64,000 nucleotides of DNA from Actinomycetes bacterium (GTDB lineage Bacteria; Actinomycetota; Acidimicrobiia; Acidimicrobiales; Ilumatobacteraceae). Position 1 is the stretch's first letter. Each line of letters opens with the position of its first letter. Where the stretch lies: NCBI GenBank assembly GCA_021414085.1, contig JAIOPC010000007.1, forward strand, positions 62,001-126,000, in the 5' to 3' direction. The translations under genes and the position numbers were made by a program. Shown here piece after piece: positions 1 to 64,000 of this stretch. Under the pieces are notes generated by a model that was given only the letters and a program-made list of their open reading frames with translations, had not been told where the DNA came from and did not search any database.

Positions 1-1
1 G

Positions 2-901
2 GGCACCCATCCAGCCGGCGCTTCCACCCTCTCCGACGGCTCACCACTGGCCGGTGCGAGCGGTCCACTGCCGTACCTGCTGAAGTTGCTCGCAGCCGCG
101 CAAGCGCTGTCATTGCAGACGCACCCTGACGCCCAACAGGCTGCGGAAGGATTCGCGCGTGGCGCCTACACCGATCCGAACGCGAAGCCAGAAATGCTGT
201 GCGCCCTCTCGCCATTTGACGCACTGTGCGGGTTTCGCCCGATTCCCGCAACCGTCGCACTGCTGCGCGACCTCGGGCTCGACGAGCTAGCAACGACCCT
301 GCACGGCCAAGGCTTGCGGTCAACTGTCACGGCGCTGTACCGGGGTGAAATCGATCACCGGGCGGCCAGCGAGCTTTGTCGCGGTCAACACACGCCTGAG
401 GCGCAGTTGGTGACTCGGCTCGCGCAGCGCTACCCCGACGACCCCAGCGTTGCCGTCACGTTGCTGCTCAATCGAGTGCAGCTGCAACCTGGTGAGGCAC
501 TGTTCCTCGGGCCAGGCAACTTGCACGCGTATCTCAGTGGTGTCGGCGTGGAAGTAATGGGCGCCAGCGACAACGTGATTCGCGGTGGCCTCACGACCAA
601 GGCTGTCGACGTCGACGAGTTGCTCAGCATCTTGCGCTTTGAAGAACTCGCCGATCCGGTTTTGGCGCCGGTCTTGAGCCAACCGGGCCAGTGGCGCTAC
701 CCGACACCCGATGCGCCGTTCGAACTGTGGCGCTTCGATATCGCCGACACAATGACGCACACGGCAACTGGACGCGAGCTGCTGCTGTGCACCGACGGCG
801 ACAGCGGTGCGCTGCATCGTGGCGCAGCGGCCTATCTGGCCCCGGGCGACACGATCACGCTCACCGGCCGCAGCACTGTCTTCTGCGTGACCGACAGCTA
901 G
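2..901 (+). CDS. manA: Mannose-6-phosphate isomerase, class I (5'-truncated by window edge)
   Basis: This is the C-terminal 299 residues of a class I phosphomannose isomerase, which interconverts fructose-6-phosphate and mannose-6-phosphate in the cytoplasm to feed GDP-mannose and glycan synthesis. The reading frame is open from the first bases of the window, so roughly 95 N-terminal residues lie outside; an internal ATG/CTG would be a false start. Visible zinc-site motifs are QTHP near visible residue 39, the PEMLCALSPFDALCGFRP block carrying the metal-binding Glu, and PGNLHAYLSG carrying the later His. These are followed by the family signature SDNVIRGGLTTKAVDVDEL. The stop codon overlaps the stop of the convergent next gene inside a shared CTAG. 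Confidence 0.93.
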   Translation, partial: GTHPAGASTLSDGSPLAGASGPLPYLLKLLAAAQALSLQTHPDAQQAAEGFARGAYTDPNAKPEMLCALSPFDALCGFRPIPATVALLRDLGLDELATTLHGQGLRSTVTALYRGEIDHRAASELCRGQHTPEAQLVTRLAQRYPDDPSVAVTLLLNRVQLQPGEALFLGPGNLHAYLSGVGVEVMGASDNVIRGGLTTKAVDVDELLSILRFEELADPVLAPVLSQPGQWRYPTPDAPFELWRFDIADTMTHTATGRELLLCTDGDSGALHRGAAAYLAPGDTITLTGRSTVFCVTDS

Positions 902-1659
902 AGCCGAACCACCACATCGAGCGCCAGATCGAGTAACCGATCGCGAACGCTCTCCCGCTTGTCCCAGTGGCGATGGTCCCACTCGGCCGCACTCACGTCG
1001 TCGCCGGCATACAAGAGTTGGCCGTAGACGACTCCGCGGAAGGCGGCACACGCGAACATCGCCGCGGCTTCCATCTCGACCGATAGGCAACCCTGCTCGC
1101 GACGACGTGCGACTTTGCCAGCGGTCTCGCGGAAGATTGCGTCGGTTGTCCACGTCAGGCCACGATCGTGGGGCACACCCGCCTCGGTGAGTACATCGTC
1201 GATAGCCGCCAATGCACGCGGGTGCGGCTTCACGATCGCGTCGTGCGGGGCGTAGTGATAGCTGGTGCCCTCGTCGCGAATTGCACCGGTCGGAACGATG
1301 ACGTGCCCGACGTCGAACCCGGGCTTCACGATGCCCGCTCCGCCACACCCGATGATGTGCGTTGCGCCGAGGGCGATGGTGACCTCCAGCGACGACACGG
1401 CCGCCGGCGCACCGACGCCGGGGCTAACCAGCGCGACCGGCGTTCCCCGATGCTCAATGACGCACACCGGATGATCGCCGTGCTCGAACGCAATCATGTG
1501 CACTGGAGTCGACCCGGCAGTGCGATCGCTCACGACGCTTCCGAACCAACACATCACCGCATGTCGCGGAAAGCCGAGAATGGCGCGATTAATCGACGGA
1601 TTGATCACCGCATCCGGCGACGGATCAAACTCAAACAGCGGCGACGGGTGCTCGGTCAC
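898..1659 (-). CDS. Nucleoside phosphorylase (PNP/UDP family, uridine phosphorylase-like)
   Basis: This 253-residue cytoplasmic protein belongs to the PNP_UDP_1 superfamily, which cleaves nucleosides with phosphate in salvage. Family marks are the SPGVGAPAAVSSLEVTIALGA phosphate/ribose-loop region, GCGGAGIVKPGFDVGHVIVP, and the nucleoside-site segment LSVEMEAAAMFACAAFRG, whose VEMEAAA is typical of the uridine/purine phosphorylase branch. The GDDVSA segment near the C-terminus resembles the uridine phosphorylase branch more than the MTA/SAH nucleosidases. Substrate specificity cannot be read from sequence alone. It starts 12 bp after the ispG stop on the same strand and may be the last gene of the dxr-rseP-ispG transcript. 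Its stop overlaps the manA stop. Confidence 0.85.
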   Translation of the reverse strand: MTEHPSPLFEFDPSPDAVINPSINRAILGFPRHAVMCWFGSVVSDRTAGSTPVHMIAFEHGDHPVCVIEHRGTPVALVSPGVGAPAAVSSLEVTIALGATHIIGCGGAGIVKPGFDVGHVIVPTGAIRDEGTSYHYAPHDAIVKPHPRALAAIDDVLTEAGVPHDRGLTWTTDAIFRETAGKVARRREQGCLSVEMEAAAMFACAAFRGVVYGQLLYAGDDVSAAEWDHRHWDKRESVRDRLLDLALDVVVRL

Positions 1660-1671
1660 GGAACGAGGGAG

Positions 1672-2889
1672 TCAGTCGGCGCTGACCGTGCGGCGGATCT
1701 CGACGATCTTCTCTTGCGCGTGGTTCGCGTCGTCGCCTTGGTCGCCCATCAACTTCTTGCGATCCTTCGCAGCCTCGCGTTCCGCCAGCGCGGTGTCGAC
1801 ACGGGCGATCGCGGCATCCGTGCCGTGCTCGTGGATGTACTCGGCCCACTCGACTAACGCTTCGACCATTTCACTCTCAGGAACGACCGCGACATTGCGG
1901 CCCTTCACAAACAAGTGACCGCGCTTGTTGCCAGCAGCAATGCCGATGTCGGCCTCGCGCGCTTCGCCGGGGCCGTTGACCACGCAACCCATCACTGCCA
2001 CTTGCAATGGGATCTTGCGATCGCCAAATGCCTTCATCGCGCGGTTGGCGACATCGATCACGTCGATCTCGGCGCGGCCGCACGAAGGGCACGCGATGAG
2101 GTCGACGTTCTTGCGCTCGCGCAAGCCCAGCGCCTCGAGCAGTTGCCGACCGGCGCGCGCCTCTTCCACCGGGTCGGCGGTGAGGCTGTAGCGGATGGTG
2201 TCGCCGATGCCTTCCATCAACAACGTGGCGATGCCGGCGGTGGCCTTCACCAGGCCGGCCGGCGGCGGACCAGCCTCGGTGACCCCGAGGTGCAAGGGCG
2301 CGTCGGTCGCTTCGCTGAGTTGGCGATAAGCCTGCACCATCAACGGAACGTTCGAGGCCTTGACGCTGATCTTGTAATCAGTGAAGCCGACCTCGTCGAA
2401 GTACGCGATCTCTTGCAGAGCGGACTCGACCATCGCGTCGGGCGTGATGCCGCCGTACTTCTCATACAGCGACGGATCGAGCGAGCCGCCGTTCACGCCG
2501 ATACGAATCGACAGACCACGATCCTTCGCTTCGGCCGCAACCGCCTTGATGTGTTCCGGCTTGCGGATGTTGCCCGGGTTGAGGCGCAAGCCATGTACAC
2601 CGGCTTCCATCGCCGCGAGCGCCATCTTGTACTGATGGTGGATGTCGGCGATCACTGGGATTGGCGAGCGAGGCACAATCTGCGCCAGCCCTTCGGCGGC
2701 CTCGGTTTCGTTGCACGTGCAGCGCACGATGTCGCAGCCGGCGGCGGCGAGCGCGTAGATCTGTTGCAGCGTGCCTTCGACGTCGGCCGTCTTGGTGATC
2801 GTCATCGACTGCACCGTGACAGGTGCGCCACCACCCACGGGCACCTTGCCGACGTTGATCTGCCGCGTCACACGGCGCTCGAAGCTCAT
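1672..2889 (-). CDS. ispG: 4-hydroxy-3-methylbut-2-enyl diphosphate synthase
   Basis: IspG (GcpE) converts methylerythritol cyclodiphosphate to HMBPP in the MEP isoprenoid pathway using a [4Fe-4S] cluster. The protein has 405 residues. It starts with the TIM-barrel segment VGGGAPVTVQSMTITKTADV, typical of the family, and carries the cluster cysteines in CPSCGRAEIDV and in CVVNGPGEA. About 25 charged residues extend past the usual end. Its ATG overlaps the rseP stop (ATGA), so the two genes are translationally coupled. The order dxr-rseP-ispG is the same as in mycobacteria. Confidence 0.97.
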   Translation of the reverse strand: MSFERRVTRQINVGKVPVGGGAPVTVQSMTITKTADVEGTLQQIYALAAAGCDIVRCTCNETEAAEGLAQIVPRSPIPVIADIHHQYKMALAAMEAGVHGLRLNPGNIRKPEHIKAVAAEAKDRGLSIRIGVNGGSLDPSLYEKYGGITPDAMVESALQEIAYFDEVGFTDYKISVKASNVPLMVQAYRQLSEATDAPLHLGVTEAGPPPAGLVKATAGIATLLMEGIGDTIRYSLTADPVEEARAGRQLLEALGLRERKNVDLIACPSCGRAEIDVIDVANRAMKAFGDRKIPLQVAVMGCVVNGPGEAREADIGIAAGNKRGHLFVKGRNVAVVPESEMVEALVEWAEYIHEHGTDAAIARVDTALAEREAAKDRKKLMGDQGDDANHAQEKIVEIRRTVSAD

Positions 2890-4148
2890 CCCTTTAGTTT
2901 GACAGTGTCGAGGTACAGCCCGGTAAGGAACATGAACGCGAGCAGAGCGATACAGATCGCGGCAACGGGCATCAGCTTGTTGACGTCGGCGTAGTAGCGC
3001 TTGCCGCGGCGCGATCGGATGCGCTCGTACGTAGCGATCGCCGCATGGCCACCATCGAGCGGCAGCAGCGGGAACATGTTGAACACGCCAACTGAGATGT
3101 TGACGACGGCGACCAAATACAGCATTCCCGCCCAGCCGTCGAATCTGCCGATGTCGTCGCTGATGCGCGTGGCCCCGACAATGGTTCCCGGCCGCGAGCT
3201 CACATCGTCGTTGGAGCCAGTGAGGTGGCCCAGCACGTTCACCGGGTTGATGACCTTGGCTACCCCGACGATCGCTTGGCCGACACCGGTAAGTAGATCC
3301 CTCGGACCTTCGGTCAGTGAGTCCACGATCCCTTGTGGCACGTAATCGCGAGAGTTGGGCGTGACACCAAGAAAGCCGGTCTCTTCGGTGCGGTTCGGAT
3401 TCTGAATCAGGGTGGCCGTGATCACGAGCGGTTGTCCGTCGCGTTCAATACCAAACGTCAGCGTTGTTCCGGGTGCCGAGCCAGCCAACAGCTCACGGAG
3501 ACCATCGGCCGAGACAACGGGCTCGCCATCGACGGTGCGCACCTCATCGTCCTCGCGCAAACCGGCAAGCTGTGCCGGCGTATCGGCACCCACGGAGAAG
3601 AGGGTGACCTTGCCCACTTCTTCAACCCGGCCGAACGTCGCATACAACCCGACCACCATCGCCAGCGCGATGATCATGTGCATCGCCGATCCCGCCGTAA
3701 TCACCCACATGCGCCGGGCGTACGTTCCCTGTCGATACGTGAAGGGCTCGTCCTCGGCAGCAACCTCGTCGACGTTGGTCATGCCGATGATCTTCACGAA
3801 GCCACCCAACGGGATCGCGCGCAATCCGTACTCGACGCCACCGCGGTGAACACTCCACACACGCGGCCCGAAACCGAGGAAGAACTGCGTTGCTTTCATT
3901 CCACTACGCCGGGCCGTCCAGAAGTGACCGAGCTCGTGCAACATGATGGAGATGATCAGGCCAACGACGAACACAAGCGACCACGGACTATTGAACGCCA
4001 GGAAAGTGAAGAGCCCGACCCATGCGAGCAATCCGATAATCATCGTCTCGCGATCGGCCTTCTCTGGCGCCGCCGCGGATTGCGTGCCGCCGGAGACGAC
4101 TTCGACCTTCATGCGCTCGAGACGACTGGGCCGCGTGTCGGTGCTCAT
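2886..4148 (-). CDS. rseP: Site-2 protease family zinc metalloprotease (RseP/Rip1-like)
   Basis: This intramembrane zinc protease has 420 residues and in actinobacteria cleaves anti-sigma factors and other membrane proteins (Rip1 in mycobacteria). The first membrane segment runs into the metal motif HELGH near residue 69. A PDZ-like domain is marked by AGLREDDEVRTVDGEPV, and the third zinc ligand region is NMFPLLPLDGGH. I chose the ATG at 4148 (MSTDTRPSRLERMK) because further upstream the frame would run through the end of dxr. The open frame continues upstream but that part is a shadow of dxr. It sits 46 bp downstream of dxr and overlaps ispG. A possible target is the single-span anti-sigma factor encoded at 10.1 kb; this is inference only. 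Confidence 0.93.
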   Translation of the reverse strand: MSTDTRPSRLERMKVEVVSGGTQSAAAPEKADRETMIIGLLAWVGLFTFLAFNSPWSLVFVVGLIISIMLHELGHFWTARRSGMKATQFFLGFGPRVWSVHRGGVEYGLRAIPLGGFVKIIGMTNVDEVAAEDEPFTYRQGTYARRMWVITAGSAMHMIIALAMVVGLYATFGRVEEVGKVTLFSVGADTPAQLAGLREDDEVRTVDGEPVVSADGLRELLAGSAPGTTLTFGIERDGQPLVITATLIQNPNRTEETGFLGVTPNSRDYVPQGIVDSLTEGPRDLLTGVGQAIVGVAKVINPVNVLGHLTGSNDDVSSRPGTIVGATRISDDIGRFDGWAGMLYLVAVVNISVGVFNMFPLLPLDGGHAAIATYERIRSRRGKRYYADVNKLMPVAAICIALLAFMFLTGLYLDTVKLKG

Positions 4149-4194
4149 TGCAGAGACGGTACCCGCTGATCCTTGCGAGGCGACGGCAGCCGCC

Positions 4195-5346
4195 TCACGA
4201 TGAACGAACCTTGCCAATGATCGCGGCCGCACAGCGCCGAGCAGCCGCGTCGGCATCAATGATGTCGGCCACGGTCGACTGCGGTGTCGGCGCGTAGCGC
4301 TGCAATGCCTCGTCGTTGACTTCCGCGATCTGATGCCAACGAATGCCACCCTGTAAGAACGCATCCACCGCCACCTCGTTGGCAGCGCTCAACCACGCTG
4401 GCGCCGTGCCACCCTGGCGCCCAGCGGCATAAGCCAGCGCGAGGCACCGGAAGGTCGCGATGTCGGGCGCCTCAAAGTCGAGCCGTCCGAGCTGCGCCCA
4501 ATCAATGCGACCAAAGGGCGTGCCGATGCGCGCCGGATACGCCAACGCGTACCCGATCGGTAGCCGCATGTCGGGAAGGCTGAGCTGCGCCAGCGTGCTG
4601 CCGTCGGTGAACTCGGCCATCGAGTGCACGACGCTTTGCGGATGCACGACTACTTCAATGCGGTCGTAGTCGACGTCGAACAACTCGTGCGCCTCGATCA
4701 CTTCGAGGCCCTTGTTCATCAACGTGCTGGAATCGATGGTGATCTTCGGCCCCATCTTCCACGTCGGATGCGCAAGGGCTTGCTCCACACCCACGTCGGC
4801 GAGCTGCGCGGAGGTGCGGCCACGGAACGGGCCTCCGCTGGCAGTGAGCACGATGCGCGCGACCTCGCGATCGGCGAACGCCGACGATCGCAGACACTGG
4901 TGCACGGCGCAGTGCTCGCTATCCACCGGCACCAGCTCGGCACCAGGAGTTGCGCGCAGCGGTTGCACGATCGGCGCACCGGCGATCAGGCTCTCCTTGT
5001 TCGCCAATGCCAGACGCCTGCCGAGTTGCAGCGTGCGCATCGTCACGGGCAGCCCCGCGAAACCGACTACGCCGTTCACCACTACATCGGCAGGCTCGAC
5101 GAGATCGGCAAGATCGTCGACGACTTGCACGAATGGCAGCGCAGCCGCGACCTCTGCGCGACGCGCGGCATCTGCGATTGCCACGACCTGCGGACGAAAC
5201 TCTTGCGCCTGGCGCACGAGCGCGTCGACAGAGCTACCGACACCGAGCGCAACGACCTGATAGCGATCGCCTTCGGCGCGCACGACATCGAGGGTCTGCT
5301 CACCGACTGATCCGGAAGAACCGGCGATAGCGACGCGAGTGACTAT
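4195..5346 (-). CDS. dxr: 1-deoxy-D-xylulose-5-phosphate reductoisomerase (start codon uncertain)
   Basis: Dxr makes MEP from DXP with NADPH, the first committed step of the MEP pathway. The body is typical: the ANKESL motif, the SGGPFRG loop, and the metal/substrate region VDSEHCAVHQCL. The start is unusual. The first canonical in-frame start is a GTG at 5283, but the conserved NADPH-binding N-terminus (VAIAGSSGSVGEQTLDVV) is encoded upstream of it, up to about 5343. No ATG, GTG or TTG exists in that frame before a stop at 5422-5424. Candidates are an ATA at 5346 overlapping the cdsA stop (ATAG) or a CTG at 5358. With the ATA the protein is 383 residues, the normal family length. Confidence 0.9.
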   Translation of the reverse strand: MVTRVAIAGSSGSVGEQTLDVVRAEGDRYQVVALGVGSSVDALVRQAQEFRPQVVAIADAARRAEVAAALPFVQVVDDLADLVEPADVVVNGVVGFAGLPVTMRTLQLGRRLALANKESLIAGAPIVQPLRATPGAELVPVDSEHCAVHQCLRSSAFADREVARIVLTASGGPFRGRTSAQLADVGVEQALAHPTWKMGPKITIDSSTLMNKGLEVIEAHELFDVDYDRIEVVVHPQSVVHSMAEFTDGSTLAQLSLPDMRLPIGYALAYPARIGTPFGRIDWAQLGRLDFEAPDIATFRCLALAYAAGRQGGTAPAWLSAANEVAVDAFLQGGIRWHQIAEVNDEALQRYAPTPQSTVADIIDADAAARRCAAAIIGKVRSS

Positions 5347-6854
5347 TTGGTAACCCAGGGCTGCAGGTGAATCAGCAGGTAGTAGACCGCCGGCATCACG
5401 AACAAGAAGCCGTCGAAGCGATCAAGCACACCACCGTGGCCCTTGACGATCGTGCCGAAGTCCTTCACGTCGAGATTGCGCTTGAACATGCTCTCCGTCA
5501 GATCGCCGATCGGCGCCATCAACGCAACGACTCCACCGAGTGCCAGCAGATCGCCGGTGCTATTCCAGCTGGTCGACTTGCCCCACACTCCCACCAAGAA
5601 CATGGCGCCGAGCGTCATCACGGTGCCGCCAACGAAACCTTCAACGCTCTTGTTCGGGCTGATCCACTCGCGCAACGGTGTCTTACCCACTGCGCTGCCA
5701 ACGAAGAGCGCGCCGACATCGTTAGCAACCACCGCAATCGCCATCAGGCACAACGTGTCGGTGCCGACGCGACTGCTGAAGCCATCGGCGGTGAACCACC
5801 CGAAGTTGCCAAAGTTCAAGATCGCCGCGCCGAACGAGCCGAGGATGCCAATCCACCCGATGGCCAGCACCGTGATGGCCATGTTCGGCATCGGGTTCGA
5901 CTGAATGTTGGGCGCACCGATGAAGGTGACGGCACACGCGGCGAGTGCGAGGAACATCACCAACGGCAACGAGCCGATGCCGTAGTGATACACCGCGATA
6001 GGTGCGGTGAAACAGGCGACGATGCCTGGGATGTAGGCGGGCTCATAACCTTTCTCGCGTACGCGATCGAAGTACTCGATAGCGGCCATTGCCAGCACGA
6101 CAACCACGATCGCCGCGACTGCCCATGGCTTGAACTTGACGGCACCGACGAACACAGCAGCCAGCACCAGGCCGACAGCGATAGCGGTTGGCATGTCGCG
6201 GCCAGCCGTTCCGGCGGCCGGCTTTGCTCCGGGCCGGCCACCAGCGCTGGAGGATGGCCGCGGGCGCGGCCCTTGACCGCGCGGTTGCGGACCCCGGGCG
6301 GCGGACTCGGGCCGAGTACGTCGCGACGGCGGCGACGACGTTGACGACGAGCGTGTTGACAGCCCATCGGTCGGGTCGGTACCGATCGTGATACGCCCCT
6401 GCTCGCGCCGCACCGGCGCCACATCGCGACCTACGGGCGTCGAATCGTCGAACGCCACTGCCTCTTCTTCAAACACTGGATGCAACCCGGTGATGTCGTC
6501 GGTGTCGTCGGCGAAACCGCCACCAAGATCGGCGGCGGGACTCGCGGCTGGCCACTTCGGCGCATTGCCGGAGAATGACGACCAGACGTCGAGATCTTCG
6601 TTGGCGTCGGGTGACGCTGTCGTCGCGAGAAAGCTGGGCACCTCACCGGTCGGCGGTTCGCTCCAGTGCTGCAACGGCCCTGTGTCGTCTCCGAACGAAA
6701 TGGCTTCCGTGTCGTGTCGAGCCAAATCGCGTTTGGGCTCCTTCTTCGGTGCCGGTATCCGTCGGACCGCCCCGCTGGAAGGCTCGTCGCCGAAAAGCGG
6801 TCCACCAAAATCGTCTTCGTCCTCTGGGCGCCGGCGCCACTGATCATCGCTCAT
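5343..6854 (-). CDS. cdsA: Phosphatidate cytidylyltransferase with long N-terminal extension
   Basis: CdsA makes CDP-diacylglycerol from phosphatidate and CTP at the membrane. The catalytic C-terminal half, from about residue 225, has roughly eight hydrophobic segments and ends with the family signature SMFKRNLDVKDFGTIVKGHG followed by GVLDRFDGFLF. The first 220 residues are low-complexity and probably disordered: acidic and Asp/Ser-rich first, then Pro/Arg/Gly-rich. Most bacterial CdsA proteins are 270-310 residues, so at 503 this extension is notable. The gene lies between frr and dxr, and its TAG overlaps the presumed dxr start. Confidence 0.94.
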   Translation of the reverse strand: MSDDQWRRRPEDEDDFGGPLFGDEPSSGAVRRIPAPKKEPKRDLARHDTEAISFGDDTGPLQHWSEPPTGEVPSFLATTASPDANEDLDVWSSFSGNAPKWPAASPAADLGGGFADDTDDITGLHPVFEEEAVAFDDSTPVGRDVAPVRREQGRITIGTDPTDGLSTRSSSTSSPPSRRTRPESAARGPQPRGQGPRPRPSSSAGGRPGAKPAAGTAGRDMPTAIAVGLVLAAVFVGAVKFKPWAVAAIVVVVLAMAAIEYFDRVREKGYEPAYIPGIVACFTAPIAVYHYGIGSLPLVMFLALAACAVTFIGAPNIQSNPMPNMAITVLAIGWIGILGSFGAAILNFGNFGWFTADGFSSRVGTDTLCLMAIAVVANDVGALFVGSAVGKTPLREWISPNKSVEGFVGGTVMTLGAMFLVGVWGKSTSWNSTGDLLALGGVVALMAPIGDLTESMFKRNLDVKDFGTIVKGHGGVLDRFDGFLFVMPAVYYLLIHLQPWVTK

Positions 6855-6881
6855 TGAGTTGCCTCCATACCTATGGCCCGC

Positions 6882-7439
6882 TCAGACCTCGAGTAGCTCT
6901 TGTTCTTTGCGCCCAACTGCTTTGTCGATCACTTCCACATGATCGTGGGTCATCTTGTCCATCTCTTTTTCTGCACGCTCCAGCTCGTTCGCTGAGATCT
7001 GGGTGGCCTTCTCGGCGGCCTCCAGGTGTTTACGAGCGTCACGTCGAATGTTGCGCACCGCGATGCGCCCTTCCTCAGCCATGTGCTTGACGACTTTCAC
7101 ATACTCTTTGCGCCGATCTTCGGTGAGCGGCGGAAAGTTGATACGGATGACAACGCCGTCGTTGCTCGGGTTCACCCCTAAGTCGCTATCGCGGATTGCT
7201 CGTTCGACAGCGGCAAGCGCCCCGACGTCGTGCGGTTTGACGATGAGCTGACGCGCTTCGGGTACTTGGATGGAAGCCAACTGCTGCAGTGGCATCGTCG
7301 CGCCGTAGTACTCAACGAGCAGCTTTTCAACCAAAACGGGAGTTGCCCGGCCGGTACGGACCGTCGTGAACTGGCTTTGGACGTGCTCGACGGCCTTGTT
7401 CATCTTTTCGAGCGCGTCAAGAATCGTTTCTTCGGTCAC
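6882..7439 (-). CDS. frr: Ribosome recycling factor
   Basis: RRF works with EF-G to split post-termination ribosomes. From the chosen GTG at 7439 (VTEETILDALEKMNKAVEHV) the product is 185 residues, exactly the family length; the open frame continues upstream but that part has no homology. Diagnostic segments are RTGRATPVLVEKLLVEYYG, RIAVRNIRRDA and the final coiled region ending KEQELLEV. It is 73 bp downstream of pyrH, in the classical tsf-pyrH-frr-cdsA order. Confidence 0.97.
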   Translation of the reverse strand: MTEETILDALEKMNKAVEHVQSQFTTVRTGRATPVLVEKLLVEYYGATMPLQQLASIQVPEARQLIVKPHDVGALAAVERAIRDSDLGVNPSNDGVVIRINFPPLTEDRRKEYVKVVKHMAEEGRIAVRNIRRDARKHLEAAEKATQISANELERAEKEMDKMTHDHVEVIDKAVGRKEQELLEV

Positions 7440-7512
7440 GATGCCAGCGTAGTGAACATAGGCGCCAGCCGTGGCGCACCAGTGCCCGGCACCCCTGCGA
7501 TCGTGCTGGCGC

Positions 7513-8253
7513 TCAGGAAGGGTCGCAGATGATCGTGCCGACCGGATCGCCGCGCAAAATCGCCTGCAGGGCACCGGGGGCCGACATGTCGAACACAACG
7601 ATCGGGATCTTGTTGTCGCGGCAGAAGGCGATGGCAGTTGCGTCGATGACCTTGAGATCCTTGGTCATCACTTCGATGTAGCTGACTTCGTCGTACTTCT
7701 TCGCCGTCGGAACCTTGCGCGGATCGGCGTCGTACACGCCATCGACCCCCGCATGGGTGCCCTTCAGCATCGCGTTGGCGTCCATCTCCGCGGCCCGCAA
7801 CGCAGCGGCCGTATCGGTGGTGAAGAACGGGTTGCCAGTACCGGCCGCGAAGATGACGACGCGACCCTTTTCCAGATGCCGCATGGCCCGGCGCCGAATG
7901 TACGGCTCGGCGATGCGTGGCATCTCGATCGCGGTTTGCACTCTGGTGGTCTGGCCCGCACGCTCGAGCGCGTCTTGCAGCGCCAACGAGTTCATGACCG
8001 TGCCCAACATTCCGATGTGGTCGCTCTGGGTGGCATCCATGCCAGCCATCGCGCCCTGGCGCCCGCGCCAGAAGTTGCCACCACCAACGACGACGATGAC
8101 ATCGACGCCCATCTCGCGCACGGCAATGATTTCGCGTGCCGTGGCATCGAGCGTCTCACCGTCGAGGCCCTGCCCGGATGCACCGGCCAATGCCTCACCC
8201 GATGGTTTGAAGACAATTCGCTTCCATCGGGGCTGCATCGACGGTGTCGCCAT
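7513..8253 (-). CDS. pyrH: UMP kinase
   Basis: PyrH phosphorylates UMP to UDP and is allosterically controlled by GTP and UTP in most bacteria. The 246-residue amino-acid-kinase fold starts with KPSGEAL (KLSGEAL is more usual). It contains the glycine loop VVVGGGNFWRG, the UMP-binding segment around AGTGNPFFTTDTAAALRA, and GVDGVYDADPRK. The ATG at 8253 is 5 bp downstream of the tsf stop, so the two are probably co-transcribed. Confidence 0.97.
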   Translation of the reverse strand: MATPSMQPRWKRIVFKPSGEALAGASGQGLDGETLDATAREIIAVREMGVDVIVVVGGGNFWRGRQGAMAGMDATQSDHIGMLGTVMNSLALQDALERAGQTTRVQTAIEMPRIAEPYIRRRAMRHLEKGRVVIFAAGTGNPFFTTDTAAALRAAEMDANAMLKGTHAGVDGVYDADPRKVPTAKKYDEVSYIEVMTKDLKVIDATAIAFCRDNKIPIVVFDMSAPGALQAILRGDPVGTIICDPS

Positions 8254-8258
8254 TCAGG

Positions 8259-9047
8259 TCAGCCGATCTCGACCTGTGCGTAGTTCACAATCGTCGCCGA
8301 GCCGATGATCTGTTTCACCGACTGCTTGTCGTCCTTGGCGTAGGGCTGCTCGAGCAGTGCGACATCCTTGAAGAAGCCGTTGATGCGACCCTCCACGATC
8401 TTGGGCAGCGCTGCTTCCGGCTTGCCTTCGTTGCGGCTGAGTGCTTCCAGCGTCGCACGTTCGCGATCGAGCACATCGGCCGGCACTTTGTCGCGGCTGA
8501 GGTACTTCGGACGGGCGAAGCCGATGTGGACGGCGACGTCGTGGGCAAGTTCGTCGCTTGCGCCGGACATTTCCACCAGCACCGCGTTGACGCCGCGACC
8601 GCCCTGGATGTGCAGGTAACTGCCGATCACGTTGCCCGGCGCCGCTTCGATGCGTGCAACGGTGCCGAGCTCGATGTTCTCCTTGAGGACGATCTTCAAG
8701 TCGTCGAGGATCGATGCGCGCTCTGCGACCGCTGCTTCGCCCTTCGCGGCGACCAACTCGGCAAGGGTCGCGGCCTCTTGCTTGAACTGATCGCTGCCGG
8801 CGACGAAGTCGGTTTCCGACTTCAGCTTGACGATGGCACCGACGTTGCCGTTCACGACCAACGCGACCACTCCCTGAGTGTTCTCGCGATCGCCACGATT
8901 CGAGCTAGCGGCAAGGCCCTTCTCGCGCAGCCACTGCTTGGCGGCTTCGAAGTCACCGTCGTTGGCCTCGAGAGCCTTCTTTGCATCCATCATTCCCGCG
9001 CCGGTTGATTGGCGCAGTGTTTGTACGTCCTTGGCGGTAAATGCCAT
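8259..9047 (-). CDS. tsf: Elongation factor Ts
   Basis: EF-Ts recharges EF-Tu with GTP. The protein has 262 residues. The N-terminal UBA-like segment reads TLRQSTGAGMMDAKKALEAN, and the core nucleotide-exchange motif reads SETDFVAGSDQF, where TDFVARN is the usual form, so the last two motif residues differ. It lies 6 bp downstream of rpsB on the same strand, the conserved arrangement. Confidence 0.97.
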   Translation of the reverse strand: MAFTAKDVQTLRQSTGAGMMDAKKALEANDGDFEAAKQWLREKGLAASSNRGDRENTQGVVALVVNGNVGAIVKLKSETDFVAGSDQFKQEAATLAELVAAKGEAAVAERASILDDLKIVLKENIELGTVARIEAAPGNVIGSYLHIQGGRGVNAVLVEMSGASDELAHDVAVHIGFARPKYLSRDKVPADVLDRERATLEALSRNEGKPEAALPKIVEGRINGFFKDVALLEQPYAKDDKQSVKQIIGSATIVNYAQVEIG

Positions 9048-9053
9048 TCCTGA

Positions 9054-9959
<906 letters not shown>

Positions 9960-9967
9960 GGTGTTTG

Positions 9968-10024
9968 TCTCCTCCCCTGCGGTTAAGTGGCGCAGGCACC
10001 CGGCGCCGAGGCGACCGCAGGAGG
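9968..10024 (-). promoter_or_regulatory. rpsB leader hairpin covering the Shine-Dalgarno
   Basis: In the mRNA sense, CCTC-CTGCGGT (10014-10024) can pair with ACCGCAG-GG-GAGG (9971-9983): a 7-bp perfect stem, a 2-nt bulge and 4 more pairs. The GAGG strand is the rpsB ribosome-binding site. The loop of about 30 nt is GC-rich and could fold further. Such an arrangement would allow S2 feedback or growth control of the operon; the function is inferred. Confidence 0.55.
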
Positions 10025-10100
10025 GCACTTGCGTGTGTAGTGGATTTTTCGGGCCTACCGGTGTGGCTGACCGTCGTCAGATGCTATCGGCCGTATGCCG

Positions 10101-10730
10101 TCAGAGCGTCAGTTGTCCGCGCAGGATGCTGCGGCCGGAGTGGGTCGGCTCACCGTCGGTGGGTTCGATGGAAATGTCGACCACCGGAAAGGCGGCGGGG
10201 TTGACGTGGTCGGGCAACGGGTAGCGCCCGCTGCCATGGAGTGGCCCGAGCGAATACATGCTGTCGACATTGGTGTCGATGATCCAGAGTTCGAGAAACC
10301 CGTCTTCGGTGGGCGGCAGGTCGGCCACGTCGACGTCGAGCGCGAAGTGGCCATCGGCGAGGCGCACGAGCGTGGCATCGCCATGGCTGGCCACGCCCTC
10401 CGCCGCCAAACCACTATTGCTGAGCGGTATCTGAGCCAGTTGATCGGCCCCGCCGGTATCTCGGGCGACCGACCAGACGCCCACCGCGATCAGCAGTGAA
10501 GCGGCGGCGCCGACCACGACAGGCCACCGGCGACGCAGGAACGCCACCGAGCCGGAGGGCTTGCTTTCCACACGCAACGCCGGATCGCCGGCAGCGACTA
10601 ACGCCTCGATGCCAGCCCACAGTCCGGCGGGTGGTTCGTCGAAGTGCGTATCGCTGACCGAAAGGGTGCGTGCGAGAGCTGCGAGTTCCGCTGCGCCGGG
10701 AGCGAATTCGTCGGTCATGTCATCGTTCAT
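10101..10730 (-). CDS. rskA: Anti-sigma-K factor RskA-like membrane protein
   Basis: This 209-residue protein is the probable anti-sigma factor of the sigma gene it overlaps. Residues 1-60 form the cytoplasmic sigma-binding part without an obvious zinc motif. A single membrane helix follows at about 70-87 (VVVGAAASLLIAVGVW), then an extracytoplasmic domain of the RskA type (GHFALDVDVADLPPTEDGFLEL and the C-terminal SGRSILRGQLTL). The ATG at 10730 overlaps the sigma-factor stop as ATGA. A second ATG lies 4 codons downstream. In mycobacteria RskA is released by site-2 proteolysis, and an rseP gene is present at 2.9 kb. Confidence 0.88.
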   Translation of the reverse strand: MNDDMTDEFAPGAAELAALARTLSVSDTHFDEPPAGLWAGIEALVAAGDPALRVESKPSGSVAFLRRRWPVVVGAAASLLIAVGVWSVARDTGGADQLAQIPLSNSGLAAEGVASHGDATLVRLADGHFALDVDVADLPPTEDGFLELWIIDTNVDSMYSLGPLHGSGRYPLPDHVNPAAFPVVDISIEPTDGEPTHSGRSILRGQLTL

Positions 10731-11326
10731 GCTGCTCCCTCCAGTTGGCGACGCAGGCGAGCGAGTCCTCGGCGGATATCACTCTTGACAGTACCGATCG
10801 GCAAGTCACAGCGTTCGGCTATCTCTGGGTGGGTCAGGTCCTCAAAGAAGGCGAGCTCGATCAACTTCTTCGAACGGGTGGGCAGTTGCGCCATCGCATC
10901 AACCAGCAGCAGCCGATCGGCGAGGTGCTCGACCTCGGTCGGCGCCAGTGGTGTGGCGCCGACCGAAGAAGAGTTGGGGGGAATTTGCGAGCTGAGGTTC
11001 GGCTGCACAAGCTGCGGACGCCGGCCGCTGGCACGAATGTGGTCGAGGATCTTGTTGCGGGTGATCCCCACCAGCCAGCCAGCGAGAGTGCCCCGGCTGG
11101 GGTCGTACTGCCCTCGGGCGAACCATGCCGAGGCGAACACCTCCTGGGAGATGTCACCCGCCACGTCGGCCCCGAGGCTTCGGCGGCAGAGGGTGTAGAC
11201 CAGCGCACCGTGAGCGTCGTAGGCGCGGCGCAAGGCGTCGGCTTCGCCCGAGACAAAACTCGCCTCGAGATCCTCAACTGCGTATACGTCGCTCACGGTT
11301 ACAGCTTGGCGGCCGAAACGGCTCAT
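10727..11326 (-). CDS. sigK: ECF RNA polymerase sigma factor, SigK-like
   Basis: This is a 199-residue two-domain ECF sigma factor. Region 2 includes AYDAHGALVYTLCRRSLG and DISQEVFASAW, then WLVGITRNKILDHIR. Region 4 contains LPTRSKKLIELAFFEDLTHPEIAE and the recognition helix LPIGTVKSDIRRGLARLRR. Assignment to the SigK type rests on the adjacent RskA-type anti-sigma factor and the fasciclin gene, as in the mycobacterial sigK-rskA-mpt70/mpt83 locus. Both ends overlap neighbours by 4 bp (ATGA at 11323-11326 and 10727-10730), so fasciclin, sigma and anti-sigma are translationally coupled. Confidence 0.92.
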   Translation of the reverse strand: MSRFGRQAVTVSDVYAVEDLEASFVSGEADALRRAYDAHGALVYTLCRRSLGADVAGDISQEVFASAWFARGQYDPSRGTLAGWLVGITRNKILDHIRASGRRPQLVQPNLSSQIPPNSSSVGATPLAPTEVEHLADRLLLVDAMAQLPTRSKKLIELAFFEDLTHPEIAERCDLPIGTVKSDIRRGLARLRRQLEGAA

Positions 11327-12342
11327 TGTGACGGCGGCAGCAGAACCTTGTCGATCACGTGGATCACACCGTTGCTGGCGATGATGTCCGCCGTGACGAC
11401 CGTGGTGTCGCCATTCAGCTTGACCGAGCCATCCACAACCGTGATCGCGATCTCAGCGCCGTTCAGCGTTGCGGCTGACTGACCGTCGAGTGCGACTGCG
11501 TCGGCGGCAAGCACCTTGCCATCGATCACGTGATAGGTGAGGATCGAAGTGAGCAGTGCCGTATCGGCGAACAGTGCCTCCTTGGTGATGCCCAACGCCG
11601 TCAGCGCCGCGACGAACGCATCGTCGGTGGGAGCGAACACCGTGAACGGGCCTTCGGCCTTCAACGCGTCGACGAGGCCAGCGGCACCAAGTGCCTCAGC
11701 GAGGATGGTGAAGTTGCCAGCGGCAACAGCCGTGTCGACGATGTCCATCGCACCCATCGCGCCCTCGTCGGACGCGGGCGGGAGCAGCACTTTGTCGATC
11801 ACATGGATGACGCCATTGCTGGCAAGGATGTCGGCTGACACGACCGTGGTGTCGCCGTTCAGCTTGACCGAACCATCCACGACCGTGATCGCGATCTCGG
11901 CGCCGTTGAGCGTCGCGGCCGACTGACCGTCGAGAGCAATCGCGTCAGCAGCAAGCACCTTGCCGGCGATCACGTGATAAGTGAGCACCGAGGTGAGCAG
12001 TTCAGTGTCGGCGAAGAGCTCCTCTTTGGTCATGCCCAGCGCATCAAGCGCAGCGACGAAGGCTTCATCGGTGGGCGCGAACACTGTGAACGGGCCTTCG
12101 GCCTTCAGGGCGTCGACGAGGCCAGCGGCACCAAGTGCCTCGGCAAGGACAGTGAAGTCTCCAGCAGCGACTGCTGTGTCGACGATGTCCATCGTGGCCG
12201 CTACTTCCGTGGTAGAAGCGGCGGTTGTGTCGGCCGCCTCGGTGGTAGCGGTGCTCGACTTGTCGTCGCCGCACGCGGTGGCGAGCATGCCGAGGGCCAC
12301 CAGGCCGCCGACGAAACTCAGGGACTTACGGGACTTCTTCAT
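11323..12342 (-). CDS. Tandem fasciclin (FAS1) domain lipoprotein
   Basis: This 339-residue exported lipoprotein starts with MKKSRKSLSFVGGLVALGML and has a lipobox ending at LATAC (Cys about residue 24). A Thr/Ala-rich linker and two FAS1 domains follow. Each domain carries the H1 motif FTVFAPTDEAF/DDAF, the YHVI segment, and the H2-like GVIHVIDKVLLPP. FAS1 domains mediate adhesion and protein-protein contacts; mycobacterial MPT70 and MPT83 are the best-known relatives under SigK control. The gene is first in the operon with sigK and rskA. An alternative start 11 codons upstream is not needed for the signal peptide. Confidence 0.92.
   Translation of the reverse strand: MKKSRKSLSFVGGLVALGMLATACGDDKSSTATTEAADTTAASTTEVAATMDIVDTAVAAGDFTVLAEALGAAGLVDALKAEGPFTVFAPTDEAFVAALDALGMTKEELFADTELLTSVLTYHVIAGKVLAADAIALDGQSAATLNGAEIAITVVDGSVKLNGDTTVVSADILASNGVIHVIDKVLLPPASDEGAMGAMDIVDTAVAAGNFTILAEALGAAGLVDALKAEGPFTVFAPTDDAFVAALTALGITKEALFADTALLTSILTYHVIDGKVLAADAVALDGQSAATLNGAEIAITVVDGSVKLNGDTTVVTADIIASNGVIHVIDKVLLPPSQ
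11331..12192 (-). repeat. Direct repeat of the FAS1 domain coding unit, 444-bp period
   Basis: The two FAS1 domains are encoded by near-identical DNA offset by 444 bp (148 codons), with long exactly matching stretches. This indicates recent duplication or ongoing gene conversion within the gene. Confidence 0.8.
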
Positions 12343-12380
12343 GTTGGGGGTCTCCTTGGATTCTTGGGGGAACACCCGGT

Positions 12381-12408
12381 ACTACGCCGACCGTCGCCCG
12401 TTGGATGC
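12381..12408 (-). promoter_or_regulatory. Candidate ECF (SigK-type) promoter of the FAS1-sigK-rskA operon
   Basis: Upstream of the fasciclin start, on the minus strand, GCATCC (12403-12408) is followed after 16 bp by CGTAGT (12381-12386), about 40 bp from the ATG. This bipartite layout with a -35 containing CATCC resembles promoters of the SigK group, which would make the operon self-activating. It is a motif call by eye only. Confidence 0.45.
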
Positions 12409-12434
12409 AGCGACTCCAAGAAACCTCCAAAACG

Positions 12435-12914
12435 TCATTCGTCGTCTTGCGCTGCAGGGCAGGTCAGCGTCGGTGGTGGCCCGGCGCGGGTGGGAGTTCC
12501 GTCGACCGGGATCAGGCGAGGTCGGCCGACCCAGTGGCCGAGCAAGCCCGTTGGATCGATCGGTTGGCCCTCCGGATCGCGCAGCCCGAAGTAGAGCCGC
12601 GCTGAGGAGTAGCCCACTACCTGGCCAGCGGCGACCCGATCGCCCATGCCGACCGAGCGGGTCAGCAGCATTCCGTACGTGGCACGCGACCCATCGCCTT
12701 GCGCAACCACCACGTAGAGCGTGCCCGCGACCCGGCCAGCGAACGACACCACCCCTCCGACTACGGCGTGCACCGCGACGGCGACCGGCGGGTGATACTC
12801 CACGCCGCGATGACCCGGGCAGTAGTCGCATTCAGGACGCGCGAACCCGATAGCGATTGGGACATCAACCGGCGGCGTGAAGCACGCGGCCGCCACCAAG
12901 AGGCTGGCGATCAT
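12435..12914 (-). CDS. Secreted LytM/M23-like protein, degenerate active site
   Basis: This 159-residue protein has a short hydrophobic N-terminus (MIASLLVAAACFTPP; the Cys may be a lipobox, but this is uncertain) and an M23-like beta domain. The family segment GHRGVEY is present. The later catalytic His-x-His is missing: where TYAHLS would be expected it reads TYGMLLT, and where PHLHFEV is usual it reads ARLYFGLR. It is probably a non-catalytic LytM scaffold or regulator of cell-wall hydrolases. It lies between whiG and rpsB, the position an M23 gene holds in Streptomyces. The ATG at 12914 is the best start. Confidence 0.75.
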   Translation of the reverse strand: MIASLLVAAACFTPPVDVPIAIGFARPECDYCPGHRGVEYHPPVAVAVHAVVGGVVSFAGRVAGTLYVVVAQGDGSRATYGMLLTRSVGMGDRVAAGQVVGYSSARLYFGLRDPEGQPIDPTGLLGHWVGRPRLIPVDGTPTRAGPPPTLTCPAAQDDE

Positions 12915-12942
12915 GCGCCGACCCGCTCGCGAACGTGCCTGG

Positions 12943-13695
12943 TTAGGTGACCCCGGCAGCGGACAGGCGCGCACGCAGATGCAGCACAGCTTTGGTGTGA
13001 ATCTGCGAAACGCGACTTTCGGTGACACCCAAGACCGTGCCAATTTCGGCGAGCGTGAGGCTCTCGTCGTAATACAGCGAAAGCACCAACTTCTCGCGAT
13101 CTGGCAACCGACGAACCTCGCCCTTCACCAGTCGGCGCACTTCGCCATCTTCGACCTGCATCGCGGGCGAGTCGGGCACGTCGCCTGTCAGCGCGCGCGG
13201 CTCGGCACCTGCGACCAACGCACGATCGAGCGGGCCAACCGTGGTGGAGGCGATCGCGGCCAACCACTTTTGGAACTCTGCTGGCGACAACTTGAGGTGC
13301 GTCGACAGTTCCTCGTCGGTAGGCGCGCGGCCGTGCCGACCTTCGAGTTCCTGAAATGCAGATTCCACTTCGCGGGCGCGGCTGCGAACCGAGCGCGGCA
13401 CCCAGTCGAGCGACCGCAAACCATCGAACACTGCGCCACGAATGCGCGGCACCGCGAACGTTTCGAACTTGACGCCGCGCTCTGGGTCGAAGCGCTCGAC
13501 GGCGTCGATGAGACCGAACACGCCGGCACTGACCAAGTCGCCCGGATCGACGCTGTTGGGAAGGCCGGCGCCAACACGGCCAGCGACGAACTTCACCAAC
13601 GGCGAGTAGTGCACGATGAGGCGATCGCGCGCGATCGGATCCTTGCTGTCGAACCAGCTTTGCCAGCAATGATCGAGGTCGAGTTCGCGTCTCAT
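12943..13695 (-). CDS. whiG: WhiG/FliA-family RNA polymerase sigma factor
   Basis: This is a 250-residue group 3 sigma factor of the FliA/WhiG class. Region 2 is [20 protein letters not shown] and [19 protein letters not shown]; region 3 contains [19 protein letters not shown]; region 4 is [23 protein letters not shown] with the helix-turn-helix [18 protein letters not shown]. The ATG at 13695 overlaps the xerC stop (ATGA). In Streptomyces WhiG commits aerial hyphae to sporulation, and in motile bacteria FliA drives flagellar genes. No flagellar or sporulation gene is visible here, so its regulon is open. Confidence 0.92.
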
Positions 13696-14621
13696 GCTCG
13701 AGGGTGCGCTTCTGCGTAAACCTCGCGGAGGCGATGGTTGCTGATGTGCGTGTAGCGCTGTGTGGTGGCCACGTCGGCGTGGCCCAGCAGCTCCTGCACA
13801 GCGCGAAGGTCGGCACCACCGTCGAGCAGGTGGGTCGCGAAGCTGTGACGCAGCGCGTGCGGATGCGTGGGACGCGCGGAACGACGATCGATGATGCGGC
13901 GCACGTCGCGCGGCGAAAGGCGCGCACCACGTTCGTTGCCGAACAACGCCGCACCAGCCTCCACCGAGACGACTTCCGTACGAACTGCAAGCCACGCGCG
14001 TAACGCGGCGACGGCAGGAGCGCTGAGCGGTACGCGACGTTCTTTCGAACCCTTGCCCCACACCGACACGGCACCGCCAGCAAGGTCAAGCGAGTCGAGA
14101 TCCAGGCCGCACAACTCGCCCACGCGAACACCGCTGCCGTAGAGAACTTCCAACGCGGCATCGTCGCGCAAACGGCGCCAATGCGGCTCGCCGTCGGGGC
14201 TTGCGCCATCGAGCAGCACGGAGATATCGGTGTGGTCGAGCACCCTTGGCAGCCGACCGTCGCCATTGGGCGAACGAAGCGCTGTGCTCGGGTCGACCGC
14301 CAGCACACCCTCGCGACGCAGATACCCAAAGTAGCGACGCAACGTCGACACCTTGCGAGCAACGCTGCGCTTCGCGAACTTGCGAGTGGTGAGCATCGCC
14401 ACGTAACGGCGCAGCACAGTGCGATCAACCTGAGCGGGCAGGATCGCCGATGACGAATCGGCAGCCGCCAGCTCGTCGAGCCAGCTGATGAAGCCCTCAA
14501 CGTCGCTGCGGTACGCGGCCACGGTGTTGTCGGCGCTGTTGGTAAGCGACGCGACGAAGCCATCGAGATGCCACGACTCGACCACATCCGGGGTCGCGGA
14601 GAAAGACGGGTGCGTCGGCAT
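13692..14621 (-). CDS. xerC: Tyrosine recombinase XerC
   Basis: The product is 309 residues from ATG 14621 ([17 protein letters not shown]). The N-terminal SAM-like domain is followed by the catalytic domain with Arg in SGVRVGEL, the HxxR box in [12 protein letters not shown], the second His in [14 protein letters not shown], and the terminal region containing the catalytic Tyr. XerC resolves chromosome dimers at dif. It lies in the dprA-xerC-whiG run and overlaps whiG by 4 bp. It is a housekeeping recombinase, not a sign of an integrated element. Confidence 0.94.
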
Positions 14622-14646
14622 CGGCCCACAGGGTATTCGGTAAACG

Positions 14647-15786
14647 TCATCGGAACGGGGAACCCGTCCGCTCGAACCATCCGTCGGCCTGTGCAACCCA
14701 GCCGTTTGCCTCCAACCGCGCCAAGCACATGGCTGCGTCGACCAAGCTGAGACCTGCCAACAGAGCAACGCCATCAATCGTTCGCGCATCGTCGGCGATG
14801 ACTCGGTACACGGCGAGATCGACGCCCCGCGGGCGCGGACGTAGGTCGGCGGCCATCACAGCGGAGCGGTCGTTTTGGTACGAGAGCGCGATCAGAACGT
14901 CGTCGACGCCCAAGACCGGCGTTGCGCCGTCGCAAATCAGCCGGTTGGTGCCAGCGGACGACCGCCGATCGACAGGTCCCGGCACTGCCATCACCGGGAT
15001 TGAGCGATCGATCGCTTCGCTGGCGGTGATCAGCGAACCACCGCGCTCGCGTGATTCGACAACGATCACCAACTCCGAAAGTGCGGCCACGATGCGGTTG
15101 CGCAACGGAAAGCGATGAGCTTCGGGCGGGGTGCCGGGCGGCGATTCGCTGAGCAGCAGACCCGACTCGCCCACCGCTGCCCAGAGATCCGCATGCTCGC
15201 GGGGGTAGATCACGTCGTGCCCGCTGGCAACGATGGCAATCGGTCTGCCCACGCTGTCGCTGTCGGTGGCCGCCGCGAGCACGCCGCGATGGGCGTAGCC
15301 GTCAACACCGCGCGCGAGTCCGGACAGCACGTGGACGCCAGCGGCGGCAAGCCCGTGGCCGAGCAACCGGGCAGTAGCCCGGCCCGCTGCCGTCGCGTTG
15401 CGCGTGCCGACAATGCCCACTCGGCGACCCTCCAGCAGCGCGAGATCGCCACGCGCAAACAACACCGGCGGCGGTAGGCGATCGTCGAGCAGACCAGCCG
15501 GGTAGCGCGGATGGCCCAGCACCAGCACCTCTAACCCAAGGTCGCCGCACTGCTGCCAAACGCGTTCGGGCGGCCGCTCGGCCGCGCAGCGCCGCCAACT
15601 CGCGCGAACCGGCGGGTTTGCGGCCAGCACCTGGGCGATCAAACCGACTGCCGGGTGTTCCCCCAGCACCACTGCCCACGCTTCTTCCGGCTCGTGGTGG
15701 CGCAGCAGCGCGGACAAGCGGTGGATGTTCATGTTGCGGAAGCCAGCGAGCGCGGCGACGTACGCATGCGGTGGCAGATCTGTCAT
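14647..15786 (-). CDS. dprA: DNA-processing protein DprA
   Basis: DprA (Smf) binds incoming single-stranded DNA and loads RecA during natural transformation. The 379-residue protein has an N-terminal helical segment, then the Rossmann-like core with [34 protein letters not shown] and the later SGHDVIYP and [12 protein letters not shown]-terminal winged-helix-like domain (about residues 310-379) follows. Its ATG overlaps the comM stop (ATGA at 15783-15786), so comM and dprA are coupled. Confidence 0.95.
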
Positions 15787-17252
15787 GCCACACGCTCACG
15801 CGACGACACACTGAGCCGCACTCGCAGGTTCAGCGCAACGACAACGTGTTCATCGAGCACCAAGTCGTGTTCACCCTGCAGATCAGCAATGGTGCGCGCG
15901 ACGCGGCGAATGCGGTGGTAGCCGCGGCCGGTGAGCAGGTCGCGCTCCAGTTGAGTGCGCAGCCGAGCACGCGCGGCCGGATGCAGCGGCGCGAGTTCGT
16001 CGAGACGATCAGGCGGGATGTTCGCGTTCAGTGTTCCTGCTCGATCCATTGCAAGCGCGCGGGCATTCGCAACGCGCGCGGCAACCAGCACGGTCGGTTC
16101 GCCGCCGCCGCTCGCCAGCAAGTCGTCGACGTCGGGTCGTGCGACACCGACGCGCAAATCGAAGCGATCGAGCAACGGGCCCGACAATCTGCGCAGGTAG
16201 CGCAACCGAGCAACCTCGTCGCATTCGCACGTTCCGGGTGGGCCACCACCGCATGGGCACGGATTTGTCGCGGCGACGAGTAGGAACTTGGCCGGCAGCG
16301 CGGCCGACGCCCGTGCGCGTGCGAGGCGAATGACGCCCTCTTCCAACGGTTGCCGCATGCCATCGAGCACCACTGGGCCGAACTCGCCAAGTTCATCGAG
16401 AAACAGCACGCCACCATGGGCGAGCGAAATCTCGCCCGGGCGCAAACCCACGCTGCCACCACCGACGAGCGCAACCATCGAGCTGCTGTGATGTGGCGCT
16501 CGAAACGGCGCGCGGCGCACCATGCCACCCAAGGGCAAGCGCACACCTGCGGCCGAGTGAATCATCGTCGCCGCCAACGAGACCTCGGGAGTGAGTTGCG
16601 GCAGCAACCCGGGAATGCGTTGCGCCAACATCGTCTTGCCGGAGCCGGGCGGGCCAACGAGCAGAAGGTGATGAGCACCCGCGGCCGCAACCTCAAGCCC
16701 AAGGCGCGCCGCTGCCTGCCCGCGCACATCGGCCAGGTCGGGCGGCGGTGGTTCATCGTCGACGAACTCGCCCGCGGGCGGCCGCGGCCACGGTGCCTCC
16801 GCGTTGAGTGCATCGACCACTTCGCGCAAACTGCCGGCAACGCGAACACGTTCGCCGTTCACACCCTGTGCTTCGCGGAAACTCGCGACGGGCACCACGG
16901 CGACTACGTCTGGCATCGCGGCAACCATTGGTGCCACCCCGGAGACCGCGCGCAGGCTGCCATCGAGCCCCAGCTCAGCAAGGAACCCGAAGCCTTCCAA
17001 CTGCTCGACCGGCAGCTGTCCGTTCGCCGCCAGCAACCCAACCGCGATCGCGAGGTCGAGCCCTGACCCACCCTTGCGTTGGCTGGACGGCGCAAGGTTG
17101 ACGACGATCTTGCAGTTGGGCCATTGGAGTCCGCACGAAAGCAGCGCGGCTCGCACGCGATCTCGGGACTCGCGACACGCGGCATCGGGGAGGCCCACGA
17201 TCAAGAAGCCCGGCAGTCCGGTGGACGCAACATACAGGCGCGTCAACGGCAC
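15783..17252 (-). CDS. comM: ComM-like AAA+ ATPase lacking the normal N-terminus
   Basis: ComM (YifB/MgsA family) is a helicase that extends D-loops during natural transformation. The 489-residue product has the Lon-like N-domain (GLPGFLIVGLPDAACRESRD), then the ATPase with Walker A GPPGSGKTM, Walker B VLFLDELGEF and the C-terminal domain. The usual first part, about 15-20 residues ahead of GLPGF, is absent: only VPLTRLYVAST precedes it and an in-frame TGA lies three codons before the GTG start. The break coincides with the edge of the secreted-protein island, and the 5' end of this gene is duplicated at 23.9 kb. The protein may be impaired. Confidence 0.88.
   Translation of the reverse strand: MPLTRLYVASTGLPGFLIVGLPDAACRESRDRVRAALLSCGLQWPNCKIVVNLAPSSQRKGGSGLDLAIAVGLLAANGQLPVEQLEGFGFLAELGLDGSLRAVSGVAPMVAAMPDVVAVVPVASFREAQGVNGERVRVAGSLREVVDALNAEAPWPRPPAGEFVDDEPPPPDLADVRGQAAARLGLEVAAAGAHHLLLVGPPGSGKTMLAQRIPGLLPQLTPEVSLAATMIHSAAGVRLPLGGMVRRAPFRAPHHSSSMVALVGGGSVGLRPGEISLAHGGVLFLDELGEFGPVVLDGMRQPLEEGVIRLARARASAALPAKFLLVAATNPCPCGGGPPGTCECDEVARLRYLRRLSGPLLDRFDLRVGVARPDVDDLLASGGGEPTVLVAARVANARALAMDRAGTLNANIPPDRLDELAPLHPAARARLRTQLERDLLTGRGYHRIRRVARTIADLQGEHDLVLDEHVVVALNLRVRLSVSSRERVA
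17086..17227. repeat. 142-bp perfect duplication, copy A (5' part of comM)
   Basis: These bases are identical, base for base, to 23943-24084, in the same orientation and offset by 6857 bp. The segment codes for the start of ComM up to NLAPSS. On the comM 5' side both copies stop matching at the same place, just before the GLPGF motif. Together the copies bracket two secreted-protein genes. Confidence 0.95.
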
Positions 17253-17302
17253 GCAACCTCAGTCGTCACGAATTCGGCCCGGGCGTGCCCGACTGGGCGT
17301 CG

Positions 17303-20300
17303 TTATGTCCCTTGGAAGTAACCCGAGACGTCGACCAGCAGGTCGGTGGCCGCGAAACTGAACAGGCAGACCTTGCCGCCGGCACCGACACGGGAGATGA
17401 CCGAGTTGGGGATCGTTTGGCCAGCCGCGTAGTTGAGACTCGACGCATTCGGCAACGGCTCCCCGCACGGATAGACCGTGACGAAGCCGCCATCTAACGG
17501 CGACACGACCGTCACGTTCAACACCACCGACGCCGCGGTGGCGGGGACACCCGCACGACCGGCAACCGGTAACTCATACGTGCCGCCAGTCGCGATCCGG
17601 CCCACTGCTTGGTGCAACCCGTCGACGGTTGTGCCGCCAGGATTGCGGGTGTCCAACACGCGACCTGGCGCTCCCAATGGTGCGTACGAATCGACCGTTG
17701 AGAAGTAGCCGGAGACGTCGACGAGTAGGTCGGTGGCGGCGTGGCTGAAGAGGCAGATTTTGCCGTTAGCGCCGACGCGGGTGATGACCGAGTTGGGGAT
17801 TGTTTGACCGGCTGCGTAGTTGAGGTTGGAGGCGTTTGGTAACGGTTCGCCACAGGGGTAGACGGTGACGAACCCGCCGTCTGAGGGTGACACAACGGTC
17901 ACGTTCAACACGACCGACGCAGCATTCGCGGGGACACCCGCACGACCAGCAACCGGCAACTCATACGTGCCACCAGCCGCGAGACGACCCACCGCCTGAT
18001 GCAACCCATCCACCGTCGCGCCGCCCGGCGACCGTGAGTCCAACACCCGACCAGGCGCACCCAACGGCACCAACGAATCGACCGTCAAGAGACCGGCCGC
18101 CTCTGCCATCTCGGTCGTGAGTTCATCAACGTACGTAACTGCGGGTTGGGTTTGATCGCCCAATGCGCCAATCCCACCGCCAGCGAAAACCAGATGAGCC
18201 CAATCATCATGACCAACCAGCAACGCGCGAGTAGGCGTATTACCCGGTTGGCTGCTTGACTGCTTGATCGTAGCCCCGATTCTTCCCGCGTCGATTGAAC
18301 CGTTGCAGTTCCAATCAATAGCGCCTGCCGCTGCGACCAGTTGAATGCGGTGCTCCTCGCCGCCGCAGAAGTAACCCGTGTAGAAGCCACTTTGTTGAGG
18401 TGTCAATCCGTCGATCTCAGATAAAGACGCTTCATCCAGCGATGTGAGCTTCTCGCGCGAGTAGTCAAGCGGTCGATTTGAACTCTGCAACAGACCGGTC
18501 AGTTGAAACGTGTAATTCATCACGCTGAGGTAGTTCGGCTTCCAGGTGATGCCATCCGCGCCACCGTGAGCCAATCCGAGGGTGTGCCCGAGCTCGTGCA
18601 TGAACGTGCCCGACTCCCCTGTCGGCGTAGAAGTGCTGGGGAAGTCCGCAACCATGAAGTCAGCACCCCGTGCGACGCCTGTGGGCGATCCGAAACGGTT
18701 ACTGAAAAGCGAGTATCGGAACACGTCACGACGCGCAGGATCAAAATGCGCTGCCTTTAGGGTGTCGAACTCGCCCCAACTGTATTGCCCCGGTCCAAGC
18801 CAAACCCCGAGAACGTCGTCGAAAGGAACCTGATTCGCCCCTGACGTGTCACCCCACGTTTCGTTCGTCCGAAGGTCTCGTATGTAGTCAGCTCCAGCAT
18901 CGAGATGCAGTCTGATACCCGATGAACCATCGGGGTTCGCCACCGGCGCATCGGCAAACGCCTTGACAACCCGGTCCATCGCCAGGCGCTGTGGCTCATG
19001 ACCAGGCATCCAGTCAACCTCCACAAACAGGTCCTTGTGATTCGGATCAGCCCCGAGCCCCGGAAGATCAAGATCGATAGTGCCATCCGAGTCAAAGTCA
19101 ACCCCGCTGACCTCCCAGTCGTCAGGAAGCCCGTCACCGTCAGAATCACAAAGCTCCACAGCACCCGGCAACATAACCCCGGTCATCACTTGCGTCGGTG
19201 TCGGGTGCGCGGTGCCGGCGCCGTTGTAGTTGTAGGTGACCCTCCCTAACTGCCCATACGAGTTGAGGCCGAAAGTCCACAATGTGCCGTCCGTCTTCAA
19301 CACCAAGCTATGGTCGCTACCAGCGGCGATCGCGGCTACTTCGCTCATCACTTGGGTCGGTGTCGGATTCGTGGTGTAGGTGCCGCTGTTGGTGACCGTG
19401 CCCAACTCTCCGGAATGGTTGTTGCCGAAACTCCACAATGTGCCATCGGACTTCAACACCAAACTGTGATCGCCGCCAGCGGCAATCGCAGCTACGTCGC
19501 TCATCACTTGGGTCGGTGTCGGATTCCTTACGTACGTGCCGAGGTTGGCGACCGTGCCCAACTGCCCGAAGGAGTTCACGCCGAAGGTCCACAATGTGCC
19601 ATCGGACTTCAACACCAAACTGTGGTCGTCGCCAGCGGCGATTGCAGCTACTTCGCTCATCACTTGGGTCGGTGTCGGATTGGGGTTCCCCCCTGGGATG
19701 CCCCAGTCCCTCCCCAACTGCCCGTACTGGTTGGAGCCGAAGGTCCACAATGTGCCATCCGTCTTCAACACCAAACTGTGGTCATCGCCGCCTGCGATTG
19801 CAGCTACTCCGCTCATCACTTGGGTCGGTGTCGGATTCGCCGCCGTGATGATGTCCCTACCCAACTTCCCATACCGCTCTTGCCCGAAGGTCCATAGTGT
19901 GCCATCGGTCTTCAACACCAAACTGTGAAGGGTGCCGACGGCGACTACGGCCACTTCGCTCATCACTTGGGTCGGTGTCGGATTCAGAGTGCCGCTGCTG
20001 TGAATGTTGTCCTTCCCCAACTGTCCGTCATAGTTGTGGCCGAAAGTCCACAATGTGCCATCCGTCTTCAACACCAAACTATGATGGCTTCCGGCCGCGA
20101 CCGTGGCTACTTCGGTCATCACTTCGGCCGGTGTTGGATTCGGAGTGAAGGTGCCGCTGTTAGTAAGCGTGCCCAACTGCCCAGACGAATTCAGGCCGAA
20201 AGACCACATCGTGCCATCGGATTTCAGAACCAGACTGTGGTAGCCGCCTGCGGAGATCGTCGTGCGGGGCGCCCCAACAGCCGCAAACGCAGGTGTCACA

Positions 20301-20401
20301 GATTCCACGCCAGCTAGCAGCGCTCCGAAAAGTGTCAAGACAGCGACAATTCCATTGATTGCTGCCCCACCAGTCAGACGACGCCCCTCCCGGCCGCTCA
20401 T
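17303..20401 (-). CDS. Secreted RCC1-repeat metzincin protease with two C-terminal two-Cys modules
   Basis: This exported protein has 1032 residues and a signal peptide (hydrophobic residues 14-40, ending PAFA). Seven RCC1-type repeats follow (about 45-400), each with HSLVLK(S/T)DGT(M/L)W(S/T)FG, enough for a full propeller. A calcium-type segment DSDGDGLPDDWE comes next. Then comes a zinc protease domain with the metzincin motif HELGHTLGLAH (about 600-610) and a Met-turn SVMNY. The tail (about 775-1032) holds two copies of a 125-residue module running from LGAPGRVLD(S/T)R to VDVSGYF, with one Cys in VYPCGEP and one in GK(I/V)CLF. The ATG at 20401 follows GGGAG. The physiological substrate is unknown; matrix or surface protein degradation is inference. 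Confidence 0.85.
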   Translation of the reverse strand: MSGREGRRLTGGAAINGIVAVLTLFGALLAGVESVTPAFAAVGAPRTTISAGGYHSLVLKSDGTMWSFGLNSSGQLGTLTNSGTFTPNPTPAEVMTEVATVAAGSHHSLVLKTDGTLWTFGHNYDGQLGKDNIHSSGTLNPTPTQVMSEVAVVAVGTLHSLVLKTDGTLWTFGQERYGKLGRDIITAANPTPTQVMSGVAAIAGGDDHSLVLKTDGTLWTFGSNQYGQLGRDWGIPGGNPNPTPTQVMSEVAAIAAGDDHSLVLKSDGTLWTFGVNSFGQLGTVANLGTYVRNPTPTQVMSDVAAIAAGGDHSLVLKSDGTLWSFGNNHSGELGTVTNSGTYTTNPTPTQVMSEVAAIAAGSDHSLVLKTDGTLWTFGLNSYGQLGRVTYNYNGAGTAHPTPTQVMTGVMLPGAVELCDSDGDGLPDDWEVSGVDFDSDGTIDLDLPGLGADPNHKDLFVEVDWMPGHEPQRLAMDRVVKAFADAPVANPDGSSGIRLHLDAGADYIRDLRTNETWGDTSGANQVPFDDVLGVWLGPGQYSWGEFDTLKAAHFDPARRDVFRYSLFSNRFGSPTGVARGADFMVADFPSTSTPTGESGTFMHELGHTLGLAHGGADGITWKPNYLSVMNYTFQLTGLLQSSNRPLDYSREKLTSLDEASLSEIDGLTPQQSGFYTGYFCGGEEHRIQLVAAAGAIDWNCNGSIDAGRIGATIKQSSSQPGNTPTRALLVGHDDWAHLVFAGGGIGALGDQTQPAVTYVDELTTEMAEAAGLLTVDSLVPLGAPGRVLDSRSPGGATVDGLHQAVGRLAAGGTYELPVAGRAGVPANAASVVLNVTVVSPSDGGFVTVYPCGEPLPNASNLNYAAGQTIPNSVITRVGANGKICLFSHAATDLLVDVSGYFSTVDSYAPLGAPGRVLDTRNPGGTTVDGLHQAVGRIATGGTYELPVAGRAGVPATAASVVLNVTVVSPLDGGFVTVYPCGEPLPNASSLNYAAGQTIPNSVISRVGAGGKVCLFSFAATDLLVDVSGYFQGT
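17306..18078 (-). repeat. Two tandem copies of the C-terminal two-Cys module (gene 1)
   Basis: Two direct repeats of about 390 bp encode the module ending VDVSGYF. They are closely related to the three copies at 20511-21670 and more distantly to the two at 25562-26289. The 3' flank after the stop, including an inverted repeat around CGGGCGTGCCCG, is also shared with the next gene. Confidence 0.8.
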
Positions 20402-20507
20402 TGTCGCTCCCTACTTCCTAAGTCTGGATGGCTCATCAACCTCTCTCACACACCCGGCACTCCTCAGTCGTCACGGATTCGGCCCGGGCGTGCCCGGCTG
20501 CGCGTCG
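20402..20507. other. Intergenic stretch with duplicated 3' tail
   Basis: The stretch 20462-20507 matches 17258-17302 with few differences, including a hairpin CCGGG-CGTG-CCCGG near 20483-20497. So the two secreted-protein genes share not only their final module but also their 3' flank, as expected if module plus tail were copied as a unit. The hairpin lacks a T-run, so a terminator role is unproven. Confidence 0.55.
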
Positions 20508-23500
20508 CTAGGAGCCTTGGAAGTAGCCGGAGACGTCGACCAGTAGGTCAGCGGCCTCGGAACTGAACAGGCAAATCTTGCCGCCGGTGCCGACTCGGGC
20601 GATGACCGAGTTGGGGATTGTTTGGCCAGCCGCGAAGTTGAGGTTGGACGCGTTCGGTAACGGCTCCCCACACGGATACACCGTCACGAACCCGCCTTCT
20701 GAAGGTGACACGACGGTGACGTTCAAGACCACCGACGCAGCGTTCGAGGGCACACCGGCACGGCCAGCGACCGGCAATTGATAGGTTCCACCAGCCGTGA
20801 TTCGACCGACCGCTTGGAAGAACCCGTCGATGGTGGTTCCGCCCGGGAATCGGGTATCCATCAGCCGTCCGGGTGCCGCTAACGGGACAAAGAAGTCGCT
20901 GGTCAAGAAGTAGCCAGCGACATCGACCAGGAGATCGGTGGCAGCCGAACTGAACAAACAAACCTTGCCGCCAGCACCGCCACGGGCGATGACCGAGTTG
21001 GGGATTGTTTGGCCATCCGCGAAGTTGAGATTCGACGCGTTCGGCAACGGCTCGCCACAGGGATAGACACTCACAAACCCGGCCTCGGACGGTGACACCA
21101 CGGTGACGTTCAACACCACCGACGCCGCATTCGCGGGCACACCGGCACGACCAGCAACGGGCAACTCGTAGGTTCCACCGGCCGCGATTCGACCCACAGC
21201 CTGATGCAACCCATCAATGGTGGTGCCACCAGGATTACGGCTGTCCAACACCCGACCCGGTGCCCCCAACGGCACCAACGCATCACTCGTCAAAAAGAAG
21301 GCGGCAACATCCACGAGGAGATCGGTGGCAGCCGAACTGAACAAACAAACCTTGCCGCCTGCTCCGACACGAGTCAGTACCGAGTTGGGGATCGTTTGAC
21401 CGGCCGCGAAGTTGAGGTTCGACGCGTTCGGTAACGGCTCGCCACAGGGATAGACGGTGACGAATCCGCCGTCTGAGGGTGACACGACGGTGACGTTCAA
21501 CACCACCGACGCAGCGTTCGATGGCACACCGGAACGACCGGCAACAGGTAACTCATAGGTAGCGCCGGCTGCGATCCGACCCACCGCCTGATGCAATCCA
21601 TCAACTGTTGTGCCGCCCGGGTTGCGGGTGTCCAATACCCGACCGGGTGCCCCCAATGGCACCAACGCCGGCTGCATCACACCTACCGACTCGACCTTAC
21701 GAATCGCCCCTATCGTTGAGATATACAGATTTCCGGCAGCATCGAACGCAAGTTGGTATGGCTCGTTGAGAGAAGCGCTGGTCGCCGGACCGCCATCGCC
21801 ATCGTTTTCAACAAACCCGTCACCGGCGACGGTCGTCACTATTCCAAAGGTGTTGATTCGTCGGACTCGGATGGAGTCGGAGAAGAACAAATTGCCTGCC
21901 TTATCAGTCAAAAGGTCACCGATGAGGTTGAGACAGGCGTTTGCGGCTGGCCCGCCGTCGCCAGATGAATCGCCCCCAGGACAGCCTGTTTTGCCAGCGA
22001 TGCGCACTGGGGCACCGCCACCCACAGGAATCTTGATGATACCGCTGTCGCCAAAGCCGTTATCGACAGAGTTGTAGAGTGAACCGTCCGGTGCCACCGC
22101 CAACTGGCCTTCCCACTGAGGGGCGTTTGCACCCGCGCAGGTCCCACCATAGAACACCGATTCGACTCCGCCAGGTGTCCGCTTATAGATCTTACAATCA
22201 GGATAATTGAAGCCGTCGAAGTAGTAGAGGTTCCCAAGGCGGTCATACACCGGACTCTCCGGGTAATATCCAATCGACGAGGTTGTCGCTGAACCTGACC
22301 CAGTGATCAACGTATGACTACCCGTGAAGTTGCCATACACATCGACGTCTCCCGCGGGCGTACGAGCCATTGTGTATTCGCCTCGCGTGTCGAGTGTCAG
22401 GCCGGGACTCCCCGATAATTGCATCCACGGTGGAGTCAGTAGACGAGAAGACCCGGCCACTGCCAGCGGTGGCGCCGATGGGGCACTTTGAAGAGCTCCG
22501 CCGCCCAGCACGGTGTCAATGGTGCCCCCGACCGTGAACCGGCGCATCACACTGCGGTAAAGGCCTTCACTGTCGAAGCTCTGCTCGCTGGTTAGAACGG
22601 AACCGTCAGATAACACCCCGACGACGGTTACCCCGAACTCCCCTAACTTGGCGGCCAACGCAGCACCGCCGTCACCGTCACCGATCTCACCGCCAACGCC
22701 CGTCCCGGCGACCGTCGTTACCGTTCCACCAGGAGCAATCTTCTTCACCACGTACAGCGGCGAACCAAATACTTCTTCCTCGGTGAAATAGATCGAGCCA
22801 TCTGAAGCGGCCGCCAGACTGGTGACATACCGACCGGCCGTCGGTGTATAGCGGGTGGTGATTGTGTTATCGGACTCCAACCGGCGAATGGTGCCCGAGG
22901 GCTCACTCGCCGGGTCTCCCTGGTAGTTGATGAATACCAATCGACCGGAACCGTCAACATCAAGATCGTGAGCGTCAACCTGCGCTGCCGTGGCGAGCCC
23001 AGTATCTCCGGTGTCGCCCAGGGTTCCGTTACCGGCCACGGTCGTTATCGTTCCACTGGCGATCTTTCTAATTCGGCCGTACTCGGCAATAAACCCGACA
23101 CCACCCGCCGCTGCGACGCCATCGTACGCCGAAATCTGTGCGGCTGTAGCAGCGCCTCCATCACCAGAAGAACCACAAACCCCGGTACCCGCAATTGAAC
23201 TGCTGCCCGAACCGTCGGCTAGAGCCAAGAGGATCTGGCACCCATCGTAACTGAAGGTGATCGATCCATCCGGTCGAACATTGATCGCCGAATACTGGTC
23301 CGGCGCTGCAAGAATTGAGCTGATATTGGCGCCCACCGCAGCCTTGCCGATACCGAATTCGTAGAGGTTGACATACAACGCATCTGAGCTGTCGTGACCG
23401 ATGTAGAGGTTGTTGAAATCTGCTTGCAGCGCCGTCAACGGTTGCCCAATCGGCGAAATCTGCGTGGCCACAGTCGTAATCGTCCCCGCGGCTGCCGACA

Positions 23501-23639
23501 CCTCACCGGACCACGACGACGTGAAACCGACAACTGCCGCCAACAACACGACAACAAGGCCTACGTCACCTCGTGAACGGCGACCACTGGCTTTGCCGGC
23601 ACTCGAACCAACAGACACCCGAGACTCACAACGATCCAT
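20508..23639 (-). CDS. Secreted NHL-like beta-propeller protein with three C-terminal two-Cys modules
   Basis: This exported protein has 1043 residues. The signal peptide is hydrophobic at about 26-50. A long region of NHL/propeller-type repeats runs to about residue 655, with repeated elements such as ITTVAGNGTLGDTGDTG, GDGGPATSASLNEPYQLAFD and AGNLYIS. Three copies of the shared module follow (about 658-785, 786-914 and 915-1043), each with LGAPGRVLD(S/T)R or LAAPGRLMDTR, VVLNVTVVSPS, VYPCGEPLPNASNLNF and a second Cys in GK(I/V)CLFS. No catalytic motif is seen; a binding or adhesive role is inferred. The ATG at 23639 follows a G-rich ribosome-binding site. Confidence 0.82.
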   Translation of the reverse strand: MDRCESRVSVGSSAGKASGRRSRGDVGLVVVLLAAVVGFTSSWSGEVSAAAGTITTVATQISPIGQPLTALQADFNNLYIGHDSSDALYVNLYEFGIGKAAVGANISSILAAPDQYSAINVRPDGSITFSYDGCQILLALADGSGSSSIAGTGVCGSSGDGGAATAAQISAYDGVAAAGGVGFIAEYGRIRKIASGTITTVAGNGTLGDTGDTGLATAAQVDAHDLDVDGSGRLVFINYQGDPASEPSGTIRRLESDNTITTRYTPTAGRYVTSLAAASDGSIYFTEEEVFGSPLYVVKKIAPGGTVTTVAGTGVGGEIGDGDGGAALAAKLGEFGVTVVGVLSDGSVLTSEQSFDSEGLYRSVMRRFTVGGTIDTVLGGGALQSAPSAPPLAVAGSSRLLTPPWMQLSGSPGLTLDTRGEYTMARTPAGDVDVYGNFTGSHTLITGSGSATTSSIGYYPESPVYDRLGNLYYFDGFNYPDCKIYKRTPGGVESVFYGGTCAGANAPQWEGQLAVAPDGSLYNSVDNGFGDSGIIKIPVGGGAPVRIAGKTGCPGGDSSGDGGPAANACLNLIGDLLTDKAGNLFFSDSIRVRRINTFGIVTTVAGDGFVENDGDGGPATSASLNEPYQLAFDAAGNLYISTIGAIRKVESVGVMQPALVPLGAPGRVLDTRNPGGTTVDGLHQAVGRIAAGATYELPVAGRSGVPSNAASVVLNVTVVSPSDGGFVTVYPCGEPLPNASNLNFAAGQTIPNSVLTRVGAGGKVCLFSSAATDLLVDVAAFFLTSDALVPLGAPGRVLDSRNPGGTTIDGLHQAVGRIAAGGTYELPVAGRAGVPANAASVVLNVTVVSPSEAGFVSVYPCGEPLPNASNLNFADGQTIPNSVIARGGAGGKVCLFSSAATDLLVDVAGYFLTSDFFVPLAAPGRLMDTRFPGGTTIDGFFQAVGRITAGGTYQLPVAGRAGVPSNAASVVLNVTVVSPSEGGFVTVYPCGEPLPNASNLNFAAGQTIPNSVIARVGTGGKICLFSSEAADLLVDVSGYFQGS
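20511..21670 (-). repeat. Three tandem copies of the C-terminal two-Cys module (gene 2)
   Basis: Three direct repeats of about 385-390 bp with long near-identical DNA stretches occur here, in the same family as the repeats at 17306-18078. The copy number differs between neighbouring genes (two versus three), which suggests unequal recombination. Confidence 0.8.
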
Positions 23640-24217
23640 GATGGCGATCCCCCCAGATCACTGAGCCCGATCCGTCCAACCGGGCAGCTTTGTAACCCAC
23701 CTTCTATCACAAAACTACTATCAGGATTCACAACCGCTCTTTCGCCACTCGGTGGTCCACGCCGAACTAACCCGACCGCCCGGGCAGAAGCGCGCAACCC
23801 GGGTGGTGCGGGCGACTCTGCTCCCTCGACGACAATGTCATCGAAACTCTCCGATGCTCGGCCTCGCCGACGGAGATCCAGGTTCTTAGCAAGACTGGGA
23901 CTGACGGACCTGAAACGAACCGCCCTTTATCTAGTCAGACTCGACGGCGCAAGGTTGACGACGATCTTGCAGTTGGGCCATTGGAGTCCGCACGAAAGCA
24001 GCGCGGCTCGCACGCGATCTCGGGACTCGCGACACGCGGCATCGGGGAGGCCCACGATCAAGAAGCCCGGCAGTCCGGTGGACGGCAACGCGCCGATCCA
24101 CAACACGCGCGTCGAATGGACGTGTGACGGTACGGGAAGGTGCAGGCCTTCACCTTTCCAGTCGCCACCTGGTTCCAATATCGTCTGAGTCGCCGCCCGC
24201 GCAGTAGAAAGGACCGC
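23640..24217. other. Non-coding 578-bp stretch between divergent secreted-protein genes
   Basis: The stretch contains the 142-bp comM duplication (23943-24084) and otherwise no credible gene. It should also hold the divergent promoters for the genes starting at 23639 (minus) and 24218 (plus), but I see no clear promoter motif. A long minus-strand frame crossing it is an artefact of the repeat gene opposite. Confidence 0.6.
23943..24084. repeat. comM: 142-bp perfect duplication, copy B (comM 5' fragment)
   Basis: This is identical to 17086-17227. Read on the minus strand it encodes STGLPGFLIVGLPDAACRES and onward to NLAPSS, then leaves comM. Neither flank resembles the missing comM N-terminus. 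It is a dead fragment. Confidence 0.93.
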
Positions 24218-26290
24218 ATGAGCCACCCAGGAGTCGCGTTGAGCACCCGCAGAGGTCGTAGTGCAGTATCCCGACGCAGCGGGTGGTCGAGCGCGTTGCT
24301 TGTGTTGCTGATCGGCGGTTGGGTAACAGCACCCACCGCCGACGCTGCTGACGGCGATTTCGTGTGGGCCGTCCAACTCGGCGGCGCGACCGGCGCCGCA
24401 CTTAGCCGTTCGGTGGCGGTGGATGCCGACAGCAACGTCTACACCACCGGCACCTTCAACGGAACGGCAGATTTCGATCCTGGGGCAGGCGTCGACAACC
24501 TGACGTCGGCCGGCAACAACGATGTGTTCGTTTCCAAACTGGATGCTGACGGCGATTTCGTTTGGGCCCGTCAAATCGGCGGCACCAACGGCGACGAGGG
24601 CTATTCGGTGGCGGTGGATGCTGACGGCAACGTCTACACCACCGGCTGGTTCTCCGGAACGACAGATTTCGATCCTGGGGCAGGCGTCTTCAACCTGACG
24701 TCGGTCGCCAGCACCGATGTGTTCATTTCCAAACTGGATGCTGACGGCGATTTCGTTTGGGCACGCCAATTCGGCACCGCCCAGAGTGATGTTGGCTATT
24801 CGGTGGCGGTGGATGCTGACGGCAACGTCTACACCACCGGCCTCTTCGCCGGAACGGCAGATTTCGATCCTGGGGCAGGCGTCTTCAACCTGACGTCGGC
24901 CGGCATCTTTGATGTGTTCGTTTCCAAACTGGACACCAACGGCGATTTCGTGTGGGCCCGCCAAATCGGCAGCACCTCCAGCGATATTGGCCGTTCGGTG
25001 GCGGTGGATGCTGACGGCAACGTCTACACCACCGGCTACTTCGCCGAAACGGCAGATTTCGATCCTGGGGCAGGCGTCTTCAACCTGACGTCGGCCGGCA
25101 TCGTCGACGTGTTCGTTTCCAAACTGGACACCAACGGCGATTTCGTGTGGGCCCGCCACATCGGCGGCACCAACGGCGATTTTGGCGTTTCGGGGGCGGT
25201 GGATGCTGACGGCAACGTGTACACCACCGGCCTCTTCAGCGGAACGGCCGATTTCGATCCTGGGGCAGGCGTCGACAACCTGACGTCGGCCGGCGACAAC
25301 GATGTGTTCGTTTCCAAACTGGACACCAACGGCGATTTCGTGTGGGTCCACCAACTCGGCGGCACCGACGTCGACGAGGGCTATTCGGTGGCGGTGGATG
25401 CTGACAGCAACGTCTACACCACCGGCCGTTTCTCCGGGACGGCAGATTTCGATCCTGGTGTGGGCGTCCTCAACCTGACGTCGATCGGCTTCATCGATGG
25501 GTTCGTTTCCAAACTGGCAGGTGAGCCGGTCGGGTACATGCCGTTCGTGCCGACTCGCTTGATGGATACACGCCTGGGTGGCTCGACGGTCGATGGACAG
25601 TTCCAAGCAACCGGGGCACGCGCCGCCGGATCAACCACCGAGCTACAGATCAGCGGCCGCTCCGGTATCCCCGCCGACACGAAAGCCGTCGTGTTAAACG
25701 TCACCGCTACCCGCGCCACCGGCAACGGGTTCATCACCGTCTACCCCTGCGGAGCGACACCACCCAACACCTCCAACCTCAACTTCGTCGCTGGTGACAC
25801 GATCCCCAACCTGGTCATCGTCCCAGTCGGCATCGCCGGCAAAATCTGCGTCTACACCTCCGCCGCCACCGACCTCATCGTCGACGTCAACGGCTACTAC
25901 CCCGCCGGTTCCGACTACACACCGACCACGGCTGGCCGGTTGATGGATACACGCCTGGGTGCCTCGACGGTCGATGGACAGTTCCAAGCAACCGGGGCAC
26001 GCGCCGCCGGATCAACCACCGAGCTACAGATCAGCGGTCGCTCCGGTATCCCCGCCGACACGAAAGCCGTCGTGTTAAACGTCACTGCTACCCGCGCCAC
26101 CGGCAACGGATTCACCACCGTCTACCCCTGCGGAGCGACACCACCCAACACCTCCAACCTCAACTTCGTCGCCGGTGACACGATCCCCAACCTGGTCATC
26201 ATCCCAGTCGGCACCGCCGGCAAAATCTGCCTCTACACATCCGCCGCCACCGACCTCATCGTCGACGTCAACGGCTACTACCCCGCCTAA
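24218..26290 (+). CDS. Secreted SBBP-like repeat protein with two C-terminal two-Cys modules
   Basis: This exported protein has 690 residues. The chosen ATG at 24218 is preceded by AAAGGA and gives a signal peptide (WSSALLVLLIGGWVTAPTA, cleavage near DAA). Six 65-residue repeats follow, each with GDFVWARQIGG, SVAVDAD(G/S)NVYTTG, FDPGAGV and NLTS, typical of beta-propeller SBBP proteins. Two copies of a module related to that of the preceding two genes come next, with RLMDTRLG, VVLNVTATRATGNGF, VYPCGATPPNTSNLNF and a second Cys in GKIC(V/L)YTS, ending VDVNGYYPA. A GTG 26 codons upstream is possible but spoils the signal peptide. Function is unknown; surface binding is inferred. Confidence 0.85.
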   Translation: MSHPGVALSTRRGRSAVSRRSGWSSALLVLLIGGWVTAPTADAADGDFVWAVQLGGATGAALSRSVAVDADSNVYTTGTFNGTADFDPGAGVDNLTSAGNNDVFVSKLDADGDFVWARQIGGTNGDEGYSVAVDADGNVYTTGWFSGTTDFDPGAGVFNLTSVASTDVFISKLDADGDFVWARQFGTAQSDVGYSVAVDADGNVYTTGLFAGTADFDPGAGVFNLTSAGIFDVFVSKLDTNGDFVWARQIGSTSSDIGRSVAVDADGNVYTTGYFAETADFDPGAGVFNLTSAGIVDVFVSKLDTNGDFVWARHIGGTNGDFGVSGAVDADGNVYTTGLFSGTADFDPGAGVDNLTSAGDNDVFVSKLDTNGDFVWVHQLGGTDVDEGYSVAVDADSNVYTTGRFSGTADFDPGVGVLNLTSIGFIDGFVSKLAGEPVGYMPFVPTRLMDTRLGGSTVDGQFQATGARAAGSTTELQISGRSGIPADTKAVVLNVTATRATGNGFITVYPCGATPPNTSNLNFVAGDTIPNLVIVPVGIAGKICVYTSAATDLIVDVNGYYPAGSDYTPTTAGRLMDTRLGASTVDGQFQATGARAAGSTTELQISGRSGIPADTKAVVLNVTATRATGNGFTTVYPCGATPPNTSNLNFVAGDTIPNLVIIPVGTAGKICLYTSAATDLIVDVNGYYPA
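24351..25525 (+). repeat. Six tandem 195-bp repeats (65-residue SBBP units)
   Basis: Copies start near 24353, 24551, 24746, 24941, 25136 and 25331, with a constant 195-bp spacing after the first unit. Sequence is almost identical between copies, for example the run encoding VAVDADGNVYTTG. It lies in frame within the secreted protein gene. Confidence 0.9.
25562..26289 (+). repeat. Two tandem copies of the C-terminal two-Cys module (gene 3), 381-bp offset
   Basis: The copies start at 25562 and 25943 and are almost identical at DNA level through the VDVNGYYPA end. They are homologous to, but clearly diverged from, the modules of the two upstream genes. Confidence 0.88.
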
Positions 26291-26325
26291 ACCGAACCCC
26301 CACAACTGTCGCTGCCGGACTTGAT

Positions 26326-28017
26326 CTACGGCGTACCTTCGCCGTCGCCGCCATTCCCGCCTCGTCCACGTGAAGGGCGGCCTGGCCGTGGTCGCCGACC
26401 CGATCCGTTCGGACGCGGCGGACGGGGTGTCGTCGGCACATCGGCCGGCGGTGCCGCGCTCAGCGTCGCCAATGCAGACAGCGACGGTTGAAAGAAGTAG
26501 CCGCCGCCCGTCGTGGTGACGAAACGTTGCATGAGCGCGACGTGCCCGGTGCGGCCACCGGGCAGCGAGAACTCGCCGGTCTTGGGCGCCGTTGCGATGA
26601 TTGCGTCTTGGCCCGCATTGGGTTCAGGGAATGTTGGGTCGTTCACCCATTGCTGCTGCACGTGTTCGAACTGGCGAGCGATCGAAGTCTGGTAGCAGAG
26701 AAAGAGCAAGCCGCGATCGTTCGGAAACTCAGCGAGGGCAGCAGCACTGTCGGGAGTCGCGTCGGCTGCGAGCGAAGCACCAAATGGAATTCCACGCCGC
26801 AGCACACGATGTCGTTGGGTGTCTGCCTCACCACCGTCGTCGGTCGGATGATCGCGTGGGTAGGTCTTGCGGATGTGCGCGGCAAGCGGAACAAGGTCGC
26901 CGTTGAGGTCGCCGTCGTCAACAAACTCGAAGTCGTTGATTTGCTCGTCGCTGAGCAACGCCGGATTGGTGAGACCAGGGTCTGTGTCTTGCTCGCCGGT
27001 GAGCGCGAGCGGCGCACCGCTCTTGTAGCGACCGACGATCTTCGCTCCGGCGAGGTCTTCGCTGAGTCCCTGGTCCTTCGCGACCGATCGAATGAAGGCG
27101 CGAAAGCCAGCGACATCCTGACGCAATCTGCGGAACACCAAGTACGAACCGTTCTTCGTCCAGTCGGGGCCCGAAGTTGCGATCGGCCCCTGTACTTCCA
27201 CATCGGCACCCGGCCCCGCCTGCGACGGGTACCCGAGCACGAACTCGCCCGGCCACAACAAGTCTTGGCCGGGCGCACCCTGCTCGGCGTCGTCGGGATT
27301 CGCGGGCACCGTGAAGCCACGCACACCAGGTTGCGAGATGCCATCGCGGAAACCGAAGTGTTCATGGCCAGGCTCGTCGACTCGCGCGTCGCCGTACTCA
27401 ACGTGGCGCACCTCGACGCCATGTTGTGCGGCGAGTTGTTGATGCTGTTGCACCAACGACTGTCGATCGTCTGCTTGATCGGCCGCCACAATCACGACAG
27501 CGTGAAAGACCTGCTGCAATGGAGCTGGCCAGTTCTTCACGGCGTTCACGCCGAGATCGCCCACGGTGTTCGCTCGCTTTACCAGGCCCGCACGAAACTC
27601 AACCGGGAAGGTGGAGAGTTCCGAACGTGGCCGACCGAGCGCGATCAACCCAGGATGACTCAGCGCGATGTTGACCCACGAGGTGTTACTGAGGCCACTG
27701 CGAGCCGTCACCTCCCTGGCGGATGCGACGCTGCTTCTCACTGCCGCTAGCCACGCCCGCCCATCGCTGGAAGAGGGGAAGCCGACGAGAATGAGTGCTT
27801 GGTGATGGTTGTTGAATCCGGGCAGGACATTTCCTTGAATCTCATCAAGGTCGAGATCGACCGCGATGTCGGCCGTCAGTGGCCGGGCCGACTCTGCGGC
27901 CACGAGGTGAGGGAACGCCACCGTTGATGCGGCAGCGCCGCCGAGACCGGCGAGAAACTTTCGCCGAGCGAGGACTGGTTTGGTCTGGTCGTGATCGGAG
28001 TTCGTCGTTTCGGTCAT
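26326..28017 (-). CDS. DyP-type haem peroxidase with Tat signal
   Basis: This is a 563-residue dye-decolorizing peroxidase. The N-terminus carries a twin-arginine signal (ARRKFLAGLGGAAAS), so it is probably exported folded with its haem. The distal catalytic motif GFRDGISQPG (the GxxDG box) is clear, and the C-terminal half contains LFLCYQTSIARQFEHVQQQW, typical of Tat-exported EfeB-like DyPs. The last 35 residues are a Pro/Arg/Gly-rich low-complexity tail. No iron-uptake efeU or efeO genes flank it. DyPs oxidise phenolics and dyes with peroxide, and EfeB has been linked to haem iron release; which applies here is open. Confidence 0.92.
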   Translation of the reverse strand: MTETTNSDHDQTKPVLARRKFLAGLGGAAASTVAFPHLVAAESARPLTADIAVDLDLDEIQGNVLPGFNNHHQALILVGFPSSSDGRAWLAAVRSSVASAREVTARSGLSNTSWVNIALSHPGLIALGRPRSELSTFPVEFRAGLVKRANTVGDLGVNAVKNWPAPLQQVFHAVVIVAADQADDRQSLVQQHQQLAAQHGVEVRHVEYGDARVDEPGHEHFGFRDGISQPGVRGFTVPANPDDAEQGAPGQDLLWPGEFVLGYPSQAGPGADVEVQGPIATSGPDWTKNGSYLVFRRLRQDVAGFRAFIRSVAKDQGLSEDLAGAKIVGRYKSGAPLALTGEQDTDPGLTNPALLSDEQINDFEFVDDGDLNGDLVPLAAHIRKTYPRDHPTDDGGEADTQRHRVLRRGIPFGASLAADATPDSAAALAEFPNDRGLLFLCYQTSIARQFEHVQQQWVNDPTFPEPNAGQDAIIATAPKTGEFSLPGGRTGHVALMQRFVTTTGGGYFFQPSLSALATLSAAPPADVPTTPRPPRPNGSGRRPRPGRPSRGRGGNGGDGEGTP

Positions 28018-28132
28018 GCCGACGACAATGAACGACCACTGTTACGAAAGGCACCGAGGGAGGTAAGAGTCAGTTGTGAGTGCGCTCGCGCGCCGACCGC
28101 CCTGTGACACTCCAACATGCGAGAATTAGGCG

Positions 28133-28522
28133 ATGCGGGTCGTGCGCCATCTTGTTGTCGTTGCCGCAGCGCTTGCTTCGGTCGGCGGGTGCGACGCCGA
28201 CGACCCACGCAGCGAGTCCGCGTATTGCGGCCAGATCGCTGAGCATCTGGAAGATCTCAACTCGCCCGTGATCGACACATCACTCGACGTCGGCCGCGTA
28301 CTCGCGGCCTGGCGCAGCGTCGCCAACGCGGCGCCGATCGCGATCGAGCCCGAATGGACCACGATGGTCGACGCGATGGAGACGGCAGTCACTGTCGACA
28401 CCGAAGACCCCGAGTCGATGCAGAAGGTCGCCGACACCGCCCGCGAGTCCGAACCGGCCGCGAAACGAGTGGTCAGTTACACCCAAGAACGCTGCGGGCT
28501 GACGATCGGCGTCGCGCCCTAA
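28133..28522 (+). CDS. Small putative lipoprotein, function unknown
   Basis: The protein has 129 residues. A positively charged start and hydrophobic stretch (MRVVRHLVVVAAALASVGGC) end in a plausible lipobox with Cys 20. The mature part is acidic and helical, with two further cysteines (in SAYCGQIAEHLEDL and in QERCGLTIG) that could form a disulfide. I do not recognise a family. It is divergent from the DyP gene and convergent with clpP, separated from the latter by a large inverted repeat. Confidence 0.65.
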   Translation: MRVVRHLVVVAAALASVGGCDADDPRSESAYCGQIAEHLEDLNSPVIDTSLDVGRVLAAWRSVANAAPIAIEPEWTTMVDAMETAVTVDTEDPESMQKVADTARESEPAAKRVVSYTQERCGLTIGVAP

Positions 28523-28525
28523 AGA

Positions 28526-28629
28526 CCCCGTTGCGGGGGGTTTGCTGCACCCATGGCTTCACCGGGGGTTTACGTGCCGGATTCCAGGCACGAAACCCCC
28601 CGGCGTGCAGGAAACCCCCCGAACCGGGG
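28526..28629. repeat. Nested inverted repeats between convergent genes (bidirectional terminator or cruciform)
   Basis: The outer stem pairs GGGGGGTTT-g-CTGCAC (28535-28550) with GTGCAG-g-AAACCCCCC (28605-28620), 15 pairs and one mismatch. The inner stem pairs GGGGGTTT-a-CGTGCC (28564-28578) with GGCACGAAACCCCC (28587-28600), 14 pairs and one bulge. Alternative small hairpins are CCCCG-TTG-CGGGG (28526-28538, followed by GGTTT) and CCCC-GAACC-GGGG near the clpP stop. It ends transcripts from both sides by position. Confidence 0.75.
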
Positions 28630-28630
28630 A

Positions 28631-29224
28631 CTAGCTGATCTCGCCGCGGCGAACGATCACCTTGTCGACCAGGCCGTAGGCCTTGGCTTCGTCGGCGGTG
28701 AACCAGCGATCGCGCTCGCTGTCGGCCTGAATCTTCTCGAGCGTCTGGCCGGAGTGCTGGGCGGTGAGCTCGGCCATGCGGCGCTTGGTGTAGGCCAACT
28801 GCTCGGCCTGGATGGCGATGTCGGTTGCCTGGCCACGCAAACCGGCCAGCGGTTGGTGCATCATGATGCGCGCGTTGGGCAACGTGTAGCGCTTGCCGGC
28901 GGCACCGGAGGTGAGCAGGAACTGGCCCATGCTGGCGGCCATGCCCATGCACACGGTGGCCACGTCGCAGCCGACGAACTGCATCGTGTCGTAGATCGCC
29001 ATGCCGGCGGTGACGGAGCCACCCGGGCTGTTGATGTACAGCCAGATGTCGGCCTTGTCGTCTTCGCCCTCGAGGTAGAGCAATTGGGCGCAGATTTGGT
29101 TGGCGATGTCGTCGTTGACGTCGGTGCCCAGCATCACGACTCGGTTGTGGAGCAATCGGTTGAACACGTCGAGACGTGGATCGGTGCCAGTTTCGAGACC
29201 CATGGGACGGGTGATTTCGCTCAT
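28631..29224 (-). CDS. clpP: ATP-dependent Clp protease proteolytic subunit
   Basis: ClpP is the serine peptidase of the ClpXP/ClpCP machines. This 197-residue copy contains the nucleophile Ser in [11 protein letters not shown], the His in [11 protein letters not shown], the NSPGGSV oxyanion region and the [19 protein letters not shown] end with the catalytic Asp upstream. It stands alone here; actinobacteria usually have two clpP genes and the partner is not in this window. The mRNA ends at the nested inverted repeat downstream. The start is ATG 29224. Confidence 0.96.
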
Positions 29225-29254
29225 GCCACAACGCTACCGTGCGTGTTGCTCACC

Positions 29255-29773
29255 ATGACCGACCACCCGATCGACCCATCTTTCCGACCCAACGCCGACG
29301 AATTGCTGGCGAACAACGAGGCGCATATCGCCGAGTTCGCCGACCAGAACTTGTCGTTGCGCCCGCGTCGGCAACTCGCAATCGTTGCCTGCATGGACAG
29401 CCGCATGGACATATTCCAGATGCTCGGGCTTGCCCACGGCGACGCGCACGTCATCCGCAATGCCGGCGGCGTGGTGACTGACGACGTGATCCGCTCGCTC
29501 GTGTTGTCGCAACGTCTGCTCGACACCCGCGAGATCATTCTGTTGCATCACACCAACTGCGGACTGCAGGCGATCACTGAGGATGAGTTCAAGGCCGAGC
29601 TGGTCGCGGAGTTGGGCATCAAGCCCTCCTGGGCGCTCGAGTCGTTCACCGATCCGTTCGCCGACACCCGCGAGAGCATCAATCGCTTACAGCAGAGTCC
29701 GTTCGTGAAGCACAAGGATCACATTCGCGGTTTCGTCTACGACGTAGCCGACGGCCGACTCCATGAGGTGTGA
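29255..29773 (+). CDS. Beta-class carbonic anhydrase
   Basis: This 172-residue cytoplasmic zinc enzyme interconverts CO2 and bicarbonate. The motif CMDSRMD gives the first zinc Cys and the Asp-Arg dyad; the second zinc pair is in LLHHTNCGLQ; RNAGGVVTDDVIRSL is the conserved loop. It begins 30 bp from the divergent clpP start. The open frame extends far upstream into the inverted repeat, but the ATG at 29255 fits the family start. Confidence 0.93.
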   Translation: MTDHPIDPSFRPNADELLANNEAHIAEFADQNLSLRPRRQLAIVACMDSRMDIFQMLGLAHGDAHVIRNAGGVVTDDVIRSLVLSQRLLDTREIILLHHTNCGLQAITEDEFKAELVAELGIKPSWALESFTDPFADTRESINRLQQSPFVKHKDHIRGFVYDVADGRLHEV

Positions 29774-29886
29774 GTAGGCAGCCTGCCGCGGCTTTGAGGG
29801 TTGCGCTCGCCTCTGCGATCCGGCGCTGCGACAACGCGGCGACCTGACGCCGGTCACGGATCGCAGGCGAAGCCGGAGTCAGTCGA

Positions 29887-30300
29887 TCATTGCCGACTGG
29901 CACGCCACTTGGCGACGACAGCTTCCTCATCAAGCGGCATCACGGTGCTCGGCGGACCCTCGGCGCCACGTCGGTTGACGTCGCGGATGCGCTGGTTGAT
30001 GTCAGTGATGATGCGCCGCACGGCATCCTCACGCTTCGCTACGGCGATCGCTTCGCGCGCCTCCTCCAACTCCTTGCGCACCGCCAGCGTCGGTGGCAGG
30101 TAGCTCAGCCGCTCTTCACGCAACTTCGCCTTCAGCCACCAATCGTCATCGTGGTGGCCGTCGATCCCTTCGATCGCCTTGCCCTTACCGGACAGATTGT
30201 CGAACTCGCCACGCGCCATTCCCTGGCGGATCTGCTGGTCGATCCAACTCTCCCAACTCGCGCCGGGCGGCTTGCGACCATCGTTCGACTTGTCCGTCAC
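29887..30300 (-). CDS. DUF1992 (DnaJ-homologue subfamily C member 28) domain protein
   Basis: This 137-residue soluble protein has the DUF1992 signature: WIDQQIRQGMARGEFDNLSG followed by KGKAIE, then the helical DDDWWLKAKLREERLSYLPP and a charged helix LEEAREAIAVAKREDAVRR. Its molecular role is not established. The GTG start at 30300 overlaps the stop of the upstream PLP enzyme (GTGA), so it is translated as the third gene of that operon. Confidence 0.82.
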   Translation of the reverse strand: MTDKSNDGRKPPGASWESWIDQQIRQGMARGEFDNLSGKGKAIEGIDGHHDDDWWLKAKLREERLSYLPPTLAVRKELEEAREAIAVAKREDAVRRIITDINQRIRDVNRRGAEGPPSTVMPLDEEAVVAKWRASRQ

Positions 30301-31556
30301 CTGCGCACCCCGCTGAAGATCACCGCGACTCGTTCGTCGGATTGCACTTGGTCGCGAATCGCCAGGAGGCCGGCGAGTCCTGCCGTGCCCGTGTGGCTGG
30401 CGTCGATGCCGGTCGCGCGACACCCGACCTCGTTGGCCCGCGCCACGAACGACTCGGCGACAACTACCGGCGATCCCTTGCTGTCGGCCATTGCGGCGAG
30501 CACCGGCAACCAGTCGTAGGTCTCGTCGTCGAGAATGCCATCAGCTGCGGTCGACCCGACCGATTCCCACGGCCACATGCACTCGACCCAATGTTCTGCG
30601 GCCGACTTTGGTCCGCCCAGCGATTGTGCGCGCTCCCACGCACGCGCCAATGGCGCACACGCTTCGGTCTGCACGGCGTGCAATTTTGGTGAGATGCCAC
30701 TCATCCGAAAGCCAGCCGCGACACACGCGGCAAACGCTCCCCCGCCGACCTGCACGAACAGTCGGTCGAACGGCGAACCATCGATGCGCTCCTCCATGTG
30801 GCGCGCCATCTCCCAACCGATCGTGCGCCCACCATCGAGACACCACGCGTTCTCGGTGCCCTGCACGCTGAACGGAATCGCGCCCGCCGCTACGGCTTCG
30901 CGAAAGCGATGCACGCACGGATCGCCCGGCGGATCCGCGGCGCGTCGAGGGCACTCGATGAGTTGCGCACCAAGTCCGCGCAGCGTCGTCGTCACGCTGG
31001 CGCTCGCCCACTGCGGTACGAATACGTGCAATGGCCACGAAACCTTCGCCGCCAGAGTCGCGGCCGCGATCGCAGCGTTGCCACACGAAGCAATTGCCAA
31101 CGGCGGACGCCCACTCCACGCCGCAAGCCCGCTCTCCTCCGCGGCGAGTAGGTGAACCAGAATCGGAAAGAGGTGACGCGCCTTGTGACTACCACCGACG
31201 TTGTGCGTCTCGTCCTTCACCCACACGCCACCATCCGTCGTAAACCCGAGCTCGTCGCTCAGCGCGTCGGCACGCTCAAACGGCGTGGTGACGAAGCCTT
31301 GGCCCAGGTCACCAATGAGGGCTGCTCGCCGTTCATCCGTGATACCAGCGCGCTCCATGAAGGTGTCGACGGCCAAGTAGCGGCGGAAGCCGAGGAACGG
31401 ATTGCTCTCCCCGCTCGACCGCAGCGGCTCGATCGTCTGCACCAACTGCGGCGCGTGATGACGATCCGCCTCCGAGCTATGTGCGCAGCGCCAGGTGAAC
31501 GGTTGCGCGATATCGACCGACGCGCCGCACACCGCGCAGCGCCATCCAGTGATCAT
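30297..31556 (-). CDS. PLP-dependent fold-type II lyase, threonine-synthase-like
   Basis: This enzyme has 419 residues. A cysteine pair in WRCAVCGAS and a later Cys-His in WRCAH suggest a small zinc-ribbon-like N-terminus as in some threonine synthases. The PLP lysine is in [10 protein letters not shown], the phosphate loop in [11 protein letters not shown], and the SCGNAA(I)A segment binds substrate carboxylate. Exact substrate is not deducible: threonine synthase, diaminopropionate lyase and related beta-eliminases remain possible. The ATG at 31556 overlaps the stop of the next PLP gene (ATGA). Confidence 0.78.
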
Positions 31557-33076
31557 CCGGCGACGCGGGCGTTGAAGTCGGTGATCATCTCGTCCCACAC
31601 CGGAAGCAGGCGTCGCAAGCCCTTCCAGAACGACTGATGGCGTCGCGCCTCGAACAGCTCGAACGGCGTGCCCTGCTGCTCGACCCACGTGTAGTAACCG
31701 AGGTTGAAGATGCGATTGCGTTCGCGGGCGGTCAGTTCAAGCGTGTGCGCCGTTGGCACATCGGCAAGATGCTCGCCCCACACCTGCGCGGCATCGAGGT
31801 TCGTGAAGCCGTTACCAAAGTCGCGAGCCGTGATCTTCGTGTACTCGCTCGGGTACATCGCCGAGCCATCGGTGGCGACGGTGACGATCGCATCGTCGGC
31901 GCCAAGGCCGAGCACCTTCGCCGTGGAGATCGCGGCCAACACGTTGGCAACGCTGGACAGCCCGAAGTGCGTCAGCGTGTCGAGCACCTGCCGCGGCACG
32001 TGCCGACGATCGGCGAGATGGCCGAGCCCGTCCTCGCTGTTGAACATCGCGTACAGCTGATCGGTTGCCCGATCGCTGACCGCGACGACCACGTCGGTGT
32101 TCATCACGTTGTGGATCAGTGGAATGTGCTTGTCGCCGATGCCCTGAATGTTGTGCTCGCCAAACCCGTTCTCGAGCATCGTCGGACACTCCAGCGCTTC
32201 GACCGCGACGATGCGCGTGCCGTATTCCTCTTTCAACCGGTCGCCGGCGGCGATCGTGCCGGCTGAACCGGTAGCGCTGGTGAACGCGGCCAACCGAAGA
32301 TGGCGGCCCGACGCGGCGCGCACCGTCTCGAACACGTGACCCAGCGCTCGACCGGTGACTTCGTAGTGGCCGAGATGGTTACCGAATTCGCAGAACTGGT
32401 TGAGGATGAAGTTGCCCGGATCCTTCGCCAACTCGTTGCATGCGTCGTATATCTCTTTCACGTTGCTCTCGGTGCCGACCGTGCGGATGACGTCGTCCTT
32501 GGGGTTCTCGCACCACTGATCGAGCCAATCGAAACGCTCCTGGCTCATGCCGGCGGGCAAGATCGCCACACCGCGCGACGCCATGATGCGACTGATCGCG
32601 ATGCCGCCGCGCGCGTAGTTGCCGGTACTTGGCCAGATGGCGCGGTGACGTGTTGGGTCGAACTGGCCGGTCACGACACGCGGCGCCAAGCACGCATAGG
32701 CGGCGAGCACCTTGTGCGCCGTAATCATCGGAAAGCGATCGCCGAAGACGACGATGATCGGGCTCTCCACCCCGGTCAGGCTGCTCGGCAACACCACGTG
32801 GTCAGGCACCGCCACGCGCTTGCCGGCGACATCGTTGTACCAATGGACCCGCCATAGGTTGCGCGCATCGGGCCCGTTCTTGTCGGCATCGGCGACGACG
32901 GCGGCATCGAACGTCGACGGGTCGGCCAACTGGCCGAACGTTGGCAACGAAATCTTGCGCTCGCGAAACCTCTCGACGCTGTTGGCCAGCGTCTTGGCGT
33001 CGACAACGCGGTCGGCCAGTCCGAACTGGTTTTCCAGCGCGTGGGCTATCGGGTCTGCAACTGAGCTCGACGTCAT
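31553..33076 (-). CDS. PLP-dependent beta-subunit family enzyme (cysteine synthase superfamily)
   Basis: This 507-residue fold-type II enzyme is longer than CysK (about 310). The PLP lysine is probably in [14 protein letters not shown]; the asparagine loop is STGNYARGG; the phosphate-binding turn is [14 protein letters not shown]. The C-terminal 80 residues ([20 protein letters not shown] onward) are an extension peculiar to this branch. Reaction unknown; amino-acid beta- or alpha,beta-elimination is likely. It leads a three-gene overlapping unit with the threonine-synthase-like gene and the DUF1992 gene. Confidence 0.78.
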
Positions 33077-33101
33077 GTTGCCATTATGACGACCCGCGGC
33101 G

Positions 33102-35411
33102 TCATCCCACGTCAGCCAGCGCGGCGCTGATCACCTCGTTGAGATACGGCTTCAGCAACATGACCGCATTAGTAGTGAGGTGATTGTCGTCGCGATACAC
33201 CAGCAGGTTGCCGACGATCACCGGGCAGCCATCCAGCGTGCAGACCCAATCCGTGGTTGGTTCGAAGTGGGCATTGAAAGCGGCAGCCACGCTGCGCTCG
33301 GCCTCCAGCACGTCGAGGTTCACCCCGTCCTCCCGCGTGGTCAGGCAATCCGTCGCGCTCGACAGGTGCTCGGCGAGGCAATCCGGAACGATCTCGTGCT
33401 GGTCGGGAGTGTCGCCCACGATCAGTATCTGGCCGACCGACGGCCGCATCTTGGAGACCGTGTCGGTGAGCCCTTCCTCCCACACATCGCCGCGCAAGTA
33501 GGTGTACGCACGGGCAACCATGATCACCAAGTCGGGCTGGCGCTGCTTCACCCAATCGACGACGTTCTCGCGCCAACCATCGCAACGTCCGTCGCGCAAT
33601 TGGTTGTCCTGGCTGATCAACGCCGTCGGACAACCGCTCTTGGTGATCACATCAAGTCGCCAACCGTGTTCGTCAGCAAGTTCGCGAATCGCGGGAAACC
33701 ACTGCGCGGCATGCGAGTCGCCGAACAGCACAATCGACGTCGTGGAGTTCGGGTCGCCGTACACACACTCGCGGGGCACGAGGACCTCGACCGGTAGGTG
33801 GCAACCGTTGGAGTAGATCTCTGGCTCTTGTGCCTGCGCATCGAACAACGGCGGGTCGATGTTGGCTGGCACTTGCTCGACGCTCAGCGCTTCTTCAAGG
33901 ACGGCGTAGTTGGCCGCGCGTAGCGCGAGCACGCCCTCGTTCGTGGAGCCCGAGACGGTGTCATTTGCGGGCACAGGCGTTGTCGGCGCGGTTGTCGACT
34001 CCGTCGCAACGGTCGAACCCGTCGCCACTGTCGCTGGAACTGTTGCCAGCGTTGGTGCTGCCGCCGTTCCCTTGCCGGTCACCGACTCGGGAAACGCAAC
34101 CGACACGATCGACGCGAGCCCAGCGACAACGAGCATCGCGCCGCCAACGCGCAACCCGAGCGACGGGCTCGCGACCAAGCGCGGGTTATGGCGAATCGGA
34201 TTCTCCACGATCACGTACGAAACAGCCGCAAGCGCAACGGAAGCGAGCGCGAGCCCGCCGCGAGCGCCAGCACTCAGCGGCCCCCAACGCACCTCCCCGA
34301 TCACCAGCAGCGGCCAATGCCACAGGTAGATGGCGTACGACCGACCGCCTATCCATTGCAGCGGCGGCAGCGCGAGCAACCGACTTGGCCCAACGTTGCG
34401 CCGCACATCGCCGAACGCCAGCAACACCGCCGTCGTCAGTACCGGCGCCAACGCAATCGCGCTCGGGTAGCTCATCACCTTGCCGCCAATGGTCATCACC
34501 TGATCGATGCCCATCGTCGCCGCGGCTAGCCCGATCAGCGCCAACCAGCCGAAGATCGCGCGCACCTGTTTTGAAATCCTGCGCAGGCGCGGCAGCGCGA
34601 CCGCGACCAACGCGCCGGTCGCCAACTCCCATGCCCGCGTCGGCAACATGTAGAAGGCCCACTCGGTGTCGTTGCTGTACGTCACACAGGCGATGAACGA
34701 CGGAACCCACACGATGGCGAGCACGATTCCGATGCGGCGACGCATCGACGCCGGGTCGCCGAAGACTCTGCGACCACGATGAACGAGCAACGCGACGACG
34801 ACTGGCCACACGAAGTAGTACTGCTCTTCGACCGCGAGCGACCAGTAGTGCAGCAAAGGTGAAGGCGACTGCTGCGACGCGAAGTACCCAACGCGCAAGA
34901 ACCCGAACACGAAGTTGACCGCGAAGAACGTGGCAGCGAACGCATCGTCGGTGATGTCGCGCTGATCGAGCGGGTTCAGCAGAATCCGCGCGGCGATCAA
35001 CGTGGCGACAATCACCACCAACGAGGCAGGAAGTAGCCGGCGCGCTCGTCGCGCCCAGAATGCGGCGAGTGAGACCTTGCCCTCGGCCTCGGCTTCGCGC
35101 AGCAATAGCGACGTGATCAAGAAGCCAGAGACGACGAAGAACACGTCGACGCCGATGAAGCCACCTTCAAATGGCCCGACGCGCGCGTGGAACAACACAA
35201 CGATCACGACAGCAATCGCGCGCAGTCCCTCAATGTCGCCACGGAAATCGAGTGCTAGCCGCGGAGCCTTGGCGCTGGCCGCGGTGGCGGCCGACCGCGA
35301 TAGGCCGCCAGTCTCCGCTGCCACCGTCTTCACTCCGCCGTCAATCACTCCGGCGTCAATCGCCGCGTCAATCCCCGCGTCAATCACGACAGGGGTGTCG
35401 TCGAGCGCCAT
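33102..35411 (-). CDS. OafA/YrhL-type membrane acyltransferase with SGNH domain
   Basis: This is a 769-residue integral membrane acyltransferase. After a 55-residue cytoplasmic N-tail come about ten membrane helices with acyltransferase-3 hallmarks ([20 protein letters not shown] and [18 protein letters not shown]). The C-terminal third is an extracytoplasmic SGNH hydrolase-like domain with [15 protein letters not shown] and DDNHLT near the end. The fusion O-acetylates cell-surface polysaccharides or peptidoglycan in known members. The N-tail holds a short repeat of Asp-Ala-Gly-Ile units encoded by GCGTCAATC-like repeats at 35336-35390. Confidence 0.9.
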
Positions 35412-35466
35412 CGGCCCATTCTGGCTGAGTACCTGCGGTTGGCCGCCTTCACTCGCTACCCGCGAC

Positions 35467-36162
35467 TTGCGATTTCCTCAAGCCTGCACTTGTGAAACCG
35501 CCGTTAGACTGCCCGGCATTAGTGATCTCAGCAGCGACCTCTCCGGTGCCAAGCGCCGCATCATCGAGCGCTTGAAGCGCGCGGAGAGCACGACTGCCCC
35601 CGAGTTGGCAGCCGAGTTTGGCCTCACCGACACCGCGATTCGACAGCATCTGGAAGCGTTGGAGAGCGCCGAGTTAGTCGAGCGGGTCAACGCGCCCAGC
35701 GCCGGCCGTGGCCGCCCGCCGGTGCACTGGCGGCTGGCTCCATCGGCCAGCAGCCTCTTCGCTGATCGCCACGGCGACCTCAGCGTGGAGTTGATCGCGT
35801 CGATCCGCAGCGCGCTGGGCGAAGATGCCCTCGGACAGGTCGTGCGCGAGCGAGCGGCTCGCCAGTTGGCGACATATCGCTCGGCGCTGAAGGGTTCAGC
35901 ATCAGTTGCTGACCGAGTGCAACGCATTGCACGCCTGCGCACGGCTGAGGGTTACCTCGCCGAAGCCGTCGAGTCGGGCGACGACATCACGCTCGTCGAA
36001 CACCATTGCCCGATTCGCGATGCTGCCGACAGCTGCGCCGGGCTGTGCAGCGCAGAGTTGGATCTGTTTCAGCGTGCGTTAGGCACGGATGTGGTCGTCG
36101 CTCGCGAGCAACACTTGCTCGATGGCGGCCAACGCTGCGCCTATCGCGTGACCCTCGCATAG
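35467..36162 (+). CDS. SufR-like winged-helix regulator with C-terminal Fe-S cysteines
   Basis: The N-terminal winged helix (AKRRIIERLKRAESTTAPEL to VERVNAPSAGRGRPP) is of the DeoR/SufR type. The C-terminal ligand domain has four cysteines: HHCPIRDAADSC, GLC and later GQRCAYRV, the layout of Fe-S sensing SufR-type repressors. The start is unclear. A TTG at 35467 gives 231 residues; the homology itself begins around residue 18, near an ATT at 35518, and no ATG or GTG lies between. No suf genes are adjacent, so its target is unknown; it precedes a HerA-like ATPase by 26 bp. Confidence 0.82.
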   Translation: MRFPQACTCETAVRLPGISDLSSDLSGAKRRIIERLKRAESTTAPELAAEFGLTDTAIRQHLEALESAELVERVNAPSAGRGRPPVHWRLAPSASSLFADRHGDLSVELIASIRSALGEDALGQVVRERAARQLATYRSALKGSASVADRVQRIARLRTAEGYLAEAVESGDDITLVEHHCPIRDAADSCAGLCSAELDLFQRALGTDVVVAREQHLLDGGQRCAYRVTLA

Positions 36163-36188
36163 CGGACGGGCCGCTACCGTGGCACGCC

Positions 36189-38585
36189 ATGGCTGACCTC
36201 TTTCTCGGCGGGTTGATCGACCCCGCCAAACACGAACGCACCGACAAAGACGTCGTGCTGCCCAGTGGCGACTTCACAACCCACGGCGTCATCGTCGGCA
36301 TGACGGGGTCCGGCAAGACCGGTCTTGGCATCGTGCTGATCGAAGAAGCGTTGTCGGCAGGAATACCGACGTTGCTGATCGACCCGAAGGGCGACCTCAC
36401 CAACCTGTGCCTCACCTTCCCGAATCTTGCGGCGGGCGACTTCGAGCCGTGGGTGAACGAGGGCGATGCCAGCAAGGCTGGCCAGTCGGTAGCCGAGTAC
36501 GCGGCCGCACAAGCAAAGACGTGGGCAGAAGGGCTGGGGGGCTGGAAAGTCAGCGCCGACCGAATTGCGCAACTGCGCGCCAAGGCGACCTTCACGATCT
36601 ACACGCCAGGCTCCAGCGCCGGCGTCGGGCTGAACATCGTCGGCTCCATGCAAGCGCCCTCCGATGGGCTCGACCCAGAAATCATTGGCGACGAGATCGA
36701 AGGCTTCGTCAGCGGTCTACTCAGCCTCGTCGACATCGAGGCCGACCCGTTGAGCAGTCGCGAACACATTCTGCTCAGCAACCTGATCCTCAACGAGTGG
36801 AGCGCGGGCCGCAGCTTCGACCTGCCTTCACTGGTCGGCATGGTGACCAAGCCACCGATCCGCAAGTTGGGTGTGTTCGAACTCGACGAGTTCTTCCCGC
36901 CGAAGGATCGCACCGCGTTCGCGATGCGGCTGAACGGCCTGCTCGCCTCACCGTCGTTCGGCGCGTGGATGGAAGGCCCTCCGCTCGATATCGAGAAGCT
37001 GTTGCGCACCGCCGACGGCAAGCCGCGCTGCGCGATCATCACGACCGCGCACCTCAGCGATCAAGAGCGCCAGTTCGTCACGACGCTCGTTCTCAGCAAG
37101 TTGGTGACATGGATGCGCAAGCAGAGCGGCACCACCGACCTACGTGCGCTGTTGTACATGGACGAAGTGGCCGGCTACTTGCCTCCAACGGCGATGCCGC
37201 CAACCAAGAAGCCGATCATGACGATGATGAAGCAAGCGCGCGCGTTTGGTGTTGGCGTTGTGCTGGCAACGCAGAACCCGGTCGACGTCGACTACAAGGC
37301 GCTGTCGAATGCGGGCACATGGATGATCGGTCGCCTGCAAACAGATCGCGATAAGCAGCGACTCCTCGACGGAATGAGCGCCGCCGCCGGTGGCGTCGAC
37401 GTCGGCGCGGTTGGCGACACCATCAGCGGGCTCGCCAAGCGCGAGTTCGTGTTGCGCCGCGCGGGCAAGGACAAGCCGGAGGTATTCACCACCCGTTGGG
37501 CAATGAGCTACCTGCGCGGTCCACTCACCCGCGACCAGATCGCCGTGCTAATGAAAGATCAGAAGGAAGCGTCGCAGGCCGAGTCAGTGAAGGCCGCCGA
37601 GGGCAAGCCCGCCGCACAGAAGGCCGCTGTCGAGTCGGACGAATCGCCATTGATTCCCGAGGTCGCCGATGGCGTAGCAGTGCGTTGGGTCGACATTGCT
37701 GCCCCGTGGCTGCCGACAATCGGAGGCGACCCGCGCGGAACTCGTTACGAGCCTTCCGTCGTCGCGCGCGTCGCGCTGCGCTACGACGACGACAAGGCCG
37801 ATCTCATGCACGACGAGGAATACGAGGCCGTTCTGTTTCCGCTGACCGAACAGGTCGACGCGTCGCGCGTGATCGGCGTCGACTACGACGACCGCGACCT
37901 GCGCGAGGACACACCGGAGTCCGCCGCGTATCAACTGTCGCCAGCGCCGATCAAGAGCAAGAAGTTCTGGACCAGCGTCGAGCGTGGCCTCACCGATCAT
38001 CTGGTGCGCAGCCGCAAGGTCGAGCTGCAGTTCAACCGGGAGTTGAAGCTGTACAGCCGACCGGGCGAAACGGCCGAAGCGTTCGTGCAGCGTTGCGCGC
38101 AAGCAGCTGATACGCAGGCCGACGCCGAGACCGCGAAACTGCGCGACAAGTATCAGTCGAAAGTCACGACACTCAAGTCGCAGCTGCAGACGGCCGAGGA
38201 TCGCGCTGAGGTGCTTGAGGAGCAACGCAAGGGCAACCGCAACTCCGAGATTCTGTCGACGGCGGGTTCGATCCTGGGCGGCCTGCTCGGTGGCAGTAAG
38301 TCACGCGGCGGCATGTTGGACTCGGTCCTCGGAAAGGCCGGCAGCGCGGCTGGTCGTAGGGGTCGCACATCTGCTGCCAGTCGGCGCGTGGAGGCAGCCG
38401 AGAACAAGATCCAGTTGCTGCACGAGCAGCTGGAGGACCTGGAGGCCGAGTTGGCCAAGGAGGTCACCGACATCGACGCCAAATGGGCGGCGGTTGCCAC
38501 GCAATCGGAGATGATGCCGATCACTCTGGAGAAGAGCGACGTGAAGGTCACGCAGCTCTCACTCGTCTGGATACCTGTCGCCTAA
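36189..38585 (+). CDS. HerA-like (DUF853) ATPase
   Basis: This is a 798-residue cytoplasmic P-loop ATPase. Walker A is GMTGSGKT (residues 37-44), DPKGDL follows at about 63, and a Walker B-like segment ALLYMDEVAGYLP lies near 320, then the arginine-containing ATQNPVDVDYKALSNAGTW. The DUF853 family is related to HerA and VirB4 helicases, but its cellular job is not settled. Residues about 640-790 form a long coiled coil broken by a Gly-rich hydrophobic stretch (SILGGLLGGSKSRGG). The ATG at 36189 starts the conserved N-terminus. It has no NurA nuclease neighbour. Confidence 0.88.
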   Translation: MADLFLGGLIDPAKHERTDKDVVLPSGDFTTHGVIVGMTGSGKTGLGIVLIEEALSAGIPTLLIDPKGDLTNLCLTFPNLAAGDFEPWVNEGDASKAGQSVAEYAAAQAKTWAEGLGGWKVSADRIAQLRAKATFTIYTPGSSAGVGLNIVGSMQAPSDGLDPEIIGDEIEGFVSGLLSLVDIEADPLSSREHILLSNLILNEWSAGRSFDLPSLVGMVTKPPIRKLGVFELDEFFPPKDRTAFAMRLNGLLASPSFGAWMEGPPLDIEKLLRTADGKPRCAIITTAHLSDQERQFVTTLVLSKLVTWMRKQSGTTDLRALLYMDEVAGYLPPTAMPPTKKPIMTMMKQARAFGVGVVLATQNPVDVDYKALSNAGTWMIGRLQTDRDKQRLLDGMSAAAGGVDVGAVGDTISGLAKREFVLRRAGKDKPEVFTTRWAMSYLRGPLTRDQIAVLMKDQKEASQAESVKAAEGKPAAQKAAVESDESPLIPEVADGVAVRWVDIAAPWLPTIGGDPRGTRYEPSVVARVALRYDDDKADLMHDEEYEAVLFPLTEQVDASRVIGVDYDDRDLREDTPESAAYQLSPAPIKSKKFWTSVERGLTDHLVRSRKVELQFNRELKLYSRPGETAEAFVQRCAQAADTQADAETAKLRDKYQSKVTTLKSQLQTAEDRAEVLEEQRKGNRNSEILSTAGSILGGLLGGSKSRGGMLDSVLGKAGSAAGRRGRTSAASRRVEAAENKIQLLHEQLEDLEAELAKEVTDIDAKWAAVATQSEMMPITLEKSDVKVTQLSLVWIPVA

Positions 38586-38586
38586 C

Positions 38587-38614
38587 TAGCTGCATAATGC
38601 ATGCAGCGCAGCTA
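38587..38614. promoter_or_regulatory. Palindromic operator of the vapBC pair
   Basis: TAGCTGC (38587-38593) and GCAGCTA (38608-38614) form a perfect inverted repeat. Nested inside is CTGCAT (38590-38595) with ATGCAG (38601-38606). It sits 11 bp before the antitoxin ATG and covers a possible -10 (CATAAT, 38594-38599). This position suits autorepression by the VapBC complex. Confidence 0.6.
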
Positions 38615-38624
38615 AAGTGCAGGC

Positions 38625-38858
38625 ATGCCTGTCGCCGTCACCATCCGTCACGTCCCCGACGAAGTTCGCAACGAACTCGCGTCGCGTGCGGCGCAGAAGG
38701 GTTGGTCGCTGCAGGAATTCCTGCTGCACGAGCTGATCGAGCTCAGCCATCGGCCCGACCGCGCCGCGTGGATTGCGCAGGTGCGGTCAAGGATCCCGGC
38801 CGGTCAAACCGTCACGGTCGAGGAAATCCTGGCCGCCCGCGACGCTGACCGACGGTGA
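38625..38858 (+). CDS. vapB: VapB/FitA-type antitoxin
   Basis: This is a 77-residue ribbon-helix-helix antitoxin. The N-terminus VAVTIRHVPDEVRNELASRA gives the DNA-binding strand and helix, and the C-terminal half (WIAQVRSRIPAGQTVTVEEI) is the toxin-binding tail. It overlaps the toxin gene by 4 bp (GTGA at 38855-38858) and is preceded by a palindromic operator. Confidence 0.9.
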   Translation: MPVAVTIRHVPDEVRNELASRAAQKGWSLQEFLLHELIELSHRPDRAAWIAQVRSRIPAGQTVTVEEILAARDADRR

Positions 38859-39256
38859 TCGTCGTTGATGCGAGTGCCGCAGTCGCCTTCATCGTCGACA
38901 ACGGTCGCGTCGGCGAATTCCTGTCCGCCACAATCGAAACTCACGAGATCGCCTATCCGTCGTTGATGCCATTCGAAGTGGCGCACGTTCTGCGACGCCT
39001 GTGCCTGAACAACGTGATCGATCAACGGCTCGCACAGACAGCTTTGGGTGAGGCCGCGGGGTTTCGTGGTCAAGTGTTCGAGTTCGCCGATCTCGCCAAT
39101 CGAATCTGGCAACTCCGCAACAACCTGACCGCGTACGACGCGGCGTACGTCGCTCTTGCCGAGTTGATCGACGTTCCACTTCTTACGCTCGACACGCGTC
39201 TCATGGCGGCACCTGGTGTGCGCTGTCGCTTCGTCGAGGTTCCAGGGGTCGCTTAG
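38855..39256 (+). CDS. vapC: VapC-type PIN-domain toxin
   Basis: This 133-residue PIN-domain endoribonuclease starts at GTG 38855. The acidic residues expected in the metal site are visible: Asp in VVDASAAV, Glu in PFEVAHVLRR, Asp in LTAYDAAYVALAE and Asp in LLTLDTRL. VapC toxins cleave tRNA or rRNA; the target here is unknown. The stop overlaps the stop of the convergent DUF2461 gene by 4 bp. Confidence 0.92.
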   Translation: MIVVDASAAVAFIVDNGRVGEFLSATIETHEIAYPSLMPFEVAHVLRRLCLNNVIDQRLAQTALGEAAGFRGQVFEFADLANRIWQLRNNLTAYDAAYVALAELIDVPLLTLDTRLMAAPGVRCRFVEVPGVA

Positions 39257-39918
39257 GTATCCATCGAATCGGCCGGTGGCAGCGTGGACGGCCCGACGTG
39301 TTTGTTGAGCCACTTGTTGAGGTCGGCTGCTGCAAGCCAGGCATCGCGCACACGTTCAACAACCTGTTTCGTGTGCATCCATTTCGCCAGCGGCCAGTCC
39401 TTCGATGCCACAAGGCCCTTACGACGCAGGATCGCGATCCGCGGGTGGTCCTTCGGATACCCACGTGGCGCCGTCTTCAGCTCGCTCATCGCGCCCAACT
39501 TCAGTCCACGCTTCTCCGCATCAGTGCACAGCGCGACAAGCTTCTCGCCAGTCGCCCTTCGGTCAACCGCGGTGCGGAATCGCTCCAGCTGATCCGACGC
39601 CATGTCGTAGTAGCCCGACCCGGCAAACATTCCTGTTGCGCTCAAGTGGATGTAATGACCTGCCCCACCATCGGATTCGCCATAGGCGCCGATGTGATCC
39701 TTGTAGGGCGTCTTGTCCTTCGCGAAACGCACATCGCGGTACGGACGGAACACGTTGAACGGCCCAAACTCCGCGAGCTCGTCGAGCAGCGCCAGCATCG
39801 GATCGCGCACCAGGCGTTCGTAGGTCGCCTTGTTCGCCTGCCAGAACGTGCGCGAGTTGTCGACGCCAAGGCGCTCGTAGAACGCAAACGCCTCATCCGG
39901 AAATCCGCTGAACGCCAT
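39253..39918 (-). CDS. DUF2461 (TIGR02453 family) protein
   Basis: This 221-residue cytoplasmic protein of a widespread uncharacterised family shows the hallmarks FYERLGVDNSRTFWQANKATYE, FRPYRDVRFAKDKTPYKDHI and PRGYPKDHPRI. No catalytic function is established for the family. It is convergent with vapC and divergent from glpK. Confidence 0.87.
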   Translation of the reverse strand: MAFSGFPDEAFAFYERLGVDNSRTFWQANKATYERLVRDPMLALLDELAEFGPFNVFRPYRDVRFAKDKTPYKDHIGAYGESDGGAGHYIHLSATGMFAGSGYYDMASDQLERFRTAVDRRATGEKLVALCTDAEKRGLKLGAMSELKTAPRGYPKDHPRIAILRRKGLVASKDWPLAKWMHTKQVVERVRDAWLAAADLNKWLNKHVGPSTLPPADSMDT

Positions 39919-39955
39919 GAAGCCGCATCCTATTCACCTCGCATAATGTGCACCC

Positions 39956-41371
39956 GTGGCTGTGCTGGCGATCGATCAGGGAACGTCGGCAACGAAGGCA
40001 GTTGTGGTCGACACCGACGGCTCGGTGCTCGGGCTTGCCGAGGTCCCTGTTGCGGTGCACGCAACCAGCGACGGCGGCGTCGAGGTCGACCCGGAGGCGC
40101 TGTGGGCCAGCGTGGTGGCGGCCGGTAGGCAGGCGATCACGGCCGCGGGCGGCCCCACGCTTACCGCTATCGGGTTGGGAAATCAGGGCGAGACCGTCGT
40201 GGCGTGGGATCGCCAAACTGGTCGAGCGCACGGCCCGGCAATCGTGTGGCAGGACCGCCGATCAAGCGTGGTGTGCGATCGGTTGGCCGAACATGGCCCA
40301 CGCTTGGCGCAACTCACCGGGCTGGAACTCGACCCATACTTCGTCGCACCGAAGATGGTGTGGCTACGCGATCGCATCGCGAGCGAGCTCGTCGTGACGA
40401 CATCTGACACGTGGTTGCTACATCGCCTCTGCGGCGCCTTCGTCACCGACGTTGCGACCGCCGGCCGCACATTGCTGCTCGACCTCGAGTCGGGTGGGTG
40501 GAGCGCCGAAGCCTGCGCCATCTTCGACATCGACCCTGCGACCTTGCCAGCGGTCGTCGGCAATGCACTCGCGCTCGGACAGTGCAGCGAGTTCGGTGGC
40601 AACGTGCCAGTCACCGGTGCTTGCGTAGATCAGCAGGCGGCACTCTTCGCCGAGGCTTGCCATACAGCCGGCGAAGCAAAGTGCACGTACGGCACCGGCG
40701 CGTTCATGCTGGCGTGCACCGGCTCGACGCCGACCCGATCATCCAACGGATTGGTCGGGTGCCCGGCGTGGCAACTGGGCGACGCGTTGACGTGGTGTCT
40801 TGACGGGCAGGTGTACACCGTCGGTGCCGCGGTGACGTGGTTGACAGCGATGGGCATCATGAACGAGCCGAGCGACCTCGACCGCCTCGGCGGCGTCGTC
40901 GACGACGCTGGAAGTGTCACGTTCGTGCCCGCACTGGCAGGCCTCGCCGCTCCGTACTGGAAGCCGCACGCGCACGCTGCCTTCACCGGTATGTCGTTGA
41001 GCACCGAGCGCGCCCATCTCGTGCGCGCCGCGATCGATGGCATTGCCGCGCAGGTCGCGTTGCTCGCACACGCTGCTGGTCGAGACCTCGGTTCGCCGAT
41101 CACGCGTCTGCGCGTCGACGGTGGCCTCACGCGCAGCACCACCTTGTTGCAAGTGCAAGCCGACTTGTTGCAGTGCCCGGTGGAGGTTTATCCGTCGCCA
41201 CACGCCACTGCGTTGGGCGTCGCCGCGTTCGCCGCAATCGGTTCTGGTCAAGCGACCGAGCAGATCGAGTGGCAACCGAGTGCCGTGGTCGAGCCATCGA
41301 TCAGCGCCGCAGAGGCTGCTGAGCGACTCGCTCGTTGGCAAGCGGTCGCCGACGCGACGATGGACCTCTGA
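39956..41371 (+). CDS. glpK: Glycerol kinase (FGGY family)
   Basis: This 471-residue kinase starts at GTG 39956. N-terminal ATPase-fold motifs are LAIDQGTSATKAVVVD, the substrate region IVWQDRR and the GTGAFML segment; the C-terminal DGG motif is LRVDGGLTRSTTL. The product, glycerol-3-phosphate, is the substrate of the next gene, whose ATG overlaps this stop (TGATG), which supports glycerol specificity over other FGGY sugars. It is slightly shorter than typical GlpK (about 500). Confidence 0.88.
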   Translation: MAVLAIDQGTSATKAVVVDTDGSVLGLAEVPVAVHATSDGGVEVDPEALWASVVAAGRQAITAAGGPTLTAIGLGNQGETVVAWDRQTGRAHGPAIVWQDRRSSVVCDRLAEHGPRLAQLTGLELDPYFVAPKMVWLRDRIASELVVTTSDTWLLHRLCGAFVTDVATAGRTLLLDLESGGWSAEACAIFDIDPATLPAVVGNALALGQCSEFGGNVPVTGACVDQQAALFAEACHTAGEAKCTYGTGAFMLACTGSTPTRSSNGLVGCPAWQLGDALTWCLDGQVYTVGAAVTWLTAMGIMNEPSDLDRLGGVVDDAGSVTFVPALAGLAAPYWKPHAHAAFTGMSLSTERAHLVRAAIDGIAAQVALLAHAAGRDLGSPITRLRVDGGLTRSTTLLQVQADLLQCPVEVYPSPHATALGVAAFAAIGSGQATEQIEWQPSAVVEPSISAAEAAERLARWQAVADATMDL

Positions 41372-42747
41372 TGTTCGACGTCGCCGTTGTCGGTGGCGGC
41401 GTCGTCGGCTGCGCCGTGGCCCGTGAGCTCACTCGCCATCGGCTCACGGTTGCCCTGCTGGAAGCGCGCAACGACGTCGGCGCCGGTACTAGCAAGGCCA
41501 ACACCGCCATCTTGCATACCGGCTTCGACGCGGTGCCGGGCTCGACAGAAGCGCGGTTGGTCGCCCGCGGATACGGGTTGCTGAGCGCGTACGCGCCCGC
41601 TGCTGGCATCTCGGTGGAAGCAACCGGTGCTGTGTTGGTCGCCTGGGACGACGAACAAGCTGCCAACCTGCCAGCGCTGGCCGAGAAAGCCGTGGCGAAC
41701 GAGTACATGGACGCTGAAGTGATCGACGCCCACGCGGTGCGCCAGCTTGAGCCGAACTTGGGTGACGGCGTCACCGGTGGCATGGTCGTGCCGGGCGAAT
41801 ACCTCATCGACCCGTGGACAACGCCGATCGCCTTTGCCACGGAAGCCGTGCTCAACGGTTGCGAACTGTTAACACGATTCGACGTGGCTCGTTGCGCCGT
41901 CGGGTCGGAGAGCACCGTCCTCACCGCAACTGACGGCCGCAAAGTTCAAACGCGCTACGTCGTCAACGCGGCCGGGTTGTACGGCGACACGCTGCACCAC
42001 CTGTTTGGCCACGCCGGCTTCACCATCCGGCCACGGCGAGGTGAGCTCATCGTGTTCGACAAGCTCGCTCGCCCGCTGCTGCAGCGCACGATTCTGCCGG
42101 TGCCAACAGCGCACACGAAAGGCGTGTTGGTTGCGCCAACCGTGTTCGGCAACATCATGCTCGGCCCGACGGCCGACGAGATCGAGGATCGGGGGGCGAC
42201 CGGCAGCACACGGACGGGCATCGACACTCTGCTCGCGAAGGGGCATCGCATCCTTCCAGCCTTGATGCACGAGGAAGTGACCGCCGTGTACGCCGGACTG
42301 CGCGCTGCTACCGAGCACAGCGACTACCAATTGAGCGCGCACGCCGAAAGTCGCTACGTGTGCCTCGGCGGCATTCGGTCGACTGGCCTGACATCGTCGA
42401 TGGCATTGGCAGAGCAAACAGTCGCGCTACTTGCCTCGATCGGACTGACGACAACGATGCGGGAGGCCGATGAATGGCTGAGCGCTCGCATGACACCGCT
42501 CGGTGAAGCCGACGAGCGTCCGTACCAGCGCGGCGGTGCCGTGGTCTGTCAGTGCGAGCGCGTCACGGCCGGCGAAATCGACGCTGCAATTACCTCGACT
42601 GTTCCCGCCAACGACGTCGACGGATTGCGTCGCCGCACGCGAGTTCTCGCCGGTCGCTGCCAGGGGTTCTACTGCGCAGCCAACGTGTGCGCGCTTGCAG
42701 CGCAGTCGGATGGACGGGCAATGAGCGAGTGGATGGGCCTTCAATGA
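41371..42747 (+). CDS. glpA: FAD glycerol-3-phosphate dehydrogenase with C-terminal BFD Fe-S domain (GlpA-like)
   Basis: This 458-residue DAO-family flavoprotein oxidises glycerol-3-phosphate to dihydroxyacetone phosphate. The FAD motif is VVGGGVVGCAVARELT. A bacterioferredoxin-associated [2Fe-2S] domain forms the end, with CxC in VCQCERVTAGEI and CxxxxC in GRCQGFYCAANV. This is the layout of GlpA and of clostridial/Thermotoga-type soluble dehydrogenases rather than of aerobic GlpD. It is coupled to glpK upstream (TGATG) and to an oxidoreductase downstream (ATGA at 42744-42747). Confidence 0.88.
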   Translation: MFDVAVVGGGVVGCAVARELTRHRLTVALLEARNDVGAGTSKANTAILHTGFDAVPGSTEARLVARGYGLLSAYAPAAGISVEATGAVLVAWDDEQAANLPALAEKAVANEYMDAEVIDAHAVRQLEPNLGDGVTGGMVVPGEYLIDPWTTPIAFATEAVLNGCELLTRFDVARCAVGSESTVLTATDGRKVQTRYVVNAAGLYGDTLHHLFGHAGFTIRPRRGELIVFDKLARPLLQRTILPVPTAHTKGVLVAPTVFGNIMLGPTADEIEDRGATGSTRTGIDTLLAKGHRILPALMHEEVTAVYAGLRAATEHSDYQLSAHAESRYVCLGGIRSTGLTSSMALAEQTVALLASIGLTTTMREADEWLSARMTPLGEADERPYQRGGAVVCQCERVTAGEIDAAITSTVPANDVDGLRRRTRVLAGRCQGFYCAANVCALAAQSDGRAMSEWMGLQ

Positions 42748-43907
42748 CGCCCGACGTGGATGTGGCGATAGTCGGCGCCGGCCCTGCCGGACTTTCGGCC
42801 GCGATCGAGCTGCGCCGCCGCGGTGTCGGACGAGTCGTCGTGCTCGAACGCGAACAAGTCGCGGGTGGCATTCCACGCCACACCGCACATCTTGGCTACG
42901 GCGCGCGCGACCTACATCGAATGACAACCGGTCCGCGCTACGCGGCGCTGCTCACACGCCGCGCCGAAAAGGCGGGCGTGGAGATCCAACTTGGCCGCAG
43001 CGTGCAGTCGTTCGTCGGCGGCCAACTATTCACCACCGGCGCTAGCGGACAATCACAGATACAAGCTCACGCGGTAGTACTTGCGACCGGCGTGCGCGAG
43101 CGGCCACGCGCGGCACGGCTGGTGCCGGGCGATCGCCCCGCAGGCGTGCTCACGACCGGTTCGCTGCAACAGTTCACGACGCTTCATCACCAACGGGTCG
43201 GCACCCGAGCAGTCGTCGTGGGTGCCGAGCATGTCAGCTTCTCCGCCGTGCTCACGCTTGCGCACGCGGGCTGCAAAGTCGCGGCGATGGTGACCGCGCT
43301 CCCCCGCCATCAGACCTATGCACCGTTGCGCATCGCAACTGCTGGCCGGCATCGCGTACCGATTCACACCGGCGTGACGGTGGCCGAGATCGTCGGCCGC
43401 AGCCGTGTCGAAGCAGTCGTGCTCACCGACGGTCGCCGGATCGAGTGCGACACCATTGTTTTCACCGGCGACTGGATCCCCGACCACGAACTGGCGCGCA
43501 GCGCTGGCTTACCGATGCTGTCGATCGCCAAGAGCCCGATCATCGACGACGGTTGGCATACCGAGCAGAGCGGCGTGTTCGCGATCGGCAACCTGGTGCA
43601 TCCGGCCGAGACCGCCGACGTGTGCGCGCTCGATGGGCGCGCAGTGGCGGAACACGTAATGGACTGGCTAACGCTCGGCCGTTGGCCGGCTGCCGTCGCA
43701 CCCATCAACGTCTCGTCGCCGATCGCGTGGGCCGCGGCCTCTTCGGTCGGGGTTACGTTCCGTGTCGAACAGTTTGTGACTGGGTCGATCGAGGTCTCCA
43801 GCGGCAGTGAGGTTCGGCATCGAACGAAACGCAAGCAGTGGATTCCGAATCGCGCGTATCACGTCAAAGGTTTCACCGACTGCAGCGAGCTTCGCTTCCG
43901 TCGCTGA
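42744..43907 (+). CDS. FAD-dependent NAD(P)H oxidoreductase of the glycerol operon
   Basis: This 387-residue pyridine-nucleotide-disulfide-type flavoprotein has the FAD motif VAIVGAGPAGLSAAIELRRR and a second GxGxx(G/A)-type site near AVVVGAEHVSFSAVLTL, ending with a DG-type FAD segment (SGVFAIGNLVHPAE). The redox Cys pair of disulfide reductases is absent. By analogy with glpK/dehydrogenase/oxidoreductase/DUF1667 clusters it should shuttle electrons from the BFD-tailed dehydrogenase to NAD or another acceptor; no separate DUF1667 gene is present. Its 3' end overlaps the convergent WYL regulator by 49 bp. Confidence 0.85.
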   Translation: MTPDVDVAIVGAGPAGLSAAIELRRRGVGRVVVLEREQVAGGIPRHTAHLGYGARDLHRMTTGPRYAALLTRRAEKAGVEIQLGRSVQSFVGGQLFTTGASGQSQIQAHAVVLATGVRERPRAARLVPGDRPAGVLTTGSLQQFTTLHHQRVGTRAVVVGAEHVSFSAVLTLAHAGCKVAAMVTALPRHQTYAPLRIATAGRHRVPIHTGVTVAEIVGRSRVEAVVLTDGRRIECDTIVFTGDWIPDHELARSAGLPMLSIAKSPIIDDGWHTEQSGVFAIGNLVHPAETADVCALDGRAVAEHVMDWLTLGRWPAAVAPINVSSPIAWAAASSVGVTFRVEQFVTGSIEVSSGSEVRHRTKRKQWIPNRAYHVKGFTDCSELRFRR

Positions 43908-44869
43908 GCCGTTGCAGCTAGGGCGACGACACCGGATGCAAGCGTCTTCAAACCCTCGCGCACCTCTAGTGGTTCGATCACTTCGACTTCGGCACCTATA
44001 CCGAGTAGCGCGAGCGCGAGCTGGTCGGCGTTCTCGTAAGGAAACTGCAGCTCTGCCCAGCCCATCGCGTCAGCTGCTGTCGCCGACGCCACGGCTTCGC
44101 GTGCGTAGGCACCGAGCGCGGCGAGCCGTTTGAGCCCAAGCGCAGACACCCGCAACACAGCTGTCTGCTGTCGAAGACTTCCTTCAAAGCGCGTGAGCTC
44201 CGCCGACCAGAACGCCGACAGATCGAAGTCAGCCGGACGATCAAACCGCGAGTCCTCCACGCGTACGTCTCGCATATTCGAGACGCGAAAGATGCGGGTC
44301 TTCTCCGCTCCGTGCGCAACCAAGTACCACAGCCCGGCTTTGAGAACGAGACCCAATGGGTCGACGGTCCACGAGCGGACAGCCGTCCAACTGTCGTACG
44401 TCATGGCAAGGCGCTGGCCATCCAGTACCGCTCGCGCAATCACCGGCAGATCGGGTGTCGGCTCTGCATCGTGGTACCAGTCGACCGGATCAAGATGGAA
44501 GCGCGCGCCGATCCGCCCTGCCTCTGCGCTGGCCCCGGGCGGAAGAGCCGCCAGCAACTTTTGGCCGGCCTGCGCAGCAGCCGTGCCGAGCCCCAATGCT
44601 TGCGCAGGGCCCGGCATCCCGATCAGGAACATGGCCTCGGCTTGCCCACCGTCGAGTCCCGTGAGCTGCGTGCGGTAACCGGCGAGCAGCGCAAACCCAC
44701 CGCCCGGGCCACGGTCGGCGTACACGGGCACGCCCGCCGCGCTCAGCTGATCCATGTCGCGGTAGATGGTGCGCACCGAGACTTCGAACTCCTGGGCGAG
44801 GGCTTCCGCCGTCACCCGTCCTTTCAGCTGCAGCATGATGAGAATCGAGAGCAGTCGGCTGGCGCGCAT
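43859..44869 (-). CDS. YafY-family HTH/WYL-domain transcriptional regulator
   Basis: This is a 336-residue repressor or activator. The N-terminal winged helix reads RLLSILIMLQLKGRVTAEAL and SVRTIYRDMDQLSAAGVPVY. The WYL-type ligand domain in the centre contains DPLGLVLKAGLWYLVAH, and a WCX-like C-terminus follows. It is divergent from the DUF1579-like gene at 44956, with a perfect inverted repeat between the two starts that is probably its operator. Confidence 0.9.
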   Translation of the reverse strand: MRASRLLSILIMLQLKGRVTAEALAQEFEVSVRTIYRDMDQLSAAGVPVYADRGPGGGFALLAGYRTQLTGLDGGQAEAMFLIGMPGPAQALGLGTAAAQAGQKLLAALPPGASAEAGRIGARFHLDPVDWYHDAEPTPDLPVIARAVLDGQRLAMTYDSWTAVRSWTVDPLGLVLKAGLWYLVAHGAEKTRIFRVSNMRDVRVEDSRFDRPADFDLSAFWSAELTRFEGSLRQQTAVLRVSALGLKRLAALGAYAREAVASATAADAMGWAELQFPYENADQLALALLGIGAEVEVIEPLEVREGLKTLASGVVALAATAQRRKRSSLQSVKPLT

Positions 44870-44888
44870 CCTGACGAGACCCTAATGA

Positions 44889-44905
44889 CTGACACTCGAT
44901 GTCAG
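44889..44905. promoter_or_regulatory. Perfect inverted repeat, probable operator of the WYL regulator
   Basis: CTGACA-CTCGA-TGTCAG lies 20 bp from the regulator start and 51 bp from the divergent gene start. TGACA/TGTCA palindromes with a short spacer are common at operators of YafY-type WYL regulators. Confidence 0.6.
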
Positions 44906-44955
44906 GTATCGGTCCTTACGGTTCCAGTCTCCGATCCACGGCGAAAGGGAGTTTT

Positions 44956-45441
44956 ATGGGCGCGGGCGATTTCGACTTTCTTACGGGCGAATGGACGATC
45001 CACAACCGCCGACTGAAAGACGGCAGCGACGACGTCTGGGAGGAGTTCCCGGGTGCCGCCAGCGTGTACGCGCTGATGGGAGGCCAAGCGAGCATCGAAG
45101 AGCTTCGCATTCCCGCCGACAACTACCGGGGCCTGGGCGTGCGCGTCTGGCGGCCCAAGGAAAACGTGTGGACCGATCATTGGACCGGCAGTTACGACGG
45201 CGTCGTCAACGAGCCGCAGTTGGGTCAGTTCATCGACGGCGAAGGCGTGTTCATCAGCGACGAGATCGTCGACGGTGTGGCTTGGAAGTACCGCGGCGTG
45301 TGGGACCGCATCACCGCCACGACCTGTCGTTGGCATCAGTCCAGTTCAAGAGACGGCGGCGCGACGTGGGACTGGAACTGGTACATGGATTGGACGCGGG
45401 TGTCACTAACTCCAGGCGTTGTTGCAACCGACAACGCTTAG
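44956..45441 (+). CDS. DUF1579-like conserved protein
   Basis: This 161-residue soluble protein looks like a beta-barrel lipocalin-like fold. FDFLTGEWTIHNRRL at the start and RGVWDRITATTCRWHQSSS followed by DGGATWDWNWYMDWTR are typical of the DUF1579/lipocalin-like group. A good ribosome-binding site (AAAGGGAG) precedes ATG 44956. Function is unknown; it is the likely target of the adjacent WYL regulator. Confidence 0.75.
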   Translation: MGAGDFDFLTGEWTIHNRRLKDGSDDVWEEFPGAASVYALMGGQASIEELRIPADNYRGLGVRVWRPKENVWTDHWTGSYDGVVNEPQLGQFIDGEGVFISDEIVDGVAWKYRGVWDRITATTCRWHQSSSRDGGATWDWNWYMDWTRVSLTPGVVATDNA

Positions 45442-45456
45442 GCTGGTTACATCGCC

Positions 45457-45538
45457 GCGGGCGTGGCGAAACTGGCAGACGCGCAGGGTTTAGGTCCCTG
45501 TTCCGCAAGGAGTGTGGGTTCAAGTCCCTCCGCCCGCA
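45457..45538 (+). tRNA. tRNA-Leu (anticodon TAG)
   Basis: The cloverleaf reads as follows: acceptor GCGGGCG pairs with CGCCCGC (45531-45537) with discriminator A; anticodon stem CAGGG/CCCTG encloses loop TTTAGGT (anticodon TAG, 45491-45493). A long variable arm typical of Leu and a TTCAAGTCC T-loop follow. CCA is not encoded. Confidence 0.96.
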
Positions 45539-45539
45539 C

Positions 45540-46262
45540 GTGCTCGTCGATGTTCAATTCAGTTCTGCTGCCAACGAATGGCCCGCTCTGCGCGACGCCG
45601 TGCTGCAGGCCGAGGCCGATGGCCACAACGCGGTGTGGGTCTTCGATCACTTCGACGGCACCCTGCTGGGCGGCGATCGCCCAGTGATGGAGTGCTTCAC
45701 GCTGCTCGGAGCGTTGGCGGCCGCGACCAGCACGATCAGGGTCGGGTCGATGGTCGCCAACGTCGCCAATCGTCACGCGGCCGTGCTTGCTGCTGCTGCA
45801 CAGACAGTGCAGCGGATCAGCAATGGCCGGCTGCTGCTTGGCATCGGTGCCGGCGGCGCGCCCGACAGCCCATGGGCGCGCGAGCACAAGGAAAGAGGAA
45901 TTGAACTTTCTTCGGACCTTGCGCAGCGACACGCAGCAGTACTTCGCCAAATTGAAGCAGTGCGCGCGTTGTCGAGTTCCGCAACCCAGCCGATACCGAT
46001 CCTTGTCGGCGTCAACAGCATCGCTCTTGCGACGATCGCGGGCACTCACGCCGATGGAGTGAACGTGCGGCTGAGCAGCAGTCGTGCTGCCGAACAGATC
46101 GGTGCGGCTCGGGCCGCCGCCGGAGATCGAAGCTTCGAGACCACCGGTTGGGCGCACGCAACGGATCAGGCAGCGCACGACAAAGCGCAGGAATTGAACC
46201 TCGACCGGTTGATCATCACTCGGTTGGGTCCGCTTGATCGTTCCGCGGCAACGCGTCGCTGA
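45540..46262 (+). CDS. Luciferase-like (F420/FMN-type) oxidoreductase
   Basis: This 240-residue TIM-barrel protein of the luciferase-like monooxygenase superfamily has LQAEADGHNAVWVFDHF, TIRVGSMVANVANRHAAVLA and the family segment RLLLGIGAGGAP. In actinobacteria such proteins often use F420. It is shorter than usual (about 300), and the family's C-terminal part is abbreviated. The only start consistent with the N-terminal strand (VLVDVQF) is the GTG at 45540, two bases after the tRNA-Leu end, so the mRNA released by tRNA 3' processing would be nearly leaderless. The 3' end overlaps the convergent next gene by 47 bp. Confidence 0.8.
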   Translation: MLVDVQFSSAANEWPALRDAVLQAEADGHNAVWVFDHFDGTLLGGDRPVMECFTLLGALAAATSTIRVGSMVANVANRHAAVLAAAAQTVQRISNGRLLLGIGAGGAPDSPWAREHKERGIELSSDLAQRHAAVLRQIEAVRALSSSATQPIPILVGVNSIALATIAGTHADGVNVRLSSSRAAEQIGAARAAAGDRSFETTGWAHATDQAAHDKAQELNLDRLIITRLGPLDRSAATRR

Positions 46263-46818
46263 AGAGTTCCATGCTCTTCCACTCGGGCTCTGGCGGCTCG
46301 TAGTCCGGTCGCGGGGCGTAGACCGACCGCTCGACCAATTCCATCTCGTGGATGTAGCGCGGACAATTGGGGAAGATGCGCTCGGCCTTCACGCGCACAA
46401 TCAGTTGAGCGCCCGGAAACGACTGCAGCAGCGGATCGTCAGCGCTCACCGAAGCGATGCCTTGGATGCGCATCCGGTTCGGATTCGCGAAGTTGATGAA
46501 CAGCAGCCCGACCTTCGGGTTCACCAGCGCGTTGCCCAAGCTCTTGAACATGCCGTTACCGTCGTACGAGGGGAACGCCAGCTCGTTGTCGCTCGTCACC
46601 CGCACGAACCCGGGTAGACCACCTTTGTACGAGACGTCGGGCCAACCGTCGGCGTCGGCGGTGGCGAGGAAGAACATGTCGGCTTCCTCGATGAACGTGA
46701 CATCGCCGGCCCAGAACTGGTCGTGCAGCGTGACCTGTTGCAGGCGGTCCGCGATGCGACGACTGTCGAACTGATCCTGCAAGCGACGATTGCCGTCGTG
46801 ATAGATGCCGTTGCCCAC
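46216..46818 (-). CDS. Pyridoxamine 5'-phosphate oxidase family (split-barrel) protein
   Basis: This 200-residue flavin-binding split barrel has FIEEADMFFLATADADGWPDV and SYKGGLPGFVRV, then LAFPSYDGNGMFKSLGN and VGLLFINFANPNRMRIQG. These are typical of PNPOx-like proteins acting on F420 or FMN substrates rather than of true PdxH. The GTG start at 46818 is preferred; the frame is open further upstream but that part overlaps the neighbouring gene. Confidence 0.82.
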   Translation of the reverse strand: MGNGIYHDGNRRLQDQFDSRRIADRLQQVTLHDQFWAGDVTFIEEADMFFLATADADGWPDVSYKGGLPGFVRVTSDNELAFPSYDGNGMFKSLGNALVNPKVGLLFINFANPNRMRIQGIASVSADDPLLQSFPGAQLIVRVKAERIFPNCPRYIHEMELVERSVYAPRPDYEPPEPEWKSMELFSDALPRNDQADPTE

Positions 46819-46828
46819 GACCGCGACG

Positions 46829-47839
46829 TTACAGAACAACCGGCTTGTCCATAACCGCCTCGTACCCAGTGCGCTGGAAGCCGAGCCGCTCATAGATCGC
46901 AAAAGCGTTGGCCGGATTTTCCGTATCGACCCCCAGCGCTGCCTCGGTCATGCCGCGATCGCGAACCTCGCGCAAGCTGAGCGCCAGCAGTGCGCTCGCG
47001 AGACCGCGGCCGCGCCAATCTGCGTGAGTGGAGATGTGCTCGGTGTAGCCGCGCAACCGACCGAGCGTTTCGTTCTCCTCGTGGTTGATGAAGCTGCGGA
47101 TCGATCCCACGATGCGATCACCAACCCATGCGATCTTCCACAGCGTCGGGTCTGAGATCGGTTCGTCGCGAAACTGCACCCAATGCTCCTCGGTCGGCTG
47201 CTGCTCGCCGAAGCTGCCGGCGAAGGCGGCGATCTCGGCCTCCCAGATGGTGCGCAGCTGATCTGTCGACACTGGACGCACCTCCACCCCGTCGGGAAGC
47301 GGAAGGTCGAGAATGTCGTCGAGGGTAGGGCGGACCATCGAAGCGGCAAATCGTGAAACGCCATAGCCCATCGCCTCTAACCAAGCGACCGTGGTGCCGT
47401 CAACCGGCTGTCCCGGGCCTGGGTGCGGCATCCAACAGCGAATCAATTGCGTTTCGTTCGCACTATTGACCGCATGCTCGACGGCCCGCTCGACCGCTCG
47501 ACGCTCAAGCCCGCTGATTAACGCGGTGAACAACGGTTGTTTCAGATGGGTGTCGTAGATAGGCGCGATCCAATAGTGCACGTGACCTTCGGGGGTGTCA
47601 TCGCTGCCAGTGCGCCCATAGCCAACGACGCCATCAACGTCGTGCTCGATGATGACGAAGTTGCTCGCCAAGTCTTCGGCCGGAATGACCGAGTAGCTGA
47701 GATCGATCTGTTCGGTGGTCACAAGTTCGCCATCACCCGACGAAAGGTGGAATGCGGTCAGCACAACGGCCATCGCCGCGTGATCCTTCGGGCCTCCATA
47801 GCCTCTGCTGGTGTAGCCCGGTGGGCAGTCAATCTTCAC
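46829..47839 (-). CDS. Tandem GNAT-family N-acetyltransferase
   Basis: This 336-residue protein has two GNAT folds. The second has the clear acetyl-CoA loop DWRGRGLASALLALSLREV followed by NPANAFAIYERLGFQRTG. The first (IIEHDVDGVVGYGRTG region) is degenerate. The layout resembles mycothiol synthase and other double GNATs, but no mycothiol gene is adjacent, so the substrate is unknown. The chosen start is GTG 47839 (VKIDCPPGYTSRG). Confidence 0.8.
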   Translation of the reverse strand: MKIDCPPGYTSRGYGGPKDHAAMAVVLTAFHLSSGDGELVTTEQIDLSYSVIPAEDLASNFVIIEHDVDGVVGYGRTGSDDTPEGHVHYWIAPIYDTHLKQPLFTALISGLERRAVERAVEHAVNSANETQLIRCWMPHPGPGQPVDGTTVAWLEAMGYGVSRFAASMVRPTLDDILDLPLPDGVEVRPVSTDQLRTIWEAEIAAFAGSFGEQQPTEEHWVQFRDEPISDPTLWKIAWVGDRIVGSIRSFINHEENETLGRLRGYTEHISTHADWRGRGLASALLALSLREVRDRGMTEAALGVDTENPANAFAIYERLGFQRTGYEAVMDKPVVL

Positions 47840-47904
47840 GAGCCGCAACCGTACGATGCGGCCGCGCTCGGACCGGCCTGATTTTGTGTGATCGGATAGA
47901 CGTA

Positions 47905-48888
47905 ATGCCAAGCTCGACCTCTCGAACCCTTCACGTGCTCGGCTGGGTAGCGCTGGTGCCGATGCTCGCCTTGTGCGCAACCCAGTGGTTCGGTGTCGAC
48001 GGCCGCCGAACTTTCGTTGCGTTGCAAGCGCTGACGCCGTTCATTTTGCTCTGCGCCGCACCGATAGCGCTCGCAGCTTGTCGGGGCCGGCAACACGCAC
48101 TGGCCATCGCTGCGCTCGTGCCACTGGTGACGTTGTTGGCGCTGAGCTTCCCAATTGCGTTCCACGCCGATCCGCCCGCGGTTGCAGAGAACTCGCCGCG
48201 CTTGTCGATCGCCTACTCCAACTTGCTCTATTACAACAGCACGCCTGACGCGGCTGCTGCGCGAATGATCGCGTCTGACGCCGACGTGTTGTTGCTGGTC
48301 GAAGTCACGGCTCGGCTGCACGATGCGTTGGTCGCTGCACTCGCCGACGGTGGCACTGCCGACTACCCGTATCGCATTGGCACGACTGGGCGTGGTTCAG
48401 AGTCGATCGAGTTGTGGAGTCGGCATCCGATCATCAGCGGTGGTTTGGCGGAGATCGGGGACCGACCGGCGATTGATGCGCTGCTCGATGTCGACGGCAG
48501 CGAGGTTCGCATTGTCGGGGTGCACCCCTATCCGCCAACGTTCAACGCGCCCGGATGGCAGGCGCAGTTGCAAGCGATCGGCGACGCGGCCGCGACATCA
48601 GACACGCCAACGGTATTGATCGGCGACTTCAACGGATCGCGATGGCATCCGTCGTTCCGGCGACTACTCGACCGCGGCTGGCAAGACGCACACGAAGTGC
48701 TGGGCCACGGGTGGAGCGTCAGCTGGCCAATGGACGAGGGCTGGCTACCGCCGCAGTTCGTGCGCATCGATCACGCGCTGTTTCGCAACGGACTGACGCC
48801 AACTGGCATCGACGACTTCGAAGTGCCCGGCAGCGACCACAAGGGCTACCGCGTCGACTTCGGTTTCACCGACCGCCCAGAGCCGTGA
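47905..48888 (+). CDS. Membrane-anchored endonuclease/exonuclease/phosphatase family protein
   Basis: The protein has 327 residues. About three N-terminal membrane helices (residues 8-85) are followed by an extracytoplasmic EEP domain with the metal Glu in DVLLLVEVTARLHDAL, the GDFNGS motif, and the terminal [12 protein letters not shown] motif. Known relatives are phosphodiesterases or sphingomyelinase-like enzymes; the substrate here is not known. The last 23 bp overlap the convergent rdgB. Confidence 0.82.
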   Translation: MPSSTSRTLHVLGWVALVPMLALCATQWFGVDGRRTFVALQALTPFILLCAAPIALAACRGRQHALAIAALVPLVTLLALSFPIAFHADPPAVAENSPRLSIAYSNLLYYNSTPDAAAARMIASDADVLLLVEVTARLHDALVAALADGGTADYPYRIGTTGRGSESIELWSRHPIISGGLAEIGDRPAIDALLDVDGSEVRIVGVHPYPPTFNAPGWQAQLQAIGDAAATSDTPTVLIGDFNGSRWHPSFRRLLDRGWQDAHEVLGHGWSVSWPMDEGWLPPQFVRIDHALFRNGLTPTGIDDFEVPGSDHKGYRVDFGFTDRPEP

Positions 48889-49453
48889 CGAGCGCCGCGA
48901 ACGCACGGCCGCGGTGTGAGATCGCATTCTTCTCCGCGTCGGTCATCTCGCTGAACGATCTGCCGTCACCATCGTTTGGGATAAAGATCGGGTCGTAACC
49001 GAAACCGCGGGTTCCCATCTCGGCGGTCGCAATCGTTCCATGGCATACACCCGTCGCAACTACCTCGTTGCCGTCGGGCCAGACAACCATCACGACGGTT
49101 CGGAAGGAAGCAGATCGTTCGCTGTTGCCATCGAGCGCGGCGAGCATCTTGCTGCGATTCTCGGCGTACGTTGCCTCGGGACCGGCGTAGTACGCGGTGT
49201 CGACACCCGGCGCGCCGTCGAGCGCGTCGACGAATAGTCCCGTGTCGTCACTGACCGCCGCCATTCCGGTGGCCGCACACACCGCAGTGGCTTTCAATCG
49301 CGCGTTGCCTTCCAGCGTTCCGGCGTCTTCCACCACGTCGGGCACGTCGGCTGGCCGCGGCAGCAACTCGACGAGACCGTTCAGGATGTCGGCGATCTCG
49401 GCGACCTTGTGCGGGTTCGCCGTCGCGCACACCAACCGCGGCAACTCGCTCAC
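48866..49453 (-). CDS. rdgB: XTP/dITP pyrophosphatase (RdgB/HAM1)
   Basis: This 195-residue house-cleaning enzyme hydrolyses non-canonical purine triphosphates. Motifs are [44 protein letters not shown] and the C-terminal [10 protein letters not shown]. The GTG at 49453 overlaps the rph stop (GTGA). The rdgB-rph-murI order is conserved in actinobacteria. Confidence 0.95.
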
Positions 49454-50205
49454 TTGATCGGACGCGGCGACGGCGGGTCGGTGACGAGCAGCGCTTGCAG
49501 GTCGATGATCTCTGCAAGACCCTTGGTGGCGAGACCGAGCAGCGAATCGAGTTCGCTGCGGCTGAACGCCTTGCCCTCGGCGGTGCCCTGCACTTCGACG
49601 AACGTCGGCTCGGCACCAAGTTGGCCAAGCACGACCACGTTCATGTCGACCTCCGCCGTTGAGTCCTCGACATACGGCAGATCAAGAACCGGTATGCCAC
49701 CAACAATGCCGACGCTGATCGCCGCGCAGTACGAGTGCAGCGGATGCTGTTTGATCGCCTTGTTCTGCACCAGTCGGGCCAGTGCGTCGTGCAACGCCAG
49801 GTAGCCGCCGCAGATACTGGCGGTACGAGTGCCACCATCGGCTTGCAACACGTCGCAGTCGACAATGACTTGCCGCTCGCCGAGCAACTGCATGTCGCAC
49901 GATGCGCGCAGCGCGCGACCGATGAGCCGTTGGATCTCGACGGTGCGCCCACTCTGCTTGCCCTTCGCTGCTTCGCGATCGATGCGCTCGGGAGATGCAC
50001 CGGGCAGCATCGAGTACTCCGCGGTCACCCACCCCTTGCCGCTTCCGCGCATCCAGCGCGGCACGTCTTCATCGATCGAGGCCGTGCACAGCACACGCGT
50101 CTTGCCGAACGTGACCAGCACGCTGCCGGCCGCCATCTCGGTGTAGTCGCGCTCGAAGGTGATCGTGCGCAGTTCGTCGTCGGCGCGGCCATCGGGACGG
50201 GGCAT
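49450..50205 (-). CDS. rph: Ribonuclease PH
   Basis: This 251-residue phosphorolytic 3'-5' exoribonuclease trims tRNA 3' ends. ATG 50205 ([13 protein letters not shown]) is preceded by GAGGAGA. Typical segments are [39 protein letters not shown] and [18 protein letters not shown]. It lies between murI and rdgB. Confidence 0.96.
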
Positions 50206-50248
50206 CAGGTTCTCCTCTGTAGGTGATACAAGTCGTTCAAGATCTCGA

Positions 50249-51052
50249 TTACTCGTGGTGCCATTGTTCGGCATCGCGCAACTCGGGGCCAAGCAGGCGG
50301 CCACCGAGATCGGCAAACCACGAAATGTCGCCGCTGGACATGAAGCGATGCACGGCGGGCTCCGACCCCGGCGTGCGAAGAAGTCCGGCCGCGGTGAGTT
50401 CGGCGTGCGCGGCGCGCGCCGTCGCATCTGCGCTGTTCACCAACGTGACGTCGGGACCCATCACGGCACCGATCACGTCGGCGAGGTACGGATAGTGAGT
50501 GCACCCGAGCAACAGCGTGTCGACGCCCGCTTGTCGGATCGGTGCGAGTAGTCGCTCGGCGAGAATCGTGACTTCCTCGCCGCTCGTCTGCCCACGCTCG
50601 ACGAACTCGACGAAGCCAGGGCAGGCCGCGGAAGTGAGTTGCACATCGGCCCCAGTCGCCGCGACCGCACGGTCGTAGGCGCCGGAGCCAATCGTGCCGA
50701 CGGTGCCGATCACGCCAACCTTGCCGGTGCGCGTTGCCCGCACCAACGCGCGGGCGCCGGGGGCGATGACGTCGATGACGAGCACCGGAATCTCGGCTTC
50801 GAGCAAGTCGAGCGCGGCGGCCGACGCCGTGTTGCAGGCGACGATCAACGCCTTGACGTCGTGCTCTTTGACGAGGCCCCATGCCAATTGGCGAGCGAAC
50901 TCACGCACCTCGGATTGCGGGCGCGGACCGTAAGGGTAACGGCCAGTGTCGCCGACGTAGACGAGGTCTTCATCGGGCAACAGGTCGATCAGGGCGCGGG
51001 CGACGGTGAGTCCGCCAAACCCGCTGTCGAACATTCCGATCGGCCGTTCCAT
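50249..51052 (-). CDS. murI: Glutamate racemase
   Basis: MurI makes D-glutamate for peptidoglycan. The 267-residue protein shows the N-terminal [14 protein letters not shown], the first catalytic Cys in [12 protein letters not shown] and the second in [10 protein letters not shown]. The start at ATG 51052 matches the family length. It is 43 bp upstream of rph. Confidence 0.96.
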
Positions 51053-51075
51053 TGCGCACAAGGCTAACGGTGCGG

Positions 51076-51795
51076 TTATCGCGTCAACAGCCACGCAATC
51101 GTGTACGCACCGGAATTGGAGGCCATATGCGCCATCATCGTTGCCAACACGCTGCGCGAGCGCAGCCGGATCCAACAGAACCACATGCCAACGATGGCCG
51201 TGCTGCACACAGCGAACACAACAGCGATTGCCACTCCGCCAGCACCCGTGCCGAAGAATCGGGTCGCCACAGGATTGACCTCATTCAACGTCAGCGCGGG
51301 CAGCACGTGCCACAACCCGAAGCAGATCGAAGCCGCGATGCAGCCGCGCAGTACACCCCAGCGCAGCATGAACAACCCGGGCAACACCGCTCGGAACGCG
51401 ACCTCCTCCAGCAACACCGTCCCGATCGGAATGCGAATGAACGCTTGATACAGCCACGTTCCCGTTCCCGACGACACACGGCGATCGTGATAGAGCTCGT
51501 TGAACGCGGGCATGATGATGCCGAGCGCCAGCACCCCCACGGTGAGCACGAGCAGCACCGTCCCCCACGCAGCACCGCGTCGCCATGCCGTGAAGCCGAG
51601 CTGCTCACGCGAAGCAGCCTTCAGGGCCAGCACGACAATGGCGACCGCGACCGCCGCGTTCCACGGCATGTACGCCCAGGCCGGCAGCACGCGATTCGAC
51701 ATCAGGTTGGCAACGACCAGGATGACGCCGACACCCGCTGTGACATCGCGCCAGCGCCTACGATCGAAGGGTGCTTCAATCGCGTCGCTGGTCAC
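51076..51795 (-). CDS. CPBP-family intramembrane metalloprotease
   Basis: This 239-residue protein has about eight membrane helices and the CPBP (Abi) motifs: EEVAFRAVLPG, FGLWHVLPAL and the later AHMASNSGAY. Family members include Rce1-type prenyl proteases and bacteriocin-immunity proteins. The start is uncertain; GTG 51795 is favoured over a frame extending to 51846, which would cross the divergent gene start. It lies 23 bp upstream of murI. Confidence 0.82.
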   Translation of the reverse strand: MTSDAIEAPFDRRRWRDVTAGVGVILVVANLMSNRVLPAWAYMPWNAAVAVAIVVLALKAASREQLGFTAWRRGAAWGTVLLVLTVGVLALGIIMPAFNELYHDRRVSSGTGTWLYQAFIRIPIGTVLLEEVAFRAVLPGLFMLRWGVLRGCIAASICFGLWHVLPALTLNEVNPVATRFFGTGAGGVAIAVVFAVCSTAIVGMWFCWIRLRSRSVLATMMAHMASNSGAYTIAWLLTR

Positions 51796-51811
51796 GGTAC
51801 CGAGGGTAGCT

Positions 51812-52918
51812 GTGGCAGACAGCTCGAGTTCACCGTCCACGCGCAACTATTACATCGACTTCTTGCGCGCGTTCAGTTTGCTGGTCGTCGTCGCGTGGCA
51901 CTGGGTGTTCACGATCGTGTTGTGGCAAGACGATGGTCCGCACGCCACTAGCCCAATTGGCTTCACGACCGGCCTATGGATGGCGACGTGGCTGCTGCAG
52001 GTGATGCCGTTGTTCTTCTACGTCGGCGGCTACTCGCATTCTGTCGCCTGGCAGAAGGCGCGAGCTGGCGGAGAACACATTTGGAGCTTCGTGTGGCGAC
52101 GCCTCCGTCGTCTGGCAATTCCGGCGTTGGCATTGGTGTTCGTGTGGATCGCTCTTGGCATCGCGCTGGGCGCGATCTTCGACCTCAAGTGGATCAGCCG
52201 TGGCGTGCTCTTGGTCGTCAGCCCGCTGTGGTTCATGGGCGTGTACCTCATGCTGATCGCGATGTTGCCGCTGTTCCTTTGGTTGCACGAACGCTGGGAT
52301 TCGATCGTGCTCGTCTTCCTTGTTGCTGCCGCCGGCACCGTCGACATCTTGCGTTTTCGATACGACTGGGGCGAATGGCTTGGCCTCGTCAACATGATCT
52401 TCGTGTGGGGCCTTTGTCATCAGCTCGGTTTCTTCTACGACCGTCTCGTCGCGGCGGCGCGTCGCACCGACTTGACGTTGCTGTGGGCTGGCCTCGCAGC
52501 GCTCGCCGGTCTCGTCGCGAGTGGCATCTATCCGGGCTCGATGGTGGGTGTGCCTGGCGAGAGATCCAACATGGCACCGCCGACGTTGTGCATCGTCGCG
52601 TTAGTCCTCTTCCAAGCAGGTTTCGCGGAAGTAATTCGGCCGGGGATGGAAGTGCGCCTTCAACGCCCGCGCTGGCAGCGAGCGAGCGACACCATCAACC
52701 GATTCTCGATGCCACTGTTTCTGTTTCACACCACCGGACTGGCCTTGTACCTGGGCGTGCGATACGTGATCGCCGGTCGCAACGAGCTGCGCGAGCCAAC
52801 ACTCGGATGGTGGTTAACGCGACCGTTCGCGTTTATCGGACCGTTGTTGTTGACGCTGCCGGTGATCTTTCTGTTCGGACGACAGTGGGTCCGCAAACCG
52901 CGCGCAATCCGTTCCTGA
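51812..52918 (+). CDS. Acyltransferase-3 family membrane protein
   Basis: This 368-residue integral membrane protein has about ten helices. The N-terminus NYYIDFLRAFSLLVVVAWHW has the Arg and His of the acyltransferase-3 family, followed by LQVMPLFFYVGGYSHSVAW. It lacks an SGNH domain, unlike the protein at 33.1 kb. The GTG start at 51812 is only 16 bp from the divergent GTG of the CPBP gene, leaving no room for a normal leader on either side. The acceptor molecule is unknown. Confidence 0.85.
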   Translation: MADSSSSPSTRNYYIDFLRAFSLLVVVAWHWVFTIVLWQDDGPHATSPIGFTTGLWMATWLLQVMPLFFYVGGYSHSVAWQKARAGGEHIWSFVWRRLRRLAIPALALVFVWIALGIALGAIFDLKWISRGVLLVVSPLWFMGVYLMLIAMLPLFLWLHERWDSIVLVFLVAAAGTVDILRFRYDWGEWLGLVNMIFVWGLCHQLGFFYDRLVAAARRTDLTLLWAGLAALAGLVASGIYPGSMVGVPGERSNMAPPTLCIVALVLFQAGFAEVIRPGMEVRLQRPRWQRASDTINRFSMPLFLFHTTGLALYLGVRYVIAGRNELREPTLGWWLTRPFAFIGPLLLTLPVIFLFGRQWVRKPRAIRS

Positions 52919-52926
52919 GCTGACTC

Positions 52927-53766
52927 TTGCTGCTCGCCACCGTTCTCGCGCTCGCGGCCGCGGTCTTGCACGCGGGATGGAACCTTGTCGCCAAACGGGC
53001 CGAGGGCGACCGCTACCTAGTGCTGTGGGCGCAGTTCTTCGCTGCCGGGTTGATGACGCTGCCGTTGCTGATCGGTTACCAGCTCATTTGGGGAATGCCG
53101 TGGCAGGGTTACATGTGGGCCGCGATCAGCGGCTGTGTACACGTGCCATACATGTACCTATTGGCGCATGCCTATAACTACGGCGACTTCTCGATCAGCT
53201 ATCCGATTGCGCGCGGCGGTGGAGCAGCGTTAGCCGCGATTGGCGGCGTGATCGTGCTGCACGATCATCTGCCGCCGTTAGCGATTGCGGGAATCGCGAT
53301 CGTGGTGTGCGGTCTCGTGCTGCTTGCGTACGGCGCACACGGCAGAAGCCTGGGGATGGCGTTGCTGGCAGCAGTTTCGATCGGCTTGTATTCGACGATC
53401 GACGGCAAGGGCGTGCGGTCGAACTCCGACACGATTGCCTTCGTGCTCGCGACGATGGCCGCCGGAGGAATCACCAACACCACGGCGGTGCTGTTACTGC
53501 GCCGCCCCGCCGCGATGTCGGCAATGTTCCGCGCCAACTGGCGACGAGCGTTTGTCACCGGTCTCGCCACCATCGTGACCTACGGCATGGTGTTGGTTGC
53601 GTTTCGGCACGCGCCGATCGGTTACGTGACCGCATTGCGCGAATCGAGTGTGGTGCTCGCCGCGTTGGCGGGTTGGCGTTTGCTCGGCGAGGGCGACCAT
53701 CGGCGACGCATCAGCGCCGCAGTCGTAGTGCTATGCGGCCTGATCGTGCTGGTAATCGGCCGCTAG
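52927..53766 (+). CDS. EamA/DMT-superfamily transporter
   Basis: This 279-residue membrane protein has ten predicted helices in two EamA halves (VLALAAAVLHAGWNLVAKRA begins the first, and AALAGWRLLGEGDHRRRI lies near the end of the second). Members export metabolites or amino acids; the substrate is unknown. A TTG start at 52927 is used because no ATG or GTG precedes the first helix. It is 8 bp after the acyltransferase stop, so probably in the same transcript. Confidence 0.83.
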   Translation: MLLATVLALAAAVLHAGWNLVAKRAEGDRYLVLWAQFFAAGLMTLPLLIGYQLIWGMPWQGYMWAAISGCVHVPYMYLLAHAYNYGDFSISYPIARGGGAALAAIGGVIVLHDHLPPLAIAGIAIVVCGLVLLAYGAHGRSLGMALLAAVSIGLYSTIDGKGVRSNSDTIAFVLATMAAGGITNTTAVLLLRRPAAMSAMFRANWRRAFVTGLATIVTYGMVLVAFRHAPIGYVTALRESSVVLAALAGWRLLGEGDHRRRISAAVVVLCGLIVLVIGR

Positions 53767-54773
53767 TTGTTGGTGTTGACGGCGGATAGTTCGCCGGTGG
53801 CGAATGTCGCGGCCTCGCTGGTCCAGGTGTAGTCGGGCAATGCTTCGGTGTAGCCGTTCGCCCAGAAGGTCACGTCGTAGGTGATGCGTGCTTGGATCGT
53901 GACTGTGCCTGGTCCCGGCGGAGTCCACATGCAGTTGCCGTTGACGCCTGGTTCGGATTGATCCGGCAGCACGGGCACGGCGGGGAAGGCGATCGTGTCG
54001 GCGGTGACTTCGCTCGGATCGGTGACGCACTCGACGATGCCGTTGAACTCGGGCGACGGTTGTTCCGGCTTGGGTGTGAACACGACCTGGAACGACAGCG
54101 CGGTGGGACGTAGATAGAGGTACAACGTCCAGCCGCGGTAGTAGTCGGCGGTCGAGACCTGCTCGGCCCACGCGGCCGGTTGGATCGCAAGCCACGCCGG
54201 GTAGCGCGTGATCAATCCGCCCCAACGATCGACCACCGGGTTGCGGTACACGGTCGGCTGGATGAGCTGCAGTTGGTTGTACAGATTGGTGACGCGCACG
54301 CGCGGGTCGAGCATCGGATCGGACGGGTAGACGATGATGGTGTCGATGTGATGGTCGGTGGTGTCGCAGTAGACCTCGAACACGCGGCCGACTTGCGAGA
54401 GTGCGCCGAAGCTCTCGCTCGCTGCGTCGGGGCGATCGGAGTTGATGCTGTGCTGAAACTTGGCCTCGATGAACAACCAGCGCGTCGAGCTGACTTGTTG
54501 GCCCGCGGCGTAGTCCTGCCCGTCGTATGTTCGGCCCGCGGTCGAAGCAGTGAAGCCGCACGGACCTCGCGGGCGCGTGCGGAAGATCGAAGAGCCAGGG
54601 ATAGTGGTGTAACGAGTAAGCCCACCGGAGGTATTGCGAATGTCCACAACGTCAGCGCCAGTAGCACTGATCGGCGGACTGTCATCTTCACGATCGTCCC
54701 CTGCGCTCACTGGTGTCGGCGCGACGCAAGCAAGTAAGCCGGCTGCCATAGCGATGTTGAAGCTCAGACGCAT
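53763..54773 (-). CDS. Secreted protein of unknown function
   Basis: This is a 336-residue exported protein. The signal peptide MRLSFNIAMAAGLLACVAPTPVSA begins at ATG 54773 (an upstream in-frame start at 54809 would add 12 residues). The mature part is rich in Tyr, Trp and Pro with two Cys in RPRGPCGFTAS and VYCDTTDHH and two near the end, probably disulfide-bonded beta structure. I do not recognise a family. It overlaps the 3' end of the lipoprotein gene by 10 bp, suggesting a joint operon. Confidence 0.7.
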   Translation of the reverse strand: MRLSFNIAMAAGLLACVAPTPVSAGDDREDDSPPISATGADVVDIRNTSGGLTRYTTIPGSSIFRTRPRGPCGFTASTAGRTYDGQDYAAGQQVSSTRWLFIEAKFQHSINSDRPDAASESFGALSQVGRVFEVYCDTTDHHIDTIIVYPSDPMLDPRVRVTNLYNQLQLIQPTVYRNPVVDRWGGLITRYPAWLAIQPAAWAEQVSTADYYRGWTLYLYLRPTALSFQVVFTPKPEQPSPEFNGIVECVTDPSEVTADTIAFPAVPVLPDQSEPGVNGNCMWTPPGPGTVTIQARITYDVTFWANGYTEALPDYTWTSEAATFATGELSAVNTNN

Positions 54774-55516
54774 GCGCCAGCTAACTCGGTAACTCGATCG
54801 AGCTTCCATCGGCCATCACTCATCCGCATCGTGGCACCGACTTCCGTCTCGACAACGCCGGGAGTGCTGCCCTCCGCAATCGACCCATCAGCATTCCTTC
54901 GCACTGCACCGTCCAGCGAGCAGTCGGCCACGATGGCATCTACTTCACTCCGGCCGTCACCCAAGACCGTCGGCCGCAGCACGACGCCCGCTTCCAAACT
55001 CACGACCTGACCGGCCGCACCTCTCGGCTCCATCACTCCCTTGAGTCGCTCACCACCGTCGACGTAGTACGTCGTCCAACCCTCACTGGAGAAGTCCATT
55101 GGGTTCGAAGTGACGGCCGCGTAATACACCAGCGTCGCTTGCAGGTAGCCCTCGATGATGGGGCGGTCTTCTTCGTTGAGGGTCCAGGTGATTCCGTTGG
55201 CGATGTCTTCCACCACTGGCAGGTAGACCCACAGCCCGGGCATCAGCTCGTAGACCAAGCCGGGTGTCGTGATGCCCGGCGCCGAGTCGACCAGCTTCCA
55301 CGGACCGTCGGCACTGAGCCCTACAACTCCTTCAGGCAGCGTCGCCTCGGTTGTCGTAGCCACCGTCGTCGCTGCCGCTGTGGTCGCGGGCAACGTCGGC
55401 AGCGGGCTCAGCGACTCAGAACTGGGCGCGATCGTGTCGAGTTGCGAACCCTCCCCCGAATCGCAGGCGGCAAGAAACAGCACGCCGGCAACAACGAGAG
55501 TCGTCTTGCGTCGCAT
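54764..55516 (-). CDS. Putative lipoprotein of unknown function
   Basis: This 250-residue protein has a lipobox in VAGVLFLAACDSG, then a Thr/Ala-rich linker (residues 30-62) and a globular domain beginning GVVGLSADGPWKLVDSAPG. Cysteines in VADCSLDGAV and the terminal GACV may pair. No family is recognised. It is upstream of and overlapping the secreted-protein gene, so the two products may act together at the cell surface. Confidence 0.7.
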   Translation of the reverse strand: MRRKTTLVVAGVLFLAACDSGEGSQLDTIAPSSESLSPLPTLPATTAAATTVATTTEATLPEGVVGLSADGPWKLVDSAPGITTPGLVYELMPGLWVYLPVVEDIANGITWTLNEEDRPIIEGYLQATLVYYAAVTSNPMDFSSEGWTTYYVDGGERLKGVMEPRGAAGQVVSLEAGVVLRPTVLGDGRSEVDAIVADCSLDGAVRRNADGSIAEGSTPGVVETEVGATMRMSDGRWKLDRVTELAGACV

Positions 55517-55623
55517 TCGGGCTCCAAGCGGGTGAGGGTCACTTGAACTGGGCACAGCGAGTACCGCCATTCGGCACCCCTCACTATGACGCAAGAAGCG
55601 CGCCCGCTATGACGCGGCGGGCT

Positions 55624-56571
55624 TCAGAAGTAGATGATCTTCTCGGCTGCGGCTTCGGCGGCATCGAGATCGTCGGTGTAGGCGCCGGTGCTGAGGTACT
55701 TCCAGCCGCCGTCGCACACGATGAACACGATGCAGCCAGACTCGAGCTCGGAAGCCACCTTCGCCGCGCCGGCCAGCGCTGCACCAGACGAGATGCCGGC
55801 GAACACGCCACACTCGGCGACCAGTCGGCGCGTCCACTCCAGGCTTTCGCGCGGGCGCACCACGCGCTTGCGATCGAGCAGGTCGATGCCGTGCCAACTC
55901 TCGAACAGTGGCGGGATGTAACCCTCGTCGAGGTTGCGCAGTCCCTCCACCTTCTCGCCCAGCGGTGGCTCGATCGCGACTACTTGAATCGCTTTGTTCT
56001 GCTCTTTCAAGTAGCGACCGGTGCCCATCAGCGTGCCGCTGGTGCCCAGACCGGCGACAAAGTGCGTGATCTCGGGGCAGTCGCGCCAGATCTCGGGGCC
56101 TGTGCCCTCGTAGTGCGCCATCGGATTGTTCTCGTTGCCGTACTGGTAGAGGAAGCACCACTCGGGATGCTCAGCGGCCATTGCCTGCGCGCGCTTCACC
56201 GCACCATTACTGCCCTCTTCGCCCGGCGTGAGGATCAGTTCTGCACCGAACACCAGCAGCATCTGTCGCCGTTCGATCGACACGCTGTCGGGCATCAGGA
56301 TCGTGATCGGATAGCCCTTCATCTGCGCAATCGCGGCCAACGCGATACCGGTGTTGCCCGACGATGGTTCGAGCAGGCGTTGCCCCGGCTTCAGCGTGCC
56401 GTCTTTCTCGGCCTGCTCGATCATCTGCTTCGCGATGCGATCCTTCACCGAGCCGAAGGGGTTCTGGCTTTCAAGCTTGGCGATGATGCGCACACTCGGA
56501 TTCGGTGAAAGGCGACTGACATCGACCATCGGCGTGTTGCCAATCAGGTCGAGCACGCTGTCGTTGATCAT
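55624..56571 (-). CDS. Cysteine synthase (CysK/CysM family)
   Basis: This is a 315-residue fold-type II PLP enzyme. The PLP lysine is in NPFGSVKDRIAK, the substrate loop in EPSSGNTGIAL, the phosphate loop in GLGTSGTLMGTGRYLK and the C-terminal Ser in AGISSGAALAG. It makes cysteine from an activated serine plus sulfide or a sulfur carrier. The neighbouring Mec-type protease suggests the CysM route used in mycobacteria, where O-phosphoserine reacts with thiocarboxylated CysO; but no cysO is present between the two genes, so the substrate is undecided. Confidence 0.9.
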   Translation of the reverse strand: MINDSVLDLIGNTPMVDVSRLSPNPSVRIIAKLESQNPFGSVKDRIAKQMIEQAEKDGTLKPGQRLLEPSSGNTGIALAAIAQMKGYPITILMPDSVSIERRQMLLVFGAELILTPGEEGSNGAVKRAQAMAAEHPEWCFLYQYGNENNPMAHYEGTGPEIWRDCPEITHFVAGLGTSGTLMGTGRYLKEQNKAIQVVAIEPPLGEKVEGLRNLDEGYIPPLFESWHGIDLLDRKRVVRPRESLEWTRRLVAECGVFAGISSGAALAGAAKVASELESGCIVFIVCDGGWKYLSTGAYTDDLDAAEAAAEKIIYF

Positions 56572-56607
56572 CGCAACGTCCTTCTGGCGAGGTGCCTTTT
56601 CCTAATT

Positions 56608-56620
56608 CCGATCAATTCGG
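56608..56620. promoter_or_regulatory. Inverted repeat upstream of the cysteine synthase gene
   Basis: CCGA-TCAAT-TCGG lies 37 bp before the cysteine synthase start. Such AT-centred short palindromes are typical of Rrf2-type regulators of cysteine and Fe-S metabolism; the binding factor is not known here. Confidence 0.4.
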
Positions 56621-56634
56621 TCGGCAATCTACCA

Positions 56635-57045
56635 TCAGCCCGCAGCGATGGGCACTTCGCTGATCGCGCCATCGACCAGGCGATAGCAGCGCGCCTCGGG
56701 CGCTTCCCGCTTCAAGCTGACGATCACGTATAGCCACGTCGGGTCGGGCGCTTGTGCGACATCGGTGGGGCTTGGGTACGGCTCGCTGTGGGTGTGGCTG
56801 TGGAACACACCGATGATTTCGAGGCCGTCAGCTTCGGCCTCGCGTTCCGCGCGCAACAGCTCCTTGCCCGGCACGGTGTACACCCGGGCCGATGCGGCCT
56901 CGTTCGTGCACGCAACGTAGCGGTGAACTCGCGTGCCCTTCCCCACCAGCAATCCGCACGCCTCGAGCGGGTAGCCGTCGTAGGCAGCACCAATCATCCG
57001 TGCGTAGGTGGACGCGGAAAACGTGAGAGGCGAAACGGCGGGCAT
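56635..57045 (-). CDS. mec: JAMM/MPN+ metalloprotease, Mec-like
   Basis: This 136-residue zinc peptidase has the complete JAMM motif: Glu in YPLEACGLLVG and HSHTHSEPYPSPTD (His-x-His, Ser, Asp). In mycobacteria Mec clips the cysteine from CysO-cysteine in the Mec-CysO-CysM pathway. Here the cysteine synthase gene follows after 63 bp but the small carrier gene cysO is missing from the gap. It is divergent from smpB. Confidence 0.88.
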   Translation of the reverse strand: MPAVSPLTFSASTYARMIGAAYDGYPLEACGLLVGKGTRVHRYVACTNEAASARVYTVPGKELLRAEREAEADGLEIIGVFHSHTHSEPYPSPTDVAQAPDPTWLYVIVSLKREAPEARCYRLVDGAISEVPIAAG

Positions 57046-57071
57046 TGGCTCGGAAGGGTACCGCTACCCTG

Positions 57072-57590
57072 ATGGCTCGCATGGTGACTTCCAGTGATCG
57101 CAAGAACTTGAACGGGCGCGACCAGGCCCGCAAGCTGATCGCCAGTAATCGCCGCGCCCGTCGTGATTACGACATCATCGAGACCTACGAGACCGGCATC
57201 GTGCTGAGCGGTAGTGAGGTCAAGTCGTTGCGTGAGGGCCACGCGCAAGTCGCCGACTCGTACGCCCGCGTGATGAACGGCCAGGTCTGGCTTGATGGCG
57301 TGCACATTCCGCCCTACCAGAACGCGCACGGCATCGGCGCCCACGACCCGGATCGCGAGCGCAAGCTGCTGATGCACCGCCGCGAGATCGACAAGCTGTC
57401 GCACACGATCGCGATCGAACACCTCGCACTGATCCTGCTCTCGATGTACTTCAAGGACGGGCGAGTGAAGGTCGAGCTCGGCCTCGGCCGTGGCCGCAAG
57501 AAGGGCGACAAGCGCCAGGCGATGGCCGAGCGCGACTCGAAGCGCGAGATGGCGCGAGCGATGGTGCACAAAGCCAAGGGCCGCGACTAG
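57072..57590 (+). CDS. smpB: SsrA-binding protein SmpB
   Basis: SmpB delivers tmRNA to stalled ribosomes. The product is 172 residues from ATG 57072; a second ATG three codons later is also possible. Motifs are ASNRRARRDYDIIETYETGI, LSGSEVKSLREGHAQVADSY, YQNAHGIGAHDPDRERKLL and the basic tail ending MVHKAKGRD. The partner tmRNA is 4 kb downstream. The stop overlaps the start of the next gene (TAGTG). Confidence 0.96.
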   Translation: MARMVTSSDRKNLNGRDQARKLIASNRRARRDYDIIETYETGIVLSGSEVKSLREGHAQVADSYARVMNGQVWLDGVHIPPYQNAHGIGAHDPDRERKLLMHRREIDKLSHTIAIEHLALILLSMYFKDGRVKVELGLGRGRKKGDKRQAMAERDSKREMARAMVHKAKGRD

Positions 57591-58336
57591 TGGCGCGTGT
57601 GTTGTTGCCACTCCCCGACCGCGACTTCGACGTCACCGAGGTTGCAGTGCCATGGAAGTTGTTGCGCGATGCGGGGCACGATGTCGTGTTCGCGACCGAA
57701 CGCGGCGCTGCCGGCACAGCACCCGCGGCGGATCCGCTGTTGCTGACCGGCGTTGTGTTCGGCCGCCTGGGCGCGGCCGATGAGGCAGCAGAGTGGTATG
57801 CGGAGATGACGCAGACCCGCGAGTTCCAGCGGCCCGTGCTGTGGTCGTCACTCGATCCGGGCGACTACGACGGCCTGCTGCTGCCCGGTGGGCACGCGCC
57901 GGGGATGCGTCAGTACCTCGGCAGCACCGAGTTGCAAGCCAAGGTCGCAGCCTTCTGGGCGCTGGGACGACCGGTCGCGGCGATCTGCCACGGCGTGCTC
58001 GTGCTCGCACGCGCGAAGGGTGCCGACGGTCGCTCGGTGCTGCACGACAAGCGCACCACTTGCTTGCCGAAGTACCTCGAGCGGTCTGCCTTCTTCCTCA
58101 CCGCATGGCGGCGCGGTCGCTATTACCGCACGTACCCCACTTACGTCGAAGCCGAAGTGCGCGCGGCGCTCGATTCGCCCAAGCAGTTCGTGCGCGGCCC
58201 GCGCGTTGCGTCGAAACGCGGCACCGCCACCAACGACAAACCCGCGTTCGTTGTCGACGACGGCAACTACGTGTCGGCGCGCTGGCCGGGCGACGCGTAT
58301 CTATTCGCCCGCACCTTCATCGGAAAGTTGTCATGA
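57590..58336 (+). CDS. DJ-1/PfpI-family class I glutamine amidotransferase-like protein
   Basis: This 248-residue flavodoxin-like protein has LLLPGGHAPGMRQYL, the nucleophile Cys elbow in AAICHGVLVLARA, and a C-terminal WPGDAYLFARTFIG. It belongs to the PfpI/DJ-1 group, which includes glyoxalase-III/chaperone-like and deglycase-like proteins. The GTG start overlaps the smpB stop, and its own stop overlaps the ATG of the dimethylargininase gene, so all three are tightly linked. Confidence 0.85.
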   Translation: MARVLLPLPDRDFDVTEVAVPWKLLRDAGHDVVFATERGAAGTAPAADPLLLTGVVFGRLGAADEAAEWYAEMTQTREFQRPVLWSSLDPGDYDGLLLPGGHAPGMRQYLGSTELQAKVAAFWALGRPVAAICHGVLVLARAKGADGRSVLHDKRTTCLPKYLERSAFFLTAWRRGRYYRTYPTYVEAEVRAALDSPKQFVRGPRVASKRGTATNDKPAFVVDDGNYVSARWPGDAYLFARTFIGKLS

Positions 58337-59118
58337 CCAAACTCGCACTTGTTCGCCCGCCCAGCCCGCGCTTGGCTGAGGGCATCGTCACGCACATCGA
58401 TCGTTCGCCAGTCGACGTGGCACTCGCAATGCGACAGTGGGTCGGGTACGTCGCCGCGCTGAACGAACACGGCTGGACCACTTATGAAGTGCCGGCCGCA
58501 CCCGACTGCCCCGACTCGGCGTTCGTGGAAGACACGATGGTGGTGTTCCGCGACGTGGCGGCGCTGGCGCGCCCGGGGGCCGACGAGCGCAAGCCCGAAG
58601 TCGCGGCCGCGGCCGACGCGATTCGCGCGCTGGGATACCGCACGGTTGCGATCGAAGCTCCCGGCACGCTCGACGGCGGCGATGTGTTGAAGGTCGGCAC
58701 CACTATCTATGTCGGCCACGGTGGGCGCACCAATCCCGAAGGCATTGCGCAACTCGCAGCCGCGTTTGAACCACTTGGCGCGACCGTTGTTACCGTGCCG
58801 CTCAGCAAGGTGCTGCACCTCAAGTCGGCGGTGACAGCGTTACCTGATGGCACCATCATCGGCTGGGAACCCGTCGTCGACGACGCCTCGCTGTTTCCGA
58901 CGTTCCTCGCGATGCCCGAAGAGCCAGGAGCACACGTCGTGTTGCTCGACGACACTCACGTGCTCATGTCATCCGACGCTCCGCAAAGCGCCGCGCTGAT
59001 TCGTGCCCGTGGCTACGAACCGGTGCTCGTCGACATCAGCGAGTACATCAAGCTCGAGGGCTGCGTGACCTGCTTAAGCGTCCGCCTCCGCGAAGCCCCA
59101 ACCACCCCCACCGTTTGA
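58333..59118 (+). CDS. Dimethylarginine dimethylaminohydrolase-like amidinohydrolase
   Basis: This 261-residue guanidine-modifying enzyme shows PDCPDSAFVEDTMVVF with the acidic substrate ligands, APGTLDGGDVLKVG, the catalytic His in LHLKSAVTALP, and the nucleophilic Cys in KLEGCVTCLSVR. DDAH hydrolyses methylated arginines to citrulline; some close homologues act on arginine or other guanidines. ATG 58333 overlaps the previous stop (ATGA). Confidence 0.9.
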   Translation: MTKLALVRPPSPRLAEGIVTHIDRSPVDVALAMRQWVGYVAALNEHGWTTYEVPAAPDCPDSAFVEDTMVVFRDVAALARPGADERKPEVAAAADAIRALGYRTVAIEAPGTLDGGDVLKVGTTIYVGHGGRTNPEGIAQLAAAFEPLGATVVTVPLSKVLHLKSAVTALPDGTIIGWEPVVDDASLFPTFLAMPEEPGAHVVLLDDTHVLMSSDAPQSAALIRARGYEPVLVDISEYIKLEGCVTCLSVRLREAPTTPTV

Positions 59119-59149
59119 ACACTTTCGGGCGCTATCCGCCCGAAAGTGT
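59119..59149. terminator. Bidirectional hairpin terminator
   Basis: A 13-bp perfect stem, ACACTTTCGGGCG and CGCCCGAAAGTGT, with loop CTATC lies directly after the dimethylargininase stop and before the convergent gene stop at 59164. It lacks a long T-run but its position and strength suit termination from both sides. Confidence 0.75.
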
Positions 59150-59163
59150 GCAAACGCAGGAGG

Positions 59164-59982
59164 TCAGGTGAGGGGTTCGTTGAGCTGGTTGCGCGTTGGG
59201 CGCAAGATCATCGTGTACGTATCGGCCAAGGCGACCTCGCGATGATTAGCTTGCGCCTTTAGCCGCTCGGGGTCGAGCGCGACTGCCATGAACGCGGCCT
59301 TGCTGGGGAATGCGTTGAAACGAATCTGATCCCACTGGCGTCCGTCGCCGACGATCGTGCCCTCCACTGCGAACCACGCGTCGATGTGCACGCCATGGGG
59401 CACGGCAATCTTCGCTGCGTGATCCGTGTAAGTGGCCATCTCGTTGCGCGCCGCCGGATCGTGGAACTTCAACACGTGCAACACAACAACGGGCGGGTCG
59501 TCGTCCGTCGGCGGATGCGGAACATCGGCCCAATCAGGTGCATCCGCAGGCAGCGCTGGAACCGGCATTGGCTGGCAACCGGCGATGATCGTCGCCGCCA
59601 TTCCGGCGTCCTTGTGAGGATGCAGGTCGGTGAAGTCTTTGCGCGTTTGCATTTCGATGAACGAGCGACGAGTCGGATACTTCGCTACTGCGATGCGATC
59701 CCATCGCGGCGTGTCGTTGAAGAACTGGGTGTCGACGTCGGCCATGAACACGATGCGAGCGCCCACCGCCTTCAATGGGCCAACGGGCGAATAGCGATCG
59801 TCGGCCTCGCGGCCCGTGATCTCCCCCTCGCGCCCGTCGGTGTACTCAGCACGATCGCGATAGCTCATCAGGTTCACCATCCACACAGGTCCGTCCTCGT
59901 CAGGCGGGGTGGTCGCTAACCGCTTGCCATATTCGCGGTCGACCTTGCCATAACGGACTTCGTTGGTGGTGTTCTCAGCCAT
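59164..59982 (-). CDS. Conserved hypothetical protein with two dimeric alpha/beta-barrel-like halves
   Basis: This 272-residue soluble protein has two related halves: WMVNLMSYRDRAEYTDGREG through WDRIAVAKYPTRRSFIEM, and VVLHVLKFHDPAARNEMATY through WDQIRFNAFPSKAAFMAVAL. Each has the strand-helix-strand pattern and (F/Y)P(S/T)(R/K)xxF block of DUF1330-like or ferredoxin-fold dimeric barrels. The function is unknown. It is divergent from trmO. Confidence 0.65.
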   Translation of the reverse strand: MAENTTNEVRYGKVDREYGKRLATTPPDEDGPVWMVNLMSYRDRAEYTDGREGEITGREADDRYSPVGPLKAVGARIVFMADVDTQFFNDTPRWDRIAVAKYPTRRSFIEMQTRKDFTDLHPHKDAGMAATIIAGCQPMPVPALPADAPDWADVPHPPTDDDPPVVVLHVLKFHDPAARNEMATYTDHAAKIAVPHGVHIDAWFAVEGTIVGDGRQWDQIRFNAFPSKAAFMAVALDPERLKAQANHREVALADTYTMILRPTRNQLNEPLT

Positions 59983-60005
59983 CCGAGTGACATTACGTTC
60001 GGGGC

Positions 60006-60470
60006 ATGTCCACCTACACAGTCGAACCCATCGGTTTCGTGCGCTCCAGTCGCGACGCGGCGATTGACGACGATTGGGATGCGGTGACCGCGGTCATCGA
60101 GCTCGATGCCTCGCAAGTGCAGCCCGACGCGACGCAGGGTCTCGACACGTTCTCGCACATCGAGGTCGTGTTCCTATTCGACCAAGTTGATCCCGGCAAG
60201 GTGTGCCGCGACTCGCGCCATCCCCGCGGCAACAGCGCGTGGCCCCGAGTGGGCATCCTCGCTCAACGCGCCAAGGATCGGCCGAACCGCATTGGCCTCA
60301 CTACGTGTCGCGTGTTGCGCGTCGACGGCCTGCGCATTGAAGTGTCCGGGCTCGATGCCATCGACGGCACGCCCGTGCTCGACATCAAGCCGCTGATGGA
60401 CGGCTTCGCGGCCCGAGGTGAGCGGCGCGAGCCCGCGTGGGCGACTGAATTGATGGCGGACTATTGGTGA
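60006..60470 (+). CDS. trmO: TsaA/TrmO-like tRNA methyltransferase
   Basis: This 154-residue SAM-binding beta-barrel protein has EPIGFVRSSRDAAIDDDW, LDTFSHIEVVFLFDQVD, the conserved RDSRHPRGN and PRVGILAQRAKDRPNRIGLT, then VLDIKPLMDG. TrmO N6-methylates t6A37 in tRNA-Thr in E. coli, and the fold is shared by related proteins of other specificity. Its stop overlaps the next GTG start (GTGA). Confidence 0.88.
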   Translation: MSTYTVEPIGFVRSSRDAAIDDDWDAVTAVIELDASQVQPDATQGLDTFSHIEVVFLFDQVDPGKVCRDSRHPRGNSAWPRVGILAQRAKDRPNRIGLTTCRVLRVDGLRIEVSGLDAIDGTPVLDIKPLMDGFAARGERREPAWATELMADYW

Positions 60471-60946
60471 AAAGCCTGACCACCGTCACGTTCGATGTTG
60501 TGCCGGCGTCGCACGTCGATGCGATCTACGCGATGACCCGCTACTTCACGGAACTCGACTCACGCTTCGACGGCGGCTTCGAACCCGGCGACACACTCAC
60601 CGTTGATGCCGCTTCAATGACAGCGCCAGCTGGTGCGTTTGTCGTCGCACGTAGTGATGGTGCTGCTATCGGTTGCGGCGGCGTGATTCGCATGGACGAT
60701 CGCTCAGCCGAGATCAAGCGCATGTGGGTCGACCCGGAGTGGCGTGGGCTGGGGTTGGGCAAGGGGCTGCTGGCGAACCTGGAATCACACGCGGCGCGAC
60801 TGGGGTTCAGCGTCGTTCGGCTCGACACCAACAGTGCGCTGACAGAAGCGATCGCGATGTACGAAGGTGCCGGCTACCGCGCGATAGAGCGCTACAACGA
60901 CAACCCTTACGCCCGCCACTGGTTCGAGAAGCAACTGCCGAAGTAG
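60467..60946 (+). CDS. GNAT-family N-acetyltransferase
   Basis: This 159-residue single-domain acetyltransferase has the acetyl-CoA loop MWVDPEWRGLGLGKGLL and the C-terminal AIAMYEGAGYRAIERYNDNP. The GTG at 60467 is coupled to the trmO stop; a TTG one codon earlier is less likely. The substrate is unknown. Confidence 0.88.
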   Translation: MKSLTTVTFDVVPASHVDAIYAMTRYFTELDSRFDGGFEPGDTLTVDAASMTAPAGAFVVARSDGAAIGCGGVIRMDDRSAEIKRMWVDPEWRGLGLGKGLLANLESHAARLGFSVVRLDTNSALTEAIAMYEGAGYRAIERYNDNPYARHWFEKQLPK

Positions 60947-61071
60947 ACGGCTGGCAACTCGACTTCGTAGATCTGTCCCATCCGTCGCGGCTCTCGTCAC
61001 GAACGTCTTTCAGTGATCAACCGACCAGGCACGAACGCTCTCTGCCCGGTCGCCCAACTGAAGGAGAAAAC

Positions 61072-61095
61072 GTGAACCTCAGAAAGCCATTGTGA
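61072..61095 (+). pseudogene. Orphan gene start (7 codons) with strong ribosome-binding site
   Basis: AAGGAG is followed at proper spacing by GTG AAC CTC AGA AAG CCA TTG TGA. It looks like the preserved first codons and ribosome-binding site of a gene whose body has been lost, immediately before the SDR remnant. Confidence 0.4.
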
Positions 61096-61511
61096 GTGGG
61101 AAAGCGATCGCTTGCGACCGCTGGTGCCGCTCTGTTGCTGGGAGGAGCGTCGGACTGGCACGCAGCCTCGCGCCGGAGGCTCGACGTCACGGAGTCGGAG
61201 TCACAGCCGTTTGCCCCGGGCCGGTCGAGACCCCGATGCTTGATGCCGGCCAAGAGTTCACGAGTGTGACGGGCGGTTTCGATGCCCGCCGCTATCTCAC
61301 CGACGCCGCCGGACCGGCGCTTCCACCGAGCAAGGTCGCTACTGCTGTTGTGCGATCCATCGGCACGCGTCGAGTCGTCGTCGCGCCTGGCCGCGCTCGC
61401 CTCCTGGCCCGCTTCGGTGCAATGGCACCAAACCTCACGTCCAAGATCATCAGTCTTGCGATGCGCAAGGAACTGGGACGGATGCGCGAGAGCGCGGTCT
61501 CATCCAAGTAG
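61092..61511 (+). pseudogene. C-terminal remnant of a short-chain dehydrogenase/reductase
   Basis: From about 61140 the frame reads GLARSLAPEARRHGVGVTAV then CPGPVETPML, the C-terminal third of an SDR enzyme. The Rossmann GxxxGxG motif and the YxxxK active site are absent, and the first 15 residues of the open frame do not resemble the family. A full SDR is about 250 residues. Expression from the GTG at 61092 would give 139 residues without catalytic residues. This is most likely a deletion scar between the GNAT gene and the tmRNA gene. Confidence 0.75.
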
Positions 61512-61541
61512 CGATAAGTTGGTGTTGCTATCCCAACCAAT

Positions 61542-61928
61542 GGGGCTGACAGGTTTCGACGTCAGATTCACTGGGCGGGCGTGCGACCCGAGTTGCTCAG
61601 ACTCGCTAAACGGGGCACAAAAATGAATTGCCAACGAGCAGTTCGCTCTCGCCGCCTAATTAGTTAGGTAGTGAAGAGACATCGTGACCAGAAATGGCGC
61701 ACGGGGCCGATTCACCGCAGCCTGGCACCAGAAGCGGGGAATGACAGTGGGAAAGACCACTGGCGTCGGGAAAGACCGATGACGATTCGGAAAGACGATT
61801 CGCGGGCCACCGGGCAACCGATGGTCAGCCGACCCGCCGGTCTTCCTGCGTTAGGAAGAGAGTCGGGAACGGTCGTAGCACGTACGTTCAATGCCTGATG
61901 GACGGGGGTTCGATTCCCCCCAGCTCCA
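61542..61928 (+). ncRNA. ssrA: Transfer-messenger RNA (tmRNA)
   Basis: The 5' end GGGGCTGACAGGTTTCGACG and the 3' end with GGGTTCGATTCCC (T-arm) and CAGCTCC give a 7-bp acceptor stem (61542-61548 with 61921-61927) and discriminator A; CCA is not encoded. The tag frame is 61630-61659, encoding ANEQFALAA then TAA, with an in-frame TGA just upstream, so the resume codon is the GCC at 61630. The tag ends in the proteolysis signal ALAA. The length is 387 nt, with pseudoknot-like repeats around GGGAAAGACC. Confidence 0.95.
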
Positions 61929-62037
61929 CTTTTTCCGCGCGGACATCTCCGCCGACCGCGACGCTCGCGCGAAGTGCCGCAAGTGATGTCCGAAGGCCCT
62001 TTGTTTCGGTTCGGCGACCCGCCATCGTGGAACTCAC

Positions 62038-63291
62038 ATGACAGTCCACGACCTCTTCCCGTTTCTGAGTTCGATCGCAATCGGGATGCTGATCGGACTT
62101 GAGCGCGAACGGAGCCATCCTGCCGACGTTCATCAATCTGCCGGGCCACGCACCTTCGCGCTGCTTGCTCTATCGGGAACACTCGCCGCGACCATTGACC
62201 CGTGGGTGGTCGTCGCCGGGCTCTGCGCCGCGGCGGCGCTGCTAGTCATCGGTTACCTGGGGACGAGCCGCCGCGACCCGGGGGCGACAACGGAAGTCGC
62301 CGCGCTGTCCACGTTTCTGCTCGGCGCGCTCGCATGGCATCAGACCGCCGTCGCCGCGGCGCTCGGCATCACAGTGCTCGTGCTGCTGATGTCGAAGACT
62401 CGGATCCATTCGTTCGCGAGAGACGTTGTCACTGACCGCGAGGTCGACGACGCGGTCAAGTTCCTCGTGATGGCGTTCGTCGTGCTGCCGCTGCTTCCGA
62501 ATCGCGACGTCGGTCCGTACGGGGCGTTCAATCCCGAACGAATTTGGCAACTGGTGCTCGCGCTCTCGGGAATCTCTTGGGTCGGATACCTCGCAACGCG
62601 CGCCCTCGGACCGAGGCGGGGACCACTGATCGCCGGACTCGCGGGCGGATTCATCTCGGCCAGCGCGACGACTGCTTCGATGGGGCGACTCTCACGAACC
62701 GACAGCCAGCTGCGTCCGGCTGTCGCGGGGGCGTACATCGCCAGCATCGCAACCTTCGTCCAACTCGCGTTCATCGTCACCGTCGGCGACCGCACCCTGA
62801 TGCCGCGCCTCTGGCCGGCGCTCGTCGTCGGTGCACTCGTGCTGGCTGGCGTCGCAGGTGCAATGACGATTCGACCGGCGAAGTTGGACAGCAACGAGGC
62901 TGCCAACGTGAGCGCCCCGCCCGACGACGCAGCTCCCCGCCCGTTCGCTCTGAAACCCGCCCTCGTGCTGGCAGGCGTGTTGACCATCGCACTGCTGCTC
63001 GGCCGCTGGATTGTCGATGTCGCCGGACCGCGAGCAACGCTCCTTGCGACGGGCGCGGCCGGCCTCGCCGATGCCCACGCCGGCGCGCTCACCGCGGCCA
63101 CACTGCATCGGCAAGACCAGATCAGCACCTCCATCGCCTTGCTCGGCGTCGCCGTAGCTGTCACGGCCAACAGCGGCGTCAAGTGCATACTCGCCTTCGT
63201 CGCCGGAGGACGCCGGTTCGGCTGGCGAGTCGCAGCTGGGCTCGTTCCTGCATCCGCCGCGTTCCTCGTCGCCACAATGGTGGCCGCCTAA
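62038..63291 (+). CDS. MgtC/SapB-DUF4010 membrane protein
   Basis: This 417-residue membrane protein has an N-terminal MgtC-like part (SIAIGMLIGLERERS, SAGPRTFALLALSGTLAA) followed by a DUF4010 part (PRRGPLIAGLAGGFISASAT and the later repeats), about 11 helices in all. The fused family is widespread but without a proven transport activity. The start ATG is 110 bp after tmRNA. Confidence 0.87.
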   Translation: MTVHDLFPFLSSIAIGMLIGLERERSHPADVHQSAGPRTFALLALSGTLAATIDPWVVVAGLCAAAALLVIGYLGTSRRDPGATTEVAALSTFLLGALAWHQTAVAAALGITVLVLLMSKTRIHSFARDVVTDREVDDAVKFLVMAFVVLPLLPNRDVGPYGAFNPERIWQLVLALSGISWVGYLATRALGPRRGPLIAGLAGGFISASATTASMGRLSRTDSQLRPAVAGAYIASIATFVQLAFIVTVGDRTLMPRLWPALVVGALVLAGVAGAMTIRPAKLDSNEAANVSAPPDDAAPRPFALKPALVLAGVLTIALLLGRWIVDVAGPRATLLATGAAGLADAHAGALTAATLHRQDQISTSIALLGVAVAVTANSGVKCILAFVAGGRRFGWRVAAGLVPASAAFLVATMVAA

Positions 63292-63326
63292 CCACCGGGT
63301 CGTAAGGCCGGACTTCTCCGGTAACA

Positions 63327-63749
63327 ATGGAACACATGAGCGACGTCAACGACTGGAACAGCAAGATCATCGAAGAGTTCCGTGCCAACGGCGGCAAAGT
63401 TGGTGGCCAGTTTGAGGGTGCCCCACTGCTGTTGCTCCACACCACCGGCGCACGCACCGGCACGGAGCGCATCAACCCGATCATGTATCAAGACCTCGGC
63501 GGACCGATCGCTGTGTTCGCCTCCAAAGCTGGCGCCGATACCGACCCGGACTGGTACCGCAACATCAACGCCAATCCTGCGGTGACTGCCGAAATCGGAA
63601 CGTCGACCCGATCCTTCAACGCTCGCACCGCGAAGGGCGACGAACGCGAAACCATCTGGACCAAGCAGAAGAAGGATTACCCAGGCTTCGCGGGTTACGA
63701 GGAAAAGACGTCACGCGAGATTCCAGTGGTCGTGCTGGACCCAATCTGA
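63327..63749 (+). CDS. Deazaflavin (F420)-dependent nitroreductase-family protein (Ddn-like)
   Basis: This 140-residue split-barrel protein has APLLLLHTTGARTGTERINP, PIAVFASKAGADTDPDWYRNI and NPAVTAEIGTSTRSFNARTA, the hallmarks of the Ddn/FDOR-B group that uses F420H2. A second ATG at 63336 could also start translation. It supports an F420-producing actinobacterial host. Confidence 0.9.
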   Translation: MEHMSDVNDWNSKIIEEFRANGGKVGGQFEGAPLLLLHTTGARTGTERINPIMYQDLGGPIAVFASKAGADTDPDWYRNINANPAVTAEIGTSTRSFNARTAKGDERETIWTKQKKDYPGFAGYEEKTSREIPVVVLDPI

Positions 63750-63770
63750 CCCGCGCTGTAGCTTGCGGAA

Positions 63771-64000
63771 ATGTCGGAACCCACACAATCGATCTCCGTA
63801 CGACTGCGCCGCACCGTTGTTCAGGAGGGCTACGTCAGCGTGCCCGTCACCGAAGACCTGCTGCAGCCAGCCGACGCTGACGGCACGCGTTTCCTTGATG
63901 GGGCAAAAGTGTTGGCCGCGGCAACCCTGTTGGAGCCCGTCGACGGTTGGCTGCCAGAGGGCAGCGAGGTCGAGGTGCACCCGATACAGAAGGCGCCCGA
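63771..64000 (+). CDS. Hypothetical protein, 3' end beyond the window
   Basis: An open frame from ATG 63771 runs to the right edge without a stop (76 complete codons). It begins MSEPTQSISVRLRRTVVQEG and continues with YVSVPVTEDLLQPADADGTR. The composition and codon use match neighbouring genes. No family is recognised. It follows the Ddn-like gene by 21 bp and is probably in the same transcript. Confidence 0.6.
   Translation, partial: MSEPTQSISVRLRRTVVQEGYVSVPVTEDLLQPADADGTRFLDGAKVLAAATLLEPVDGWLPEGSEVEVHPIQKAP

What the first reader, a model, noticed from the sequence alone, without database searches (positions are those of the whole stretch)
17303..26290. Island of three head-swapped secreted proteins sharing one C-terminal module (seven copies)
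Three adjacent genes encode large exported proteins with quite different heads: seven RCC1 repeats plus a metzincin protease (HELGHTLGLAH with Met-turn SVMNY); an NHL-like propeller; six SBBP-like 65-residue repeats. All end in two or three copies of one 125-residue module (D(T/S)R near the start, VVLNVT, VYPCG..P, GK(I/V)C, VDV.GY(F/Y)) with one conserved Cys pair. Modules of this general type (DTR, VVLNVT, SNLN, DV.GYF) occur at the ends of many secreted actinobacterial proteins but have no proven role that I know. Clustering, varied copy number and a shared 3' flank suggest an actively recombining cell-surface display cassette: interchangeable heads on a common anchor or binding tail.
Basis: partly seen in the sequence, partly recalled or inferred. 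Interest (0 to 1): 0.75.

Follow-up and report, generated by a model that had tools for sequence, protein, structure and literature searches.

The report
Three-in-one knob tail, swappable heads
Three neighbouring genes of an environmental actinobacterium make exported proteins with different working ends but the same tail, and in the genomes examined that tail comes almost always in threes or ones, as if three copies fold into one three-sided knob that other proteins build from three separate chains.

Summary
In detail: three genes, three unrelated heads, seven copies of one ~125-residue module not covered by a Pfam or NCBIfam model. The interpretation needs changing. Copy number is not loosely variable: in single-contig genome G048 (same family) the 122 matches found form 37 triplets and 11 singles, no pairs; G076, G143 and G257 add 14 triplets, 3 singles and 1 pair; the window's own genome has 14 triplets, 4 singles and 2 pairs (the window's outer two genes). 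AlphaFold2 folds the triplet as one compact all-beta body (pLDDT 92.9, pTM 0.91). Its nearest solved folds include a trimeric Bdellovibrio fibre tip and engineered single-chain C1q and BAFF trimers. Several single-module proteins carry collagen, heptad or fibre-like stretches. I conclude that the tail is most likely a natural single-chain trimer, used as an interchangeable binding or anchoring knob. The three-fold geometry and the binding role are inferred, not shown. The island is a species-specific insertion that removed about the first 24 codons of comM, with a 145-bp comM fragment duplicated. Synonymous divergence argues against recent module exchange between the first two genes.

The parts
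15783..17252 (-). comM (Mg-chelatase/ChlI-type ATPase), 5'-truncated: lacks about the first 24 codons that congeners have
   Evidence: Pfam ChlI + Mg_chelatase; N-termini of 10 congeners begin MLAAVRS or similar, 24 residues before the shared STGLPGF
17083..17227 (.). 145-bp direct repeat, copy A (inside comM)
   Evidence: 99% identical to copy B; alignment to 8 congeners' comM stops at base 142-144 of the repeat for both copies
17257..17302 (-). 3' flank of gene 1, 93% identical to the 3' flank of gene 2
17303..20401 (-). gene 1: exported protein, RCC1 propeller + zinc-protease-like stretch + two modules
17306..17683 (-). gene 1 module 2
17690..18070 (-). gene 1 module 1
20462..20507 (-). 3' flank of gene 2
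20508..23639 (-). gene 2: exported protein, NHL-type propeller head + three modules
20511..21671 (-). gene 2 triple tail, modelled by AlphaFold2 (modules at 21282-21662, 20895-21275, 20511-20888)
   Evidence: pLDDT 92.9, pTM 0.91; coordinates
23940..24084 (.). 145-bp direct repeat, copy B (detached comM fragment between genes 2 and 3)
24218..26290 (+). gene 3: exported protein, SBBP propeller head (repeats 24351-25517) + two modules (ORF opens at 24140; ATG 24218 more likely)
25535..25912 (+). gene 3 module 1, near-identical to module 2
25916..26287 (+). gene 3 module 2
26326..28017 (-). Dyp-type peroxidase with a Tat-type signal (by eye), part of the same inserted stretch
   Evidence: Pfam Dyp_perox_C, DyP_N; one match in 14 congeners, 35% identity
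28133..28522 (+). small lipoprotein-like gene (by eye; no Pfam match) that adjoins comM in congeners: far edge of the insertion

Best explanation
The shared module is a beta-sandwich domain, resembling C1q/TNF-type heads and the Bd2133 fibre tip, whose working state is a trimer. Three tandem copies fold together as one single-chain pseudo-trimer, a knob, fused to interchangeable exported heads. Proteins with one module are expected to reach the same trimer by associating three chains. The knob most likely binds a glycan or other envelope or matrix surface and so holds the different heads at the cell surface. Shown here: the modules, the three-or-one pattern, the compact predicted fold, its structural neighbours, stalk-like stretches on several single-module proteins, and the insertion at comM. 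Inferred: the three-fold arrangement (coordinates could not be inspected), the homotrimer of single-module forms, and the binding role. In this window the genes sit in a ~10.9-kb species-specific insertion (about 17228 to about 28130) that removed the 5' end of comM. Genes 1 and 2 lie between two copies of a 145-bp comM fragment, as single-crossover integration of a circle, or a long target duplication, would leave them. Gene 3's two near-identical copies may be a collapsed or contracted triplet; gene 1, with two divergent modules, is a true exception.
For: Copy number: G048 (1 contig) 37 triplets, 11 singles, 0 pairs among 122 matches (the same numbers on the translated proteins; 18 of 168 first-look candidates were not scored); G076 6 triplets, 3 singles; G143 5 triplets, 1 pair; G257 3 triplets (counted by hand from its 47 rows); own genome 14 triplets, 4 singles, 2 pairs, 2 ORFs cut by contig ends; contig collection 18 triplets, 2 singles, 0 pairs from 13 of 19 loci, 6 loci and one partial ORF dropped as cut by contig or locus ends or without a usable ORF. 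Fold: triple tail pLDDT 92.9, pTM 0.91, about six residues between the last strand of one module and the first of the next. Neighbours: Foldseek PDB best 5hkj single-chain C1q head, E 7e-6; BFVD best a BclA-C-terminal protein, E 3e-7, TMq 0.50; VIA best Bd2133 fibre tip Z 9.4 (103 aligned, 2.5 A), single-chain C1q Z 7.7 (202 aligned, 5.1 A), single-chain APRIL-BAFF-BAFF Z 7.0 (201 aligned, 5.3 A). The Bd2133 tip is a trimeric beta-sandwich (PMC10769870, passages); gC1q termini meet at the trimer base so that 3-residue linkers join monomers (PMC4774423, passages). Stalk-like devices beside the module: 5 of 16 singles against 2 of 69 triplets by a crude script, Fisher p 0.002, the two triplet cases being in signal-peptide-like stretches. 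G076, looked at afterwards: 2 of 3 singles carry long Gly-X-Y repeats. One G257 protein repeats stalk + module three times in one chain (stalk repeats ~41% identical).
Against: Z 7-9 is only modestly above background; PNGase F, not a homotrimer of this kind as far as I recall, scores 7.8-8.0. TM-scores to single-chain C1q are low (0.24), and the next Foldseek matches are a glucosyltransferase and Vip3A; the BFVD list includes many viral capsid polyproteins, so part of the signal is a generic jelly roll. The Bd2133 paper calls that tip a previously uncharacterised fold, separate from the TNF-like tips of other MAT proteins, so likeness to Bd2133 and to C1q/TNF are two different resemblances. 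No sequence-level match to C1q, TNF, BclA or Bd2133. Two of the window's three proteins have two modules, and G143 has one more (modules 94% identical in DNA). 11 of 16 singles show no stalk by the script, and Pfam names collagen in only 1 of 17 singles scanned. Wall-type heads are a minority: SpoIID, CAP and M15 in 3 of 14 triplet proteins of this genome; in G048 SpoIID, CAP, Sortase and PG_binding_1 each in 1 of 36 scanned. Nothing tests ligand binding. The two-module tail of gene 1 was modelled only moderately (pLDDT ~80, thin alignment).
Confidence: 0.62

Rival explanations
1. Three copies by descent only: one ancestral three-module tail was copied onto many heads, and the modules act as independent beads on a string.
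For: Nearest modules in other proteins match in position more often than chance: 97 of 207, binomial p 6e-5, so tails are partly inherited as a unit.
Against: 87 of 207 modules are closest to a sister in their own protein, so copies turn over and yet the number stays three; singles and the spaced triplet of G257; high pTM for the whole tail.
Confidence: 0.2
2. One reading: a locus where modules and heads recombine actively and copy number varies.
For: Island absent from the 10 of 10 congeners whose interval was fetched; protease-like head at best 41% identical in 1 of 14 congeners, NHL head only partial matches in 4 of 14; shared tail + 3' flank of genes 1 and 2; near-identical modules in gene 3.
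Against: Strong synonymous divergence between modules of genes 1 and 2; copy-number pattern; clustering not significant in G048 (5 gaps under 5 kb against 2.3 expected, P 0.08).
Confidence: 0.15
3. The tail is a C-terminal sorting or secretion signal, comparable in use to type IX secretion tails.
For: C-terminal (end within about 25 residues of the stop) in 12 of 14 triplets of this genome and 27 of 37 of G048 (counted by hand from the coordinates).
Against: N-terminal or central in 2 of 14 and 10 of 37; N-terminal signal-peptide-like starts are seen by eye. No dedicated secretion machinery was looked for.
Confidence: 0.08

Closest known systems
Mosaic adhesive trimer (MAT) fibres of Bdellovibrio, Bd2133 tip (PMC10769870, passages seen)
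   Same: Nearest solved fold (Z 9.4 and 9.2); adhesive fibre tips that are swapped in evolution; the Bd2133 tip is a beta-sandwich trimer
   Different: MAT tips are homotrimers on beta-helix fibres; here three copies are in one chain and the partners are propellers and enzymes; no sequence match
C1q/TNF superfamily heads, BclA C-terminal domain
   Same: Single-chain C1q is Foldseek's best PDB match; collagen-like stalks on some single-module proteins, as in C1q
   Different: None of these Pfam families is listed for 16 tails
Engineered single-chain C1q globular head (PMC4774423, passages) and the mussel protein with three tandem C1q domains (PMC5519582, passages)
   Same: Three such domains in one chain; in the engineered form joined by 3-residue linkers
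   Different: One is engineered, the other an animal immune protein (no trimer statement found in the passages); here a tail type on up to dozens of bacterial proteins per genome
AbaR islands in comM of Acinetobacter (PMC7508600, passages)
   Same: comM interrupted by an island; there this lowers natural transformation
   Different: No transposase gene among the likely genes here; insertion near the 5' end with a 145-bp duplicated fragment; effect on transformation not tested

Membership tests
C1q / TNF / BclA-C families | Match to the family's sequence profile | tested here: not met
   16 tails against Pfam at E up to 0.1: none of these families among the 18 listed; none among the 11 NCBIfam families
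C1q / TNF / BclA-C families | Jelly-roll fold | tested here: inconclusive
   Foldseek E 7e-6 to 5hkj; VIA Z 7.7 and 6.1 to C1q and BclA, in the range of common arrangements
C1q / TNF / BclA-C families | Trimer about a three-fold axis | tested here: inconclusive
   Copy pattern and pTM support it; coordinates not inspected, no experiment
MAT fibres | Trimeric beta-helix/prism stalk | tested here: not met
   Heads of triple-tail proteins named by Pfam are propellers, enzymes and other domains, the rest unassigned; fibre-like stalks only seen by eye in some single-module proteins (L197, L006)
MAT fibres | Bd2133-type tip fold | tested here: inconclusive
   Z 9.4, 103 residues, 2.5 A; no sequence match
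NCBIfam bluetail surface domain (NF041519) | Profile match above the curated cutoff | tested here: inconclusive
   5 of 16 tails match at E up to 0.1, best 8.5e-6; for the one tail shown in detail it is 14 residues and below the cutoff
comM-targeting AbaR-type islands | Transposase or integrase genes within the island | tested here: not met
   The likely genes between 17228 and 28130 are the three module genes and the Dyp peroxidase, which fill it but for gaps under 0.6 kb

The most novel reading that the evidence does not exclude
Acidimicrobiia and scattered other Actinobacteria (and two Chloroflexi bins) have turned a homotrimeric fibre-tip-like domain into a genetically encoded single-chain trimer. 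They use it as a general-purpose surface knob on up to dozens of unrelated exported proteins per genome, while keeping one-module forms that trimerise on collagen, coiled-coil or fibre stalks: a large, unnamed superfamily with a near-strict three-or-one rule.
Probability: 0.5. Interest if true: 0.75.

Novelty: new variant of a known kind. Interest (0 to 1): 0.6.

Why it matters
A module that no curated family model covers, found 122 times in one genome, gains a testable architecture: three copies in one chain equal one trimer. It would be a natural, genome-wide bacterial counterpart of the engineered single-chain C1q, and would give a handle on how understudied Acidimicrobiia hold enzymes and propellers on their surface.

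Tried and rejected
Rejected: module as part of the propeller (seen with many other heads). 3' flank as a structured RNA (fold z -0.8 and +0.3). Terminator: the scan of 17000-26400 gave 14 terminator-like sites against 8.2 +/- 3.0 expected, two weak overlapping ones just beyond gene 1's flank (17238-17255), none beyond gene 2's; 1 promoter-like site against 2.2; not pursued. A donor for the intergenic DNA elsewhere in the genome: none but the comM repeat. Phage origin of the tail: no match in 50,697 phage records by tblastn at E 1e-3. General clustering of module genes: not significant in G048.

Led nowhere: AlphaFold2 of the gene-1 protease-like domain + two modules (pLDDT 51.6); PDB sequence search with the module profile (one weak hit, an agarase domain, E 0.0012). 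Paper searches for the module motifs, for Acidimicrobiia surface or RCC1 proteins and for bacterial or tandem C1q trimers listed no paper that, by title and start of abstract, is about this module; that is a statement about these searches only.

Limits: one search scored at most 15 candidates per genome, so its 19 of 296 is a lower bound; the rows were truncated; one search scored 150 of 168 candidates. The heads of gene 2 and the peroxidase were compared only within the genus; the head of gene 3 was not searched in relatives. The stalk detector was ad hoc and missed fibre-like stalks; its 16 singles count one of two near-identical G048 neighbours once. The first modules of L057, L064 and L068 were matched only from model position 17-29 on and were counted as modules. 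Family and motif names for zinc proteases, Tat signals and lipoproteins are recalled, not from a call.

Full report
What is there. The three genes are as described: gene 1 (17303-20401, minus) with seven RCC1 stretches and a zinc-protease-like stretch, gene 2 (20508-23639, minus) with NHL-type repeats, gene 3 (24140-26290, plus; likelier start 24218) with SBBP repeats. They end in two, three and two copies of one module. No Pfam or NCBIfam model covers the module: 16 tails gave only short or below-cutoff hits, the most frequent being the NCBIfam bluetail surface domain (5 of 16 tails, best E 8.5e-6, 14 residues in the tail shown).

The locus. Genes 1 and 2 are flanked by a 145-bp direct repeat, 17083-17227 and 23940-24084, 99% identical, which is an internal piece of comM. 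comM (15783-17252) lacks about its first 24 codons: 10 congeners start MLAAVRS or similar 24 residues before the shared STGLPGF, and against eight congeners the alignment of both repeat copies stops at base 142-144. In the 10 of 10 congeners whose interval I fetched, comM adjoins the homologue of the lipoprotein-like gene 28133-28522, with a few hundred bases between; in G005 the gap is about 1.3 kb and holds another ORF of about 400 codons. No module gene was seen there. The closest relative's upstream sequence hit our genome exactly at that gene (window 28253-28402). So 17228 to about 28130 is an insertion that also holds a Dyp-type peroxidase (one 35% match in 14 congeners). Its heads are rare in relatives: the protease-like head matched 4 of 60 other genomes, in congeners only G002 at 41%; the NHL head only in part, in 4 of 14 congeners. 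No transposase or integrase is among its likely genes. A comM fragment on both sides of genes 1-2 fits single-crossover integration of a circle into a comM already cut by the gene-3 side, but a long target duplication would look the same.

How old are the copies. Gene 1 modules against gene 2 modules: 81-87% identical in protein, 52-56% at third codon positions; of codons for the same residue 55-58% are identical (58 to 63 of 102 to 110), against about 36% if codons were drawn at random, above every simulation. That is old divergence under strong purifying selection, not yet saturated and not recent exchange. Gene 3's two copies agree at 94% of bases over the whole module and 97% over the best 300.

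Three or one. Searching this genome gave 51 matches with one query and 57 with the profile. Of 22 ORFs 14 have three modules, 2 have two (genes 1 and 3), 4 have one and 2 are cut by contig ends. All 15 genomes of the genus that are held have it, 20 to 96 matches each. In G048, one contig, same family, 122 matches fall into 37 triplets and 11 singles, nothing else, confirmed on the proteins; 18 of 168 first-look candidates were not scored. G076: 6 triplets, 3 singles; G143: 5 triplets, 1 pair; G257: 3 triplets. The copies of G143's pair are 94% identical in DNA. The contig collection gave 18 triplets, 2 singles and no pair from 13 of 19 loci; one of the 18 (L004) is, by its numbers, the same DNA as a congener's contig. 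In a phylum sample 19 of 296 genomes had a match, a lower bound.

Fold. I wrote down the trimer idea before the model came (note). AlphaFold2 of the gene 2 tail with 46 tails gave pLDDT 92.9 and pTM 0.91, all beta, about six residues between modules. Best PDB matches: single-chain C1q (Foldseek E 7e-6, TM 0.24, followed by a glucosyltransferase and Vip3A) and by VIA the Bd2133 fibre tip (Z 9.4 and 9.2), PNGase F (8.0), single-chain C1q (7.7), single-chain APRIL-BAFF-BAFF (7.0). The best BFVD match is a BclA-type protein, TMq 0.50, in a list with many viral capsids. The Bd2133 tip is described as a trimeric beta-sandwich of a previously uncharacterised fold, apart from the TNF-like tips of its relatives (PMC10769870, passages); the C1q single chain works with 3-residue linkers since the termini meet at the base (PMC4774423, passages). 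Coordinates could not be inspected, so the three-fold axis is inferred.

Single-module forms. If the trimer is the working state, single-module proteins should carry trimer-forming partners. A crude script found Gly-X-Y runs, heptads or a fibre motif beside the module in 5 of 16 singles and 2 of 69 triplets, the latter in signal-peptide-like stretches (Fisher p 0.002). Pfam names collagen in 1 of 17 singles scanned; PHROGs gives tail-fibre matches for that one and for one other of 10 scanned. G076, looked at later, has long Gly-X-Y repeats in 2 of 3 singles. One G257 protein repeats stalk + module three times in a single chain (stalk repeats ~41% identical, E 4e-7 to 2e-11). Against: 11 of 16 singles showed nothing by the script.

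Function. Pfam heads of triplet and pair proteins in this genome: RCC1, NHL, SBBP, SpoIID, CAP, DUF1501, ice-binding, M15 peptidase, CHRD; five of 14 triplet proteins had none at E 1e-4. Elsewhere: subtilase, amidase with SLT, NosD, RCC1, and among 36 of the 37 G048 triplets (one of 4029 residues left out) fn3, PKD, RCC1, reprolysin, lipase, sortase and others, each in one to three. A common surface-binding knob is the simplest use of such a tail; the ligand is unknown and wall-type heads are a minority.

Evolution of tails. The nearest module in another protein sits at the same position in 97 of 207 cases (69 expected), so tails pass on partly as units, while 87 of 207 are closest to a sister copy in the same protein. 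Copies turn over but the number is kept, which favours a structural reason for three.

Verdict. Observation confirmed; the cassette reading partly supported; the better reading is a natural single-chain trimer tail on swappable heads, with the geometry unproven and the binding role open.

Noticed in passing
L116 and L117 (G014 contig C26, about 526032-566464): In a congener comM is split at about residue 280 by a ~40-kb insert with phage-type genes (minor tail, tail fibre, endolysin, ParB-like): comM is hit by at least two unrelated insertions in this genus.
   Followed up: partly
L244 1453-3909 (G257): A protein in which a fibre-like stalk plus module is repeated three times in one chain.
   Followed up: partly
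L053 5428-10601: Two adjacent genes with HExxHxxGxxH-type motifs and triple tails; a similar pair lies on contig L004 of a congener, so this locus may be stable (by eye).
   Followed up: no
L019 and L016: Five neighbouring (Asanoa) and three neighbouring (Micromonospora) ORFs with triple tails and similar heads.
   Followed up: no
upstream of comM in L073, L074, L079-L081 and others: A conserved stretch before comM in congeners (reads SGNRxPFPP in one frame), not seen in the window (by eye).
   Followed up: no
L115 about 2595-3880 (G005): An extra ORF of about 400 codons between comM and the lipoprotein-like gene in another congener: the same interval has taken up other DNA.
   Followed up: no
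window 26326-28017: A Dyp-type peroxidase with a Tat-type signal lies in the same insertion as the module genes.
   Followed up: partly
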